NCBI GenBank assembly: GCA_023663945.1
Contig: JAMPGL010000030.1
Coordinates: forward strand, 1 to 49,980
Source of the DNA: Lachnospiraceae bacterium
GTDB taxonomy: Bacteria > Bacillota > Clostridia > Lachnospirales > Lachnospiraceae
Direction of reading: 5' to 3'
DNA length: 49,980 bases
The position numbers and the translations under genes were made by a program. The first letter of the stretch is position 1. Each line of letters begins with the position of its first letter. Below, one piece after another: positions 1 through 49,980 of the stretch. The notes below the pieces were generated by a model. That model was not told the origin of the DNA. It was given only the letters and a program-made list of their open reading frames with translations, and did no database searches.

Positions 1-130
1 CCGCCGGCTTAACTTAATGACATTGACCTAGTACTGCTACGCCTTTTAGAGAGCGAGAGCGCGGTGACGTAGAAATAAATCTCCATACAAGCGTCCGTTC
101 ACCCCTCCTTTACCACATTAAACCGAAACC
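1..130. repeat. Nested-palindrome element, copy A (partial, right end)
   Basis: This is the right-hand end of the modular repeat seen whole at 24349-24839 and 29213-29647. It holds the right half of the inner hairpin (CCTAGTACTGCTACGCCTTT near 27-46), the GAGCGAGAGCG stretch, the right arm of the long stem ending CATACAAGCGTCCG (about 84-97), and the terminal TTAAACCGAA (118-127). The left part lies outside the window. The arm sequence differs from the other two copies. Confidence 0.75.
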
Positions 131-345
131 TTGCAAAATCAAACCAATTGTGATAGCATAATTACACACATATCTGGGAGTCTAATATTCTGATAACGTA
201 TCTATGGCTGTTCGCCTATTCGGAAAGAATCCCTTGTATGAGAATTTTAAAGGAGGTCTGTGCCAAATGTAGAAAGCAAATTGAATAAATTTATATCTTT
301 GTGAACCGTCAAATACAGCATATCAGGGATAAACTTCTTTTTTGG
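131..345. other. Gene-free leader before the Rpn-type gene
   Basis: No gene is supported here. A short stretch at 234-257 (CTTGTATGAGAATTTTAAAG) resembles the left arm of the nested-palindrome element plus its AAGGAG follow-on, so it may be a decayed further piece of that repeat. The rest is AT-rich with no convincing structure. Confidence 0.3.
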
Positions 346-374
346 TTGCCAGAGCCGAAAAGCAACGATATAAT
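346..374 (+). promoter_or_regulatory. Sigma-70-type promoter for the Rpn-type gene
   Basis: TTGCCA at 346-351 and TATAAT at 369-374 are separated by 17 bp. This is a near-consensus vegetative promoter about 50 bp before the start codon at 427. Confidence 0.7.
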
Positions 375-426
375 AAAATAAGAAGTTTTCCTTAGAACCA
401 TGCCAATTACATGAAAGGAAAACAAT

Positions 427-1377
427 ATGCAAAAAAATACACATGATTATGACAACGTGTTTAAAACCATGAAAAGTAAACACAAAAGACTTTTTATCTC
501 AGTGATTAACGATATATTCAGCAAAAACTATCCATTAGATACAAAAGTGGAAGTATTACCATCAGACGGATATTTAACCGAAGCCAAAACGTCTGACGAC
601 AGCAAAAAAATAGAGGAACAAGATTCTGATTTTCTGATTAAAATTGAAAGCGAAGTTTATCTTATAGAATGTCAAAGTTACGACGACGGTTCTATGGCAA
701 TCAGAATTGCAGAATATGCATTTATTGTTGCAAGGCAGTTTGCAACATGGGATATTGGTCATGCGGTCATGCCAATGCCAAGGTTTTCGGTAATTTATGT
801 CAAGAAAACAAGCAAAACACCTAAGACAACCGTAATCACCTTTATTTTCCCGGACGGTCAGGTTGTAAATTATGAATCCGAAAATGTGATTTTGGAGCAA
901 TTTACCAAAGAAGCTATTATTGAAAAGCGGTTGTTCCCATACATCCCTTTTTATATTGCAAGATATGAGAAAGATCTTACACAGGGTCAAAATATCGACT
1001 CTGCCATAATAGATTTGACCTATTTTAGAGATGAACTGCTGCGCCTGCATGAAGAAAATGAATTATCTGATGCCGAAATTATAGACCTGATGGGATTTGT
1101 AAATACTATCGTTACACACATTACAAACGGAAATAAAAATGAGGAAAGGCTGGTAAATATTATGGGCGGAACCATCATTGAGACCGAATCCGAAAAGCTG
1201 ATACGTCAGGGATTGCGTCAAGGGATGCGTCAAGGACAAGCGGAAATGATTATTGAATTTGGTCAAGAAGAGGGGCTTGACAGGATGACTATTTTGCAGA
1301 GAATACAGACCAAAACAGGCATGTCCATGGAAGATGCCGAGCTTTGCATGCAAAAATACGGCAGCCCCTCCTTATAA
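427..1377 (+). CDS. Rpn/PD-(D/E)XK nuclease family protein (putative transposase-like)
   Basis: This 316-residue protein belongs by appearance to the Rpn/PDDEXK-transposase family, DNA nucleases linked to recombination and, in E. coli RpnA, to RecA-independent horizontal transfer. The nuclease core is visible at residues 64-85: DSDFLIKI followed by YLIECQSY, giving the D...ExQ form of the PD-(D/E)XK motif. A long helical domain follows. The C-terminus carries the family's typical (R)QG-repeat, RQGLRQGMRQGQ, around residues 260-271. The start is supported by AAAGGAAAAC before ATG and a strong promoter. It is monocistronic and converges with the MATE gene, whose stop is only 8 bp away. Copies of this family are usually multiple per genome; native targets are unknown. 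Confidence 0.82.
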   Translation: MQKNTHDYDNVFKTMKSKHKRLFISVINDIFSKNYPLDTKVEVLPSDGYLTEAKTSDDSKKIEEQDSDFLIKIESEVYLIECQSYDDGSMAIRIAEYAFIVARQFATWDIGHAVMPMPRFSVIYVKKTSKTPKTTVITFIFPDGQVVNYESENVILEQFTKEAIIEKRLFPYIPFYIARYEKDLTQGQNIDSAIIDLTYFRDELLRLHEENELSDAEIIDLMGFVNTIVTHITNGNKNEERLVNIMGGTIIETESEKLIRQGLRQGMRQGQAEMIIEFGQEEGLDRMTILQRIQTKTGMSMEDAELCMQKYGSPSL

Positions 1378-1384
1378 ATGAAGT

Positions 1385-2695
1385 TTACAATTTCTTTTTC
1401 ATATTCACCAAAAGCGGAAGAACCATCACCGCCCATACAACAGGCTCCGAGATAATGACTCCCATATAGCCGATTACCGGCGCAAGCCAAAAGGCTATGA
1501 CCACCTTCCCGGCAAGCTCAATCAAACTGGAAATGAGCGGCGTTTTCTTATCTCCAAAGCCCTGCATACTGTTCCGAAAGATACAGATTAACGCCGGGAG
1601 AAAATAAAACACTCCATTGATTTTTAGATACAAGGATGCCGTGTCGATAATCTCCCTCTCACTGCTGGCGGTGATTAACCGGATAATCTGCGGTGAAAGC
1701 AGATAAATCACCGCAAGCACCGCGCCGCACCATCCGAACGCCAAAAATACCGTATCCCGGATTCCCCTTTTAATCCGCTCATATTCTTCTGCGCCCAAGT
1801 TCTGTCCGCAGTAAGTCGCAAGCGCAGTTCCAAGCACAAAAAATGGCGTCAAAAACAGGGAAGTCGCCTTCCGCGCCGCTGTGTGCGCAACGATTATATT
1901 TGTCCCAAACGTGTTGATACTGGTCTGCAGCGCCAATGACCCAAGAGTCACAAAAGAAATCATAAATCCCATGGAAAGCCCCGTAGGAAGAAGCTGTCTG
2001 TAAATTTTCTTATCCGGCTTCAGCCCTTCCCTGCCCGGCAAAAGCTCCCGGTATTTCTTTCTCATAAAAAGAAAACAGAGAAGAGCCGACAGTGCCTGGG
2101 AAAACACCGTAGCTGCCGCCGCTCCGGAAACGCCCATGTTAAGATGCAGGATACAGATATAATCCAGCACAATGTTCATCACATTAGAAATCACCAAAAA
2201 AAGTAACGGTGTAAAGGAGTCCCCGACAGCCCGCAGAACAGCCGCACAGATATTGTACAGAGCAGTCGCCGCCAGCCCTGCAAGGATAATACGGATATAA
2301 GACGACGCCTCCTCCCAAAGCGGAGCGGATACGTTCAGCATCCTCAAAATCTGCGGTAAAAACAACAGGGATACAATACTGATGATTCCTGCCGCCATCA
2401 CGCCCAGAAGCGCCGTTCCGCCGATAGCCTTTTTCAGCTTCGCTTCATCCTTTGCCCCGTAAAATGTAGAAATCAGTATGCCGAATCCGGCGATAATTCC
2501 GTTTAAAAACTCAATCAGCATATCGCTCAGCGAGGTAGTCGCCCCTACCGCCGCAAGAGACGCCTCCCCCAGGGTGCTTCCAATAATCCTTGTATCAATC
2601 AGGCTGTAACCTAACTGAAACATCTGCCCGATATAAAGCGGAAGCGCAAACAGCAAAATCACGCACAGCGGTTTTCCTTCCGTTAAATTTTTCAC
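1385..2695 (-). CDS. MATE family efflux transporter
   Basis: A 436-residue polytopic membrane protein with about 12 hydrophobic segments and two related MatE halves. MATE proteins export drugs or metabolites in exchange for Na+ or H+. The first helix region (YIGQMFQLGYSLIDTRIIG) and the mid-protein repeat are typical of the family. The start is GTG with a GGGGG-rich binding site; no better ATG exists. It is the last gene of a leftward operon: regulator (3374-4093), kinase (2705-3373) and this exporter, with 9 bp or less between genes. The two-component pair therefore probably controls this exporter, though the substrate cannot be read from sequence. Confidence 0.88.
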   Translation of the reverse strand: MKNLTEGKPLCVILLFALPLYIGQMFQLGYSLIDTRIIGSTLGEASLAAVGATTSLSDMLIEFLNGIIAGFGILISTFYGAKDEAKLKKAIGGTALLGVMAAGIISIVSLLFLPQILRMLNVSAPLWEEASSYIRIILAGLAATALYNICAAVLRAVGDSFTPLLFLVISNVMNIVLDYICILHLNMGVSGAAAATVFSQALSALLCFLFMRKKYRELLPGREGLKPDKKIYRQLLPTGLSMGFMISFVTLGSLALQTSINTFGTNIIVAHTAARKATSLFLTPFFVLGTALATYCGQNLGAEEYERIKRGIRDTVFLAFGWCGAVLAVIYLLSPQIIRLITASSEREIIDTASLYLKINGVFYFLPALICIFRNSMQGFGDKKTPLISSLIELAGKVVIAFWLAPVIGYMGVIISEPVVWAVMVLPLLVNMKKKL

Positions 2696-2704
2696 AGTAT
2701 CCCC

Positions 2705-3373
2705 CTATCTGTACAGCACCAATGTGACGCCGAACATTTCTTTTTCCTTTTTGTATAAAATAATTGCCCCGTATTTCTTTGCCGCCATCTTAACATTTTG
2801 ACTGCCTATCCCATGCTCCTCCTTATCCACTTTTGCCGTGGGAACCTCCCCTTCCATATCGGGAATCTCTCCGCAATAACTGTTTTTGATATTAATGATT
2901 GTGCCGTATGCCACGTCTTCAATCTTGACGATAATATCCCTTTTTCCCTCCACCTTTTCACAGGCTTCAATGGCGTTGTCGATCAGATTTGCCAAAATCA
3001 CGCACCAATCCCTGTCATTGATAAAGGAATCCTTCAAATCGCTTGTCCTGACCTGCACCTTGATCCCCCGGCTTTTGGCAAGATTAATCTTTTCATTCAT
3101 AAGCGCGTTGACAATCACATTGTCGGACTGCATCCACGGCTTGGATTCCAGCTCCGAATTTCGGAGCTCCCGGATGTATACAAGGGCTTTTTCCGACAGC
3201 CCATATTTCAGCAGGCCTTCTATGATCAAAAGATGATTCTTAATGTCATGAAGCAGCCTGCTCTTTTCCCTGCTGAGCGCTACAATCCGCTTATAATCCT
3301 GTTCCAGCAGTCTCCACCGCTCCTCCTCAAGGGCTTTTTCCTCCCTGCTTTTGCTCCTTCGCAACCCTTTCAT
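2705..3373 (-). CDS. GHKL-type sensor histidine kinase lacking a membrane sensor
   Basis: This 222-residue kinase has the AgrC/CitA-like catalytic core: the phospho-acceptor box LLHDIKNHL (about 40-48), the N box LANLIDNAIEAC (about 127-138) and the G box HGIGSQNVK (about 187-195). It has no transmembrane or sensor domain. The N-terminus is instead a short charged helix, MKGLRRSKSREEKALEEER, that could form a coiled coil. AgrC-type kinases normally have about 200 residues of membrane segments first, so this protein is cytoplasmic or depends on a partner. It starts immediately after the regulator's stop codon and is followed 9 bp later by the MATE gene. The phosphotransfer partner is almost certainly the LytTR regulator upstream. 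Confidence 0.85.
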   Translation of the reverse strand: MKGLRRSKSREEKALEEERWRLLEQDYKRIVALSREKSRLLHDIKNHLLIIEGLLKYGLSEKALVYIRELRNSELESKPWMQSDNVIVNALMNEKINLAKSRGIKVQVRTSDLKDSFINDRDWCVILANLIDNAIEACEKVEGKRDIIVKIEDVAYGTIINIKNSYCGEIPDMEGEVPTAKVDKEEHGIGSQNVKMAAKKYGAIILYKKEKEMFGVTLVLYR

Positions 3374-4093
3374 CTAAAAATTCTCCATCCAATATTCCTG
3401 TATTCTTTTCTTTAACTCCTTCATGTGCGTCCGTCCCACCGGAATATTCGTGCCGTCTGACAGCTCCACATTTCTGGAACAGACTCTTTTGATATGGTTT
3501 AAATTAATCACATATCCTCTTTCTGCCAAAATAAATTCCTTCGAGCCCAGCTTGTCCAAAACATCCTTTAATGCCTTTCTCTCCTGCGCCTCCCCGCTGG
3601 TGAGAACAAATTTGGAATAAGGTCCTCTTTTATAAATATAGATAATTTCGCTGTGATTCATTTTTTCCAGCCGGGAATGGGTCTCTATAATATAAACTTT
3701 TTTGGCAGTCACGTCGATTTCCTTCAGCAGGCGTTTCACCAGACTTCCGGCTTCCTCCTCCGCCTTGTCCTTGACCAGATAGTCAAACGCCTTTACCTCG
3801 TATCCGGCGCGGATAAATTCCGCGTATGCCGTGAGAAAAACAAGAATCTCCTGCCCGTTCCGCTCTCGTATCCTTTTTGCCAGTTCCATGCCGCTCATTC
3901 CCGGCATTTCAATGTCCAAAAAGCATATGTCATATGCCTTCTCCGGCGCGGCGCATTCAAAACTCAGGGCATCCTTGTAAACCTGCACCTCGCACTGCAC
4001 CCCGGCTGTCCGAAATTCCCGGGTCAAAATCTGCCCGAAACCTTCTATAAATTCCTGATTGTCATCAATAAGCGCTATCTTAATCTCTCTCAT
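3374..4093 (-). CDS. LytTR family response regulator
   Basis: A 239-residue AgrA/LytR-type regulator. Receiver domain residues 4-125: acidic pair DD (10-11), phospho-acceptor D60 in CFLDIEMPG, then FLTAY and VKAFDYLVKDK (the conserved Thr and Lys). The LytTR DNA-binding domain spans about 130-239 (IIYIYKRGPYSKFV, ERGYVINLNHIKRV). LytTR domains bind paired direct repeats near promoters. It is the first gene of the operon with the soluble kinase and MATE exporter. A TATACT hexamer lies a few bases upstream of the start, with only a weak -35 match, so expression may be activated. Confidence 0.9.
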   Translation of the reverse strand: MREIKIALIDDNQEFIEGFGQILTREFRTAGVQCEVQVYKDALSFECAAPEKAYDICFLDIEMPGMSGMELAKRIRERNGQEILVFLTAYAEFIRAGYEVKAFDYLVKDKAEEEAGSLVKRLLKEIDVTAKKVYIIETHSRLEKMNHSEIIYIYKRGPYSKFVLTSGEAQERKALKDVLDKLGSKEFILAERGYVINLNHIKRVCSRNVELSDGTNIPVGRTHMKELKKRIQEYWMENF

Positions 4094-4175
4094 GCTTTCA
4101 AGTATACCACAGAAGAATTGGTTTGTCTGAGCTTGTCTGCCAAAGGCTTGTTTTTGTCAGCTAATTGTTACACTG

Positions 4176-4220
4176 AAAAAACAAGCAGTGGAAATTTGTG
4201 TAAATGCAATTTCCACTGCT
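4176..4220 (-). terminator. Rho-independent terminator after the DUF4143 ATPase
   Basis: A 13-bp perfect stem (AGCAGTGGAAATT with its complement, 4184-4220) with an 11-base loop is followed on the minus strand by TTGTTTTTT. It lies 22 bp past the stop codon of the 4242-5468 gene and separates it from the kinase/MATE operon. Confidence 0.82.
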
Positions 4221-4241
4221 CATTCTATCTTTCCAATGATT

Positions 4242-5468
4242 TTACAAATAGCTCACAGGAATCACCCGGTCATCCCCTTTAAGCGTAACAAGCCGGTCAT
4301 AGAGACAAATTACGCCTCCCGGTCCGCGCTGCACTCCGGGAATCTTATCTATCAATCCAAAAGCCTCCACATCCCTTCTTTGAGGATCTGCATGTTTCTT
4401 CATTTCCAGCGGATATAAAACACCGCCCTCCTCTATCAGAAGATCAATCTCGTTCCTGTCCTTGTCTCTATAAAAATAAATTGGAGGCTCAACTACCCCT
4501 CTGTTATAATAACTCTTAATAATTTCTGAAACTACAAAACTCTCAAAAAACGCCCCCGCCATAGCTCCGTTCTTTAACACATCAACCGTATTCCACTTTG
4601 TCAGGTACGCCGCAAGCCCCGTATCCAAAAAATATAATTTGGGTGTCTTTACCGTCCGTTTCGTAATATTATTAAAGTACGGCTTCAGCAGATAAACGAT
4701 GTTAGATGCGACCAAAGCAGAAAGCCAGCGTTCCGCCGTCGGCTGGCTAATCCCCACATCCCGCGCAAGTGATGCCAGATTAACAAGCTGTCCCGTCGAT
4801 GCGGCCGCCGCAGTCATAAACCGGGTAAACTTAACTGCATCCCCAATTTCTGACAAGTCCCTTACATCCCGCTCGATATAAGTACGCACATATGCGCCAT
4901 AAAACATCTGCCAGTCATAATCCGGATTTTCACAAAGCTCCGGCATCATCCCTCTATGGATTGCTTCCCAGACGGCATCATAAGAAATCTCTGCAAGCTG
5001 TTTCCTTCGCTGTTTAAAATAATCATCAACCGGGATAAATGATGTTTTGTCGTCAATTCCATGCTTTTCACGCAGGGAAAACCCCAGCAGAGTCACAAGC
5101 CCTATCCGTCCGGAAAGAGATTCGCTGACTCCCTTCATCATCTGAAACTGCTGTGAACCGCATAGATAAAACTGCCCTTTTTGATGTTCACGGTCAATAA
5201 ACATTTTAATCTGCGGAAATAATTCCGGCGCCTTTTGAACCTCGTCAACAAAAACCGGAGGCGGATAATCCTTAAAAAAAGTGCTGCTCTCCTCCTGCGC
5301 ATTAGCCCTGACGAGCATATCATCAAGCGTAACATAATTGATGCCCTTAGTTAACTCTCGAAGCATTGTCGTCTTTCCAACCTGACGCGGTCCGGCAACC
5401 AACACTGCTCCAAACATTTCGGAAAGCTTTTCTACTGCTTCCTCCGCATGTCTTTTGATATATCGCAC
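4242..5468 (-). CDS. AAA ATPase with DUF4143 domain
   Basis: A 408-residue member of the AAA_14/DUF4143 family, common and often multicopy in gut Firmicutes, with no established cellular role. Walker A is GPRQVGKTT (26-34) and Walker B is VFVDEVQKAP (about 73-82). The middle has a winged-helix-like stretch (VGISQPTAERWLSAL), and the C-terminal DUF4143 part carries a PD-(D/E)XK-like block (YFYRDKDRNEIDLLIEEGGVLYPLEMK is split here: RNEIDLLIEE then YPLEMK). The start is GTG with AGGAG some 11 bases upstream. It is monocistronic: its own promoter at 5510-5539 and a strong terminator at 4176-4220. A distant relative lies at 15797-17032. Confidence 0.83.
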   Translation of the reverse strand: MRYIKRHAEEAVEKLSEMFGAVLVAGPRQVGKTTMLRELTKGINYVTLDDMLVRANAQEESSTFFKDYPPPVFVDEVQKAPELFPQIKMFIDREHQKGQFYLCGSQQFQMMKGVSESLSGRIGLVTLLGFSLREKHGIDDKTSFIPVDDYFKQRRKQLAEISYDAVWEAIHRGMMPELCENPDYDWQMFYGAYVRTYIERDVRDLSEIGDAVKFTRFMTAAAASTGQLVNLASLARDVGISQPTAERWLSALVASNIVYLLKPYFNNITKRTVKTPKLYFLDTGLAAYLTKWNTVDVLKNGAMAGAFFESFVVSEIIKSYYNRGVVEPPIYFYRDKDRNEIDLLIEEGGVLYPLEMKKHADPQRRDVEAFGLIDKIPGVQRGPGGVICLYDRLVTLKGDDRVIPVSYL

Positions 5469-5509
5469 TATCGCAGATGCTCCTTTCGACTAATTTAATA
5501 TTTGATATT

Positions 5510-5539
5510 ATTATAGCCGAAAATATTCTGTTGAGTCAA
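5510..5539 (-). promoter_or_regulatory. Sigma-70-type promoter for the DUF4143 ATPase
   Basis: On the minus strand TTGACT (5534-5539) and TATAAT (5510-5515) are spaced 18 bp. The start codon is about 42 bp further on. Confidence 0.7.
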
Positions 5540-5667
5540 TACTCAGTATTTTTCTGAAAGCAATCCCCTAATTCCCAATCCTCAACTACTCGCACTGACA
5601 TACTTTTTGCTTGCAAATCTCCACGCAACACCAGGCAGTATCAAAAACACAATGCCATTCCTTCCCG

Positions 5668-7503
5668 TTAAAAATACTGGCTCGCCTGCATCTTCCACAT
5701 TTTCGCATACCTGCCCTCTGCCTTCAACAGTTCATCATGGGTTCCCTGTTCTACAATCTGCCCGTTTTCCATCAGAATAATCCTGTCTGCCAGCCGGGTG
5801 GTGGACAGCCTGTGCGAAATGAAAACCACTGTCCTATGCTCCGTCATTTCCAGCATTGCGTGATTTAACTGATATTCTGCAATCGGATCAAGGGCGCTGG
5901 ACGGCTCATCCAAAATAATCAGCCCGGAATCTTTATAAAATACCCTGCTGATGGCAAGCTTCTGGCTTTCCCCGCCGGAGAGATTTACTCCCTTTTCATT
6001 GAACTCGGTTGTCATCATGGTTTCCATTCCCTCCGGAAGCGTCTTGAGACGGTCTCCCAGCCCGCCGCGCGCCAATGCCTGTTCGATTGCCGCATCATCT
6101 ATCTTTGAATCCGCCGCATCATCCATCAACACATTTTCCCTCACGGAACCGGCAAAAATCTTAAAATCCTGAAATACGGTTCCAATTGATTTGCGATAAC
6201 TTGGCAGATCATAATCCCGAATGTCTGTGCCGTCTGTCAGAATCCGTCCGGAAACCGGATCATAAAGCCTCATAAGCAGTTTCATCATAGTTGTTTTGCC
6301 CGCGCCGTTATAACCTACTATCGCCAGCTTTTCGCCGGGCTGAATCGTAAAGGATACGCCCTTTAAAATCTGCGGGCTTTCCGCTCCGTCCTTCCCATAT
6401 CCAAAACAGACATTCTGAAATTCTACCCCTGCGGCTTTTCCCATCTCCGGCATCATCTGCCCGCCTGCAAGCTCGGATTCCATCGCCAGAAAATCCCGTA
6501 TCTTTTGAACATATAAGCTGGTTTCGCAGGCATAAGGGTATACATCCGTAAAAATGCTCATGCTCCGCTTTAAGCTTCCAAAGGAATTATATAAAATCGC
6601 CACGCTGCTGTAAGACAGCGCTCCCATAACCGCGGAACGAAAAACCAGATAACCGATATAAACCACGTCACTGATAAAGCCATTGCTTACATACCTGCGC
6701 AGAAAGCTGATCCGAAACCGCTTTCCGGCATGTTTTTTATCTATTTGATACAGCTCTTCACTACAGCGCTCAAAATCCCGATATAAGATTTCCGCCATCT
6801 CCGGGTTTAACCGCAGTTCCTTTGCGTAATCCTGCATATAAAAGACTCTCTTGACGTAATCCCTCTTCCTCTCCAAGGGATTTCTTGCAATCCGAAGCTG
6901 AAAAGTCAGCCGGTTATAAATCTGGTTAAAACCAAATGCCATCAGAAATGCCGCCACCGCAAACAAAATGGAAGCCTTGTCCTTATAAAAGAAATAAACT
7001 CCGGTGGTCAAAAACACCGCAATCCCGGAAAAAGTATTCTGCAAAAATGTTATACAGCGGTCAATCTGCTTATCCGCCTCCGCCATAACCAAAACCAGCT
7101 GATTATAGTACTCAGGGTCGTCATAACACCGCAGATCCATCTCTGACGCCTTTTTATAAAGCGCCTCCTTGACCTTTTGGCGCACCTTGGGAAGATTCTT
7201 TGCTCCAATATGATTTGCCACCCACGCGGAAAAAACCATTTCCAAGGTTACAAAAAGAGCCAGCCCAAGCACAAACACTGCAACCCTCCGGAAAGGATAA
7301 TGATATTCCGCCGCCTCTAAGACATAGCCGATTCCATAGGTATGCTCCAAAAAAATAGATAACTGGTTTCTGACTGCGTCCAAAACCATTAAAATAACAT
7401 AAGACGGCGAAGCCTGAATGCACAGCCGGATTAAAAAAAGATTGTTTGACCAGACCTGCCCTGCCGTGTGCCTTGTGGCATTGTTGCTTTTTCTCTCTCT
7501 CAT
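5668..7503 (-). CDS. ABC transporter permease/ATPase half-transporter (subunit 2 of pair)
   Basis: A 611-residue type IV ABC exporter half: a membrane domain of about six helices (25-340) and a nucleotide-binding domain with Walker A GYNGAGKTT (397-405), Q-loop FQD, signature LSGGE (508-512), Walker B LIILDEPSSALDP (528-540) and the H-loop ISHR. Its ATG overlaps the TGA of the equal-length gene 7500-9335 by four bases, so the two are translationally coupled and probably form a heterodimer. Both ATP sites look canonical. Neighbours upstream are a second ABC-2 type exporter, so the whole block appears dedicated to export of an unknown compound. No biosynthetic enzyme is visible next to it. Confidence 0.88.
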   Translation of the reverse strand: MRERKSNNATRHTAGQVWSNNLFLIRLCIQASPSYVILMVLDAVRNQLSIFLEHTYGIGYVLEAAEYHYPFRRVAVFVLGLALFVTLEMVFSAWVANHIGAKNLPKVRQKVKEALYKKASEMDLRCYDDPEYYNQLVLVMAEADKQIDRCITFLQNTFSGIAVFLTTGVYFFYKDKASILFAVAAFLMAFGFNQIYNRLTFQLRIARNPLERKRDYVKRVFYMQDYAKELRLNPEMAEILYRDFERCSEELYQIDKKHAGKRFRISFLRRYVSNGFISDVVYIGYLVFRSAVMGALSYSSVAILYNSFGSLKRSMSIFTDVYPYACETSLYVQKIRDFLAMESELAGGQMMPEMGKAAGVEFQNVCFGYGKDGAESPQILKGVSFTIQPGEKLAIVGYNGAGKTTMMKLLMRLYDPVSGRILTDGTDIRDYDLPSYRKSIGTVFQDFKIFAGSVRENVLMDDAADSKIDDAAIEQALARGGLGDRLKTLPEGMETMMTTEFNEKGVNLSGGESQKLAISRVFYKDSGLIILDEPSSALDPIAEYQLNHAMLEMTEHRTVVFISHRLSTTRLADRIILMENGQIVEQGTHDELLKAEGRYAKMWKMQASQYF

Positions 7504-9335
7504 AATGCCATCCCCTCCACAGAATCTACCGCAAGATAATTCATTGCCTGCTTTTGATACATCTCAGCGTAACTGCCTTGTAATTCCATCAGCTCTCTGT
7601 GATTTCCTCTCTCTATGATCCTTCCCCGTTCCAGCATCAGAACACAGTCTGCCTTTTTTACCGAAGACAGCCTATGAGAGATAAAAATCATGGCATTCTG
7701 CTTTCCATCCTCCATCATGCTCTGAAAAAGCTCATACTCCGCAATCGGGTCAAGAGCGCTGGAAGGTTCGTCAAAAATCTTTACAGGGCATTTACGGTAA
7801 AAAGCTCTTGCTACCGCCACCTTCTGGCTTTCTCCGCCGGACAGCACCACACCGTCCTCGTCAAACTCCTTCGTCATCATCGTGTGGATTCCATGCGGGA
7901 GCTGCTGTATCCGCTGATAAACTCCTGCCTTGGTCAATGCCTCTATCACGCGCGCCTCCTCTTCCGGCGTCCCCTCATCTCCCATTAAAATATTGTCCCT
8001 GACCGTCATCCCAAAAAGACACACATCCTGAAACGCCGCGGCAAAAAGCTTCCGATACGAACGCAGATTGTATTTGCGGATGTCCACTCCATTCAAGCGG
8101 ATCACGCCCTTCGTGGGATCGTAGAGCCGGAGCATCAGCTTAATAATAGTGCTTTTGCCCGCTCCATTATGACCGACCAACGCCGTAACCTCTCCTTTGC
8201 GGATGGTAAAGCAAAGATCGTGAATCGTTTCCTCCTGCTGGTAAGCAAAACTCACATGGTCAAATTCCAGACTTTCAAATTCCGCATCCGCCATCATCCC
8301 GTCCTGATCCTCCGGAATTTCTTCTTTATATTCCAAAAAGGTACGAAGATTGCTGATGAACATCCCGTTCTTTACCATATTCATAATATTGTCAAACAAG
8401 CCGATCAAAATCCATGTGGCGGACACCATCAGGCTGGTCATAACCGTCAGTTCTGCCAGAGATATTCTTTTGGTCACAATATTTTCATATATGGCATAAA
8501 AAAGTACGCCCTCAAAAATGACCGTAAAAGTAAACTCATTTTTTAAAAATTCCATAAGCGCCGTTTTGAACGCATATTTATCCGCTAAGTCCATACTGCC
8601 CTTTACGGCATCCCGGTATTGTCTTGTAAGAAGCCGGAATACATTGGAAAGCCGGATTTCCTTCGCATAATCCACCAGATACATAATCCGGTTCACATAG
8701 TTGATCACCTTATCATTGGGAACATTCTCCTGATACCTCTCCACCAGGAGCCTGTTCCATGCCGCTCCAAATAAAAAATTCCCCACCAGAGGAGAAATAA
8801 TAAACAATACCGAAAGCGGCGCAATCTCAACCATCGAATAAAAGACCACCGCCACTGCCACAATACCGGTCAATATCCCCCAGAAGCTGTCTATAATCGC
8901 GGAAACCTTGGTTCCCGCATCGTCAATTGCCATCGTATATTTATTATAAAAGTCAGCGTTCTCATAACACCGCAGTTCTACATTCCTTGCCTTACGGTAA
9001 AGCCTCAAATATACGCCGTGATAAATCCGGGTGTCCGTCAGCGGCACAATTACATTTTCCATATAATCCCGGTATAAATTGATTGCAAAAAAAAGAACGC
9101 CGCAGAGCAATATAAAAAGGAAAATGCTCTCTGCATCTTTTCCTGTATCCAGCGCGTTCACAATATATTTTAAAAAGTATGCGCTGAAAAAAATCCACTC
9201 AAAATAATAAAATACTTTTGTGATAAATGCATGTATAACGCGAGACTTGGAAATTTCATTTCCAAGCCTCATGACATAAATATTATTGCGAACCGCCTGT
9301 CCAAAACTGATTTTATCTTTTGACTGCGTCTTCAT
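7500..9335 (-). CDS. ABC transporter permease/ATPase half-transporter (subunit 1 of pair)
   Basis: A 611-residue ABC exporter half, homologous to its downstream neighbour. The membrane domain spans about 35-330. The nucleotide-binding domain has Walker A GHNGAGKST (388-396), Q-loop FQD, signature LSGGE, Walker B VKIFDEPSSALDP and H-loop ISHR. Note FDEP in Walker B against LDEP in the partner; otherwise all catalytic residues are present. The start is supported by GGAGG seven bases upstream. It follows the 51-codon ORF (9409-9564) by about 75 bp without a visible terminator, so it is probably part of the long export operon beginning at 12240. Substrate is unknown. Confidence 0.88.
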   Translation of the reverse strand: MKTQSKDKISFGQAVRNNIYVMRLGNEISKSRVIHAFITKVFYYFEWIFFSAYFLKYIVNALDTGKDAESIFLFILLCGVLFFAINLYRDYMENVIVPLTDTRIYHGVYLRLYRKARNVELRCYENADFYNKYTMAIDDAGTKVSAIIDSFWGILTGIVAVAVVFYSMVEIAPLSVLFIISPLVGNFLFGAAWNRLLVERYQENVPNDKVINYVNRIMYLVDYAKEIRLSNVFRLLTRQYRDAVKGSMDLADKYAFKTALMEFLKNEFTFTVIFEGVLFYAIYENIVTKRISLAELTVMTSLMVSATWILIGLFDNIMNMVKNGMFISNLRTFLEYKEEIPEDQDGMMADAEFESLEFDHVSFAYQQEETIHDLCFTIRKGEVTALVGHNGAGKSTIIKLMLRLYDPTKGVIRLNGVDIRKYNLRSYRKLFAAAFQDVCLFGMTVRDNILMGDEGTPEEEARVIEALTKAGVYQRIQQLPHGIHTMMTKEFDEDGVVLSGGESQKVAVARAFYRKCPVKIFDEPSSALDPIAEYELFQSMMEDGKQNAMIFISHRLSSVKKADCVLMLERGRIIERGNHRELMELQGSYAEMYQKQAMNYLAVDSVEGMAL

Positions 9336-9408
9336 GTCTGTTCCTCCATGGCTTTGTTGCTATTTATTTTCATTTTACACTAAAAAACCACGATATGGAA
9401 GAAAATAT

Positions 9409-9564
9409 TCATTCAAATACAGCTTCACATGTCAACGGAATATAATTGCTGTATATCCACTCATAACTGCTTTCTTTCGTTACAGCCACAGTTAATGGAT
9501 ATGCATCCTCCATATATCCCTTTAATGGTGTCTCACAAATAATCAAGTTCTTTCTGTTATCCAT
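9409..9564 (-). CDS. 51-residue translationally coupled ORF, unknown function
   Basis: This small gene has a strong start: AGGAGTGAAA directly before ATG, and its ATG overlaps the stop codon of the ABC-2 ATPase (ATGGATAA). The product starts MDNRKNLIICETPLKGYMED and ends YIPLTCEAVFE, with cysteines at 10 and 46 and no signal peptide or membrane segment. I do not recognise a family. In the +1 frame a further short open stretch (NEYFLPYRGFLV) continues after the stop, so it may be the 5' remnant of a longer gene lost when the downstream ABC pair was joined. A RiPP precursor is possible but no maturation enzyme is adjacent. Confidence 0.55.
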   Translation of the reverse strand: MDNRKNLIICETPLKGYMEDAYPLTVAVTKESSYEWIYSNYIPLTCEAVFE

Positions 9565-10549
9565 TTTCACTCCTAACTTTCCCCTGATAAACTGTCCGTA
9601 TTACATCATCAATATCACTTTCCTTAATACTAATCTCTTTAATCGGCGACTGCTTTCCGATATCGTCAATCAACTGTATTGCCGTAATCTCATTTTTTTT
9701 AAATTTGTAGATCGTCCGCAGATCACTCCATGATACGATTTCCGCCTTTTCATGGGGTACGTGAGTCCACCTGTAAAAGTCGATGCTTAGGAAACGGTAA
9801 GGAGAAATTTTATCGATCAGTTCGTCAAGCGCTCCATCCTCTATGATTTTCCCACTGTCAATGATAATAATTCTTTTACACAGTTCCTGCACATCCCCCA
9901 AGTCATGAGTCGTTAAAATGATTGTTGTCCCATTCCGCTCATTGATCTCCTTGATAAATTTCCTAATAGAATGCTTTACCTCCACATCCAATCCAATCGT
10001 AGGCTCATCCAGAAACAATATTTCCGGAGAATGCAACATGGCCGCCGCCAAATCCCCTCTCATACGCTGTCCCAGAGACAGCTGTCTCACAGGCGTATCT
10101 ATGAATTTGTGAATCTCCAGAATTTCATCGAGCATCTTCAAGGTACGCTGATAGGCAGTATCTTCAATCTGATAAATTCTTTTTAGCAGCTCAAACGATT
10201 CCTCCAGACGAAGATCCCAATTTAACTGGCTTCTCTGTCCAAATACAACACCGATCTTTTTGGTTACCTGCTTCCGGTTTTTCTGCGGAGAAATCCCACC
10301 CACCAATATTTCACCTCCAGTAGGCTTCATGATTCCAGACATCATCTTTACAGTAGTGCTTTTTCCTGCCCCATTCGGACCGATATACGCTACAATGTCA
10401 CCCTGCCCGACTTTGAAGGAGACATCATCCACCGCCCGGACATACTTTACCTCTTGTGTGAACAGATTTTTAACTGCCCCCTTCAACCCTTTTTCTTTTT
10501 TGTTGACCTTGTACTCTTTCACAAGATGATCCACTTCTATTGCATACAT
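9557..10549 (-). CDS. ABC-2 type transporter ATP-binding protein (COG4586-like)
   Basis: A 330-residue ATPase resembling the COG4586 family, which pairs with COG4587 and COG3694 permeases, exactly the two genes found upstream. Walker A GPNGAGKS (57-64), signature LSLGQ (157-161), Walker B ILFLDEPTIGLD (177-188), H-loop TTHD. An insert between the first strand and Walker A (residues 15-38, EYKVNKKEKGLKGAVKNLF) and a C-terminal extension of about 80 residues are typical of this ATPase type. It is the third gene of the leftward set; its stop overlaps the start of the 51-codon ORF. It energises export of an unknown, probably amphipathic, substrate. Confidence 0.87.
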   Translation of the reverse strand: MYAIEVDHLVKEYKVNKKEKGLKGAVKNLFTQEVKYVRAVDDVSFKVGQGDIVAYIGPNGAGKSTTVKMMSGIMKPTGGEILVGGISPQKNRKQVTKKIGVVFGQRSQLNWDLRLEESFELLKRIYQIEDTAYQRTLKMLDEILEIHKFIDTPVRQLSLGQRMRGDLAAAMLHSPEILFLDEPTIGLDVEVKHSIRKFIKEINERNGTTIILTTHDLGDVQELCKRIIIIDSGKIIEDGALDELIDKISPYRFLSIDFYRWTHVPHEKAEIVSWSDLRTIYKFKKNEITAIQLIDDIGKQSPIKEISIKESDIDDVIRTVYQGKVRSENG

Positions 10550-10592
10550 GCTTCTTCCCCCTGCTCAAAAACAAACGTTTTATTTTTTACAG

Positions 10593-11405
10593 TCAGCTTC
10601 CCGCGCTTTCATATCTTTGCGTTCCGACCATAAACACAATCCCGCCAATCCCAAACATCAATACGCCGATCCCAAAAGTCACCAGTGCCATATTAACAGG
10701 TATGTTTCCCACCAGCTTTCCCAAAAGACTTCCGGCAGGGTAAAAGGTAATCCATCCAAGCGGCAGAAGAAAGGTGAACAGCCACTGGATGGGTCTCGGA
10801 TAGATTGTCAGCGGATACATTGTCACACGATCAAACAGTTCCTTGGTAAAATCCACATATCCCGTAGTGCTCTTTGTCCAAAAAGACAGGGAACCACAAA
10901 TGATCCACACCGCTCCGCGGATCAGCGTCCCTCCGATTACTGTGGCTGCCAGTAATAATATATTCTTCAAGTCACAGTGAAAACGTACATTATAACAGCC
11001 ATAGATAAACACAATCAGCCCCGGAATCAGATCCGATACCCCAATCAGGTTAAAATCCATAAAAAGAAACTGAAAAAGAACATTCATAGGACGCAGTAAA
11101 AACTGATCAAGCTGTCCCCGTATAATAAATTTTCCCATATACCATGTCTGTATAAAGAACATCACCGCCAATCCATGACTAAGAACGGAAAGCCCATACA
11201 GAAAGGACAACTCCTGATACCCCCAGCCTGCCAGCGTCCCAAACTGATCAACCACAAATTTGATTGTGGCAAACCCTACAATAAACTGAATCGGGTTTAC
11301 CAAAACCCAACCCAACAAATTGATTGGATATTCTAAAGACGACTGTGCCGACAACCTCATAAATGCCACCGCCACCGAAAAATAATATTTCATTCTTTTG
11401 CCCAT
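10593..11405 (-). CDS. ABC-2 type permease (COG3694-like)
   Basis: A 270-residue membrane protein with six predicted helices, matching the COG3694 ABC-2 permease pattern (YPINLLGWVLVNPIQFIVGF near the N-terminus; FLLRPMNVLFQFLF in the middle loop, the short coupling region). The start is supported by AGGAGGTGG. It lies 43 bp before the ATPase and 43 bp after the other permease, all leftward, so the three encode one complete transporter with two different permease subunits. Confidence 0.84.
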   Translation of the reverse strand: MGKRMKYYFSVAVAFMRLSAQSSLEYPINLLGWVLVNPIQFIVGFATIKFVVDQFGTLAGWGYQELSFLYGLSVLSHGLAVMFFIQTWYMGKFIIRGQLDQFLLRPMNVLFQFLFMDFNLIGVSDLIPGLIVFIYGCYNVRFHCDLKNILLLAATVIGGTLIRGAVWIICGSLSFWTKSTTGYVDFTKELFDRVTMYPLTIYPRPIQWLFTFLLPLGWITFYPAGSLLGKLVGNIPVNMALVTFGIGVLMFGIGGIVFMVGTQRYESAGS

Positions 11406-11448
11406 ACTAATTCCACCTCCTGTGCCTTAAACCCTATGCCGCAATGAT

Positions 11449-12240
11449 TCACCCACCCTGCACCAGCACCTGCTCTGCCATTTTTCTCTGTAATAGAGCA
11501 AATGCCACCAGTAAAAGCACATCCCAAAACAGCTGAACCGACATATGCTCCAAAGCAGTCCAGGCAGAATATTTCCCAATATAGATCCCTAACGGCACCT
11601 GATAGATGTTAACAAACGGCAAAAACTCCAAAATCCTCTGCAACATATCTGGGAAAAACCATAACGGTATCATACTTCCTGACAACAATTTAATAATATA
11701 CGTCTTTACCGCCATCATTGGTCCCATGCTGAACGTTTTGAATGCCCAAAGTCCCAGCATTGCCGCCAACAACCAGTTGATAAAATAAGAGAAAATAAAA
11801 CTGAAAAGAAACAAGATAGCATGTATTGATGATGCCGCTTTCGGCAACCCAAACATCAAAGAACTGATCAGCAAAAGAGGTAACACCTTCTGGAAAAAGG
11901 CTGCCGCCGCCTCCCCCAAATCCTCCGCCAGATACAGGAAATATATGTTCACCGGTTTCAACATATCCAGCGCAACATTTCCTGTTCGGATACTGTCCAA
12001 AATTCTATGTTGTACATTCATGGTCAAAAGATTACTCATCAAGATAGAAATTGTCGTATAAGTCAGCATGTCCTTGCCACTTACCCCCTGGGCGCTGTCT
12101 GTTTCTCCATAGACAGCCATCCAGAAGCAGCAGATGGCAAACATAGTAATGCACTGCACAAAAATAGTTGAAATCACATCAAAACGATAACTCAGTACTG
12201 TTTGAATTTTGACTTTCATTATGTACAAATACTTATTCAT
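11449..12240 (-). CDS. ABC-2 type permease (COG4587-like)
   Basis: A 263-residue permease with six hydrophobic segments. It shares with its neighbour the motif of a short cytoplasmic LKPVN/LRPMN loop (here GNVALDMLKPVNIYFLY). I take the ATG at 12240, preceded by GAGGTG, rather than the in-frame GTG two codons earlier. It is the first gene of the export operon; no clear promoter was identified in the 245 bp to RidA. Function: membrane subunit, together with 10593-11405 and the ATPase 9557-10549. Confidence 0.83.
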   Translation of the reverse strand: MNKYLYIMKVKIQTVLSYRFDVISTIFVQCITMFAICCFWMAVYGETDSAQGVSGKDMLTYTTISILMSNLLTMNVQHRILDSIRTGNVALDMLKPVNIYFLYLAEDLGEAAAAFFQKVLPLLLISSLMFGLPKAASSIHAILFLFSFIFSYFINWLLAAMLGLWAFKTFSMGPMMAVKTYIIKLLSGSMIPLWFFPDMLQRILEFLPFVNIYQVPLGIYIGKYSAWTALEHMSVQLFWDVLLLVAFALLQRKMAEQVLVQGG

Positions 12241-12356
12241 TTTCACCTCAATAAATTAATTTATATTTTAGCATTCCCTTTAATCAATTGTTAAAAAACA
12301 TATCATGATGCAAGGGCAAAAAACCATTAAAAATGTTAGCTCATTAAAATTTTGAA

Positions 12357-12387
12357 CCTTGCTACGAAAATAAAGCTCGTAGCAAGG
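12357..12387. other. Perfect hairpin between RidA and the export operon
   Basis: CCTTGCTACGA (12357-12367) and its exact complement (12377-12387) enclose a 9-base loop. Neither side has a strong U-run, so it is a poor intrinsic terminator. It sits between the RidA stop and the first permease start and may separate or attenuate the two. Confidence 0.5.
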
Positions 12388-12491
12388 TGCAGATTAATTC
12401 ACACGGCAAGGGCTATTATCTCAGCATCATATTCCTTATTTGCAATGAACAAACCCAAGCATTTCTCATGCTACTACTAAAATCAGAACTA

Positions 12492-12848
12492 TCATAGCCC
12501 CTTATATGCAACAGCATCCACCTGAAAACTAATTCCTTCCCTTAAAAATTTTGTTTCATATGCTTTTCTGACTGGATATTTGCCGTGAAACCGCTCTTTG
12601 ATAATTGAAGGCAGAACATTTAGTTGTGTAATATCCTTGAATAAACAGTCCATTTGTACTACTGACTCCAACAGAAGCCCTGCTTTTGCAAGTCTTTCTT
12701 CCAAAATATCGAATGCTCCATTTATCTGTTTTTCGATTGACTCCCCTTCATTTTTCATACAATAGCTTACATATACAAAATCTCCTGCTTCCAAAATTGT
12801 TGTATCTGCCCAAAATTCATCAACTTCTATTCTTTTAATCCCATTCAC
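12492..12848 (-). CDS. RidA/YjgF/UK114 family protein
   Basis: A 118-residue single-domain member of the RidA superfamily, whose archetype hydrolyses reactive enamine/imine intermediates made by PLP enzymes. The strand-rich fold is recognisable: WADTTILEAGDFVYVSYCM, then ILEERLAKAGLLLESVVQMD, and the C-terminal KYPVRKAYETKFLREGISFQVDAVAY. The conserved arginine before the active site is present in PVRKAYE; the position usually Glu in the terminal strand (EIEAIA) is Asp here. It is therefore probably not the classic RidA subgroup and activity is uncertain. GGAGG precedes the start. It is transcribed leftward, divergent from the kinase at 13045. Confidence 0.8.
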   Translation of the reverse strand: MNGIKRIEVDEFWADTTILEAGDFVYVSYCMKNEGESIEKQINGAFDILEERLAKAGLLLESVVQMDCLFKDITQLNVLPSIIKERFHGKYPVRKAYETKFLREGISFQVDAVAYKGL

Positions 12849-12934
12849 TTTATTTACCTCCGCATAAATTACTTATATGCAATTATGTTCTTCGCCCAAT
12901 TTTCAACTACTTCATTTTCTTCAAATACACATTT

Positions 12935-12963
12935 TTGCTTTTTTCCTTTCATTGCATTATAAT
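12935..12963 (+). promoter_or_regulatory. Promoter for the AgrC-like kinase operon
   Basis: TTGCTT (12935-12940) and TATAAT (12958-12963) with a 17-bp spacer, about 80 bp before the kinase start. The surrounding stretch is very AT-rich, so the match could be partly chance. Confidence 0.5.
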
Positions 12964-13044
12964 TATAACACAAAAATATCCTTTTTTAACAAATTATTCC
13001 CAAACGTTAAAAAAGCCGTCCTAAACGTAAACCAAGGAGCAAAT

Positions 13045-14409
13045 ATGAATTTTTCATGGCTATTTTACTGTGCAATATCTTTCATTTATATCAACGCACT
13101 ATTAACAAACATGTGCTTTGAGCAATTAAAGCCTCTGCATCAGTTTACAGTTTATTTATGTTGTACCGCCATTTCATTTTTTATGCCTCAATCAATCGGT
13201 GTATGGACAAATATTATTTCCTTTTCCCTTGTATACCTTTTTATCCTATACCTGCAAAAGCATCCTCTTTTCAATGCTCTTGGCATGGCACTGAATTACA
13301 TACTCGGCGTATCTGTCAACTACATTATTATCGGACTCCTATATCTTTCCGGGCTGGGCGTGGACTTTCTCAATGAAAGTCTCCTCTATTACTTCATTTT
13401 CAACGTAGCGCAAGCCTGCATCATGCAATGCGTCACTTATCCTGCCGGACAGCTTTACCGCAAATTGATTCACGAACGGCTTATCCTTCTCTGCGAAAAC
13501 AGGCAGAAAAAGAAAATAATATACCTGATATCCTTGGAGATCATATTGTGCGGTCTTGTTTTTGTCTTCAACGTGGTGTTTGGAAATTACATTGGATACT
13601 CCTCCACGGTTTTGCTTTTTAATGGAATCTTATTCCTGCTGTTTTTTCTCTCAACCGGAATCATTATCCGGCAGTTATACAAGACCATGCAGGAGGATTA
13701 CGAGCTGAGCGCCCGGATTGCGCAGGCAGAAAATCTAAGGGAATATTCTGACCGACTGGAAAATTTATATCAGGAGATAAGGGGCTTTAAGCATGATTAC
13801 ATGAATATTCTATCCTCCACCTATTCCTATCTGGAAGAGGAGCGTTTTGATGAATTAAAGCAATATTACGAGAAAATTCTGCTGCCGGAAGGCAAAAAGC
13901 TTGCTTTGGAAGATGACCATATCGGCAAATTAAGCAATATAAAAGTGATGGAATTAAAAGGGCTTCTTTATACCAAAGTTTTAAAGGCAGTCGATTCCAA
14001 GCTTCATGTTACTGTAGACATTCCGGAATCTGTTGCTATAATAAATATGGATATTCCTGATCTGGTCAGGATACTCGGCATTTTACTGGACAATGCAATA
14101 GAAGCCGCCCTTCCGACAGATAGGAAGGAGCTTTCCATCGGCATCCTGTGCAGTGAGGAGCAGGACTATATACGCATAGCCAACTCTTGCCTTCCCGTAA
14201 CAAATATGGCGGAGCTTTTTAAAGAAGGATACTCCGAAAAGGAAGGTCACCTTGGAATAGGCTTGCACGAAGCGGAAACGCTTTTGAACAAGCATCCAAA
14301 CGTCCTGCTGAACACGGAATACAAGGATGGCATTTTTATTCAACTGCTCCAACTGCGGCGAATAACCCCGCGCCAGCAATCGGCTATCCACACAGGCACA
14401 GCCACTTGA
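13045..14409 (+). CDS. AgrC-like sensor histidine kinase
   Basis: A 454-residue membrane histidine kinase. Residues 1-210 form about six to seven membrane helices. The phospho-acceptor is H250 in IRGFKHDYMN, the N box is LGILLDNAIEAAL and the G box GHLGIGLHEAE. The long open frame reaches back to 12877, but AAGGAG just before ATG at 13045 and the hydrophobic MNFSWLFYCAISF start decide for the shorter form. It is followed after 37 bp by its LytTR regulator. AgrC-type kinases usually sense cyclic peptides, but no agrB or agrD gene is nearby, so the ligand is unknown. Confidence 0.87.
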   Translation: MNFSWLFYCAISFIYINALLTNMCFEQLKPLHQFTVYLCCTAISFFMPQSIGVWTNIISFSLVYLFILYLQKHPLFNALGMALNYILGVSVNYIIIGLLYLSGLGVDFLNESLLYYFIFNVAQACIMQCVTYPAGQLYRKLIHERLILLCENRQKKKIIYLISLEIILCGLVFVFNVVFGNYIGYSSTVLLFNGILFLLFFLSTGIIIRQLYKTMQEDYELSARIAQAENLREYSDRLENLYQEIRGFKHDYMNILSSTYSYLEEERFDELKQYYEKILLPEGKKLALEDDHIGKLSNIKVMELKGLLYTKVLKAVDSKLHVTVDIPESVAIINMDIPDLVRILGILLDNAIEAALPTDRKELSIGILCSEEQDYIRIANSCLPVTNMAELFKEGYSEKEGHLGIGLHEAETLLNKHPNVLLNTEYKDGIFIQLLQLRRITPRQQSAIHTGTAT

Positions 14410-14446
14410 CTCATTGCCCACAGAACGAAACAACAGGAGGACAGAC

Positions 14447-15175
14447 ATGCTCCCTATTATCATCTGCGATGATCAGGAAACATACAGAACCTATTTGCAA
14501 AATCTGATTGAAAAAGATATTTGTATGGAAGAACTGGATATGGCGGTCGTATTATCCGCCGGTGAGCCAAATGCGGTACTGCACTATATTTCTGAAAACC
14601 GTGCTCCTTTTTTGTACTTTTTGGATGTGGATTTAAGGGACGGCTCCTGCTCCGGGATTGACCTTGCCAGCCAGATCCGCAGGCATGACCCGAGAGGCTT
14701 TATTGTATTCATCACCGTCCACAACGAGCTTTCTCCCATGACTTTTCAATATCGGGTAGAAGCCATGGATTATATTCTAAAGGATGACCCGGAGAACATT
14801 CCTGACCGCGTGAAGCAATGTCTCCTTCATGCAAGGGATCTTTTCTCCTCCAAAAACAATGAAGTCCACAAGGCAGTCCGTTTAAATATTGGGGAGAAGG
14901 TTTTATTCCTCAGTCAGGAAGACATTATATGTCTGCAGGCTTCTCCCAAGGCTCACAAAATCAAAATCTACACGAATGACGGGATTTATGAGCAGGCGGT
15001 CTCCCTTCGTGAAATGGCACAGCAGCTTAATGAGCGCTTTCTTGCCTGCCACAAGTCCTGCATTATTAACCGAAACCATATCAGGCAGATTGATAAGGGA
15101 AAACACCTTGTAACCATGTCAAACGGAATGGAATGTCCTGTTTCTTTCCGAAGGCTGAAAGCTCTATTGGAATAA
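14447..15175 (+). CDS. LytTR family response regulator
   Basis: A 242-residue AgrA-type regulator. Receiver domain residues 3-125 with DD (8-9), phospho-acceptor D60 in LYFLDVDLRDG, Thr in VFITVH and Lys in AMDYILKDD. LytTR DNA-binding domain about 135-240 (EDIICLQASPKAHKIKIYT, CHKSCIINRNHIRQI). The ATG at 14447 is preceded by AGGAGG; an upstream in-frame start at 14414 lacks one. It is cotranscribed with the kinase upstream and probably the DUF5721 gene 15 bp downstream. It differs clearly from the LytTR regulator at 3374-4093. Confidence 0.9.
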   Translation: MLPIIICDDQETYRTYLQNLIEKDICMEELDMAVVLSAGEPNAVLHYISENRAPFLYFLDVDLRDGSCSGIDLASQIRRHDPRGFIVFITVHNELSPMTFQYRVEAMDYILKDDPENIPDRVKQCLLHARDLFSSKNNEVHKAVRLNIGEKVLFLSQEDIICLQASPKAHKIKIYTNDGIYEQAVSLREMAQQLNERFLACHKSCIINRNHIRQIDKGKHLVTMSNGMECPVSFRRLKALLE

Positions 15176-15190
15176 TAAGAAAGGAACCCC

Positions 15191-15694
15191 ATGAAAGCAT
15201 ACAAAATAAAAGAACTGAAAAATTTTATGAGCCGTCTGCTTGGAAGCGGCGCCTTTGACGGCTTTCTGTTAGCGGAAGCCTCCGTTTCCACCTACAACAC
15301 CTTCTTCATTGACGGACACATGAATAAGGACTTCTTTACCGGAGATTTAAACGACGACGTCGTCCTTCCCAAATACGAGTTTTCCATGTGGCAGGATATG
15401 CGCAGTCTGTGCTTTGATTTAATCAAAGGAAAGCGGACTCCGGTAAACTTCAAGTTTGTCCTGCATCTGAAACCAGAGCTGGCGGAGGAGCTTTTGGCAA
15501 AGAATGAATCGGCAGTCTCCTCTCTGGATTTGAAAGCCTTTGTTCTGAATATAAAATACGATGGAAGTGAGCTTACCTGCATCACCGCCACCGCATTTCA
15601 TACTTTTATCCCGGATAAGACACCCGATCAAATCTGGGATGCGTATATGGTACATTTTTTTGAGCAAAATTCTATCAATTATGAATCTTGCTAA
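15191..15694 (+). CDS. DUF5721 family protein
   Basis: A 167-residue soluble protein matching my recollection of DUF5721, a family largely confined to Lachnospiraceae: N-terminal MKAYKIKELKNFMSRLLGS, central FIDGHMNKDFF, and a C-terminal conserved block KYDGSELTCITATAFHTF. No catalytic motif is visible. GAAAGGAACCCC precedes the start. It lies 15 bp after the response regulator, so is probably cotranscribed. Function unknown. Confidence 0.72.
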   Translation: MKAYKIKELKNFMSRLLGSGAFDGFLLAEASVSTYNTFFIDGHMNKDFFTGDLNDDVVLPKYEFSMWQDMRSLCFDLIKGKRTPVNFKFVLHLKPELAEELLAKNESAVSSLDLKAFVLNIKYDGSELTCITATAFHTFIPDKTPDQIWDAYMVHFFEQNSINYESC

Positions 15695-15700
15695 TTTGGG

Positions 15701-15749
15701 AGTTATGGGGGGTAAAATTAATTTTTTTGCAAAATATACCCCCATAACT
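15701..15749. other. Hairpin upstream of the second DUF4143 ATPase
   Basis: AGTTATGGGGGGTA (15701-15714) pairs with TACCCCCATAACT (15737-15749) around a T-rich loop. No U-run follows. It touches the -35 box of the next promoter and could be an operator or a weak terminator for the DUF5721 transcript. Confidence 0.45.
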
Positions 15750-15778
15750 TGCATTTAACGTCTTCAAAATGGTATACT
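15749..15778 (+). promoter_or_regulatory. Promoter for the second DUF4143 ATPase
   Basis: TTGCAT (15749-15754), an 18-bp spacer and TATACT (15773-15778) place the transcript start just before GGAGGTGG and the ATG at 15797. The leader would be only about 12 bases. This argues against the longer in-frame start at 15749, which would begin inside the promoter. Confidence 0.6.
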
Positions 15779-15796
15779 ATTTTGGAGGTGGTAAGA

Positions 15797-17032
15797 ATGA
15801 AGTGGTATCCCAGAGAAAATTATTTAAAAAAAATACGCGGATTTTATCATGATTCAGAAATGATAAAAGTAATAACTGGCGTGAGGCGGTGCGGTAAGTC
15901 CTGCCTTATGCAGACAATAGCAGAGGAATTGGAATTAAACGGCATTGCTTCCCAAAATATTCTCTATATCGATTTAGATAGACGAGGCTTCCGGACAGTC
16001 AAACAGGCAGGGCAGTTAGAGGCGCTCATTGATGAATTATCTGATGATGTATCCGGAATGAAATATATTTTTATTGATGAAATTCAAAATGTCCTTAATT
16101 TTGAAGAAGTGCTCAATGGATACCGTTCAGAAGGCGAATACTCTATTTTTATTACAGGCTCAAATTCATACCTTCTAAGCGGAGAGCTAATAACAAAGCT
16201 CACCGGACGCTATCTGGAATTTGAAATGTATCCTTTAACCTTTGAAGAGTATCTCGGCATGAAAGAATTTCTGGGCTATTCCATAAACACCGACATCACG
16301 CAGGAATTTGAGCTTTTTATCAGAGAGGGCGGATTTCCTAAAACGTTGCAGTACCAGACCATGGAGGACAAGCATACTTATGTGCAGGGGATTGTCTCAG
16401 AAATATTTGAAAAAGATATACGCAAACGGGTAAAAATTAAAAATTCATCTGTTTTTTATCAGATACAAACCTACATCATCAATAATTTCGGAGCCCCCGC
16501 AAGTCTTTCCAATATTCTTTCTGATTTGCGCAAAAATAACTGTAATATAAAACGCGAAACCTTAAATAGATATATTCAGATTTTAATAGATGCTAAAATT
16601 TTATACAAATGTGAGCGTTTTGACTTAAAATCAAGAAAATCGATAACCGGAGAGCATAAATATTATCTGGCAGATTTAAGTTTTTATTTTTCGACTAACA
16701 CGGATAACCGCATTAATTATGGACCTGCCTTGGAAAACATTGTCTATATTTATGCCAAGTCAAAGGGATATGCTGTAAGCATCGGGCGAATCGGCAAACT
16801 GGAATGTGATTTTATTTTGCGCGATACATCTGCTTCCTATTCTTATGTGCAAGTGGCTATGACAATTATGAACAGCATTGAAACTGAAAATCGAGAATAT
16901 GCGCCTTTAGAAAAAATCATGGATAATTACCCCAAATATCTTGTCACCCGTAATGACCTGATTCAGCAGAGAAACGGTATTAAACATGTAAATATCGGTT
17001 CTTTCATGAAAAAAGGCTCCCTGTTTTGTTAA
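15797..17032 (+). CDS. AAA ATPase with DUF4143 domain
   Basis: A 411-residue AAA_14/DUF4143 ATPase: Walker A GVRRCGKSC (about 29-37), Walker B YIFIDEIQNV, sensor-like FITGSNSYLLSGEL, a winged-helix block (NIKRETLNRYIQILIDA) and a C-terminal nuclease-like fold (IGRIGKLECDFILRD then YVQVAM). The start at 15797 is chosen for its GGAGGTGG site. Architecture matches the 4242-5468 protein but sequences are only distantly related, so they are separate subfamilies rather than a recent duplication. It ends at a strong hairpin at 17037-17072. Confidence 0.83.
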   Translation: MKWYPRENYLKKIRGFYHDSEMIKVITGVRRCGKSCLMQTIAEELELNGIASQNILYIDLDRRGFRTVKQAGQLEALIDELSDDVSGMKYIFIDEIQNVLNFEEVLNGYRSEGEYSIFITGSNSYLLSGELITKLTGRYLEFEMYPLTFEEYLGMKEFLGYSINTDITQEFELFIREGGFPKTLQYQTMEDKHTYVQGIVSEIFEKDIRKRVKIKNSSVFYQIQTYIINNFGAPASLSNILSDLRKNNCNIKRETLNRYIQILIDAKILYKCERFDLKSRKSITGEHKYYLADLSFYFSTNTDNRINYGPALENIVYIYAKSKGYAVSIGRIGKLECDFILRDTSASYSYVQVAMTIMNSIETENREYAPLEKIMDNYPKYLVTRNDLIQQRNGIKHVNIGSFMKKGSLFC

Positions 17033-17036
17033 ACGC

Positions 17037-17072
17037 ATTTGGAGAGGGCTTCACAGCTCTCTCCAAATTTGT
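17037..17072. terminator. Bidirectional-type terminator hairpin
   Basis: ATTTGGAGAG(GGCTTCACAGCT)CTCTCCAAAT forms a strong stem 5 bp after the ATPase stop, followed by TTGTATG. It lies between two converging genes. Confidence 0.6.
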
Positions 17073-17111
17073 ATGAACCTATTCAAAATCCATCACCTGA
17101 TCCAAACGGTG

Positions 17112-18068
17112 TTAACCTGCCGTATCCACCGCCGCGCCCTTTAAATCCTCTTCAAGAAGCTTCATCTCGTCCAGAATCTTTTTCACCTTCCGCTGGACAT
17201 CGTCCAAAAGCTCATCGGACTTGGTCATCAGTTCGGTTGAGGCTTTAATCTGCTCCCTGAACTGCTCCTCCTGTGTCTCCTTCTCTTCCTTCTTTTCGGT
17301 CTTTTCTTCCTGCTCTTCTTTCTTTTCTTCTGCTTTCTCGGCGGCTTCCTTCTTCTCTTCCATTTCCTCGTCGATATGGTCTTTGCTCTCATCGATCAGC
17401 ATACCGATAATCTCATCTCTGGCGGCATCTATGATTTCCTTTGCGTTCTTTTGCGCCTCCACCATAGGATCCTTTTTGAGGCGTTCCAGCTTAATGGAAG
17501 TAATGACCGCCGTCTCTGTCTTCATGACCGTTTCTGCCTCGGCAATCTCATCCTCGTACAGTCCGCCGCCATTCTTCATTTCCAGAGAGCGCGTCTGATA
17601 CTCCGTAAGGCCGTTCTCCTTAATCTGCGCAATCTGTTCCTCTTCTTCTTTGGAAAGATAAACCTCGGAACCGGGCTTCTTAGCATTGATTTCCTTTTCC
17701 AGAAGCTTTAAATCCATCTCCTCCTGCGAGTCCGCCGCTACCCCGTATTTGTCTCTGAGCTCTTCCCGTTCCTTGGCAATCCTGCCAAGCTCGCCCTTTG
17801 CCTGTCTGATGATGTCCCGGCTTTCCTCAACTCTGGCTCTCCGCTGTTCTATATCATCGTCAATCTTCCTGTCATTCGCCCAGGTATCGCCCACTATCTT
17901 CATTGCCTGCTTCTGAGCCTGCTGCTTTTTCTGCTGAATTGGGTCAATCACCTTGTTAAGACTGCCCGCAAAAATGCTCTTCTTATCCGATTCCTTCTGT
18001 GCGCCCTCCTGCCCGTGTCTGGCGCGGAGCGTGTCGTCTCCCATAAAAATTGTCTGATTTACTCTCAC
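17112..18068 (-). CDS. Coiled-coil protein, function unknown
   Basis: A 318-residue, highly charged, helical protein with no membrane segment or signal peptide. Heptad-rich stretches cover about 55-110 and 200-318, including a Glu/Lys-only run (EEKKEAAEKAEEKKEEQEEK, about 236-255). The N-terminus MRVNQTIFMGDDTLRARHG is distinct. The start is GTG with AAGGAGG. Upstream at 18144-18171 is a good sigma-28-type promoter, suggesting membership of a motility or cell-surface regulon. I do not recognise a named family; the neighbourhood (DUF3048 exoprotein, FliD-tail-like protein) is consistent with an envelope-associated role. Confidence 0.6.
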   Translation of the reverse strand: MRVNQTIFMGDDTLRARHGQEGAQKESDKKSIFAGSLNKVIDPIQQKKQQAQKQAMKIVGDTWANDRKIDDDIEQRRARVEESRDIIRQAKGELGRIAKEREELRDKYGVAADSQEEMDLKLLEKEINAKKPGSEVYLSKEEEEQIAQIKENGLTEYQTRSLEMKNGGGLYEDEIAEAETVMKTETAVITSIKLERLKKDPMVEAQKNAKEIIDAARDEIIGMLIDESKDHIDEEMEEKKEAAEKAEEKKEEQEEKTEKKEEKETQEEQFREQIKASTELMTKSDELLDDVQRKVKKILDEMKLLEEDLKGAAVDTAG

Positions 18069-18143
18069 TATACAACCTCCTTGTTCTGTCCGTTTACCAT
18101 ATCGTTCCGTCGAATGGCAGACACTTACCCATATCTATTATGA

Positions 18144-18171
18144 ATATCGGCTTATCTGCTCCTTTTCTTTA
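18144..18171 (-). promoter_or_regulatory. Sigma-28 (SigD)-like promoter
   Basis: On the minus strand TAAA (18168-18171), a 16-bp spacer and GCCGATAT (18144-18151). This agrees with the Bacillus SigD consensus TAAA-N14-16-GCCGATAT. It is about 75 bp before the GTG start of the coiled-coil gene. Confidence 0.55.
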
Positions 18172-18261
18172 TACCATGGAAACCGGTTTTCTCTGTGATT
18201 CATATATCGAAAGATTTCCCTTATCCCCAAAGGGAAATGTCGTCAAATGACCTTTTTCTGT

Positions 18262-18376
18262 CTTGAAAAGACATTTTGAAAAAGACACTTTGAAAAGGAC
18301 ATTTTGAAAAAGACATCTTAGAAAAGCATCTTAGAAAAGCATCTTATTAAGATACCTTTCTAAGATGTCTTAAAAG
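18262..18376. repeat. AT-rich tandem repeats with terminal hairpin
   Basis: Four to five imperfect copies of a 15-bp unit of the form TTTGAAAAAGACAYT run from 18262 to about 18316 and pass into three copies of AAAAGCATCTTAG. The last copies form a long stem with TTTCTAAGATGTCT (18356-18370). It lies just upstream of the DUF3048 promoter. Confidence 0.7.
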
Positions 18377-18385
18377 AAAATTAAT

Positions 18386-18414
18386 TTGACCTTCTTTAGT
18401 GAATAGCGTATGAT
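18386..18414 (+). promoter_or_regulatory. Promoter for the DUF3048 gene
   Basis: TTGACC (18386-18391), 17 bp, TATGAT (18409-18414). The start codon is 52 bp downstream, preceded by AGAAAGGAAAAG. Confidence 0.65.
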
Positions 18415-18465
18415 ATTTCTACGCACACGTTTTTGCGGTGACTTTTTAGAAAGGAAAAGATTACT

Positions 18466-19536
18466 ATGAAACAAAGCAAACTTACCAGAAGGTTACTTGC
18501 TGTGACCGTGACTGCCGGTGTTCTTGCCTCCACCGCGGCGCTTATTCCTTCCGCTTCCGGCAGTGACCGGGTGCTGGCGGATGAGCAGGTTCGCAGCATT
18601 TATACAAATGAAATGATTCCTGCCGCTCAGGCATCTCAGCGTCCCATTGCCATTATGATGCCCACCGACAAAAAGGCACAGCCCTCTTATGGAATCGGAA
18701 ATGCCAAGGTTCTTTACGAGATTATGGAGGAAGGAGAGATTTCCCGTCAGATGGCAATTATTGACGACTGGCAGGGGCTCAGCCGTATCGGAAATATCCG
18801 GAGCTGTCGTGATTATTACATCTCCATTGCCACCGAATGGGATCCCATTCTGGTGCATTTCGGGGGCGTCTACTATATGGCAGACCGGATTACCGCGCCG
18901 GACATTAACAATCTTTCCGGAACCAATGAATACGGAACCGGAGGCGAACGCCCCGGGTCGGGATACTTTTTCCGCACCACGGATCGCAAAGCGCCTCACA
19001 ACGCCTACATCAGCGGTGAGGGAATCACTAACGCCTGCAACGCGCTTGGTTATTCTCTTGCCACCAGACCGGACTATTACAACGCTTCCCATTTCCGGTT
19101 TGCGGAGGGGACGAACACCTTGGAGCAGTACGCAGGCGCCATTCCGGGGAATGTCATTGACCTGTCCAACATCTTTACTTATACCAAGAGCTACTTCATC
19201 TACAATCCCGAGACAGGGCTTTATGCCAAGAATATTCACGGCAAGGCGCAGACGGACGGGCTCACCGGGGAACAGCTCACTTTTGCAAATGTGATCATCC
19301 AAAATACCAAGTGGTCTAAGCGCGACGCCAAAGGCTATCTGGCTTTCCAGACCATCGACTCCACCGGTGACGGATATTATTTCACCAAAGGACGAGGCAT
19401 CCACATCACTTGGGCCAAAACCTCTGATTATTCGCCTACCAAATACTACGATGACAACGGCAATGAGATTCAGCTCAACACCGGAAAGACCTACATCGGC
19501 GTAGCGCAGGATGGACGAGCTGTGATGTACTCGTAA
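18466..19536 (+). CDS. DUF3048 (YerB-like) secreted protein
   Basis: A 356-residue exported protein. Residues 1-40 are a Sec signal peptide (MKQSKLTRRLLAVTVTAGVL, cleavage probably near LA-DE at 39); there is no lipobox cysteine, unlike Bacillus YerB. The mature part has the two DUF3048 halves: RPIAIMMPTDKKAQPSYGI ... SRIGNIRSCRDYY ... WDPILVHFGG and later FIYNPETGLYAKNIHGKA ... GRGIHITWAKTSDYSPTKYY. The SRIGNIRS.R.YY block is the family signature. Function in the wall is unknown. It has its own promoter and ends at a strong terminator, so is monocistronic. Confidence 0.87.
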   Translation: MKQSKLTRRLLAVTVTAGVLASTAALIPSASGSDRVLADEQVRSIYTNEMIPAAQASQRPIAIMMPTDKKAQPSYGIGNAKVLYEIMEEGEISRQMAIIDDWQGLSRIGNIRSCRDYYISIATEWDPILVHFGGVYYMADRITAPDINNLSGTNEYGTGGERPGSGYFFRTTDRKAPHNAYISGEGITNACNALGYSLATRPDYYNASHFRFAEGTNTLEQYAGAIPGNVIDLSNIFTYTKSYFIYNPETGLYAKNIHGKAQTDGLTGEQLTFANVIIQNTKWSKRDAKGYLAFQTIDSTGDGYYFTKGRGIHITWAKTSDYSPTKYYDDNGNEIQLNTGKTYIGVAQDGRAVMYS

Positions 19537-19569
19537 CCGCGGGTTAGTTCAAAATAAGTCCAAAATATG

Positions 19570-19612
19570 AAAAGCAGTTATCGGATTGTTTCTGGTTCCG
19601 ATAACTGCTTTG
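19570..19612. terminator. Terminator after DUF3048 gene (usable both ways)
   Basis: AAAGCAGTTATCGGA pairs with TCCGATAACTGCTTT around a 10-base loop; TGTCTGTTT follows on the plus strand and TCATATTTT on the minus strand. It lies between two converging genes. Confidence 0.75.
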
Positions 19613-19681
19613 TCTGTTTCATCCTTCCTTGACTGTCCAGCCGAAACTACAAAGTTGAACGGTTTCATACACCTATTTTGC

Positions 19682-20425
19682 TCAGCCTTGATTACTATAC
19701 TTGCTTCCGCTCGTCAGCATATCAAATATATCGCTTCCATACTGATTGTAAGTATAATTTCCTGCATACTGGCTTTTGTTAAGCACGGCAAGATTAGTCT
19801 CCGCGTTGGAGAGAACATTCTCCGCCCGCTTGCCGATGTCGTCAATAAAGGTTCCCTTCTTACCGAGAACTTCTTTAACCAACGCCGCATCCGCGTTAGC
19901 AAGCTTTTCCTTATCCAATGTCAGCTTACCCTTTGCGTTTTCGGTAATTCCCAATTCCGCAAGCTGTTTGCTGGCATTCTGGAAATATCCCTTCATCTGG
20001 CTGATGTAAATCTCATTTACCTTTCCGCCTGCATCATCCATGCCCGCCATCATATCATTGTATTCCGTAATCAGGGCAGAAACCTCATCCGTCACGGTTT
20101 TCTTGTAAGCGGTCTTCTCTTCATCCGTCATCTCGTCTATAGACTTCTCCGGCAGTGACAAAAGCCTCTCCGCGCGTTTTTGAATATTCGCGGCAGTCTT
20201 TTTGATTACCGTGTAGGCTTCTTTCTGGCTTTGATCCGCTTCACTTAAAGAATTTTTTCCGGCGTTAGCCTTTTTTAATGCTTCTGCAAGGGCGCTGCTG
20301 CTGCCGGAACTTCCGCTTTGAAGAAGTGCCGCCGCCATCCCTGAGCTTCCGCTCTTGCTTCTGCTCCTTGCCTGACTGAGCAGTCTGTTCTGCGTAATCA
20401 ATGGGCTGATTCCTCTTGAATTCAT
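19682..20425 (-). CDS. FliD-tail-like helical protein, function unknown
   Basis: A 247-residue protein with a low-complexity Ser/Gly N-terminus (SKSGSSGMAAALLQSGSSGS) and a helical remainder. Residues about 170-215 (LGITENAKGKLTLDKEKL followed by VLGKKGTFIDDI) closely resemble the C-terminal region of the flagellar cap FliD, where LGI-x-GxLxLDxxKL is characteristic. The rest of FliD is absent. It may be a filament-associated or secreted protein derived from that module. CGGAGG precedes the ATG. A degenerate GCCGACA box with 15-bp spacing lies upstream, weaker than the sigma-28 site at 18144. No flagellar structural gene is in the window. Confidence 0.55.
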   Translation of the reverse strand: MNSRGISPLITQNRLLSQARSRSKSGSSGMAAALLQSGSSGSSSALAEALKKANAGKNSLSEADQSQKEAYTVIKKTAANIQKRAERLLSLPEKSIDEMTDEEKTAYKKTVTDEVSALITEYNDMMAGMDDAGGKVNEIYISQMKGYFQNASKQLAELGITENAKGKLTLDKEKLANADAALVKEVLGKKGTFIDDIGKRAENVLSNAETNLAVLNKSQYAGNYTYNQYGSDIFDMLTSGSKYSNQG

Positions 20426-20651
20426 AATTACCTCCGTTTATACCATCTAGCTTTTATGCCGTGTCTGTCGGCATATAACTTTCCAATGTCAAAGAAATAT
20501 ATTTCTCTGACATTCTTTTCTGAAAAATTCTTTTCTCCAAATTTTTTCAGGAACATTCCCTCGACACAAAATATATCGGTGTTTTTTGAGGCATTCTTTA
20601 GCCGTCTTTTGAAAAACAACGGTTTCATTGCACCAAACGACCATCTGCCTG

Positions 20652-21119
20652 CTATGCCAGCTTGCACACGTCAATCCAGCCCTCTTCCCCGGCATACCGC
20701 TCCATCTCCGGAATGGTGAGCTCGATAGCGCTGTTGCTGCTTCCGCAGGCAGGAAATACCGTCTCAAACCGTTTCAAAGATTCATCCAGATAGACCTTTA
20801 CGCCCTCGTTAATCCCAAACGGGCAAACGCCGCCCACTGCATGTCCGATTAGCTCTTCCACCTGATCCGGCGCCAGCATTTTAGCCTTTGTCCCAAACTG
20901 CTTCTTGTATTTGCTGTTATCAATCTTCGCGTCTCCCGCCGTCACAATCAAAATGGGCTGTTCCCCTGCCATAAAGGATAATGTCTTGGCAATCCTTGCC
21001 GGAGCGCAGGAAAGCGCCTGCGCCGCCAGCTCCACCGTTGCGCTGGACACCTCAAATTCGCGGATCCTTTCTTCCATATGATATTGCCTGAAATACTCTC
21101 TTACCTTATCAATTGCCAT
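20652..21119 (-). CDS. YbaK/EbsC-type aminoacyl-tRNA deacylase
   Basis: A 155-residue YbaK/ProX-family protein, the trans-editing domain that clears mischarged tRNAs such as Cys- or Ala-tRNA(Pro). The signature is visible: the KTLSFMAGEQPILIVTAGD strand pair, the lysines of KKQFGTKAKML, and IGHAVGGVCPFGI, the substrate-pocket glycine loop. The start at 21119 is chosen because AAGGAGG lies seven bases before it. It begins just after the GH115 stop (21121) and is likely cotranscribed with it, although the functions are not obviously related. Confidence 0.87.
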   Translation of the reverse strand: MAIDKVREYFRQYHMEERIREFEVSSATVELAAQALSCAPARIAKTLSFMAGEQPILIVTAGDAKIDNSKYKKQFGTKAKMLAPDQVEELIGHAVGGVCPFGINEGVKVYLDESLKRFETVFPACGSSNSAIELTIPEMERYAGEEGWIDVCKLA

Positions 21120-21120
21120 C

Positions 21121-24100
21121 TTATGCCTCCTTCGCAATCCCTGTTTCCATGTAGCTTTCCGCCGGTCCTAAGTAAGAAGCTTCCGGCTCGTTTTCCTGCC
21201 TGTATAACAATATTCTTTCCAAAATCAGTCCTGCCTCCAGCGCGCCGATTGTAATCTCCTGCACTCCCTTTCGGCATGTGACCGCAGTCTTCACAACGCG
21301 GATCTGATCCACCACGCCCCTGCACCATCTGGGGTCATTCCAGTCCCCCGCCTTGAAATCATTTGGAACCGCAGTCACAATCCGCCTGGTTCCATCCGGC
21401 GACTCTAAGCTGAACCGCAAGGACGTTCCGCTCTGCATGGGATTCGTGGGACTCAGCCACACCTCCATCTGATATTCCCCCTCTTCCCCGGCAAGGAAGC
21501 GGTAAGTCAGGGAGGGCGCCTGTTCTGTCTCTGCAAATTGCGCCGTAAAAGGAAACACCTTCATGCCGTGCCCGCTTCTTCCATACCCGTTTAATTCCAA
21601 GAAACGTCCCTTTTCGGTATCATTCTTTTTACAAAAATGATGCGCTTCCATGACAACAACCCCTTTATCCGGCAAAAAGGTCATAGGCTCATAATCATGC
21701 AGTACCGCCGCCGCTGACACCACAATCTCCACATCCTCTTTCTTTTCCGTTGTAAGTCTGGATTTGGAGGATTGTATTCTCAAAGATACCGTCTGTTTTT
21801 CCTCTGGCAGGAGCTTCCTGTCACAGATAAGCTTTACCTCCTGCAAAGTCTCTAACGTCCCCTTGTCCGGCACAACCCGAAGCCAGGGCGCGCCGCCGAA
21901 TATTTCAAAGGACAGCTCACCGCTTCCAGCATTTGCCAATTCCAGCGTCACTTCCGTATTTCCTTCATAAAGAAAATCGTCCACCACGATCCGGGGAACC
22001 GTCTGGAATATTCTGGTCAAAGCCTCCTCACTGTCCTTGCGGGATACGGACAGCCTTGGTTCACAGTAAGGCTCCACCTGAATCCGGAGCGGATAACGGC
22101 AATTATCCTCATTCCACGCGGTAAACCCAATGTGCTGTTCCAACTCCATGCCCTTCCATTTTCCGCCTTTAAAAGCCGCAAACTCTCCGGCAAGTGCCTT
22201 ATCCTGCCTGATGCATTCCGTCACCTTTTGACCATATTCATTTGCAATCACCCTTCCCTGTAGTGCATAGTGAGCATTTTTTCCGGCAAAAAGATGCATC
22301 CGGAGCAGATTCACGCTAATCTTTGCCGGGTAATAAATCATGCTGTAATAGGCATCCAGAGCTTTCTGGTCTCCCTCTTCGGAAAGCTGTGCATACACAG
22401 ATTCATTAATCTCCTCAATCTGCCGCGCCTCTTCCAGCATCCGATCCGTTTCCAGATAATGGCTGGGGTGATATACACCAGTGTGAAGCGCCTCCGGTCT
22501 CCTTTTGGCGTTCATGTCCATAAACCGGGTCAGCACCTGCTTCATCTGCCCCCGCAGGTTCTCGTCCGCCGAGGCAAATGTCCGCCCAAACCACTGGTCA
22601 AGATAGTCCGTCCAACTGCCATTGTGACTGCTCCCCCAGGTATCATAATCATACGCCAGAGCCAAAAAATACCCTAATGCCGCCTCATTCCCTTTCAGGT
22701 CTCCTGCATTTACAATCCATACATCGCGGACTCCATAGTCATACGCCATGCACATTTGTTCCCAAACCTTGGATAAAGGCGTTGAGGGCATCCACTCATA
22801 AGATACTGGAGCTCCGTGATAATCCAGATGATAATACATGCCCAGCCCGCAGTTTTTCTCCTTTAACTGCTCCAAAAGCCCGGCTGTGGGGAGCGACCGC
22901 ATAAATCCATAGTTGTCCTCACACAACATACAGATTATGTCCTGCATGCCATCCCAGTCCTTCAGCCCGTCAATCCCCTCTTTTCCATAAAAAAAGGACT
23001 CTACTTCCTTATATAATGCCAATAATTTAGGAACTTTCGTTCCATTCTTTTCAACAATTTCACTTATCAGTCTTTTCTGCACCGTAATGACATCTTTGAG
23101 AAGATCGATATTCTGCTGTAAAGTCGCCCCGTCCCCCAGCATCGCCGAGTCCCTCTCCCCGCGGATGCCGATTGTGATCACATGCTCAAACTTGCCGCTC
23201 CTTTTCAGCCCATCCTCCCAAAAACGAATCAGCCCCTCGCGGTTGGTAAAAAAATTCCACTCATTCCCATATACGGAATCCTCTCCCTTAACCTGCTCAA
23301 ACTCTTCTCCCGCGCGCAGGCACGGCTCGTGATGGGAATTTCCAACCACCACCCCGTACAAATCCGCCAGCTCTTCATTGAGGCTCCCCGGTCCGTCCAG
23401 CGCAAAGCAGGAAGTCCACATTGCGGGCCAGAGATAATTGCCCTTTAACCGGAGCAGAAGTTCAAAAACATGCTCGTACATCTCACTGGTAAATCCGCCG
23501 AAATGTGAAAAAGTCCAGTTACCGAAACAAGGCCACTCATCATTAATGAAAAATCCCCGGTACTTTACGCTGGGCTCCTTCGATACCTTTTCAAAGTCCT
23601 CACCCACCAAAATCTCCGTTCTCTGAACCGGTTCCGCGTCTCCCCAATAGCACAGCGGTGAAACTCCTATATACTCAGACAGCGAAAATATTCCGTAAAT
23701 CGTCCCCCGTTTATCGCTTCCGCAGATTACAAGCGCCTCTTTCACCCCTTTTAAGGAGTCCTTACAGGAGTCCTTATAAGAATCTTTATAGGAGCCCTTA
23801 CAGGAATCCTTATAGGAATCTGCAAAAGGTTCTTTAAAAGGTTCTGCGAAAGGATCCGGAATTATCTGAGTCACATAAGTTTCCCATTTTCCACTGACAG
23901 CGGACACATCCAGCTTCCCCTTACTGACCAGCTCATCTATCAGGGGGCTGTGCCCCAGCGTGGCACACAGCACAATCCTCTCCTCCCCTGCAGGTCTTTC
24001 CTTTGCATCCGGTTTTGTGCCGCTGACCTTCTCCACATCTTCTGCCGCCTTATCTGCAATCCTGCGCACTCCCTCATAAGCTGTCTCTTCTACAATAAAG

Positions 24101-24153
24101 GGCGCCGCCCCTCCATCTTTAACCAGCTCAAATTTTTTCCTCATTTGCTTCAA
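21121..24153 (-). CDS. Glycoside hydrolase family 115 (xylan alpha-1,2-glucuronidase)
   Basis: A 1010-residue GH115 enzyme, a family that removes (4-O-methyl)glucuronic acid from xylan. The N-terminal domain (1-155) precedes a catalytic barrel with RGFFINDEWPCFGNW, LKGNYLWPAMW, VVVGNSHHEPC, FFTNREGLIRFWEDGL, ITIGIRGERDSAML, MYYHLDYHGAPVSYEWM and VWIVNAGDLKGNE, all typical GH115 blocks. Helical and beta-sandwich C-terminal domains follow. There is no signal peptide, so it acts in the cytoplasm on imported oligosaccharides. Residues 101-136 are an in-frame repeat insertion (DSYK/DSCK units) in a loop between the N-terminal strands. Monocistronic with YbaK; promoter at 24276-24303. Confidence 0.92.
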   Translation of the reverse strand: MKQMRKKFELVKDGGAAPFIVEETAYEGVRRIADKAAEDVEKVSGTKPDAKERPAGEERIVLCATLGHSPLIDELVSKGKLDVSAVSGKWETYVTQIIPDPFAEPFKEPFADSYKDSCKGSYKDSYKDSCKDSLKGVKEALVICGSDKRGTIYGIFSLSEYIGVSPLCYWGDAEPVQRTEILVGEDFEKVSKEPSVKYRGFFINDEWPCFGNWTFSHFGGFTSEMYEHVFELLLRLKGNYLWPAMWTSCFALDGPGSLNEELADLYGVVVGNSHHEPCLRAGEEFEQVKGEDSVYGNEWNFFTNREGLIRFWEDGLKRSGKFEHVITIGIRGERDSAMLGDGATLQQNIDLLKDVITVQKRLISEIVEKNGTKVPKLLALYKEVESFFYGKEGIDGLKDWDGMQDIICMLCEDNYGFMRSLPTAGLLEQLKEKNCGLGMYYHLDYHGAPVSYEWMPSTPLSKVWEQMCMAYDYGVRDVWIVNAGDLKGNEAALGYFLALAYDYDTWGSSHNGSWTDYLDQWFGRTFASADENLRGQMKQVLTRFMDMNAKRRPEALHTGVYHPSHYLETDRMLEEARQIEEINESVYAQLSEEGDQKALDAYYSMIYYPAKISVNLLRMHLFAGKNAHYALQGRVIANEYGQKVTECIRQDKALAGEFAAFKGGKWKGMELEQHIGFTAWNEDNCRYPLRIQVEPYCEPRLSVSRKDSEEALTRIFQTVPRIVVDDFLYEGNTEVTLELANAGSGELSFEIFGGAPWLRVVPDKGTLETLQEVKLICDRKLLPEEKQTVSLRIQSSKSRLTTEKKEDVEIVVSAAAVLHDYEPMTFLPDKGVVVMEAHHFCKKNDTEKGRFLELNGYGRSGHGMKVFPFTAQFAETEQAPSLTYRFLAGEEGEYQMEVWLSPTNPMQSGTSLRFSLESPDGTRRIVTAVPNDFKAGDWNDPRWCRGVVDQIRVVKTAVTCRKGVQEITIGALEAGLILERILLYRQENEPEASYLGPAESYMETGIAKEA
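23746..23853. repeat. 12-bp in-frame minisatellite inside GH115
   Basis: About nine degenerate copies of a 12-bp unit (plus strand GGAGTCCTTACA, GGAATCCTTATA, AGGTTCTTTAAA) encode alternating DSYK, DSCK, GSYK and PF(A/K)E tetrapeptides. Flanking GH115 sequence is contiguous without it. Confidence 0.85.
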
Positions 24154-24181
24154 CTCTCCTGATCAGATTTGTCCTATTCGC

Positions 24182-24216
24182 TCCTGCAAAAGCTTGCGTT
24201 ATATGGATTTTGCAGG
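24182..24216. other. Leader hairpin before GH115
   Basis: Minus-strand CCTGCAAAA and TTTTGCAGG are perfectly complementary across a 16-base loop in the untranslated leader of the GH115 transcript. It could be an mRNA stability or regulatory structure; no known riboswitch pattern is evident. Confidence 0.4.
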
Positions 24217-24275
24217 AAGCGGAAGAGACATTTGCTATGTCGTTTACTATAGCTTCATGCCAGTTTCCTTTCTTT

Positions 24276-24303
24276 ACTATATCAGATTATTCCCTTTTTG
24301 CAA
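24276..24303 (-). promoter_or_regulatory. Candidate GH115 promoter
   Basis: TTGCAA (24298-24303) and TATAGT (24276-24281) with 16-bp spacing, about 120 bp before the start codon. Confidence 0.5.
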
Positions 24304-24348
24304 TCTTCTTTTGTGTAATAGATCAGCCTTTTATCATAATTTAATAAA

Positions 24349-24839
24349 TTTCGGTTTAGTTTAATTAGCGGGTTGTGATAAGGTACGCTCCGGAGAAAAA
24401 CAAATTCTACGTCACCGCGCTTTCGCTCTCTAAAAGACGTAACAGTACTAAGTTCGTGAGAGACCTCACTAAGTACTGACGCCTTTTAAAGGGTTCCTTA
24501 AGAATTTGTTTTTCTCCGGAGCTGTTTATTGGCTAACGCAAAAATTAAACTGGCACCTTGGCTATGGTGAAAGGATTTACTGTTTTGGCAGTGCTTCGTT
24601 GTGTAGCGATTTCCGATAAATTGCCGTTAATCACCACGTAACACAACACTGCCAGTACAGTAAACCATTCGACCATAGCGGAACGACCTGTTTGGCTTTG
24701 CGTTGATTCACAGAACAGCTTGTATGGAAACAAATTCTAAAGGAGCCAATTCGCGCACGCACTATCAAGCGTGGCGACGTAGAATTTGTTTCCATACAAG
24801 CGTCCGTCTATCACCCTGCAAACCAAACTAAACCGGAAC
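24349..24839. repeat. Nested-palindrome MITE-like element, copy B (full)
   Basis: About 490 bp bounded by inverted ends TTTCGGTTTAGTTT and AAACTAAACCGGAA. Inside, in order: arm 1, a 21-bp perfect stem 24388-24408/24501-24521 beginning CTCCGGAG; a core hairpin 24561-24679 (GCTATGGT with ACCATAGC, inner GGCAGTG with CACTGCC and GTTGTGT with ACACAAC); arm 2, a 22-bp perfect stem 24718-24739/24780-24801 beginning GCTTGTATGG. It abuts the stop codon of the ABC permease at 24840. No ORF of note. It fills the 686-bp gene-free gap. Confidence 0.85.
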
Positions 24840-26063
24840 TTAATTCACCTCCGCCCTCCGATACACACTCCACACCACCGGTCCCAGCACAACGCTAAGC
24901 GCCAGATAAACCGCAAGCAGAATAGGCACTGCTCCCATCACCTTTCCGCCAATCTCATACAGATTAAAATAGCACACCGCCATATTCATCTGCAAAAGCT
25001 GATCCGGAAGCAGTCCGCAGATTTGTCCGACTATCGCGCTTGGAATATCTGCAATAAAATTCGGCAGAAAAATTAAAAAAAACGGCACTATCACTGCCAA
25101 AACCGCTGACTTTGTCTTTGCCGACACCAGCATCACCAAAAGCAGCATGAACAGCACTCCAATGTACCCACCAAAGATTATCAGCAGGTACGCCTGCCAT
25201 ATGGTGATATTATAAAAGCTCTTCCAGCCCCGTCCGGTAAACTGAAAGACGCAGTCCGCACCATCAGCTCCCAGATACCCCAGCACTACTGCCGAATAGA
25301 GAAGCATCATCACCCAATAAATCACCGTGACCATTATGACCCCTGCTCCCAGCTTTGCCGCGCTTGCCCTGCCTCTCCCGTGGCGGGAAGAAAAGAAAAC
25401 GGCATCCGCCTTAAGCTGAAATTCCCCGGAAAAGATGCCTGCCGACAAAAACCCCAAAATCAGCACCGTAATCATAATCACCGTGGGCGCATACTCCATA
25501 AACTGATCCCAGCCCTTAAAATAATCGTACCGAAAAGGCGTTTCCAGCGCCTCAAATTGATGAATCAAAAACTCCTTTTCCTTATCGGAATATTGGTCTG
25601 CTGCTTCCCCGTCCAGCCATTCCTTTAGCTGCAGCACGCGCCTTCCGTAAAACCGCCCGGCATCCTCCGGCGTCATGGAATCAATCAGATAATAGTCATA
25701 TTCCCGAAACCTGCCAAACGCATGGTTCAGCACTCCGCGAATATCATAAATCCCCTGCTTCCACCCAAAAGCGATGTCACTGTCCTGCACATTCATGGAG
25801 CGTCCTTCCGGCGTTGCATTGATTCTGGCGTTTTCCGCAATGACCGCCGCAAGCTTCTCCTCGGTGAGCTCCCCCGCCCACTCCTTTTGCACGGCACGCA
25901 GCTTTCTCACCGCCTCAATTCCCGTCTCCGGATTTCCCTGCTCATTAATAAATTCCACGTCCGTGGCAAAAAAGCAGACCAGCGCAAGCAGTCCGGCAAG
26001 CAGTAAAAGGGCAATCTTACCGCTGGGCTTTACAAATATCTTTTTCAGTTCATATCTCAGCAT
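24840..26063 (-). CDS. ABC-2 type permease
   Basis: A 407-residue membrane protein: one N-terminal helix (about 17-35), a large extracytoplasmic loop of about 160 residues, then five to six helices, as in many antimicrobial-peptide or signal-transport ABC-2 permeases of Firmicutes. Start chosen at the ATG inside the end of the ATPase gene (14-bp overlap, GGCAGGTGAAG before it); the longer in-frame start at 26111 would lie deep inside that gene. It is the last gene of the sigma factor/membrane protein/ATPase/permease operon and its stop is flush with repeat copy B. Substrate unknown. Confidence 0.82.
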   Translation of the reverse strand: MLRYELKKIFVKPSGKIALLLLAGLLALVCFFATDVEFINEQGNPETGIEAVRKLRAVQKEWAGELTEEKLAAVIAENARINATPEGRSMNVQDSDIAFGWKQGIYDIRGVLNHAFGRFREYDYYLIDSMTPEDAGRFYGRRVLQLKEWLDGEAADQYSDKEKEFLIHQFEALETPFRYDYFKGWDQFMEYAPTVIMITVLILGFLSAGIFSGEFQLKADAVFFSSRHGRGRASAAKLGAGVIMVTVIYWVMMLLYSAVVLGYLGADGADCVFQFTGRGWKSFYNITIWQAYLLIIFGGYIGVLFMLLLVMLVSAKTKSAVLAVIVPFFLIFLPNFIADIPSAIVGQICGLLPDQLLQMNMAVCYFNLYEIGGKVMGAVPILLAVYLALSVVLGPVVWSVYRRAEVN

Positions 26064-26937
26064 CGTCTTCACCTGCCGTTTCTCCAAAATAGTGTAAAAA
26101 TACGTCCTCAAGGGTCAGCTCCTCCTGCCTTGCGCCCGGGCACGGCATTTGTCCGGCTAAAATCCGCATATGCGCCGTTCCATCACCGTTTCTGACATTG
26201 ACCACTTTATATTTTTTCAAATAATGATGCGCCTGTTCTATGGGAACCTCCACGCTCCACACCTTCTCCCCAACTTCGGCTATCACCTGAGATAAGGTTC
26301 CGGAGTGCAGAAGCGCTCCCTCCTTCATCAAAAGAATCTGATTTGCGATATACTCAATATCCGACACAATATGAGTAGACAAAATCACCAGACGCTCACT
26401 GGCAAGCTCACTGATTAAGTTGCGGAACCGAATCCGCTCACTGGGGTCTAATCCTGCCGTCGGCTCGTCCAAAATCAATATCTCCGGGTCATTTAACATA
26501 GCCTGCGCAATCCCTGCCCTGCGCTTCATCCCGCCGGAAAGCTTTTTCATTTTCCGGTTCTGCACCTTGGAAAGCCCCACTTTCGAGAGCAGCATATTCA
26601 CCTTTTTCTTGGCAACTGCCCTGTTCACGCCCTTGATGGAAGCAATATAAAGCAGATAATCCTTCACGGTAAAATCCGGATAATACCCAAATTCCTGAGG
26701 CAGATACCCCAGCTTGCCCCGGTATTCCGCTCCCATCTCAAAAATATCTTTTCCATTATAAAAAATAGTTCCCTCTGTGGGCGGAAGCAGCGTGCAGAGC
26801 ATACGCATAAAGGTAGTTTTTCCCGCCCCGTTTACGCCCAGCAGCCCATATACCCCCTTTTCCATCCTGCAATTGATTCCGTCTACCGCCCGGACTTCTT
26901 TAAATTCTTTGGTCACATTTTCAACTCTTAACTCCAT
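26050..26937 (-). CDS. ABC transporter ATP-binding protein
   Basis: A 295-residue ATPase with Walker A GVNGAGKT (34-41), signature LSGGM (133-137), Walker B EILILDEPTAGLDP (about 152-165) and H-loop STHI. A C-terminal regulatory tail of about 70 residues follows. Start at 26937 (MELRVENVTKEF), whose ATG overlaps the stop of the upstream membrane-protein gene. It overlaps the permease downstream by 14 bp, so the two clearly form one transporter. The operon starts with an ECF sigma factor, suggesting stress-induced expression, for example in response to envelope-active compounds (inference). Confidence 0.88.
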   Translation of the reverse strand: MELRVENVTKEFKEVRAVDGINCRMEKGVYGLLGVNGAGKTTFMRMLCTLLPPTEGTIFYNGKDIFEMGAEYRGKLGYLPQEFGYYPDFTVKDYLLYIASIKGVNRAVAKKKVNMLLSKVGLSKVQNRKMKKLSGGMKRRAGIAQAMLNDPEILILDEPTAGLDPSERIRFRNLISELASERLVILSTHIVSDIEYIANQILLMKEGALLHSGTLSQVIAEVGEKVWSVEVPIEQAHHYLKKYKVVNVRNGDGTAHMRILAGQMPCPGARQEELTLEDVFLHYFGETAGEDDAEI

Positions 26938-27683
26938 TCCCTGCTTCCCTCCCAAAAGCTTTCACACCTAACCAATGTTCTTCTGATTCCATACCCGAGA
27001 TAGCAGACTGCCAATCCCAAAAGCGCCATCCAAACCGAATCGGATATTTTCAAATAAAGCTGTCGATTTAAAACAATCAGCACCCATATCATAATCCAGA
27101 ACAATGCAAGCAAAAATGCCCACGCCTCAGATGCCGGATACCTGCTGCACAGCGTTCCAAACAAAATTCCGCAGGTTACCGTAAACGGCAGAAAGAAATA
27201 AATGATCATTTCCTCCGCCCGCATGGATGTGGTAACAGAAGTCACTAGGGTAAAAACGCTTAAAAGCCCTATGTCTACCACCCCAAACGCGAGCATCCGC
27301 GCCGCATAAATCTGCCGCAGGGAATAATAAGTGCTTCCTTCAACCTCCATTGCCCGGCAGGAACGGTTTTTCCATAATTCGGGAATCAGCAAGACCCCAA
27401 AAAGCCCCGCCACGATTCCGGTCATATTCAGTATGTTGGTTCCGGCAGAAAAGCGATAAATGCATCCCCATAGCAGGGTAAGCGCCAAAAACTGCAGTCC
27501 CCACCATCTTTTTCGGATATATCCAACCTGCTGGTACAAAAAGTCCTGATAAGAAATCGGCAGTTTCCCGGCTTCCTCCCAAAAGACAGCCCTGCTTCTC
27601 TCCACAGTCATTTTTATTTTTTCCTCCTCCGCCATAGGAAAGGTTGCCGCATACTCCTCCAAACGCCCTTTAACCGTTCCCAT
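26928..27683 (-). CDS. Membrane protein of the sigma factor/ABC operon
   Basis: A 251-residue protein with a soluble N-terminal part of about 70 residues (MGTVKGRLEEYAATFPMAEE) and six hydrophobic segments after it. Overlaps at both ends (13 bp with the sigma gene, 10 bp with the ATPase) show translational coupling. Position directly after an ECF sigma factor suggests an anti-sigma role for the cytosolic head, but no zinc-binding HxxxCxxC motif is present, so it could equally be a second transporter subunit. No family recognised with certainty. Start set at 27683, preceded by AAGGAGG. Confidence 0.68.
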   Translation of the reverse strand: MGTVKGRLEEYAATFPMAEEEKIKMTVERSRAVFWEEAGKLPISYQDFLYQQVGYIRKRWWGLQFLALTLLWGCIYRFSAGTNILNMTGIVAGLFGVLLIPELWKNRSCRAMEVEGSTYYSLRQIYAARMLAFGVVDIGLLSVFTLVTSVTTSMRAEEMIIYFFLPFTVTCGILFGTLCSRYPASEAWAFLLALFWIMIWVLIVLNRQLYLKISDSVWMALLGLAVCYLGYGIRRTLVRCESFWEGSREWS

Positions 27684-28197
27684 TTTCCGCCTCCTTTCCA
27701 AGCTCCTGCTCCATAAATGCAAGCGCCTTTTTCAACCGATATTTTACCGTTGGCACCCCGATGTCCAGAATTTTTGCAATCTCCCTTATCTTTAATTCCT
27801 GAAAAAAGCGGAGAATAAGCACTTCCCGCAAAGCCTCCGGAAGATGCCAAAGCGCCTCCTCCATCATCAGCCTCTCCTCCACCTTTCCCATCCTCTCCTC
27901 CCCCGTTTCCGGAAGGTCTTCCATCACAATCTCCCTGCTTTTCCGCCACTGGTCAGTACACAGATTTCTTGCGATAGAATAAAGATAATTGAGGGTTTTC
28001 TCCTTATACGCATATCCCGCAAGCGCACGAAAAAAGTGCAGAAACGTCTCCTGTGTCAAATCTTCCGCCTGCGCCCTGTCCGCGCAGTGAAAATTGCAGT
28101 ACTTTAAGATTTGAGGATAATATTTGCGCACAAAGACTTCCATCGCCTCTTCATTGCCCCGCTTCATTTCCCGTATCAGAAGAAAATCCTGGTCCAT
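27670..28197 (-). CDS. RNA polymerase ECF-type sigma factor
   Basis: A 175-residue sigma-70 family protein with region 2 (about 13-80: FVRKYYPQILKYC, DLTQETFLHFFRAL, LYSIARNLCTDQWR) and region 4 (about 112-165: LPEALREVLILRFFQELKIREIAKILDIGVPTV is split here as LREVLILRFFQELKIREIA and VPTVKYRLKKAL). Start at 28197 with AAAGGAGG; the longer form has no site. First gene of a four-gene overlapping operon with a membrane protein and an ABC transporter. Upstream TATACT near 28240 and a GGGAA/CGAT pair may be a housekeeping or autoregulated promoter; neither is strong enough to assign. Confidence 0.9.
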   Translation of the reverse strand: MDQDFLLIREMKRGNEEAMEVFVRKYYPQILKYCNFHCADRAQAEDLTQETFLHFFRALAGYAYKEKTLNYLYSIARNLCTDQWRKSREIVMEDLPETGEERMGKVEERLMMEEALWHLPEALREVLILRFFQELKIREIAKILDIGVPTVKYRLKKALAFMEQELGKEAENGNG

Positions 28198-28302
28198 CAC
28201 AGCCTCCTTTCTGCCCTTTAAAGGCATTCTCTATCGAGTATAACGTTTAAACTTCCCAAAAAGGAGCAAGTTTCTTTAACTTTTCAAAAAAAATAATTTG
28301 AG

Positions 28303-28334
28303 CAAAAAAAGAAGGTCCGCATCCCGAACCTTCC
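28303..28334 (-). terminator. Rho-independent terminator after the SDR gene
   Basis: On the minus strand GGAAGGTTC(GGGATGC)GGACCTTC is followed by TTTTTTTGC. It lies about 55 bp past the SDR stop and isolates the sigma factor operon. Confidence 0.85.
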
Positions 28335-28386
28335 TTTTCCTTATATTTTCATCGATAAAACTTCGGCAAAAGAGAAATTTGCCCTC

Positions 28387-29133
28387 TCAGGTTCTTGCCA
28401 GACCATCTACGCTGAGCACCACTCCCGTAATATAGGATGCCATATCTGATGCCAAAAAGACAAACGCATTTGCGATATCCTCCGGCTGTCCAATTCTCCG
28501 AAGAGGAATCTGCGCAATCATAGGGTCAATCACCTCTTTTGGAACCGCCTTCATCATATCCGTATAAGTAATTCCCGGTGCAACGGCATTCACGCGGATC
28601 CCCGAAGGTCCCAATTCCCTTGCAAGGGATAAGGTCATTCCGTTTACGGCAAATTTGGAAGTGGGATAAGCCACCCCCGCAGGCTGTCCGTAAATGCTCA
28701 CCATGGAGGAAGTGTTTAAGATTACGCCGCCCCCCTGCGCCTTCATCTGCTCACTGACTGCTTTGGTGCAGTTATAAACGCTCCTTACGTTCAAGTCCAT
28801 CACCTTGTCAAAGGTCTCTTCCGTATAAGCCGCAAAGGGCGTGCTCTCCGACATTCCTGCATTATTCACCAGAATATCAATCTTTCCGTACTTCGATACC
28901 ACCTGGTCAAAAGCATTCTTCACTAACTCGTATTCCGTCAGCTTCGGCCAAATTCCCTCCACCACTGCCTCCGGATAGCTTTCCTTAAGCTGGCTCACTG
29001 CCTTGTCCGCCGTTTCCTGACGGCTTCCGCACAAAACCACAACCGCTCCTTCTTTCACAAATGCTTCTGCCGTGGCAAAACCAATCCCCCTGCTTCCCCC
29101 GGTAATCACAGCAACTTTGTCTTTTAAAAGCAT
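28387..29133 (-). CDS. SDR family oxidoreductase (FabG-like)
   Basis: A 248-residue classical short-chain dehydrogenase/reductase. NAD(P)-binding TGGSRGIG (11-18), NNAG (90-93), catalytic Ser143 in NTSSMVS, Tyr156 and Lys160 in YPTSK, and PG after the fold (VAPGITYTDM). Length and motifs match 3-oxoacyl-ACP reductase or hydroxysteroid/sugar dehydrogenases; substrate cannot be assigned. The ATG at 29133 has the better spacing to GGAGG than the GTG just before it. It is monocistronic, with a TACAAT -10-like hexamer at about 29200 and a strong terminator. Confidence 0.87.
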   Translation of the reverse strand: MLLKDKVAVITGGSRGIGFATAEAFVKEGAVVVLCGSRQETADKAVSQLKESYPEAVVEGIWPKLTEYELVKNAFDQVVSKYGKIDILVNNAGMSESTPFAAYTEETFDKVMDLNVRSVYNCTKAVSEQMKAQGGGVILNTSSMVSIYGQPAGVAYPTSKFAVNGMTLSLARELGPSGIRVNAVAPGITYTDMMKAVPKEVIDPMIAQIPLRRIGQPEDIANAFVFLASDMASYITGVVLSVDGLART

Positions 29134-29212
29134 CACAATACCTCCTTCAATTCTTGTTAATAGATTTACTTACTTAGTATTGTACCACGATGTGGGGGGA
29201 CATACCAATAAA

Positions 29213-29647
29213 ATTTCCGTTTAGTTAATTTAACAGGTTATGATAAGGTACGCTCCGGAGCTGTTTTGCTGAATAACGCAAAATTAAATAGGTGACTTGG
29301 CTATGGTGAAAGGACTTACTGTTTTGACTGTGCCTCGTTGTGTGGTGATTTCCCGATAAATTGCCATTAACCACTACGCAACGCATCACTGCCAGTACAG
29401 TAAATCATTCGACCATAGCAGAGGCTTTAATTGGTAAAGATACGTTGTTCACTGACAGCTTGTATAGAGATTTATTTCTTAAGGAGCCCATTAAAAAGCA
29501 CCAGTACTTGGTGAGGTATTTTCGAACCTAGTACTGCTGTGCTTTTTAGTGAGCGAGAGCGAGGCGAGCACCATGCATGGTGCATAGAAATAAATCTCTA
29601 TACAAGCGTCCGTTCTTCCCCCCTCCTTTACCACATTAAACCGAACC
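29213..29647. repeat. Nested-palindrome MITE-like element, copy C (full)
   Basis: About 435 bp with ends CCGTTTAGTT and TTAAACCGAA. Contents: a single CTCCGGAG (no arm 1), the core hairpin 29300-29419 (GCTATGGT with ACCATAGC), and arm 2, a 22-bp perfect stem 29458-29479/29586-29607 starting GCTTGTATAG. Inside arm 2 is a second hairpin (29493-29547) and the perfect palindrome GCACCATGCATGGTGC (29568-29583). It ends flush with the stop codon of the BlaR1-like gene. Confidence 0.85.
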
Positions 29648-32311
29648 TCACTCCCTCACCGCCTCAAAAAACACTCCTTCATAGTAAATCAGCGCGTGCT
29701 CCGCATCTGCCAGATAAAAGAAACATCCGAACAGAGAATCCCCCTGCGTTTCCACCTGATAAGACACAAGCTCCTCCGCATCAAGCCCCAGATTTTCCCC
29801 GCTTATGCGAAACTCCTCTTCCAGCTCCTCCATCGTGACCATGCTCTTTTCATATCCTGTCGTCTCCCGGGTTTCCCCATCAACGTTAGTCCACAAAAAT
29901 GCGTTCCCATATTCCAGCCTTGCCCCTGTCAGGCTGTCAATCTCCTCCTGTGTCAAGGCATAAACGTCAGGCAGTTTATAATCTGTGACCCGCCATCTCC
30001 CATAAATGGAGGTGTGTGCAAAATAATCCTGATTTTCCCTCTGAGAAGCGAACGCCTCAACGTCTTCTATGGTTTTCGCTTCATGGGAGCGGTTGTAGGC
30101 TTCCGTCAAATACTTCTCCTCCAAAAAATATCCTCCCTCGTTATAAGTAAAAATCCGCACCCGTGAAGGAATCGGTCCGCTTGTGTGAGCATAGTCTGCT
30201 ATGGTAACCACATCCGTATAACCGTCGCCGTTCAAATCCGGGAATGCCACCGCCGCCATCCCCTCGAAGGTTGTCCCCTCCTCTAAAACGCCTGTTCCCT
30301 GTAAAGGAAATGCGTAAATCTCTTCTTCATCCCTAAGCAGCCCAAACGTGACATCCGCATAGGGGCTCTGGCTTAAATCCGGCTCATACACGGCAAAGGT
30401 AACTTCTCCATAAGGATTCATTTCCACCTCGAAGGACTGCCCTTCCAAAATCTGCTCCTCCGGAACTGCCGGAATAAGCGTTTCCTCTTTGCCATTCAAT
30501 TGAAATCCCTGCCCGTCCTCGGCAGGCAGGATGTGCAGAACAACCTGAGATACCGGCTCTCCATCCTCCATGGACTTAAAAAACGACACCTCTGTCAAAA
30601 TATCTGTTGCAGTTACGCTTTCTTCCGATAAAGAAAATATCGGTGAATCGGAAGCAGAGACATAAAAGAATCCCTCTTCAAAAAATAAACTGCCCCCGTC
30701 CGTTCCCAGCGTCTCCGGGCTGATTCCATACTCCGAAAGCCCTTTTCCAAACAAATGCCGGATTGCCTCCCCAGCCTCTTCCAGACTGACCCGGATATAA
30801 GGCGTATCCTCCTCATACTGCTGTGAATAACGGATTACCTGTTCCCGCTCAAAATCGCTGGTATATGTTCTAAAAAGGTACTCTTCCCAAAATGCCTCGT
30901 CCAAATCCTCTTCCCCTGCAAAATCAGGAACGGTAAGGCTTGCCTGCATAAAAAAAGTTAACTCCTCCTCCGTAAGGCTCTCCTCAGCCAAACCCCCGCT
31001 TGAGGCGGATTCCTCCTGATTTCCATCGGAGGCCGTTGGAACCATTGAAGACGTTGAACCTATTGAACTCGTTGAATCCGTTGAATCTGCTGAAACCGTT
31101 GAATCCACTGAAATCGTTGAACCCACTGGAACCGTCATCAGCGCCACAACACAAAAGACTGCAAACATCACCGCCAGCACTGCTATCAAAAGACTCTGTT
31201 TCCGCTTCTTCATAATGTTTTTCACGCGCTTTTCCGTGTGAGACTCCCCAAACGCCAGTCCGGCGCCAAAGCCGCTTTCCCTTTCTGCAAAAGAGAGCAG
31301 TGTCCGCGCGTAAGCCTTCCGCTCCTCCAAAGAAGCTCTGCGCAGTACGGTCTCGTCACAGAACATTTCCATATCCTGACTCATTCTGTGAACTGCCAGC
31401 CACACCAGCGGATTCCACCAGTGCAGACAGATACACACGATCCCGATGATGCGGATTAACGGATCCTGATGCCTGATATGGGTTCTCTCGTGCCGGAGCA
31501 CATGCTCCTTCTCCGCCCCTATTAACCGACAGGGCAGATAAATCCTTGGAAAAATCACTCCCATTACAAAGGGAGATGTAATTTGACTGCTGATCCACAC
31601 ATTTCCCTCTTCACAGACGGCTGTCGATACCCTGCGCCGCATCGTCAGATACTGCCAAAGATAAAAAAGCATCAGCAACACCGCCCCTATGGGATACAGG
31701 ATACAAAGCACCCTGCCAAACTTACCTCCTTCCCTTAAGCTCTCTCCGGCAAATCTTCGCGCCATTTCCAGCCGCTGCCTAAGTGAAAGACAATCCGTTC
31801 CCGCCTCTCCTTTCGAGAACAACGTCCAGATTCCTTCTGCTCCTGCTTCCCTTCCCGAAAACCATGCCCAGATTCCTTCTGTTCCTGCTTCTCCTTCCGG
31901 AAATTCTGACTGCATTTCCTCTACTCCTGCTTCTCCTTCTGGAAACGCCGACAGATTCTCTCCTGCCTCTCCTTCCGGAAACTCTGACTGCATTCCCTCT
32001 GCTCCTGCCTCCCCTTCTGGAAACGCCGACAAATATTCTCCTGCCTCCCCTGACAGCATCGGCAGGGCTCCTTCCGCCGATTGTGCGCCTGTTTCCCCCA
32101 GCGACGCAGAATAACCGGACAAATCCGGCTGGAGGCTGAGCGGGCTCTCCACCCACAGCGGGCAGAGCAGGCGGACTCCTGCCAGCATCCAAAGACAATA
32201 GCTGTAGCTCCTTGGATATTGCCGTAAAAAGAACCGCACCGCAAGTACAGCCAGGATTAAAAATCCTGCCTGCAGGCTCATCGCCCACAGCCTGTAAAAT
32301 ACCGCCGTCAT
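29648..32311 (-). CDS. M56 (BlaR1/MecR1-like) metalloprotease with repeat insertion and C-terminal sensor
   Basis: An 887-residue membrane protein. Helices near 10-30, 38-55, 200-222 and 285-305 surround the zinc protease motif HERTH (274-278) with the downstream glutamate in MEMFCDE. Another helix lies at about 373-395. BlaR1 proteins sense beta-lactams or other signals and cleave BlaI-type repressors. Instead of a penicillin-binding domain, the extracellular part (400-887) begins with a Ser/Thr-rich linker (STVSADSTDSTSSIGSTSS) and includes a calcium-binding-like FPDLNGDGYTDVVTIADY. Residues 97-172 are five to six 14-residue repeats (FPEGEAG units) in the first loop. Starts in a 4-bp overlap with BlaI. 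Confidence 0.85.
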   Translation of the reverse strand: MTAVFYRLWAMSLQAGFLILAVLAVRFFLRQYPRSYSYCLWMLAGVRLLCPLWVESPLSLQPDLSGYSASLGETGAQSAEGALPMLSGEAGEYLSAFPEGEAGAEGMQSEFPEGEAGENLSAFPEGEAGVEEMQSEFPEGEAGTEGIWAWFSGREAGAEGIWTLFSKGEAGTDCLSLRQRLEMARRFAGESLREGGKFGRVLCILYPIGAVLLMLFYLWQYLTMRRRVSTAVCEEGNVWISSQITSPFVMGVIFPRIYLPCRLIGAEKEHVLRHERTHIRHQDPLIRIIGIVCICLHWWNPLVWLAVHRMSQDMEMFCDETVLRRASLEERKAYARTLLSFAERESGFGAGLAFGESHTEKRVKNIMKKRKQSLLIAVLAVMFAVFCVVALMTVPVGSTISVDSTVSADSTDSTSSIGSTSSMVPTASDGNQEESASSGGLAEESLTEEELTFFMQASLTVPDFAGEEDLDEAFWEEYLFRTYTSDFEREQVIRYSQQYEEDTPYIRVSLEEAGEAIRHLFGKGLSEYGISPETLGTDGGSLFFEEGFFYVSASDSPIFSLSEESVTATDILTEVSFFKSMEDGEPVSQVVLHILPAEDGQGFQLNGKEETLIPAVPEEQILEGQSFEVEMNPYGEVTFAVYEPDLSQSPYADVTFGLLRDEEEIYAFPLQGTGVLEEGTTFEGMAAVAFPDLNGDGYTDVVTIADYAHTSGPIPSRVRIFTYNEGGYFLEEKYLTEAYNRSHEAKTIEDVEAFASQRENQDYFAHTSIYGRWRVTDYKLPDVYALTQEEIDSLTGARLEYGNAFLWTNVDGETRETTGYEKSMVTMEELEEEFRISGENLGLDAEELVSYQVETQGDSLFGCFFYLADAEHALIYYEGVFFEAVRE
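31796..32023. repeat. 42-bp in-frame minisatellite inside the BlaR1-like gene
   Basis: Five to six tandem units encode FPEGEAGAEGMQSE, FPEGEAGENLSA, FPEGEAGVEEMQSE, FPEGEAGTEGIWAW, FSGREAGAEGIWTL and the start of a further one. One unit is 36 bp, the rest 42 bp. Confidence 0.9.
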
Positions 32312-32670
32312 CTCTCTTCCTCCCCAGCCTCGTCAATAATCTGCCGAATCCGCTCTAAATCCGCTTTCGACAGCTTCCGGTCTTTGAAAAAGGCGGCAAG
32401 AAACAGCGGAACATTTCCCTTGCTGGTACGCTGTAAAAGCTCCTCACTCTGCCATTTGTCCACTTCCTCCTTAGTGACCAGCGCGGATACCACCGTGTTT
32501 TCACTTTTGACGATTCCCTTGTCGGCAAGCTTCTTGATTACCGTGTAAGTGGTGGACTTTTTCCATCCTAACTGCTCATTGCAGAGCCGTACCAGCTCCG
32601 GGCTGGCAATCGGTTCCTTTTCCCATAAAATGCTTAAAAATCGGTACTCACTTTCAAATATCTTTTCCAA
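32308..32670 (-). CDS. BlaI/MecI/CopY family transcriptional repressor
   Basis: A 120-residue winged-helix repressor: SEYRFLSILWEKEPIASPEL, the recognition helix region KKSTTYTVIKKLADKGIV, then the wing and a C-terminal dimer helix. Family members bind short dyads and are inactivated by the cognate BlaR1 protease, here the overlapping downstream gene. The start is TTG, supported by AGGAGGAG nine bases upstream. Two matching dyads lie in its promoter (32699-32738), indicating autoregulation. Confidence 0.9.
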   Translation of the reverse strand: MEKIFESEYRFLSILWEKEPIASPELVRLCNEQLGWKKSTTYTVIKKLADKGIVKSENTVVSALVTKEEVDKWQSEELLQRTSKGNVPLFLAAFFKDRKLSKADLERIRQIIDEAGEEER

Positions 32671-32698
32671 TTTGAACTCCTCCTGTAGTGCTTTTTCA

Positions 32699-32738
32699 GT
32701 CTATTTCAATAGATTGATTATAGTTTATTCCAATAGAC
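32699..32738 (-). promoter_or_regulatory. Promoter with two BlaI-type operator dyads
   Basis: Dyad 1 TCTATTTCAATAGA (32700-32713) and dyad 2 GTTTATTCCAATAGAC (32723-32738) share the half-site GTYTATT and are 24 bp centre to centre. A minus-strand TATAAT (in ACTATAATC) lies between them; TTGACA is present upstream but 22 bp away. They are the obvious sites for the BlaI-like repressor. Confidence 0.7.
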
Positions 32739-32810
32739 TGGCATTGTCAAGCAGTTCTTCCGAAACTACACACAATAATTAATCCGCGCCCGATTCTTGC
32801 GGCCTGCAGC

Positions 32811-32872
32811 GCAGTGCTCGGTGCGGTGCGCAGTGCGGTACGGTACGGTGTGTGATGCGGTGCGCGGTGTAA
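32811..32872. repeat. GC-rich degenerate simple repeat
   Basis: A run of GTGCG, GTACG and GTGCGC pentamer/hexamer units, of the kind CGGTGCGGTGCGCAGTGCGG, about 62 bp long in an otherwise AT-rich intergenic region. Confidence 0.7.
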
Positions 32873-32883
32873 TCTCCCATCAT

Positions 32884-32914
32884 AAAAACAGTTCAGGCTT
32901 ACCGCCTGAACTGC
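32884..32914 (-). terminator. Rho-independent terminator after the MFS gene
   Basis: Minus strand CAGTTCAGGC(GGTAA)GCCTGAACTG is followed by TTTTTATG, 24 bp past the MFS stop. Confidence 0.88.
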
Positions 32915-32937
32915 CTTATAAATAATATGGAATCTTA

Positions 32938-34254
32938 TCACTGTAATTCTTCCTCAGCCCTTTTCGCCTTATCCTCTGCTTCCAACGCCCGAATCTCCTT
33001 TTTCCGATAAGAAATCACGCTGAACAGACTTCCAAGGATTCCCGTGCAGAGAAACATCACCGCCATACCGCTTCCGGCTCCGCTCCCTACCGCCTTCTGT
33101 AATACCAGCGCCGCCGAAGCTCCGCTCTGCATAAAAGGCTCAAACACATAATCTGCAAGGAAGCCTCCCAGCAAAATCCCTGCCGGAATCGTGCTGTACT
33201 GAATGGCATTCCGAAGCGCAAACACCCTTCCCTGCATCTGATCCGGCACCCGCTGATATAAAATCACGTTCTGCCCTGCGTTGATATAAGCGATAGGCAG
33301 GCTTGCAAACAATCCGGCAATCGACCACCAGACCACATTTCTTCCGGCTCCCATCAAAAGGTCTCCCAAGAGAAAAGAGAGAGTCGCTGAAACATAAATC
33401 ATACGCACATTGTTCTTGGACAGCTTGCCCGCCGATACCATAATTCCGCCGACAATGCCTCCGATTCCCATCACTGCATTCACCACACCCAGCACCATGC
33501 TGTCGTTTCCGCTTCTGGCAAGAATCATCGGAGAAAGGATATTCTCGTAAGTGAGCCGTGAAAAGAAATTGATGAGCGCCATAGTCAGCACAATCATAAA
33601 AATTCCCCGGTTCTTTAACAAAAATTGATACCCTTCCCTGCACCCTGCAAAAACAGACTGCTGTTTCGCACCTTCCGTCTCGTATTCCGGGATTTGGATC
33701 AAAAGCAGGAGCACCAGAAACGCCGCCGAAAAACTGCACAGATCCACCAGCAGAATAACCTTTAAACCGCTGATTCCGAACAGAAACGAGGCAAGCACCG
33801 GCGTACATACCGCAACCAGATTCCCCGAAAAGGAATTCATTCCGCTTACATTTGCCAGCTTATCCTTCGGTACAATTCTTCCAATCGCAACTCCGGATGC
33901 GGGCGCCTGAAACGCATTCATCAATCCAATTATGCTGTTTACAAGATAAATATGCCAAATCTGCAGACCGCCTGCCGTCCACAGCACAAACACAGCCAGC
34001 GTGCAAAGCGCCGCGATACTGTCCGACACCAGCATAATTTTCTTTTTGCTGTGCCTGTCCACAAAGGCTCCCGAAAACAGACTGACCACAATGTAAGGAA
34101 CGTAATTGCAGAACGACATCAACGAAACCGTAAGCGCCGACCGGTTCATGGTATACGCCCACAAAATCAACGCAAAACTGGTCATTGCGCTTCCTAACTG
34201 CGATATAGACTGACTAATCCATAATACAATATACTTTTTAAAATTTTTATCCAT
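32938..34254 (-). CDS. MFS transporter (macrolide-efflux-like family)
   Basis: A 438-residue protein with 12 hydrophobic segments and the MFS loop 2-3 motif FSGAFVDRHSKKKIMLVSD (about 59-77). The overall pattern (N-terminal LWISQSISQLGSAMTSFALILW) is that of the MefA/MdrT-like drug efflux branch (MFS_3). The C-terminal 15 residues are charged and coiled-coil-like (KRAEEELQ). AAGGAG precedes the ATG. It ends at a strong terminator and begins 20 bp from a copy of the double-hairpin repeat, which separates it from the ECF operon. Substrate unknown. Confidence 0.87.
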   Translation of the reverse strand: MDKNFKKYIVLWISQSISQLGSAMTSFALILWAYTMNRSALTVSLMSFCNYVPYIVVSLFSGAFVDRHSKKKIMLVSDSIAALCTLAVFVLWTAGGLQIWHIYLVNSIIGLMNAFQAPASGVAIGRIVPKDKLANVSGMNSFSGNLVAVCTPVLASFLFGISGLKVILLVDLCSFSAAFLVLLLLIQIPEYETEGAKQQSVFAGCREGYQFLLKNRGIFMIVLTMALINFFSRLTYENILSPMILARSGNDSMVLGVVNAVMGIGGIVGGIMVSAGKLSKNNVRMIYVSATLSFLLGDLLMGAGRNVVWWSIAGLFASLPIAYINAGQNVILYQRVPDQMQGRVFALRNAIQYSTIPAGILLGGFLADYVFEPFMQSGASAALVLQKAVGSGAGSGMAVMFLCTGILGSLFSVISYRKKEIRALEAEDKAKRAEEELQ

Positions 34255-34275
34255 TGAATTTACTCCTTATAGTTT

Positions 34276-34400
34276 ATTCCCGCGAGCAACGAGTCAAAGT
34301 CATGCTTGCATGACCTTGACGACTGCCGCGAGGGTCAAATACCTCGCGGCTTGCTGCGTTGCAAGTTTGATGCCCGTCAGCTTGCTGCGGGGTATTTGAC
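34276..34400. repeat. Double-hairpin repeat element, copy D1
   Basis: 125 bp: first hairpin CCCGCGAGCAACGAGTCAAA with its partner ending CTTGACGACTGCCGCGAGGG (inner stem GTCATGC-TT-GCATGAC), second hairpin from GTCAAATACC to GGGGTATTTGAC. It is intergenic here, in opposite orientation to copies D2 (38359-38484) and D3 (43414-43539), upstream of the MFS gene. Confidence 0.88.
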
Positions 34401-34607
34401 CTGTCTGCCGCTGTATTTTTCTATAAGTACAAAATCCAATGAGGACGAGCGAAGCCAACAGCCTTCCGGCTTATGACGATACCTCTGTACAAGCCTCGTC
34501 CTTCTCATCAGACCTTGTACAGAGTAATGCGCTTAAATCAATAATTATGTGACATAACATGGCCGCATGCCCCCTTCCCTTCTCCGCATGCCTTCCGGCT
34601 GCTTATT
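34401..34607. other. Structured intergenic region before the ECF T gene end
   Basis: Contains a perfect 11-bp inverted repeat CTCTGTACAAG (34483-34493) / CTTGTACAGAG (34514-34524) and a wider AGGACGAG / CTCGTCCT pair around 34443-34503. No ORF or known RNA family is recognised. It lies between the 3' end of EcfT and the MFS gene. Confidence 0.45.
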
Positions 34608-35441
34608 TTATATAAACGGATTAAAGTAGCGGCTGCCATCCCAGAAAGTCACTACCAAATCTACAATCAAAATCATAAGCACAAAGCCTATAGTCAGCCA
34701 GTCATTCCTTCTCATGGGACGCTTTACATACCAGGTACGCTTCTTTTTCTTGCCGAATCCGCGAAGCTCCATGGCGTTGCTGACCGTCTCAATGCGGTTT
34801 AAGCTTGACAAAATCAGGGGCAGAAGGATTGCCACTGAATTTTTCATTCTGGTAAACAGCTTATCCTTTCCTGACAAATCTATTCCCCGCGCCTGCTGCG
34901 CCTGACTGATATTATGATACTCTCTCTGCACATCCGGTATGTAACGCAGGGCAAGACTGACTGAATATCCCACCCGGTAACTGATCCCGATGCTGGCTAA
35001 GGATGCTGCAAACTCACTGGGGTCTGTACAGGCAATGAACAAAAGCGCCACCGGCACCACACAGATTACCTTCATGGTCATATTCAGATGATAAAATAAC
35101 TGCTGCAGGGTGACCGTATAAGGTCCTGCAATGGTAAAAAGGACTGTCCTGCTCTCATACAAATCCACCCCATACTCAGGCGAAAATAGATACACAAACA
35201 GATTGTTCATGAGAAGAAAGACTGCCGCCAATCCCAGCACAACACTAATATCGCGAATCTTAATCTTGCTGACCTTAAAGACCGCAATGCTGATTAACAG
35301 CATACAGACCAGCACCCTTGTATCGTAAGTCACCATGCTTGCCACGCTCCAGGCTATGAAGAAGATTAATTTTGTAGTTCCCGTCAGCTCGTGCACGAGA
35401 CTTTTCCGCTTAATATAACTTAATATCGCAACTCTCGCCAT
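34608..35441 (-). CDS. ecfT: Energy-coupling factor transporter transmembrane protein EcfT
   Basis: A 277-residue T component of an ECF vitamin transporter. About five to six membrane helices, and the two cytoplasmic coupling motifs with Ala/Leu-Arg-Gly: QAQQARGIDLS and AMELRGFGKKKK, which contact the ATPases. Start at 35441, four bases after the ATPase stop with AGGAGG overlapping it; longer in-frame starts lie inside the ATPase gene. Works with the fused ATPase and the riboflavin-type S component. The last gene of the operon. Confidence 0.88.
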   Translation of the reverse strand: MARVAILSYIKRKSLVHELTGTTKLIFFIAWSVASMVTYDTRVLVCMLLISIAVFKVSKIKIRDISVVLGLAAVFLLMNNLFVYLFSPEYGVDLYESRTVLFTIAGPYTVTLQQLFYHLNMTMKVICVVPVALLFIACTDPSEFAASLASIGISYRVGYSVSLALRYIPDVQREYHNISQAQQARGIDLSGKDKLFTRMKNSVAILLPLILSSLNRIETVSNAMELRGFGKKKKRTWYVKRPMRRNDWLTIGFVLMILIVDLVVTFWDGSRYFNPFI

Positions 35442-35442
35442 C

Positions 35443-37152
35443 CTAACGCACCTCCTTCTTCTCATATCCGATAAAGCATTCTGTAAAGGTCTGAGGCTCC
35501 TTGATCCCACAGGCAAGGCTTAAAGTATACAAACTGGTCTCCTTTAAATTTGCCGCCTGCACCAGCTCTGGGTCGTTTAATACATGCGCCGCCGTGGTGT
35601 CCGCCAGCATTTTTCCTTCACTGAAAACAATCGCACGCTCCGTATATTCCAGCATCAGATGCATGTCGTGCGTAATCATCAGAATCGTGTATCCCTTTTC
35701 GTTCAGCTCCTTCAAAAAGTCCATAATTTCCGTATAATGACGATAATCCTGACCTGCTGTAGGCTCGTCCAAGATAATAACCTGCGGACGCTGGACAAGA
35801 ATACTGGCAATCGTTACCCTCTTCTTTTGTCCAAAAGATAACGCAGAAACCGGCCACTTCCGGAAGGAATACAAGCCGCATACCTTGAGCGTCTCTTCTA
35901 CCCGCGTTTGCCGCTCTTCCTTGGGCATCCCGCTCTGCACCAGCGCCATCTCCACCTCATCCCAGATCATCGGCTTTGAAATCATCTGGTTTGGATTCTG
36001 CATCACATAACCAATCCGTTCCGCCCTCTCTTTGATGGTATCCCCTTCTATATCCCTGCCTTCCATATAAATAGCTCCGGAAACCGGCTTTTCAAAACCG
36101 CAGATCAACTTTGCAAGCGTGCTCTTGCCTGCGCCGTTCCGCCCTACAATACTGACCATTTCTCCCTTGTGGATGGTAAAATTCACATCCTGCAGATTAT
36201 ACTTATCCGGCGTGTAGCCAAAAGTCAGATGCTCCACACGCAGCAGTTCCTCCCCGTGCTGTCCGGTGCGGATTCCCGACTTCTGCGCCTGATACCAGCT
36301 CTGCACCTTTTGCTTATCCTCCGGTTCAAGCACCAGACTGTCCACATGCTCCGGATGCAGGGCTTCACTAATCTCAATGCCGGCATAACGAAGCGCTGTC
36401 AGATAAAGCGGCTCCCTGATTCCGTGCTGTAAGAGCAGATTCCCGGAAAGCAACTTTGCCACCGGCATATCCGCCACAATCTCACCCTCATTCATCAAAA
36501 TAATCCGATCCATCCTGCGCCACAGCACATCCTCCAGCCGGTGCTCGATAATCAGAACCGCCGCTCCCGTACGCTCATGCACCATATCAATCAGCTCGAT
36601 TGCCGACCGCCCTGCCGCCGGGTCAAGATTCGCCAGCGGTTCATCAAACAGCAGTACCTTTACCGCCTCCACCATCACCCCGGCAAGACTGACGCGCTGT
36701 TTCTGCCCGCCGGAAAGCTCTTGGGGCGCATACTCAAGATGATGATCAATGTCCACCAGCCCGGATACCCTCTTTACCATCTCCTTCATCTCATCCTGCG
36801 GAACACAGTCGTTTTCCGGCGCAAAAGCAATGTCTTCGCCCACCGTCAGCCCGATAAATTGTCCGTCCGTATCCTGCAATACCGTACCAACCGCGTGGCT
36901 TAATTCAAAAATACTGCTCTTCTCAGTCTCTATATTGTCCACCAACAGGCTTCCCGTGCTTTTGCCGGGATATGCAAAGGGTATCAGCCCGTTGATGCAG
37001 TTTCCTATTGTGCTCTTGCCGCTTCCAGAGGTGCCTGCAATCAGCACCTTTTCTCCGGGGTATATATCCAGATTAATGTGACGCAGCGTTGGCTCCGCCT
37101 GCGCCATATATTGAAATCCATAGTCCTTAAAAGAAATCACAGGAGATTCCAT
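35443..37152 (-). CDS. ECF transporter ATPase, two fused ABC domains
   Basis: A 569-residue protein with two complete ATPase domains. Domain 1: Walker A GTSGSGKST (40-48), signature LSGGQ (146-150), Walker B LLFDEPLANLDP. Domain 2: Walker A GRNGAGKST (337-345), signature LSFGQ (438-442), Walker B IILDEPTAGQD. The second signature has Phe in place of the first Gly. Such fusions (EcfA-EcfA', YkoD-type) replace the separate A1 and A2 subunits. The terminator at 37196-37230 lies between this gene and the S component, so expression may be lower than that of the S gene. Confidence 0.9.
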   Translation of the reverse strand: MESPVISFKDYGFQYMAQAEPTLRHINLDIYPGEKVLIAGTSGSGKSTIGNCINGLIPFAYPGKSTGSLLVDNIETEKSSIFELSHAVGTVLQDTDGQFIGLTVGEDIAFAPENDCVPQDEMKEMVKRVSGLVDIDHHLEYAPQELSGGQKQRVSLAGVMVEAVKVLLFDEPLANLDPAAGRSAIELIDMVHERTGAAVLIIEHRLEDVLWRRMDRIILMNEGEIVADMPVAKLLSGNLLLQHGIREPLYLTALRYAGIEISEALHPEHVDSLVLEPEDKQKVQSWYQAQKSGIRTGQHGEELLRVEHLTFGYTPDKYNLQDVNFTIHKGEMVSIVGRNGAGKSTLAKLICGFEKPVSGAIYMEGRDIEGDTIKERAERIGYVMQNPNQMISKPMIWDEVEMALVQSGMPKEERQTRVEETLKVCGLYSFRKWPVSALSFGQKKRVTIASILVQRPQVIILDEPTAGQDYRHYTEIMDFLKELNEKGYTILMITHDMHLMLEYTERAIVFSEGKMLADTTAAHVLNDPELVQAANLKETSLYTLSLACGIKEPQTFTECFIGYEKKEVR

Positions 37153-37195
37153 TCTCTTACTCCTTTTCTGTAAAAATTCCTAAAGTCATCTTTTG

Positions 37196-37230
37196 ATAAA
37201 AAGAGCCGTCGCGGCAAAACGACAGCTCTT
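37196..37230 (-). terminator. Terminator between S component and ECF ATPase
   Basis: Minus strand AAGAGCTGTCG(TTTTGC)CGCGACGGCTCTT then TTTATC. It lies 19 bp after the S-component stop and 44 bp before the ATPase start, inside what is functionally one transporter operon. Confidence 0.8.
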
Positions 37231-37248
37231 AATCATTTTTGTTATCGA

Positions 37249-37791
37249 TTAATCTTCCTTATTCAGGGAACCCTTCTTTACAACCGTCTTAGCATACGCA
37301 AATAACAGAAGCGTGCCTACAATACCGGTTGTAAGCATGTTTGCAATACCTGCCACAAGACCCTGTGCAAATAACTTTTCAATCGGCTCTGAATAAATCA
37401 GAATATCCAGACAAGGTGCAACAAGCCCCCATGCCAGCAGATGTGCAACAATCTGTGCAACATTAAAATGAATCATCTTCTTAACATCGATTCCCTCATT
37501 GATGTCCAGCTTCAATGTCGCAAAGCCGATTACAAGACCTGCAAAAGCAGACGCAATAATCCAGCTCCACCAAGGGCCATAACTGGTTGCATCAATCAGC
37601 GTGTGACCGATAAATCCAATCAGCAGACCTGCTATAGGTCCAAATAATGTTGCAAATACCGCCTGAATTGCATACTGAAGGCTGATGTAAGTATTCGGAA
37701 CCGGCGTGGGAATTGAAATCTTCCCTAAAACAAAAAATAAAGCTGCACCGATACCGATTGCAACAACACTTTTAACAGATAGTTTCTTCAT
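37249..37791 (-). CDS. ECF-type riboflavin transporter substrate-binding (S) component, UPF0397-like
   Basis: A 180-residue S component with six helices: the N-terminal SVKSVVAIGIGAALFFVLGK including the alanine-rich AAxxxV coupling surface, then YISLQYAIQAVFATLFGP, GFIGHTLIDATSYGPWWSW and C-terminal GLVAGIANMLTTGIVG. This matches UPF0397, annotated as riboflavin-type ECF S proteins. It forms a transporter with EcfT and the fused ATPase downstream. GGGAGGAG precedes the ATG. No FMN riboswitch is visible upstream, so regulation by flavin is not supported by sequence. Confidence 0.85.
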   Translation of the reverse strand: MKKLSVKSVVAIGIGAALFFVLGKISIPTPVPNTYISLQYAIQAVFATLFGPIAGLLIGFIGHTLIDATSYGPWWSWIIASAFAGLVIGFATLKLDINEGIDVKKMIHFNVAQIVAHLLAWGLVAPCLDILIYSEPIEKLFAQGLVAGIANMLTTGIVGTLLLFAYAKTVVKKGSLNKED

Positions 37792-37863
37792 TGGAATCTC
37801 CTCCCTCTTTCACTGTGAGACATATTATTATGTAACTTTGGTATGTAAGAATTACACATACTT

Positions 37864-37892
37864 ATTATAGACGGAAGGTTATATTGTGTCAA
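37864..37892 (-). promoter_or_regulatory. Consensus sigma-70 promoter for the ECF transporter
   Basis: TTGACA (37887-37892), 17 bp, TATAAT (37864-37869) on the minus strand, perfect in both boxes. The start codon is about 70 bp downstream. Confidence 0.88.
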
Positions 37893-38053
37893 CCGAAACT
37901 CTGTTTTTTGAACGGCGGTAACCTTATTTTAAAAAACAAATATTTTTAAAATGAATGATTGTGGCTCAATCTTCTTTCCGCCTTCTCTTTTATCATAAGC
38001 AAATGTTTTCTAATTCGCCCGATAACAACATCCCCGAATAAGCGCTTCTCCTT

Positions 38054-38320
38054 TTACCTTTTTCCAGCATCTATCCAGCCGTAATTCCGAAGTTCTGTTC
38101 GAAAGGCGCTTCTTCTGGAATATTTATCCTTATATGATGTCATAAGCCGTTGTTTTGCTCCCGCATCTCCCATAGATTCCCGCACCTCGCCCAAAGCCGC
38201 AATGTGTGCTGCACATTCCCCATAATAGTTTCGCCGGCTTGCTTCCATAATACCTTCCGTCCGCTTTTCAATCAGAGCTGTTATCTTTTTTACAGCACGT
38301 TCCCTGACTTCCGTATTCAT
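38054..38320 (-). pseudogene. Probable C-terminal remnant, 88 codons, unknown
   Basis: An open stretch encoding a basic helical peptide (starts MNTEVRERAVKKITALIEKR, ends RNYGWIDAGKR). Its end pattern, tyrosine/arginine-rich with SRRSAFRTELRNYGWI, looks like the C-terminal helix of larger proteins such as SWIM-domain or related Clostridia proteins. No ribosome site precedes the ATG and the frame closes seven codons upstream. It lies directly behind the point where the restriction gene is cut by repeat D2, so it is best read as a fragment left by rearrangement. Confidence 0.4.
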
Positions 38321-38340
38321 CTGTACGGAGTTTTTCCATT

Positions 38341-39369
38341 TTAAAAATACTTGACGGAGTCAAATACCCCGTAGCAAGCTGACGGGGCATCAAACTTGTA
38401 ACGCAGCAAGCTGCGGGGTATTTGACCCTCGCGGCAGTCGTCAAGGTCATGCAAGCATGACTTTGACTCGTTGCTCACGGGAATAAAAACAGCCTTCTTT
38501 GCATTTTCTCCCAATACCTGCTGAAGCTCCAGCTTCCTCTGCGGTGTAATCGGGTTAGATGTATGATACGCCTCTATAAGGTAAATCCAGTCTTTTTCAA
38601 GGGAATATGCAACCACGTCCGGCAAAATGCTTTGTGTCAAATCTGAAAGTCCAATTTCCGTCAGTTTTTCTTTTTCATGTATCAATTCATACTTGTTGTC
38701 CGAATCCCCACAGTACAAAAGAAGCGCTCCATACCCGAAACGCGGAAGCAATTCCTCTATAATTTGTTTTTGAATCGCGTTATGCTCTCCGTCTCTTAAA
38801 TGGATTTGCCTGCCGTCAGGCGTATGCACAGTCAATTTAGGAATCTCCCTTTTCGCTGATACCCTTTTTTGGTATGTAAGATACATTTTGTTAAACGCTT
38901 CTACCTGTGTAAACCAGTCAGACTGCCCATAGTTCTTAATAATCCGTGAATATTCGCTATTAATCTTATACCCCCTTGTCGGATTGCTTGTATTGAAACC
39001 CGGTTTTGAATTGACCACTATAGCAGCTAAAAGCAATCTTGCCAAATCTTTTCTTTTAATGTCATCATAAGAGCCGTTGCTGATGTTTTCCTCAAAATAT
39101 TGGTTTTCATAGGCAATAATTTCACGAGTAGTAAGCGAATAATCGTAATTAGAATCTTTCATTTTCTTCCAGCCGGCCGATGTTTTCACATCTCCCACCG
39201 CCAAAAATGCCATAGCCATTTTCTCCTTTTGCCTTTCCGTTAAATCATCTATCGGAACGCCAAGCACTTCAATGATTTGCAATGATTGCCGAATCAATTT
39301 CTGGACTTTTTCGGATTTCCCATTGAATGTCCGGTAATCAATTGTTGGCAATGTTTTATAATCCATCAT
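38341..39369 (-). CDS. BsuBI/PstI-type restriction endonuclease, C-terminus replaced by repeat
   Basis: A 342-residue protein matching the BsuBI/PstI restriction family: N-terminal helical/winged domain (1-190, with LTERQKEKMAMAFLAVGDVK) and the nuclease core with D251 (ILPDVVAYS) and E266 (IYLIEAYHTSNPITPQRK). In the family the next block reads roughly VFVTAFPDR followed by about 50 residues. Here the sequence breaks at residue 296 into repeat D2, giving a foreign tail SNESKSCLHDLDDCREG and onward to the stop. The last catalytic and structural elements are therefore missing and the enzyme is probably inactive. GGAGGAGG precedes the start, which overlaps the methylase stop by 14 bp. Confidence 0.8.
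   Translation of the reverse strand: MMDYKTLPTIDYRTFNGKSEKVQKLIRQSLQIIEVLGVPIDDLTERQKEKMAMAFLAVGDVKTSAGWKKMKDSNYDYSLTTREIIAYENQYFEENISNGSYDDIKRKDLARLLLAAIVVNSKPGFNTSNPTRGYKINSEYSRIIKNYGQSDWFTQVEAFNKMYLTYQKRVSAKREIPKLTVHTPDGRQIHLRDGEHNAIQKQIIEELLPRFGYGALLLYCGDSDNKYELIHEKEKLTEIGLSDLTQSILPDVVAYSLEKDWIYLIEAYHTSNPITPQRKLELQQVLGENAKKAVFIPVSNESKSCLHDLDDCREGQIPRSLLRYKFDAPSACYGVFDSVKYF
38359..38484. repeat. Double-hairpin repeat element, copy D2 (inside restriction gene)
   Basis: 126 bp, from GTCAAATACCCCG to the GGGAAT boundary. Sequence almost identical to D3. On the minus strand it reads ATTCCCGTGAGCAACGAGTC onward and is open in the frame of the restriction gene, contributing about 42 codons before the stop at 38341. 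Confidence 0.92.
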
Positions 39370-40332
39370 GTTCCTCCTCCAAACAATGAATAACTGCTTT
39401 TGCTAATTTATAAGCAAATATCGGCGGCACAGCATTCCCTATCTGTGTAAACTGGCTTTCTTCTGTACCCGTAAATTCAAACCAGTCTGGAAATCCCTGC
39501 AAACGCGCAGCTTCGCGGACTGTAATCCGCCTCCTGCGCCCATCCGGAAGTTTAATTCTATGCATATCGCTTGTAGAGCCCGCAAGATTTCGGCATGTTA
39601 ATGTCCGCGCCGGTCTGTCAAGATGCAGATCTCTGAGATTCTTGCACTTGGATGCCGCCTCATACTTGGCTATATATTCATCCATAGACGGGGTCAGAAA
39701 TGCGGCATTTACAGGTATCTCTGTTGCCATACTGCCTAACGCTTCCCCTGCTGTTGCTTTATAATCATTCGGTTCAGGAAATTCAAACCGACCCCGATGC
39801 CCAACAATTACCAATCTTTCCCTATTCTGCGGAACATCATACTGAACCAATTGAAAAATACGGTATTCCACTTCATAGCCTAATTCTTTAAATTGCCCAA
39901 TAACAGACTGAAAATACTCTGCATTTTGTTCAGGAAGGCCCTTTACATTTTCGCACAGCCAAATCTTAGGCTGCACACGTTGAACGGCTTCTATAAATGC
40001 CGGGAAGCCGTTTCTCGCATCATTTTTCCCTTTTTGCTTTCCCCGCCTGCTAAACGGCTGACATGGGGAACCTCCAATAATAATATCTGCATATGGAAAA
40101 TCTGAATTTTCATCTATTACTTTCTGGTTGCATTCTGATTTTAGATTTTTTTGTATGTATCGCAGCAATCCCCAACCATCTCGTAGCCAATCGTTTTTAC
40201 TCCGGCAGACTCAAAACCAAGGGATAATCCACCACAACCTGCAAACATATCAATCGCCTGATAATGTTGAATGGGTGGTATGCATATTGTTTCATTCAAA
40301 TATTCTACATAATCATTATATGGTTTTGACAT
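39356..40332 (-). pseudogene. C5 DNA cytosine methyltransferase, frameshifted in an A7 tract
   Basis: The partner methylase of the restriction gene. Frame 1 (40332 down to 40141) has MSKPYNDYVEYL and motif I IDMFAGCGGLSLGF, ending CDTYKKI-stop. The other frame (to 39356) carries motif IV GGSPCQPFSRRGKQKG, motif VI ENVKGLP, motif VIII QNRERLVIVG, motif IX RPARTLTCRN and TVREAARLQGFPDWF, and motif X QIGNAVPP. Adding one A to the A7 run at 40146-40152 restores a 325-residue enzyme reading CDTYKKNLKSEC. All catalytic motifs are intact, so this is a fresh mutation, a phase-variable switch, or a sequencing error. GGAGA precedes the start. Confidence 0.85.
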
Positions 40333-40381
40333 AGTATCTCTCCATTCTGTTCATTTACAGGACTTCTAAACTGATTGCCAA

Positions 40382-40435
40382 TGGCATATGTGCCAAAACT
40401 AATCTCATTATATGGTAGAACATATGTTTTATCAA
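40382..40435 (-). promoter_or_regulatory. Methylase promoter with two ACATATG-type dyads
   Basis: TTGATA (40430-40435), 17 bp, TATAAT (40407-40412). The spacer holds the palindrome AACATATGTT (40419-40428), and TGGCATATGTGCCA (40382-40395) lies just after the transcript start. Both centre on CATATG, suggesting operator sites for a controller protein. Confidence 0.6.
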
Positions 40436-40578
40436 GTCTTATTTCCTCTTTTCGATAGTTTCAATAATTTATCCTTTTATTTGCATTAATATATTATCTT
40501 TAATTTGTCATACTTAACATGGAGTAAACACTATGTTTATAAAATCGTGAGTAAAGCAATTATCAATAACTGTTATGA

Positions 40579-40923
40579 CATTTCCGCTTTGGCACTACGC
40601 TTAGAATCTCTAATATATTGAATATTCCTATCAGTTCTATCTGCAAGGATAATCCATATGACGATATTGAGACATTACCGGTACTTCCATCTGATAGTGA
40701 AAAGCGGAATATTGACAGCCATAAAAACAGTTACATATCAGACCGCACCGCCCACATACTCAAAAAATTCGACTACACAGAGCTGCCTATGGTAGATGAG
40801 TTGATTGCTGATCTATATGTGCTAGATGACACTACAAGACGAGACCTCTTTGAATATACAAAAATGTTAAAGAAAAATCATACCTCTCCTAAAAGGACCG
40901 CTGATTTGAAGGAGATAAAATAG
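40579..40923 (+). pseudogene. Degenerate fragment, possibly a regulator C-terminus
   Basis: An open stretch without a proper start codon (only TTG at 40618, no ribosome site). It encodes LNIPISSICKDNPYDDIETL and later LKKFDYTELPMVDELIADLY and DDTTRRDLFEYTKMLKKNH. Just upstream another frame reads SKAIINNCYDISALALRLES then stops, which looks like the first helices of an XRE-type DNA-binding domain displaced by a frameshift. I cannot assign a family firmly. It is divergent from the methylase gene, where R-M controller genes are often found. Confidence 0.35.
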
Positions 40924-40949
40924 GAGTCAAAACAAAAAATAAATTACAA

Positions 40950-41003
40950 TTACTCAATAATAGACGCAACCCTGCCTGGTCCAACAATCCTGCCACCCTC
41001 ACG
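40950..41003 (-). pseudogene. 54-bp remnant of the tuf (EF-Tu) 3' end, copy 2
   Basis: Read on the minus strand it encodes REGGRIVGPGRVASIIE and a TAA stop. EF-Tu ends REGGRTVGSGRVATIIE or very close in Firmicutes. Upstream of the first R the frame no longer resembles EF-Tu (TEN). Thus exactly the last 17 codons plus stop are kept. It lies 226 bp past the stop of the AlbA_2 ATPase gene 41229-42650. Confidence 0.8.
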
Positions 41004-41178
41004 GTTTTCTGTTATAGGAATCATTGTGTTTTGGGATGATTTTCAGGGCATTTTCGGTGATTTTTTGTCTGATATACGCCTTGTATCTGACGTTTTGGAA
41101 ATTTTTGTTATCATGGTGTTATCACAGAGCAAACCCCCGATGTCCTCTATCCTCAAATCTTTATAGTCTTTTTGTTTT

Positions 41179-41222
41179 ATCTTAACCATATCCTAACCAT
41201 TTTGGTCAGGATATGGTTAAGA
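41179..41222. repeat. 44-bp palindrome at the 3' end of an AlbA_2 ATPase gene
   Basis: ATCTTAACCATATCCT(A)ACCA TTT TGGT(C)AGGATATGGTTAAGAT, nearly perfect, seven bases past the stop codon. No U-run follows on the minus strand, so it is not a normal terminator. Part of it (CCATATCCTGACCATTTTGG) recurs inside the gene at 41411-41430. Confidence 0.8.
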
Positions 41223-41228
41223 TCATTT

Positions 41229-42650
41229 CTACGAATAATATTTTTGATTCCTGCTTGACGGCTTATCGGGTATGGTCATTTTTAATGTTCCATCTTCCAG
41301 CATTTTCTGTAAATAATTTCTTCTAAAACTTGTTCTGCTCTTAAGTCCACAATATTCCATAATCTCCATGATTGATTTAGGTTCCCTGCAAAAATCAATT
41401 ATCATCCTATCCATATCCTGACCATTTTGGTTAAGATGACGCCCCTCCTTGTCATTATTTCCCACTGCTAAAGCATCCTCCATATCTTTTGCGCCATAAT
41501 TCAGATTCTTGAATATCAGCCAAAAATCACTGTTGCCCGACTTAAATTCCGGTTTCATATCTTCTGTGTAATGTTCTTGAAATTCATAAGAATCCAAAAT
41601 TTTCTTGAATCCACTTCCTCTGCGATCCATGTAATTTAACCGATTAAATATATCTGCAATAATAGGATTTCTTCTCTTTGATGACACATTTCGCAAGTCT
41701 AAATTCTGTACCTTGCTCCCATCTGGCATTCCACCCGGCGAATAAATCTCAAGCCTGTCATCAAACATATCTATATGAACTTCGCTTCCCAGCTCCAAGT
41801 AATCCCTGTGGATAATGGCATTGACAATCCCTTCCAATATAGCATCATCCGGATAATCCGGCATTTCAATTCTTCCGTGTCCCGTTTTTCTCCACGCCTT
41901 CTTTGTATTCCTTGCGACAAACTTGACACTATCCTGTAAAAGATTTACCAAACCGCCACTATATTCTTCATCATCAATGGCATCCATTAGTCCATGTGCC
42001 TTATCCAAACCATTCCAACGAGTGCAGAATACTCTCGAATGGCGTATTGGTGATTCATCTGCCAACAATGCGCCCGCATTCGTAAGATTGCCTCTTTCAT
42101 CTAAAATTCCCCAGGACTCATAGTCACTATCCTCAAAGTTCTTTCCAGTATTATACTTATAAACAGAACGCAGCTTTGTGAATGCCATATTTTCAAAATC
42201 GTATTCTGAAACAAGGCTGTCATAAGAGCGATTTGTTCCTTTGAGAACTAATCGTTTCAACGTAATATTGTCTGCCGGAACACTTTCATTGCCCAATCGG
42301 ATATACGCTGTACGATTCCCTTCACCTACATAGTAATAAGGTGTTTCCTTCCCCGCATACACATCAAGAAGAATCAATTTTTTATTATCTTCCAGATGAA
42401 AACGCAGGTTTACATTTGGCATTGAATCAATTTTCGTTTTAATTGTTTCACTTATAAACTCCGCATCCGATTCCGCATTTTCTAATCCAACAACTTCATC
42501 ATCGTTCGTAATGCCCCAAATCAAAGTGCCGCCAAAGCTGTTAGCAAATGCGCTGACGCTTTTTAGCCAGCTTTTGGTCTGCTTTCTTTCAACCATCTGC
42601 TTCTTGTCGTATTCCGTTGCCTCTCCAATCAGCTCTTTTATATTAAACAT
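41229..42650 (-). CDS. AlbA_2 (Schlafen-like) / GHKL-ATPase protein
   Basis: A 473-residue protein of the family often labelled ATP-binding protein or RecG-related. N-terminal AlbA_2 nucleic-acid-binding domain (about 10-125): E-x-K-x-like EYDKKQMVERKQT, SVSAFANSFGGTLIWGITND, AYIRLGNESVPAD. Central linker 150-250. HATPase_c_4 domain (about 265-390): ILEGIVNAIIHRDYLELGSEV with the N-box Asn, YSPGGMPDG and RRGSGFKKILDSY. C-terminal winged helix (410-473). Such genes are common in defence islands. It is intact, unlike most neighbours, has GGAGAA before ATG, and is followed by a palindrome and a tuf remnant. Confidence 0.85.
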   Translation of the reverse strand: MFNIKELIGEATEYDKKQMVERKQTKSWLKSVSAFANSFGGTLIWGITNDDEVVGLENAESDAEFISETIKTKIDSMPNVNLRFHLEDNKKLILLDVYAGKETPYYYVGEGNRTAYIRLGNESVPADNITLKRLVLKGTNRSYDSLVSEYDFENMAFTKLRSVYKYNTGKNFEDSDYESWGILDERGNLTNAGALLADESPIRHSRVFCTRWNGLDKAHGLMDAIDDEEYSGGLVNLLQDSVKFVARNTKKAWRKTGHGRIEMPDYPDDAILEGIVNAIIHRDYLELGSEVHIDMFDDRLEIYSPGGMPDGSKVQNLDLRNVSSKRRNPIIADIFNRLNYMDRRGSGFKKILDSYEFQEHYTEDMKPEFKSGNSDFWLIFKNLNYGAKDMEDALAVGNNDKEGRHLNQNGQDMDRMIIDFCREPKSIMEIMEYCGLKSRTSFRRNYLQKMLEDGTLKMTIPDKPSSRNQKYYS

Positions 42651-42706
42651 CCGGTTCTCCTTCTTAAAGGTAAATCACTTAATTTCTTTTTTCATTTTTA
42701 TCTTTC

Positions 42707-43216
42707 CTATCTGCGCGCTTTAAAACTATACTCCTTCTTCAATCTCTCAAAAATCTCAGACGCCACCGGACAGATTTCTATCACATCCAATACACGCAAC
42801 AGACTTGATAATCCCTCCGGCTGGTCGGTATATGGATATTTTTTACAGCTATCCGGTTTACAATCTCCCAATTTACAATTTTCATCTTCCTGCAAGAAAT
42901 CGCATGGCATATGCTTAGTCTGATAGTTCATATCATATTCTTCTTTTTTCAAATATTCATTAATAAATTGTTCTGGTGTAATTTCCAAGTATTTCGCATC
43001 TCCTTCAATATCCTCTGCCGGAATACTTCCTTGATACATCTTACAACAGTTTCTGCATTTACTGCAATCATAGTCAGCAAATGATTCCTTATGCAATCGC
43101 AAAAACTGCTTGTCTAACTCATCTTCATCAGCATGATTCTTTAAATAAGTGCGGAACTTAAAATTTTCGGTCTCTCCTTTCTTGGCTTCTGATCTTACTT
43201 TATCTGGTTGTATCAT
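42707..43216 (-). CDS. YkgJ family cysteine cluster protein
   Basis: A 169-residue protein with the YkgJ/FliB-type cluster: CSKCRNCCKMY (C51, C54, C57, C58) and a second set in PCDFLQEDENCKLGDCKPDSCKKYP. The family probably binds zinc or an Fe-S cluster; FliB-type members are linked to lysine methylation and others to maturation tasks. Start at 43216, placed eight bases after GGGAG. It lies between the AlbA_2 gene and the truncated DGQHR gene and appears intact. Confidence 0.8.
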   Translation of the reverse strand: MIQPDKVRSEAKKGETENFKFRTYLKNHADEDELDKQFLRLHKESFADYDCSKCRNCCKMYQGSIPAEDIEGDAKYLEITPEQFINEYLKKEEYDMNYQTKHMPCDFLQEDENCKLGDCKPDSCKKYPYTDQPEGLSSLLRVLDVIEICPVASEIFERLKKEYSFKARR

Positions 43217-43389
43217 TATCATCGCTCCCAAAAGTATCCATCAAGTACTCTTATCTATATATTTTCCAATTCTCTGTAACCATACTCAAGCATTCTTTAT
43301 ACATAATTAGAAATGCTTGTTTACATCCTGTTTAAATAAGTTGCTATTGTTATATTAAATTGGCTTTCTGCTGATTATCTGACTCAATA

Positions 43390-43974
43390 TCAACAATGCT
43401 TGCGTAGCTCTGAGTCAAATACCCCGTAGCAAGCTGACGGGGCATCAAACTTGTAACGCAGCAAGCTGCGGGGTATTAGACCCTCGCGGCAGTCGTCAAG
43501 GTCATGCAAGCATGACTTTGACTCGTTGCTCGCGGGAATAAAAATAACCGGAACTCTCTCTGATTCTAAATCCGGATTTATCTCGAGAGCTTTTTTAATA
43601 CCCGCAACTCGATGCTGTCCATCCACTGGAAAAATCTTCTCTTCTCCTGTTAATGTCAATATACCTAAATTATAAGTATCACTGCTGTCAACATCATCTA
43701 TCCGCACTTCATTCCATACCGGCTGTCCATTATAAACAGCAAGTATCAATGCGTTAAAAAATCTTTCTTCTTGTGTTACTAAATAATTCGCAATACTTTC
43801 ACTATTTTCTGATATACTTTTTTGCATCATCTGACTCAGCATCTCTGATTTATGTAATTCATCATATATAGGATTAATATAATCAATCACTTCTCTAAAA
43901 CTCAAGGTCCCCACATAATACACCCAAACTCCCATTTTTGATCTGACAGCTGGTACTTTCAATAGTTTATTCAT
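43390..43974 (-). CDS. DGQHR-domain (DndB-like) protein truncated by repeat D3
   Basis: The first 147 residues match the DGQHR/DndB family of DNA-modification-associated proteins: KVPAVRSKMGVWVYYVGTL, then the signature FPVDGQHRVAGIKKAL (DGQHR at 118-122) and ERVPVIFIP. Full members run to about 350 residues. Here repeat D3 enters after VIFIP and supplies SNESKSCLHDLDDCREG and onward, the same tail as in the restriction gene at 38341, then a stop at 43390. More than half of the protein is missing. AGGAG precedes the start. Confidence 0.82.
   Translation of the reverse strand: MNKLLKVPAVRSKMGVWVYYVGTLSFREVIDYINPIYDELHKSEMLSQMMQKSISENSESIANYLVTQEERFFNALILAVYNGQPVWNEVRIDDVDSSDTYNLGILTLTGEEKIFPVDGQHRVAGIKKALEINPDLESERVPVIFIPASNESKSCLHDLDDCREGLIPRSLLRYKFDAPSACYGVFDSELRKHC
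43414..43539. repeat. Double-hairpin repeat element, copy D3 (inside DGQHR gene)
   Basis: 126 bp with the same two hairpins as D1 and D2 and the same orientation and reading frame as D2 relative to its host gene. It differs from D2 by only a few bases, for example TATTAGAC in place of TATTTGAC. Confidence 0.92.
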
Positions 43975-43998
43975 GATTATTCTCCTAGCTCAAATTGC

Positions 43999-44616
43999 TC
44001 ATTTCTTTGCCAGCACATTAATCCACCTCTCATTTTCCCTGCCTTTACGGACATCCTATGTCATAAAAATATCCTCTATTAAGAAACCGTTGTTTGACAA
44101 AAGATTTTTTAACAGAACTTCCTCGTAATCATAAAACAACCTGCCCTTGTCACTTCTCATGCCTTTTCCATATTTAAAAGAAGCATAAAGTATCCCCTCA
44201 TCCTTCAAGGCATCCCAAAATCGTTTTAACACCCCGCCTATTTCCAGATAAGAAATATGCAGGAGAGACGCACATGCCCATACCCCGTCAAACTCCTGTT
44301 GAAACTGCATTTCCTCAAATCTTATGCAAAAAACATCTTGCTTTATTAACTTCTCTGCCTCTTCACATATTTTCTTTGAAGCATCCAATGCTGTTACTTG
44401 ATAACCGGCGTCTAAAAACGCTCTTGCATCCCGTCCGCTTCCACATCCCGCATCTAAGATATGAATTTTTGATTTTTCACGTTCTTTTATTTTAATATGG
44501 TTTTGCTTCGCCAAAAAATCCAGAAATTTATCCCTGCAAAAACTCATATCAGCATCTTTTGTTGCCTGACAAAACTCTTCGGCATTTTTGTCATAATAAG
44601 ATATTGTTTGATTCAT
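43999..44616 (-). pseudogene. Class I SAM-dependent methyltransferase with premature TAG
   Basis: A small Rossmann methyltransferase: motif I LDAGCGSGRDARAFL (about 53-67), motif II VTALDAS, and LHISYLEIGGVLKRFWDALKDEG. The frame meets TAG at 44056-44058 after IFMT, but reading through gives DVRKGRENERWINVLAKK and TGA at 43999, exactly the expected C-terminus of this family (T-Q-DVR...W.NVLA.K). A single CAG to TAG change explains it. Restored length 205 residues; the current product is 186 residues and lacks the last strand. Its start overlaps the HNH gene end by 26 bp. Confidence 0.8.
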
Positions 44617-45729
44617 TATTATCCTTTACATCCTTGTAAATCCAATCCTTAAATCCACAATTTTTTGCAGATTGATATACCGGCTGCAAAATTTCTTCCA
44701 ATGCGCCGGAAAATTTTATAAAGTCCTGTCCTTTTTGATAAATTTTTCTCCGCACTGTGCTGTCGTTTAAATGCTCTTTTGCACATTTTTCAAATTCATT
44801 ATGCAGGGCATCATATTTCCACATCATCTCATAAGAAATAAATTCCAATTTTGCAAACTGTGGGAAGTAAATATTCCAATCCGGGAGATTATTGTTCTTA
44901 CTGCTGTTAATGCTCCGTGTTGTAGGGTGCAAATTCCAAAATTCATCATGAGCCACATATGACCATGGCACAAAATGGTCAATTGAAATGTCTTTATCGG
45001 ACAACTGTACATGCCCGTATATTTCGCAAATCGGCTGGACTTCCAGCAACAGCTTCCAGTATTTTTTAACTTTCTCTAACTTCCGCTCCCCGGGCGGATA
45101 AAGCTTATCTGCAATTCCCGGAACGCTGGGATTGCGTTTTTGTAAGTATCTAATAATATTATATTGCAGCCACCCCTTTATAATCTCCTGATTCTGTTGG
45201 ATATATGTAAGCCACTCCGGATTAAATCGTATAACAGTCTGCATACCGTTTAGTGCATCAAAATAATACATTAATCTTCGTTCTCGATTGATTTTAGAAA
45301 TAAGCGCACTTTCCGACACATCCCATTCTTTTCCTTTTACCTTATCCATAAAGGGAGCTTGAATACGGTATGGAACGTTTCTTGTCAGCGTTCTCTTTCG
45401 CTTTATGACTTCTTTATCCGTACAATTTCTTAAATAGTCAATAATATTTTCTTTTTTTCTGAAGATTTCAACTGCGATATTTGCTGTAAATAAAGAACCA
45501 AGCTTTCCAAAGTATCTCTGGGACCCAGATTCAAATGATATTCAATTACCATATACCATGCGTCTGCAATCATCTCATCAACCAATTCTTCATAAGTCAC
45601 ATATTCTTTACCTTCCAGCACTTTTGAGACAATTGCCTGAAACCAAAAGAATTTGTAGCATTCGCTTGTATTGTCAAATATTCGGCTTAAATATTGAATT
45701 TCTAAAGTATCGGAATATGGCAGCTGCAT
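44591..45729 (-). pseudogene. HNH endonuclease, frameshifted in an A7 tract
   Basis: Two frames belong together. The first (45729-45430) encodes MQLPYSDTLEIQYLSRIFDN and ends KSSEKKKILLTI-stop. The second carries NIIDYLRNCTDKEVIKRKRT, then MDKVKGKEWDVSESAL and the HNH core ISIDHFVPWSYV with NLHPTTRSINSSKNNNLP. One added A in the A7 run 45452-45458 gives KKENIIDYLRN and a 379-residue protein. The nuclease residues are intact. A restart at the ATG 45349 could still yield the HNH part (252 residues). It precedes the methyltransferase, suggesting a nuclease/methylase pair. Confidence 0.8.
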
Positions 45730-45882
45730 TTGGATTACCTTTTGCTTTTTAAAATTATCTGTATTCTTATCTCCATCAAGGTTAATATTACAATTTGTCT
45801 ATCAAGCTTGACTCTTCTTTAATTATACTATAGTAAGCGGTTGTTCAACAACAATTATATTTAATCTGCATCTTTTTCCAAA

Positions 45883-45916
45883 AAAATATCCCGCCAATTT
45901 CCGGACGGGATATTTC
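45883..45916 (-). terminator. Rho-independent terminator
   Basis: Minus strand ATATCCCGTCC(GGAAATT)GGCGGGATAT followed by TTTTTTTGG. It would stop leftward transcripts coming from the HepT/MntA side before the HNH gene. Confidence 0.8.
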
Positions 45917-45931
45917 ATCTTAATTGATGAC

Positions 45932-45977
45932 TCGATAAATCTTGGGTAGCCCTTGGATACACTTGGGTCAATTTATC
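45932..45977. repeat. Phased nonamer array, orphan copy
   Basis: CTTGGGTAG (45941), CTTGGATAC (45952) and CTTGGGTCA (45962), spaced 11 and 10 bp, between GATAAAT (45934-45940) and ATTTATC (45971-45977). Related to the arrays at 47322 and 49412, but here no gene adjoins it. Confidence 0.75.
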
Positions 45978-45993
45978 TTCATCATTTGTCTGT

Positions 45994-46020
45994 AAATCGT
46001 CAGCCAATGGCTGGCGATTT
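45994..46020. repeat. Palindrome P1
   Basis: AAATCG(T)CAGCCA A TGGCTG(G)CGATTT, 27 bp, followed about 10 bp later by ATCATTAAC. It is a second copy of the palindrome at 48967-48987, which is followed by the same ATCATTAAC. Confidence 0.8.
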
Positions 46021-46307
46021 AGTTGCAGCATCATTAACTTACAGGTTCATTGGCAGCTACGCCTAAGTGGACTTTCACCACAGAACACAAACATGCCCGT
46101 CATACCAGAAAATCCCCGTGCTGCTAACGGCACGGAGATCATCATTATAGTATCATATTCATAATATATAGTTGCAAAGATATCTTATACGTTCTAAGTT
46201 CATTGAATCACAGCTATCTTTTCATCGTAAGTCTCCCACCATATAAATCAATATCAATCTTATATTCTCAAATTCACTTAATTTTCTCCTCATTTATCAA
46301 ATAAACA
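46021..46307. other. Intergenic remainder before HepT
   Basis: Holds a small hairpin CCGTGC(TGCTAACG)GCACGG near 46119-46138 and GTGGACTTTCACC at 46067, but no ORF or recognised RNA. Part of the 578-bp gap 45730-46307. Confidence 0.35.
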
Positions 46308-46604
46308 TTACCTCTGGCACGAGACATCTGTAGCATTATGCGCCTCTCCCGAATTCACGCCTTCATAATCATGCACGATTCGATTTCTCAAACCGTATAT
46401 CTGAATCCATGGAATTTCCTTATGAGTTGCCCGGTACTCACTGTCAATTTTACCAGCCAACTCACCCAACTGACTCAAATTGAATACACAGGCCTCCATT
46501 ATCACTTCCTGCTTTATAAATGTATCATAATCCATACCCTGTGTATATTTTAACACTTTTTCAATGTATCCCAACATTTTTCCGATAATCACATCATTTT
46601 TCAT
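46308..46604 (-). CDS. HepT-like ribonuclease toxin, C-terminally truncated
   Basis: A 98-residue HepT-family protein. The catalytic RX4HXY motif is RNRIVHDY (R73, H78, Y80), where Y80 is the residue AMPylated by MntA in characterised systems. Normal members continue after EGVN with about 20-30 residues of helix (for example LVW..I..DLP.L). Here the sequence switches to SGEAHNATDVSCQR and stops, so the last helix is lost. Start overlaps the MntA stop. HepT cleaves tRNA 3' ends when unmodified; whether this shortened form is toxic is unknown. Confidence 0.8.
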   Translation of the reverse strand: MKNDVIIGKMLGYIEKVLKYTQGMDYDTFIKQEVIMEACVFNLSQLGELAGKIDSEYRATHKEIPWIQIYGLRNRIVHDYEGVNSGEAHNATDVSCQR

Positions 46605-46896
46605 ACATCAATACTCCCGTCCTTTGAATTTCCAAATCAATTTTAGATCCTTTTTCCACATGAGTAATGTCGAAAATATCTACATCTTTATCCACGGCTG
46701 CCCGAATAGCTTCAATCAGTCCAACAAAGCGCAGCCCTTTCAGATCGCTGTCTACCAACAGATCAATATCGCTTTCTTCCGTTGCACTGCCTTTTCCATA
46801 AGAACCGAAAAGAACGGCTCTCCTTATTCTATTATCTACAAAAACGGGAATCAGTTTTTCTTTTAGCCGGTCAATCGTATATATAGTATCTGACAT
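46594..46896 (-). CDS. MntA-like minimal nucleotidyltransferase antitoxin
   Basis: A 100-residue MNT-type nucleotidyltransferase with the GSX10DXD motif complete: GSYGKGSATEESDID (31-45), and a third acidic residue in VDIFDITH. It is the antitoxin of the HepT/MntA type VII system, adding AMP to HepT. It overlaps HepT by 11 bp, in the antitoxin-first order usual for the family. A promoter lies at 46923-46951. Confidence 0.87.
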   Translation of the reverse strand: MSDTIYTIDRLKEKLIPVFVDNRIRRAVLFGSYGKGSATEESDIDLLVDSDLKGLRFVGLIEAIRAAVDKDVDIFDITHVEKGSKIDLEIQRTGVLMYEK

Positions 46897-46922
46897 ATTT
46901 CAAATATCCTTTCTTTTTTCTT

Positions 46923-46951
46923 ATTTTATCCTATCCGGTTTTCAATTACAA
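46923..46951 (-). promoter_or_regulatory. Promoter for MntA/HepT
   Basis: TTGTAA (46946-46951), 17 bp, TAAAAT (46923-46928), 26 bp before the MntA start codon; AAAGGATATT is the ribosome site. Confidence 0.6.
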
Positions 46952-47084
46952 CATAAACAGCAAAAGGGCATTCAGAAGCCTTTCCCCTTCGTTGTCATAT
47001 GCGCGCTCTCTGAACACTTTATTTGAAATAAGGTCAAATTACTGAAAACAAGGTCACGCCCCCAAAATCTCCCATTTTAGAGTC

Positions 47085-47120
47085 AAAAAAAGAGGCTTCC
47101 CGAAACCTCGGAAAGCCCCA
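47085..47120 (-). terminator. Terminator behind tuf remnant 1
   Basis: Minus strand GGGGCTTTCCGAGGTTTCGGG then AAGCCTC and TTTTTTTGACTC: a strong stem and U-run, 22 bp past the TAA of the tuf remnant. It could be the original tuf terminator carried along or left behind. Confidence 0.8.
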
Positions 47121-47141
47121 TAAAATCCAGCTTTTTACTGA

Positions 47142-47195
47142 TTATTCAATGATGTTAGCCACACGGTCTGACCCAACAGTCCTGCCACCCTCACG
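47142..47195 (-). pseudogene. 54-bp remnant of the tuf (EF-Tu) 3' end, copy 1
   Basis: Minus strand encodes REGGRTVGSDRVANIIE and TAA, 15 of 17 residues as in typical EF-Tu. Before the first R the frame has a stop within two codons, so the similarity begins at exactly the same codon as in copy 2. It lies 190 bp past the stop of the AlbA_2 ATPase gene 47385-48890. Confidence 0.82.
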
Positions 47196-47321
47196 TTGCT
47201 ACGGCGAGTTACTATGCATTGCAAACCTTGATAAAATGGGGATTTTTTTATTTGTATTATCCTCAATTACGGCTTATTTTTCTGGTTATTGAAAATTTTA
47301 GAAACATTTTAAAAGCACGAG

Positions 47322-47384
47322 CTTGAATAAATCTTGAGTAAACCTTGGATAACCTTGAGTAAATTTACTCAAGATTTACTCAAG
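47322..47384. repeat. Phased nonamer array abutting an AlbA_2 ATPase stop codon
   Basis: Direct nonamers CTTGAATAA (47322), CTTGAGTAA (47333), CTTGGATAA (47344), CTTGAGTAA (47354), then inverted TTACTCAAG (47365, 47376). Spacing is 10-11 bp. The last one touches the TAG at 47385-47387. Confidence 0.85.
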
Positions 47385-48890
47385 CTATTCCGCCATCTTC
47401 TTATACTTCTTCCCTTTGGTGCTGCCTGTACTCTCAATCAGCCCTTGTTCCGTCATATCCTTAAGCAAAACTTTAACTCGCGATTCTTTAACACCAACAA
47501 TGCTTTCAAATTCAGCGGCTTTATACCATTGATCAGGCTGCATGGCATTCAAAATAGCATCATATTTCTCCTGCGTTTTTTTCGTCACTTTTTTTTCGCC
47601 ACTTTTTTTCGCCACTTTTTTTTCGCCACTTTTTTTCGCCACTTTTCCTAAAAAAGAAAGCGTCAGTACCGTTCTATCCGGATCAAATCTTTCTTCAATT
47701 ATCGGTTCTTCCCATCCTTCATCTGCCCAAATATTGAAGATATTCGGCACACCGCTTCCGGCGCGTTCTCCAATGTTGATGAGATTAAACATTTTCATAA
47801 GAGCCTTATTTCGAGGATCGGATTCGCCACCCATACGCATCTGCTTTTTCCCTGTTCTCACATAACCGGGATTTGCCAAAATCAACTTGTCCGGCTCTTT
47901 TTTGATTACAACACCACGCAAACCATGATAATCTGCATTAATCAGGCAATTTGCCAACGCTTCCCGAAGCGCCTTGTGTACCGGAGTATCGTCAATACGC
48001 TCGCCACCCGACATTTTAAACGGCACTTTAACATCTTTGATAATTTTGTTATAAACCCTGAAATAAAAATCGCACACATTTCCAGACCATTCACCGGAAC
48101 TGGACTGCAATCTGTCACTCCAGCGTGTGGCAGGATCTGACTCTTCTCTGTAATCCAAGAAATACTCTGGGAAATGTCTCACGATGTTGTACTCATCCCC
48201 AAACATCAACATACCTGCTGCCGTAGGATGCAGTTCGCCGTCTTCTTCCGAAATCGCAGCCGCGCCAATGCTTCGTAAATATTCGTGATCACTCAAGCGT
48301 TCAAATGGATGTCCTTCCTTTAATGAACGATGGCTGTTGCGATATCCATGAATGGTATCATAATTCAAATCTTCCATAGAAATCTTATCCAGCACTTCCA
48401 TATCCACCGTTCGCTCTGTTTGGTCTCGAAGCATGGTCTTTACTTGTAATCTGGTACAATGATAATCTCCCTCATAATTTCTACGGAAAGTACCACTGAA
48501 AATATCATCGTTAATATACACTGGTTTCTGCTCTCTCTTTGCCATAGGTACATAAATGACCATAATGACATCTTTACTGTCACCAATTTCATAAGTCTGC
48601 ACATCGTCTTCCGATAACAGATTGATATTTACTTTCTTAGAGTTATTAATGGTGTCCCAAAATTCCTTGCGGAGCTTTGAGGCATTCTGAAGTCCTGTCG
48701 TTTTCCAACTGCCATCCTTTTCTTCTTTGACACCAAGAATAATAACACCGCCATAACAGTTGGCAAAAGCTGAATAAGTGTCCCATAAGGAAATTGGCAA
48801 GCCACCTCTTGCTTTTTTCACTTCTCTTCTGTTGTCTTCTCTGTATTCATCAAATTGTGAAAGATCAAAAACATTTGCCAATGCACTCAT
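47385..48890 (-). CDS. AlbA_2 (Schlafen-like) / GHKL-ATPase protein with repeat linker
   Basis: A 501-residue relative of the 41229 protein. AlbA_2 domain about 15-150 (EDNRREVKKA, AFANCYGGVIILGVKEE, GTFRRNYEGDYHCTRLQV). Helical middle 160-290. HATPase_c_4 about 300-400 (LREALANCLINADYHGLRGV, LANPGYVRTGK, GERAGSGVPNIFNIW). A lysine-rich linker with tandem SGEKKVAK units (about 418-440) joins a C-terminal winged helix (450-501). Intact. The stop adjoins a nonamer array; palindrome P2 sits 77 bp before the start, a likely operator. The A/T runs in the linker (T7-T8) make it prone to slippage. Confidence 0.84.
   Translation of the reverse strand: MSALANVFDLSQFDEYREDNRREVKKARGGLPISLWDTYSAFANCYGGVIILGVKEEKDGSWKTTGLQNASKLRKEFWDTINNSKKVNINLLSEDDVQTYEIGDSKDVIMVIYVPMAKREQKPVYINDDIFSGTFRRNYEGDYHCTRLQVKTMLRDQTERTVDMEVLDKISMEDLNYDTIHGYRNSHRSLKEGHPFERLSDHEYLRSIGAAAISEEDGELHPTAAGMLMFGDEYNIVRHFPEYFLDYREESDPATRWSDRLQSSSGEWSGNVCDFYFRVYNKIIKDVKVPFKMSGGERIDDTPVHKALREALANCLINADYHGLRGVVIKKEPDKLILANPGYVRTGKKQMRMGGESDPRNKALMKMFNLINIGERAGSGVPNIFNIWADEGWEEPIIEERFDPDRTVLTLSFLGKVAKKSGEKKVAKKSGEKKVTKKTQEKYDAILNAMQPDQWYKAAEFESIVGVKESRVKVLLKDMTEQGLIESTGSTKGKKYKKMAE
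47575..47645. repeat. 24-bp tandem repeat in the AlbA_2 protein linker
   Basis: Two and a half copies of TTTTTCGCCACTTTTTTTCG-type units (plus strand) encode AKKSGEKKV twice and TKK. Each unit contains T7 or T8. Confidence 0.85.
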
Positions 48891-48966
48891 CTCGCTTTCT
48901 ATTGTCTGCCTTTATAATATAATTTACACACCAAAAATCCATCCAGCTCTGCAAAGCAGTTCTATA

Positions 48967-48987
48967 TCGCCAGCCATTGGCTGGCGA
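48967..48987. repeat. Palindrome P2, upstream of an AlbA_2 ATPase gene
   Basis: A 21-bp perfect palindrome containing CGCCAGCCATTGGCTGGCG, in the 5' region of the 47385-48890 gene and followed by ATCATCATTAAC. Copy P1 is at 45994-46020. Confidence 0.85.
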
Positions 48988-49041
48988 ATTATCATCATTA
49001 ACCGCAACAAACATATCCGATGCATTTCAATTCTTTATGTT

Positions 49042-49304
49042 TTACCAATCGGCTATGTTATATTTCTCCAAAAGTTCTCTTGCTTTTGCTCCACCTTCCT
49101 TTGTAATATACACGGATTTTGAGCGATGCGAACCTTGCCGTATGTAATCCTGTTCGTCAAGTTTATTAAGCATATCAAAATCATAACCTTTCCACGCATA
49201 TTTGTCATCTTTATTAGCAAACCTATCTCGTTCCGTAAAATGCGACAAATAGATCAACATCATCGTTATTCTTCCATTGCTGTTTTTGCATCTGTTTTCT
49301 CCAT
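49042..49304 (-). pseudogene. DUF6429-like small protein, frameshifted
   Basis: The frame from 49263 encodes MMLIYLSHFTERDRF ... WKGYDFDMLNKLDEQDYI ... SHRSKSVYITKEGGAKAREL, matching DUF6429, a family usually of about 80-90 residues starting some 12 residues earlier. Upstream another frame starts at ATG 49304 (after AGAGGAAG) with MEKTDAKTAMEE and then TAA. One extra A near 49266-49270 (GAAGAAATAACG) would join them to MEKTDAKTAMEEITMMLIYL, an 87-residue protein. Function of the family unknown. Confidence 0.65.
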
Positions 49305-49411
49305 GCTATTCTTCCTCTGCTTTCTAAATATTTGTGTAAAGTAGTGTGCACAAGCGACAATTTCAAAAAACCTCATTTTCTTAATCCGTTAGTTTCTGCA
49401 TAAGCACTCAT

Positions 49412-49483
49412 CTTGAATAACTCTTGAATAAACCTTGAATAATCTTGAATAATCTTGAATAAATTTATCCAAGGTTATTCAAG
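49412..49483. repeat. Phased nonamer array abutting the right-edge ATPase stop codon
   Basis: Five direct CTTGAATAA nonamers at 49412, 49423, 49434, 49444 and 49454, then inverted TTATCCAAG (49465) and TTATTCAAG (49475). Period 10-11 bp. The end touches the TAG of the 49484 gene. Confidence 0.88.
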
Positions 49484-49980
49484 CTACTGTTTCAATACCC
49501 AATATGAACGTTGCTGATTTGATGAATCCGTATCAATAACATTATTTTTCTTTAATGCTGCTAACAAATTACTTACCTTGTGTTCCTTTTGGGCATCTGA
49601 CAACACATCCGGCAGCTTATCCCACAGCAACTCCCGAATATCTTTCTTTTTTGCTTTTTTGTACTGCTTCAGGTATTCAACGATCAAATCCTTATAATAC
49701 TTATCATCAAATCCTTTGTTTTTAATATAAGTTGTACTCTCATCAATACTTTTCGCCGCTGATGCAGACAGATACAAACTTGTCAATCTGCCCTCTACCA
49801 GCTTCTGCTCCCACAGTCTGTCTACATCTTCCTTTTCTACCGGCAAACCTTTTTGTATCCGGTCAAGCAAGAATACCGTCTGCAAGTCTAAATCCTGATG
49901 ATCATACAATATGTGCATATAACTATCAATGAAGCCTCCCCGGGGCAGAGCCCTCAAGCACCTGCGTTGTCCTACGAATT
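49484..49980 (-). CDS. C-terminal part of an AlbA_2/GHKL ATPase-type protein (runs off the window)
   Basis: The frame is open to the right edge; the visible end is FVGQRRCLRALPRGGFIDSYMHIL split here as FVGQRRCLRALPRGG and FIDSYMHILYDHQDLDLQ, a pattern seen in ATP-binding proteins of the AlbA_2/RecG-related group. The last 80 residues form a winged helix (DLIVEYLKQYKKAKKKDIRE is the first helix, then KVSNLLAALKKNNVI). No start codon in the window. It carries the same type of nonamer array directly after the stop as the 47385 gene. Confidence 0.7.
   Translation of the reverse strand, partial: FVGQRRCLRALPRGGFIDSYMHILYDHQDLDLQTVFLLDRIQKGLPVEKEDVDRLWEQKLVEGRLTSLYLSASAAKSIDESTTYIKNKGFDDKYYKDLIVEYLKQYKKAKKKDIRELLWDKLPDVLSDAQKEHKVSNLLAALKKNNVIDTDSSNQQRSYWVLKQ

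Follow-up and report, generated by a model that had tools for sequence, protein, structure and literature searches.

The 49,980-nucleotide window analyzed here is the entire contig C31 of a Lachnospiraceae genome assembly, and carries on its minus strand two 54-bp blocks that read as the C-terminus of EF-Tu followed by a stop: copy 1 at 40950..41003, translated from 41003 to 40950 as REGGRIVGPGRVASIIE and a stop, and copy 2 at 47142..47195, translated from 47195 to 47142 as REGGRTVGSDRVANIIE and a stop. A comparison of EF-Tu against the window at E values of up to 10 placed copy 1 at EF-Tu residues 379–395 and copy 2 in an alignment of 40 residues with 50% identity, in which 15 of the 20 identical positions lie within the last 17 residues and the preceding stretch contains a stop. 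This comparison found no EF-Tu upstream of either copy, and in-frame stops precede the tail in both. The first-pass annotation, which had reported two minus-strand EF-Tu C-termini of 54 bp with stops and no EF-Tu before them, is thus confirmed by translation and by comparison with EF-Tu. Two further EF-Tu matches in the window (E 4.7 and 4.9) are at chance level. A 13-mer common to both copies occurs exactly twice in the window and six times when up to two mismatches are allowed, against a mean of 1.09 in shuffled sequence. A degenerate third tail considered near 45935-45975 was dropped because its best match, 15–16 of 33 bases, scored below matches elsewhere in the window; the suggestion had come from a terminator shared upstream of the HNH gene.

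Read along the minus strand, on which all but one of the features lie, the region begins with a Schlafen AlbA_2/HATPase_c_4 gene (47385..48890), cargo that adjoins a right arm of type R5 (47196..47335, boundary approximate) directly before copy 2. Copy 2 is followed by a left end of type L1 with, as judged by eye, a terminator-like hairpin (47082..47141), and then by a HepT-like and nucleotidyltransferase gene pair of toxin-antitoxin type (46308..46896), cargo genes for CxxCxxCC, DndB-like, methyltransferase, and HNH_4 proteins (42707..45729), and a second Schlafen AlbA_2/HATPase_c_4 gene (41229..42650) adjoining a right arm of type R4 (41004..41124), which belongs to the element ending at copy 1. 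Beyond copy 1 lies a stretch (40618..40949) homologous to the DNA that follows tuf directly in the relative G008; it includes what is left of an XRE-type regulator gene oriented convergently on the plus strand (40618-40923). Genes for a BsuBI/PstI-type endonuclease and a C5-cytosine methylase (38341..40168) lie beyond this last tail, and the chromosomal flank downstream of the array contains genes (34608..37791) that we take, from their sequence, to be ECF transporter genes.

Both arms of the window recur in other genomes. R5 is conserved directly upstream of tails in G009 (L062) and L191, and R4 recurs in a cluster of eight tails, two of them in the source genome and the others in relatives and named genomes; the L1 left end is found elsewhere after tuf or after tails. 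The product of the AlbA gene beside R5 has a 90% identical counterpart in G005, encoded downstream of tuf and an integrase; arm R5 was looked for next to this G005 gene and not found. Attachment-type sites bound the 41004-47141 stretch, formed on one side by copy 2 and left end L1 and on the other by arm R4 and copy 1; only the right border of the element ending at copy 2 is on the contig. Searches of the window at E 1e-3 returned neither an integrase of the tuf-site family described below (two integrase queries) nor a match to AAA_25 or Mob.

With copy 2 as the query against the 3.7-Mb source genome, copy 1 was recovered at E 7e-5 and a third orphan tail, at C22:56340-56394, at E 6e-9; contig C22 also carries a partial tail. 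Parts of the 42707..45729 cargo are common with a cassette on C22 (82–87% DNA identity), and the R4 arm aligns with its C22 counterpart at 83% identity over 144 bp, a length that takes in part of the tail. HNH, methyltransferase, and CxxCxxCC genes with an R4 arm occur twice in the source genome, on C22 and C31. Beside the partial tail and this cassette lies the gene for a 412-residue tyrosine recombinase, in an element whose left end is off the contig and which, from its gene content, we assume to be an ICE of Tn916/Tn1549 type; as in the tuf-site elements, a tyrosine recombinase adjoins a tuf tail, the identity to the tuf-site integrase being only approximately 21%. tuf itself was not found anywhere in the source assembly, which contains nothing to the right of C31. 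A tuf gene to the right would escape notice, since C31 stops there and tuf was not assembled; its presence there is supported by synteny with contig C59 of G032, on which tuf (at 38276-39460) lies on the same strand as two orphan tails and the array-flanking ECF transporter gene.

Relatives display both a pre-insertion-like site and integrase-bearing elements. The downstream flank of copy 1 matches the sequence after the intact tuf of G008 with one gap of approximately 100 bases, and the match starts at the CGT codon and extends beyond the stop into the gene that follows; G008 shows the pre-insertion-like arrangement for copy 1. In G014, an intact tuf (500-1687), a tyrosine integrase gene (5275-6348), and an orphan tail (10684-10737) follow one another, with an element of approximately 9 kb separating tuf from the displaced 54-bp tail. 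This integrase contains the Pfam domains Arm-DNA-bind_4, SAM_3, and Phage_integrase, and the element also contains AAA_25 and a Mob_Pre match below the Pfam cut-off. Several genomes have tuf, an element with one integrase, a displaced tail, and then a second integrase, and in G291, a single-contig genome, the tuf end is followed by two integrase–AAA_25–Mob modules with a tail between them. The proposal of the first-pass annotation that successive elements integrated at the tuf 3′ end is supported by this order. Of the five intervals between tuf and a tail that were identified first in the genus, four (G032, G030, G031, and G022) contain no integrase of the tuf-site family. A G032 protein matches Pfam Mob_Pre (E 3e-12); its relatives adjoin the integrase in, for example, L071, L105, L107, and L111, and none were found in L106, L113, and L117.

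The linkage of the integrase family to tuf ends was followed across 299 genomes of the family, in which a search with E up to 1e-90, scoring at most six candidates per genome, yielded at least 21 matches with identities of 56% or above, all others lying at 51% or below. tuf or an orphan tail was present in all 19 neighborhoods examined out of these 21, a count that left out G086:C74 and G332:C51. Among named genomes, where loci were picked by integrase alone, 71 of 79 had a tuf end or an orphan tail, and every tail (99 of 99, in 96 distinct contexts) was on the same strand as the integrase. The eight loci with no tail comprise five contigs no longer than 7.4 kb, an integrase situated 10.3 kb from its tuf, and L178 and L195, where the integrases are 73% identical and neither a left end nor an R3 arm was found. 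Twenty-six distinct two-tail stretches of 6.1–12.3 kb each enclose one integrase of the tuf-site family, with direct repeats of the target gene end at both element borders. A tail was nearby in 83 of the 96 members of one integrase clade, and, in short windows, in 11 of 18 close members versus none of 12 relatives at 46–48% identity. Residues R196, K219, H295, R298, H321, and Y331, presumably catalytic, are invariant across 16 integrases. A second, more distant integrase type is also present at the tuf site. At the loci examined, orphan tails are linked to element arms and integrases, not scattered at random as the first-pass annotation had considered.

The 54-bp blocks are very probably displaced tuf 3′ ends resulting from site-specific integration, in stacks of insertions. 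Those in the window, which have no integrase of the tuf-site family in the sequence seen, we interpret as either decayed (CIME-like) or non-autonomous. An alternative, that the window cassettes are non-autonomous elements with arms of their own (R4 and R5) moved in trans by resident tuf-site integrases, is possible and rather unlikely. It would fit the eight R4-arm tails, upstream of which no integrase of the tuf-site family was found within the 1.2–16 kb examined (1.2 kb for one tail), and the shared cassette with R4 on both C22 and C31. However, differing gene order, as in G022, where the tail lies between the methyltransferase and CxxCxxCC genes, fits decay and recombination equally, and the R4 search covered the tuf-site family, whereas the 21%-identical integrase adjoins the C22 cassette.

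tuf is often duplicated in bacteria, and frame and stop are intact in both window copies, as might be expected if the blocks were remnants of tuf duplications or of a front-truncated tuf pseudogene. That origin is nevertheless very improbable: the G008 tuf-locus match begins at the CGT codon and passes the stop into the downstream gene, the tails are preceded not by decaying tuf but by varied arms that recur across genomes, and no EF-Tu was detected in the 18 codons upstream of 68 distinct orphan tails. Moreover, among 77 distinct tuf-labelled ends, 71 are preceded by an open frame of 370 codons or more, and the other six are truncated by the locus boundary; no shorter remnant with room upstream was seen, and the loci examined thus give no sign of the full tuf pseudogene that the first-pass annotation had raised. 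Retention of the tails for a function, for example as an EF-Tu C-terminal peptide acting as a phage-defence decoy or sensor, would suit the mostly retained amino-acid sequence and stop of orphan tails, but is hardly credible given the in-frame stops upstream of both window copies, the decay of some tails (G030, G022, and G028), and the displacement of a real tuf end, which explains the conservation.

For displacement by integration, the following course is proposed from the tails, arms, integrase linkage, and tandems observed and from the pre-insertion-like arrangement in G008. The tyrosine integrase would act on the tuf 3′ end and on an attachment site in the element that carries a version of the last 18 tuf codons, stop included, recombining the two. 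The element would thereby bring a replacement EF-Tu C-terminus and stop, in several types with a terminator-like hairpin, and the old tuf end would be pushed to the far side of the element. Later elements would integrate at tuf again, giving head-to-tail stacking, and the window would retain two such insertions, one ending at copy 1 (R4), an attR-type scar, and the other at copy 2 (R5).

We infer from sequence comparison that the integrase performs this reaction, and the position of the exchange was sought in the tails themselves. Arm types track integrase types—for example, 98–100% identical integrases with arm R2—with exceptions at L215, L207, L192, and L106/L168. No single crossover point for all element types was found among 145 distinct tails. 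In tail pairs with a common right arm, mismatches are close to background from position 12 onward, and in pairs with a common left end they become rarer in the 3′ direction; position 6 varies with both arm and left end, perhaps by genus, and the middle of the 54 bp has no clean linkage to either arm across element types. For the 98–100% integrase type alone, two associations emerged: that of the left block (positions 12–21) with arm R2 (8 of 10 versus 21 of 58, p 0.015), and that of the right block (31–38) with left end L3 (11 of 15 versus 20 of 79, p 0.0006). No association was seen for the opposite pairings (p 1.0 and 0.26); the blocks were picked after inspection, and the second test was made on 94 tails beginning CGTGAGGG. 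Exchange is therefore placed, on an exploratory basis, at about positions 22–30 for this type.

This reading names an integration hotspot at the end of the gene for an essential, very abundant protein across a major gut family, and defines an integrase family with a predicted site. Insertions at the tuf end would explain a variable region with defence-type genes, and would provide a case of mobile elements repeatedly replacing the coding end of EF-Tu. The orphan 54-bp tuf end could serve as a simple marker for element borders in draft genomes, and the insertions may bear on drafts without tuf or with contig breaks beside it. A bolder and doubtful extension is that the tuf 3′ end is an integron-like platform of Lachnospiraceae, with an anchor gene and several integrase types, in which non-autonomous R4 and R5 defence cassettes would be captured, stacked, and reshuffled in trans, and the last EF-Tu codons rewritten in each event.

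The tuf-end arrays match known ICE/IME/CIME accretion. The IMEs at 3′ ends of housekeeping genes (PMC5704250) likewise have a single tyrosine integrase, small size, and head-to-tail tandems, leave the target gene intact by carrying its end, and encode a Mob-type protein, here in several tuf-site elements; unlike those, the present elements target tuf. The same account describes CIMEs and ICESt1-type arrays, in which att-flanked segments devoid of integrase and transfer genes pile up with elements at a single gene end much as they do here; at the tuf site, by contrast, many arm types share one position, and mobilization is putative (PMC5704250). The main text of that article has no match to “elongation” or “EF-Tu”, nor do two streptococcal element surveys to “elongation” or “tuf”, and the literature searched, most of which lies outside subscription journals, yielded no account of an integrase dedicated to tuf. 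The transferable esp pathogenicity island of Enterococcus faecium strain U0317 has one end downstream of tuf, which its authors put down to later rearrangement after a first insertion downstream of rpsI; the consulted part of that report describes neither a tuf-specific integrase nor a displaced tuf end (PMC2858755).

Beyond chromosomal genomes, a plasmid search returned four integrase relatives, at 40–44% identity only. Two viral contigs encode integrases with 59–60% identity, one of them with a tail, and three small fecal records labelled “Bacteriophage sp.” encode integrases with 61–64% identity, a tail being present in one (L258). This 4.3-kb record, deposited as linear, contains arm, tail, left end, and integrase, its arm types not being known to pair.

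The minus strand of the window carries two displaced 54-bp tuf 3′ ends (tails), namely copy 1 at 41003-40950, encoding REGGRIVGPGRVASIIE followed by a stop, and copy 2 at 47195-47142, encoding REGGRTVGSDRVANIIE followed by a stop. EF-Tu residues 379-395 were aligned with the window at copy 1; the alignment at copy 2 is longer than 17 residues, the extra stretch having about 5 matches in 23 and crossing a stop. EF-Tu similarity is in effect limited to 17 residues at both copies, and the first-pass description of two EF-Tu C-termini with a stop and no EF-Tu before them was borne out. A search of the same genome with copy 2 returned copy 1 and, on a second contig, C22, a third orphan tail (one without EF-Tu upstream). 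The window takes up contig C31 (49980 bases) from end to end, and assembled tuf was absent from the assembly.

Relatives show the mechanism of insertion. Sixty genomes (the own genome, 35 of the genus, and 24 of other families) were searched with a 177-bp query taken at the C22 copy, which matched 16, all of the genus, with some matches being true tuf ends; the failure of this query to match outside the genus carries little weight, the tuf ends of those genomes being unmatched too. A Pfam search of 18 selected genomes of the genus detected intact tuf in 13. Five relatives (G014, G032, G030, G031, and G022) carry another tail on the tuf strand, ~4.7 to 9 kb downstream of the gene, and a family integrase was found only in the G014 interval. 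This interval also encodes an HD-domain protein, an XRE-type regulator, an AAA_25 ATPase, and a protein whose Mob_Pre match falls short of the Pfam cut-off. In an empty-site comparison, the DNA after copy 1 (40949 to ~40600), which includes an XRE-type gene remnant, corresponds from the CGT codon on to the DNA directly after intact tuf in the relative G008, with one ~100-base gap. The left sides differ—that is, tuf in G008 and right arm R4 at copy 1—and no second tail was found in the 14 kb downstream of tuf in G008.

Linkage to tuf was tested independently from the integrase side. When 299 family genomes were searched with the G014 tyrosine integrase (E ≤ 1e-90, with no more than 6 candidates per genome scored), 21 matches showed at least 56% identity and the others at most 51%. 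Neighborhoods were obtained for 19 of the 21 (17 regions, one with two integrases, plus G028), and all 19 contain tuf or an orphan tail; 20-kb regions around relatives of 48% (L122) and 46% (L146) contain neither tuf end nor tail. In short windows (~2.7-4.1 kb), a tail was present at 11 of 18 loci with at least 56% identity and at none of 12 loci with 46-48%, and viral-contig loci at 25-47% showed a tail in 1 of 28. Among named genomes, the best 79 loci of 251 relatives found bear titles of Lachnospiraceae, genera that we take to lie within or near Lachnospiraceae, Clostridia, or uncultured bacteria. Within these best 79, a tail or tuf end occurs at 71 loci (an intact tuf end at 52), all 99 tails share the integrase strand (96 distinct contexts, loci on one contig overlapping), tails and integrase starts are a median of 1.2 kb apart (n = 72), and 26 distinct stretches of 6.1-12.3 kb each have two bounding tails and one family integrase. 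Eight loci lack a tail, including five contigs of only 3.5-7.4 kb (L159, L170, L172, L198, and L202) and the G028 contig (L211) with tuf 10.3 kb away. The remaining two (L178:10001-11041 and L195:10001-10945) are 73% integrases on their own branch; neither has a tuf end or tail within the sequence covered, and the two have perhaps changed target site. In a FastTree phylogeny of 138 integrases, a branch with a support of 98 sets apart 96, and 83 of these have a tail nearby; the program warned of long branches in other parts of the tree.

Each tail has tuf or a right arm (R1, R2, and so on) on its left and a left end (L1, L2, and so on) on its right, with a terminator-like hairpin frequent, by eye, in the left ends. 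Arm type tends to go with integrase type. R2 ends the elements with 98-100% integrases wherever the sequence reaches the end, R3 ends those with 74-77% integrases, with R8 for L106/L168 (two loci covering one element), and many 60-63% integrases end in R1 and four in R6; among the exceptions are L215 (62%, R2), L207 (63%, R18), L192 (69%, R3), and several arms that occur a single time. Another integrase type, reversed and of ~40% identity, adjoins left end L7 in L065, L068, and L193. Tandems also occur: the single-contig genome G291, in a region including 7 bases of tuf before its end, has two integrase-AAA_25-Mob modules with a tail between them, the right border of the second not being seen, and an integrase stands on both sides of a tail in L154, L158, L173, L175, and L199. 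Separately, a 4.3-kb human-faeces record labelled Bacteriophage sp. (L258, MT839393.1, 198-2476) contains arm R9, a tuf tail, left end L6, and a 62% integrase, and may represent a circle or array junction. One viral contig (L232:9923-11185) has an orphan tuf tail and its R6-like arm next to a 42-43% integrase of opposite strand, a hint that tuf is also used by a prophage-like element.

In the window, arms R4 (copy 1) and R5 (copy 2) each recur in other genomes over >100 bases. At E 1e-3, neither of two integrase queries matched the window, nor did AAA_25 or Mob, and no family integrase was found upstream of any of the eight R4-arm tails within the 1.2-16 kb examined. The insertions carry a HepT/nucleotidyltransferase pair, an HNH protein, a methyltransferase, a DndB-like protein, a CxxCxxCC protein, and two AlbA_2/HATPase_c_4 proteins, with a BsuBI/PstI-type restriction pair beyond copy 1. 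The DndB-like ORF and the restriction endonuclease ORF have near-identical protein ends (~43390-43520 and ~38341-38470), NESKSCLHDLDDCREG...PRSLLRYKFDAPSACYGVFDS, a repeat common to two gene ends in the window. C22 carries counterparts of the HNH, methyltransferase, and CxxCxxCC genes and an R4 end (82-87% and 81% DNA identity), the genes between differing. The left border of the C22 cassette is a partial tail (~positions 24-54) adjoining a tyrosine recombinase of 412 aa that closes a long gene set, presumably of conjugation type. This direct juxtaposition of recombinase and partial tail, starting at about core position 24 (C22:49214-50664; L011:9215-10664), looks as if a large conjugative element had also used or hit the tuf site.

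According to PMC5704250, integrative and mobilizable elements with tyrosine integrases target tRNA and housekeeping genes at their 3′ ends, and decay of these elements to CIMEs (att-flanked stretches without integrase or transfer genes) followed by new integration yields tandems; the tuf-end arrays belong to this kind of system. No description of tuf as the dedicated target of an integrase turned up in the literature searched for tuf / EF-Tu; one may exist in papers outside that coverage. Word searches found neither "elongation" nor "EF-Tu" in PMC5704250, and neither "elongation" nor "tuf" in PMC4701971 and PMC5357655. The esp island of Enterococcus faecium U0317 has one of its ends downstream of tuf, a position that the authors attribute to a rearrangement following insertion at rpsI (PMC2858755). 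Thus, within a known kind of system, what is new on the sources covered is the tuf-linked integrase family and accretion site.

In G032, one contig (C59) carries on one strand tuf (38276-39460), tails at ~31.4 and 27.9 kb, and an ECF gene (8693-10399). Since ECF (35446-37152), copy 1, and copy 2 have the same order and orientation in the window, tuf would be expected beyond the right end of the window, with C22 possibly between. The ECF gene was found in 8 of 37 genus genomes at the cut-off used, and G032 alone yielded it and tuf on a single contig. Elsewhere, a single scaffold of Lachnospiraceae bacterium A2 (KE159638.1; L212 and L163) carries tuf and tuf-type tails with integrases over a span of ~48 kb.
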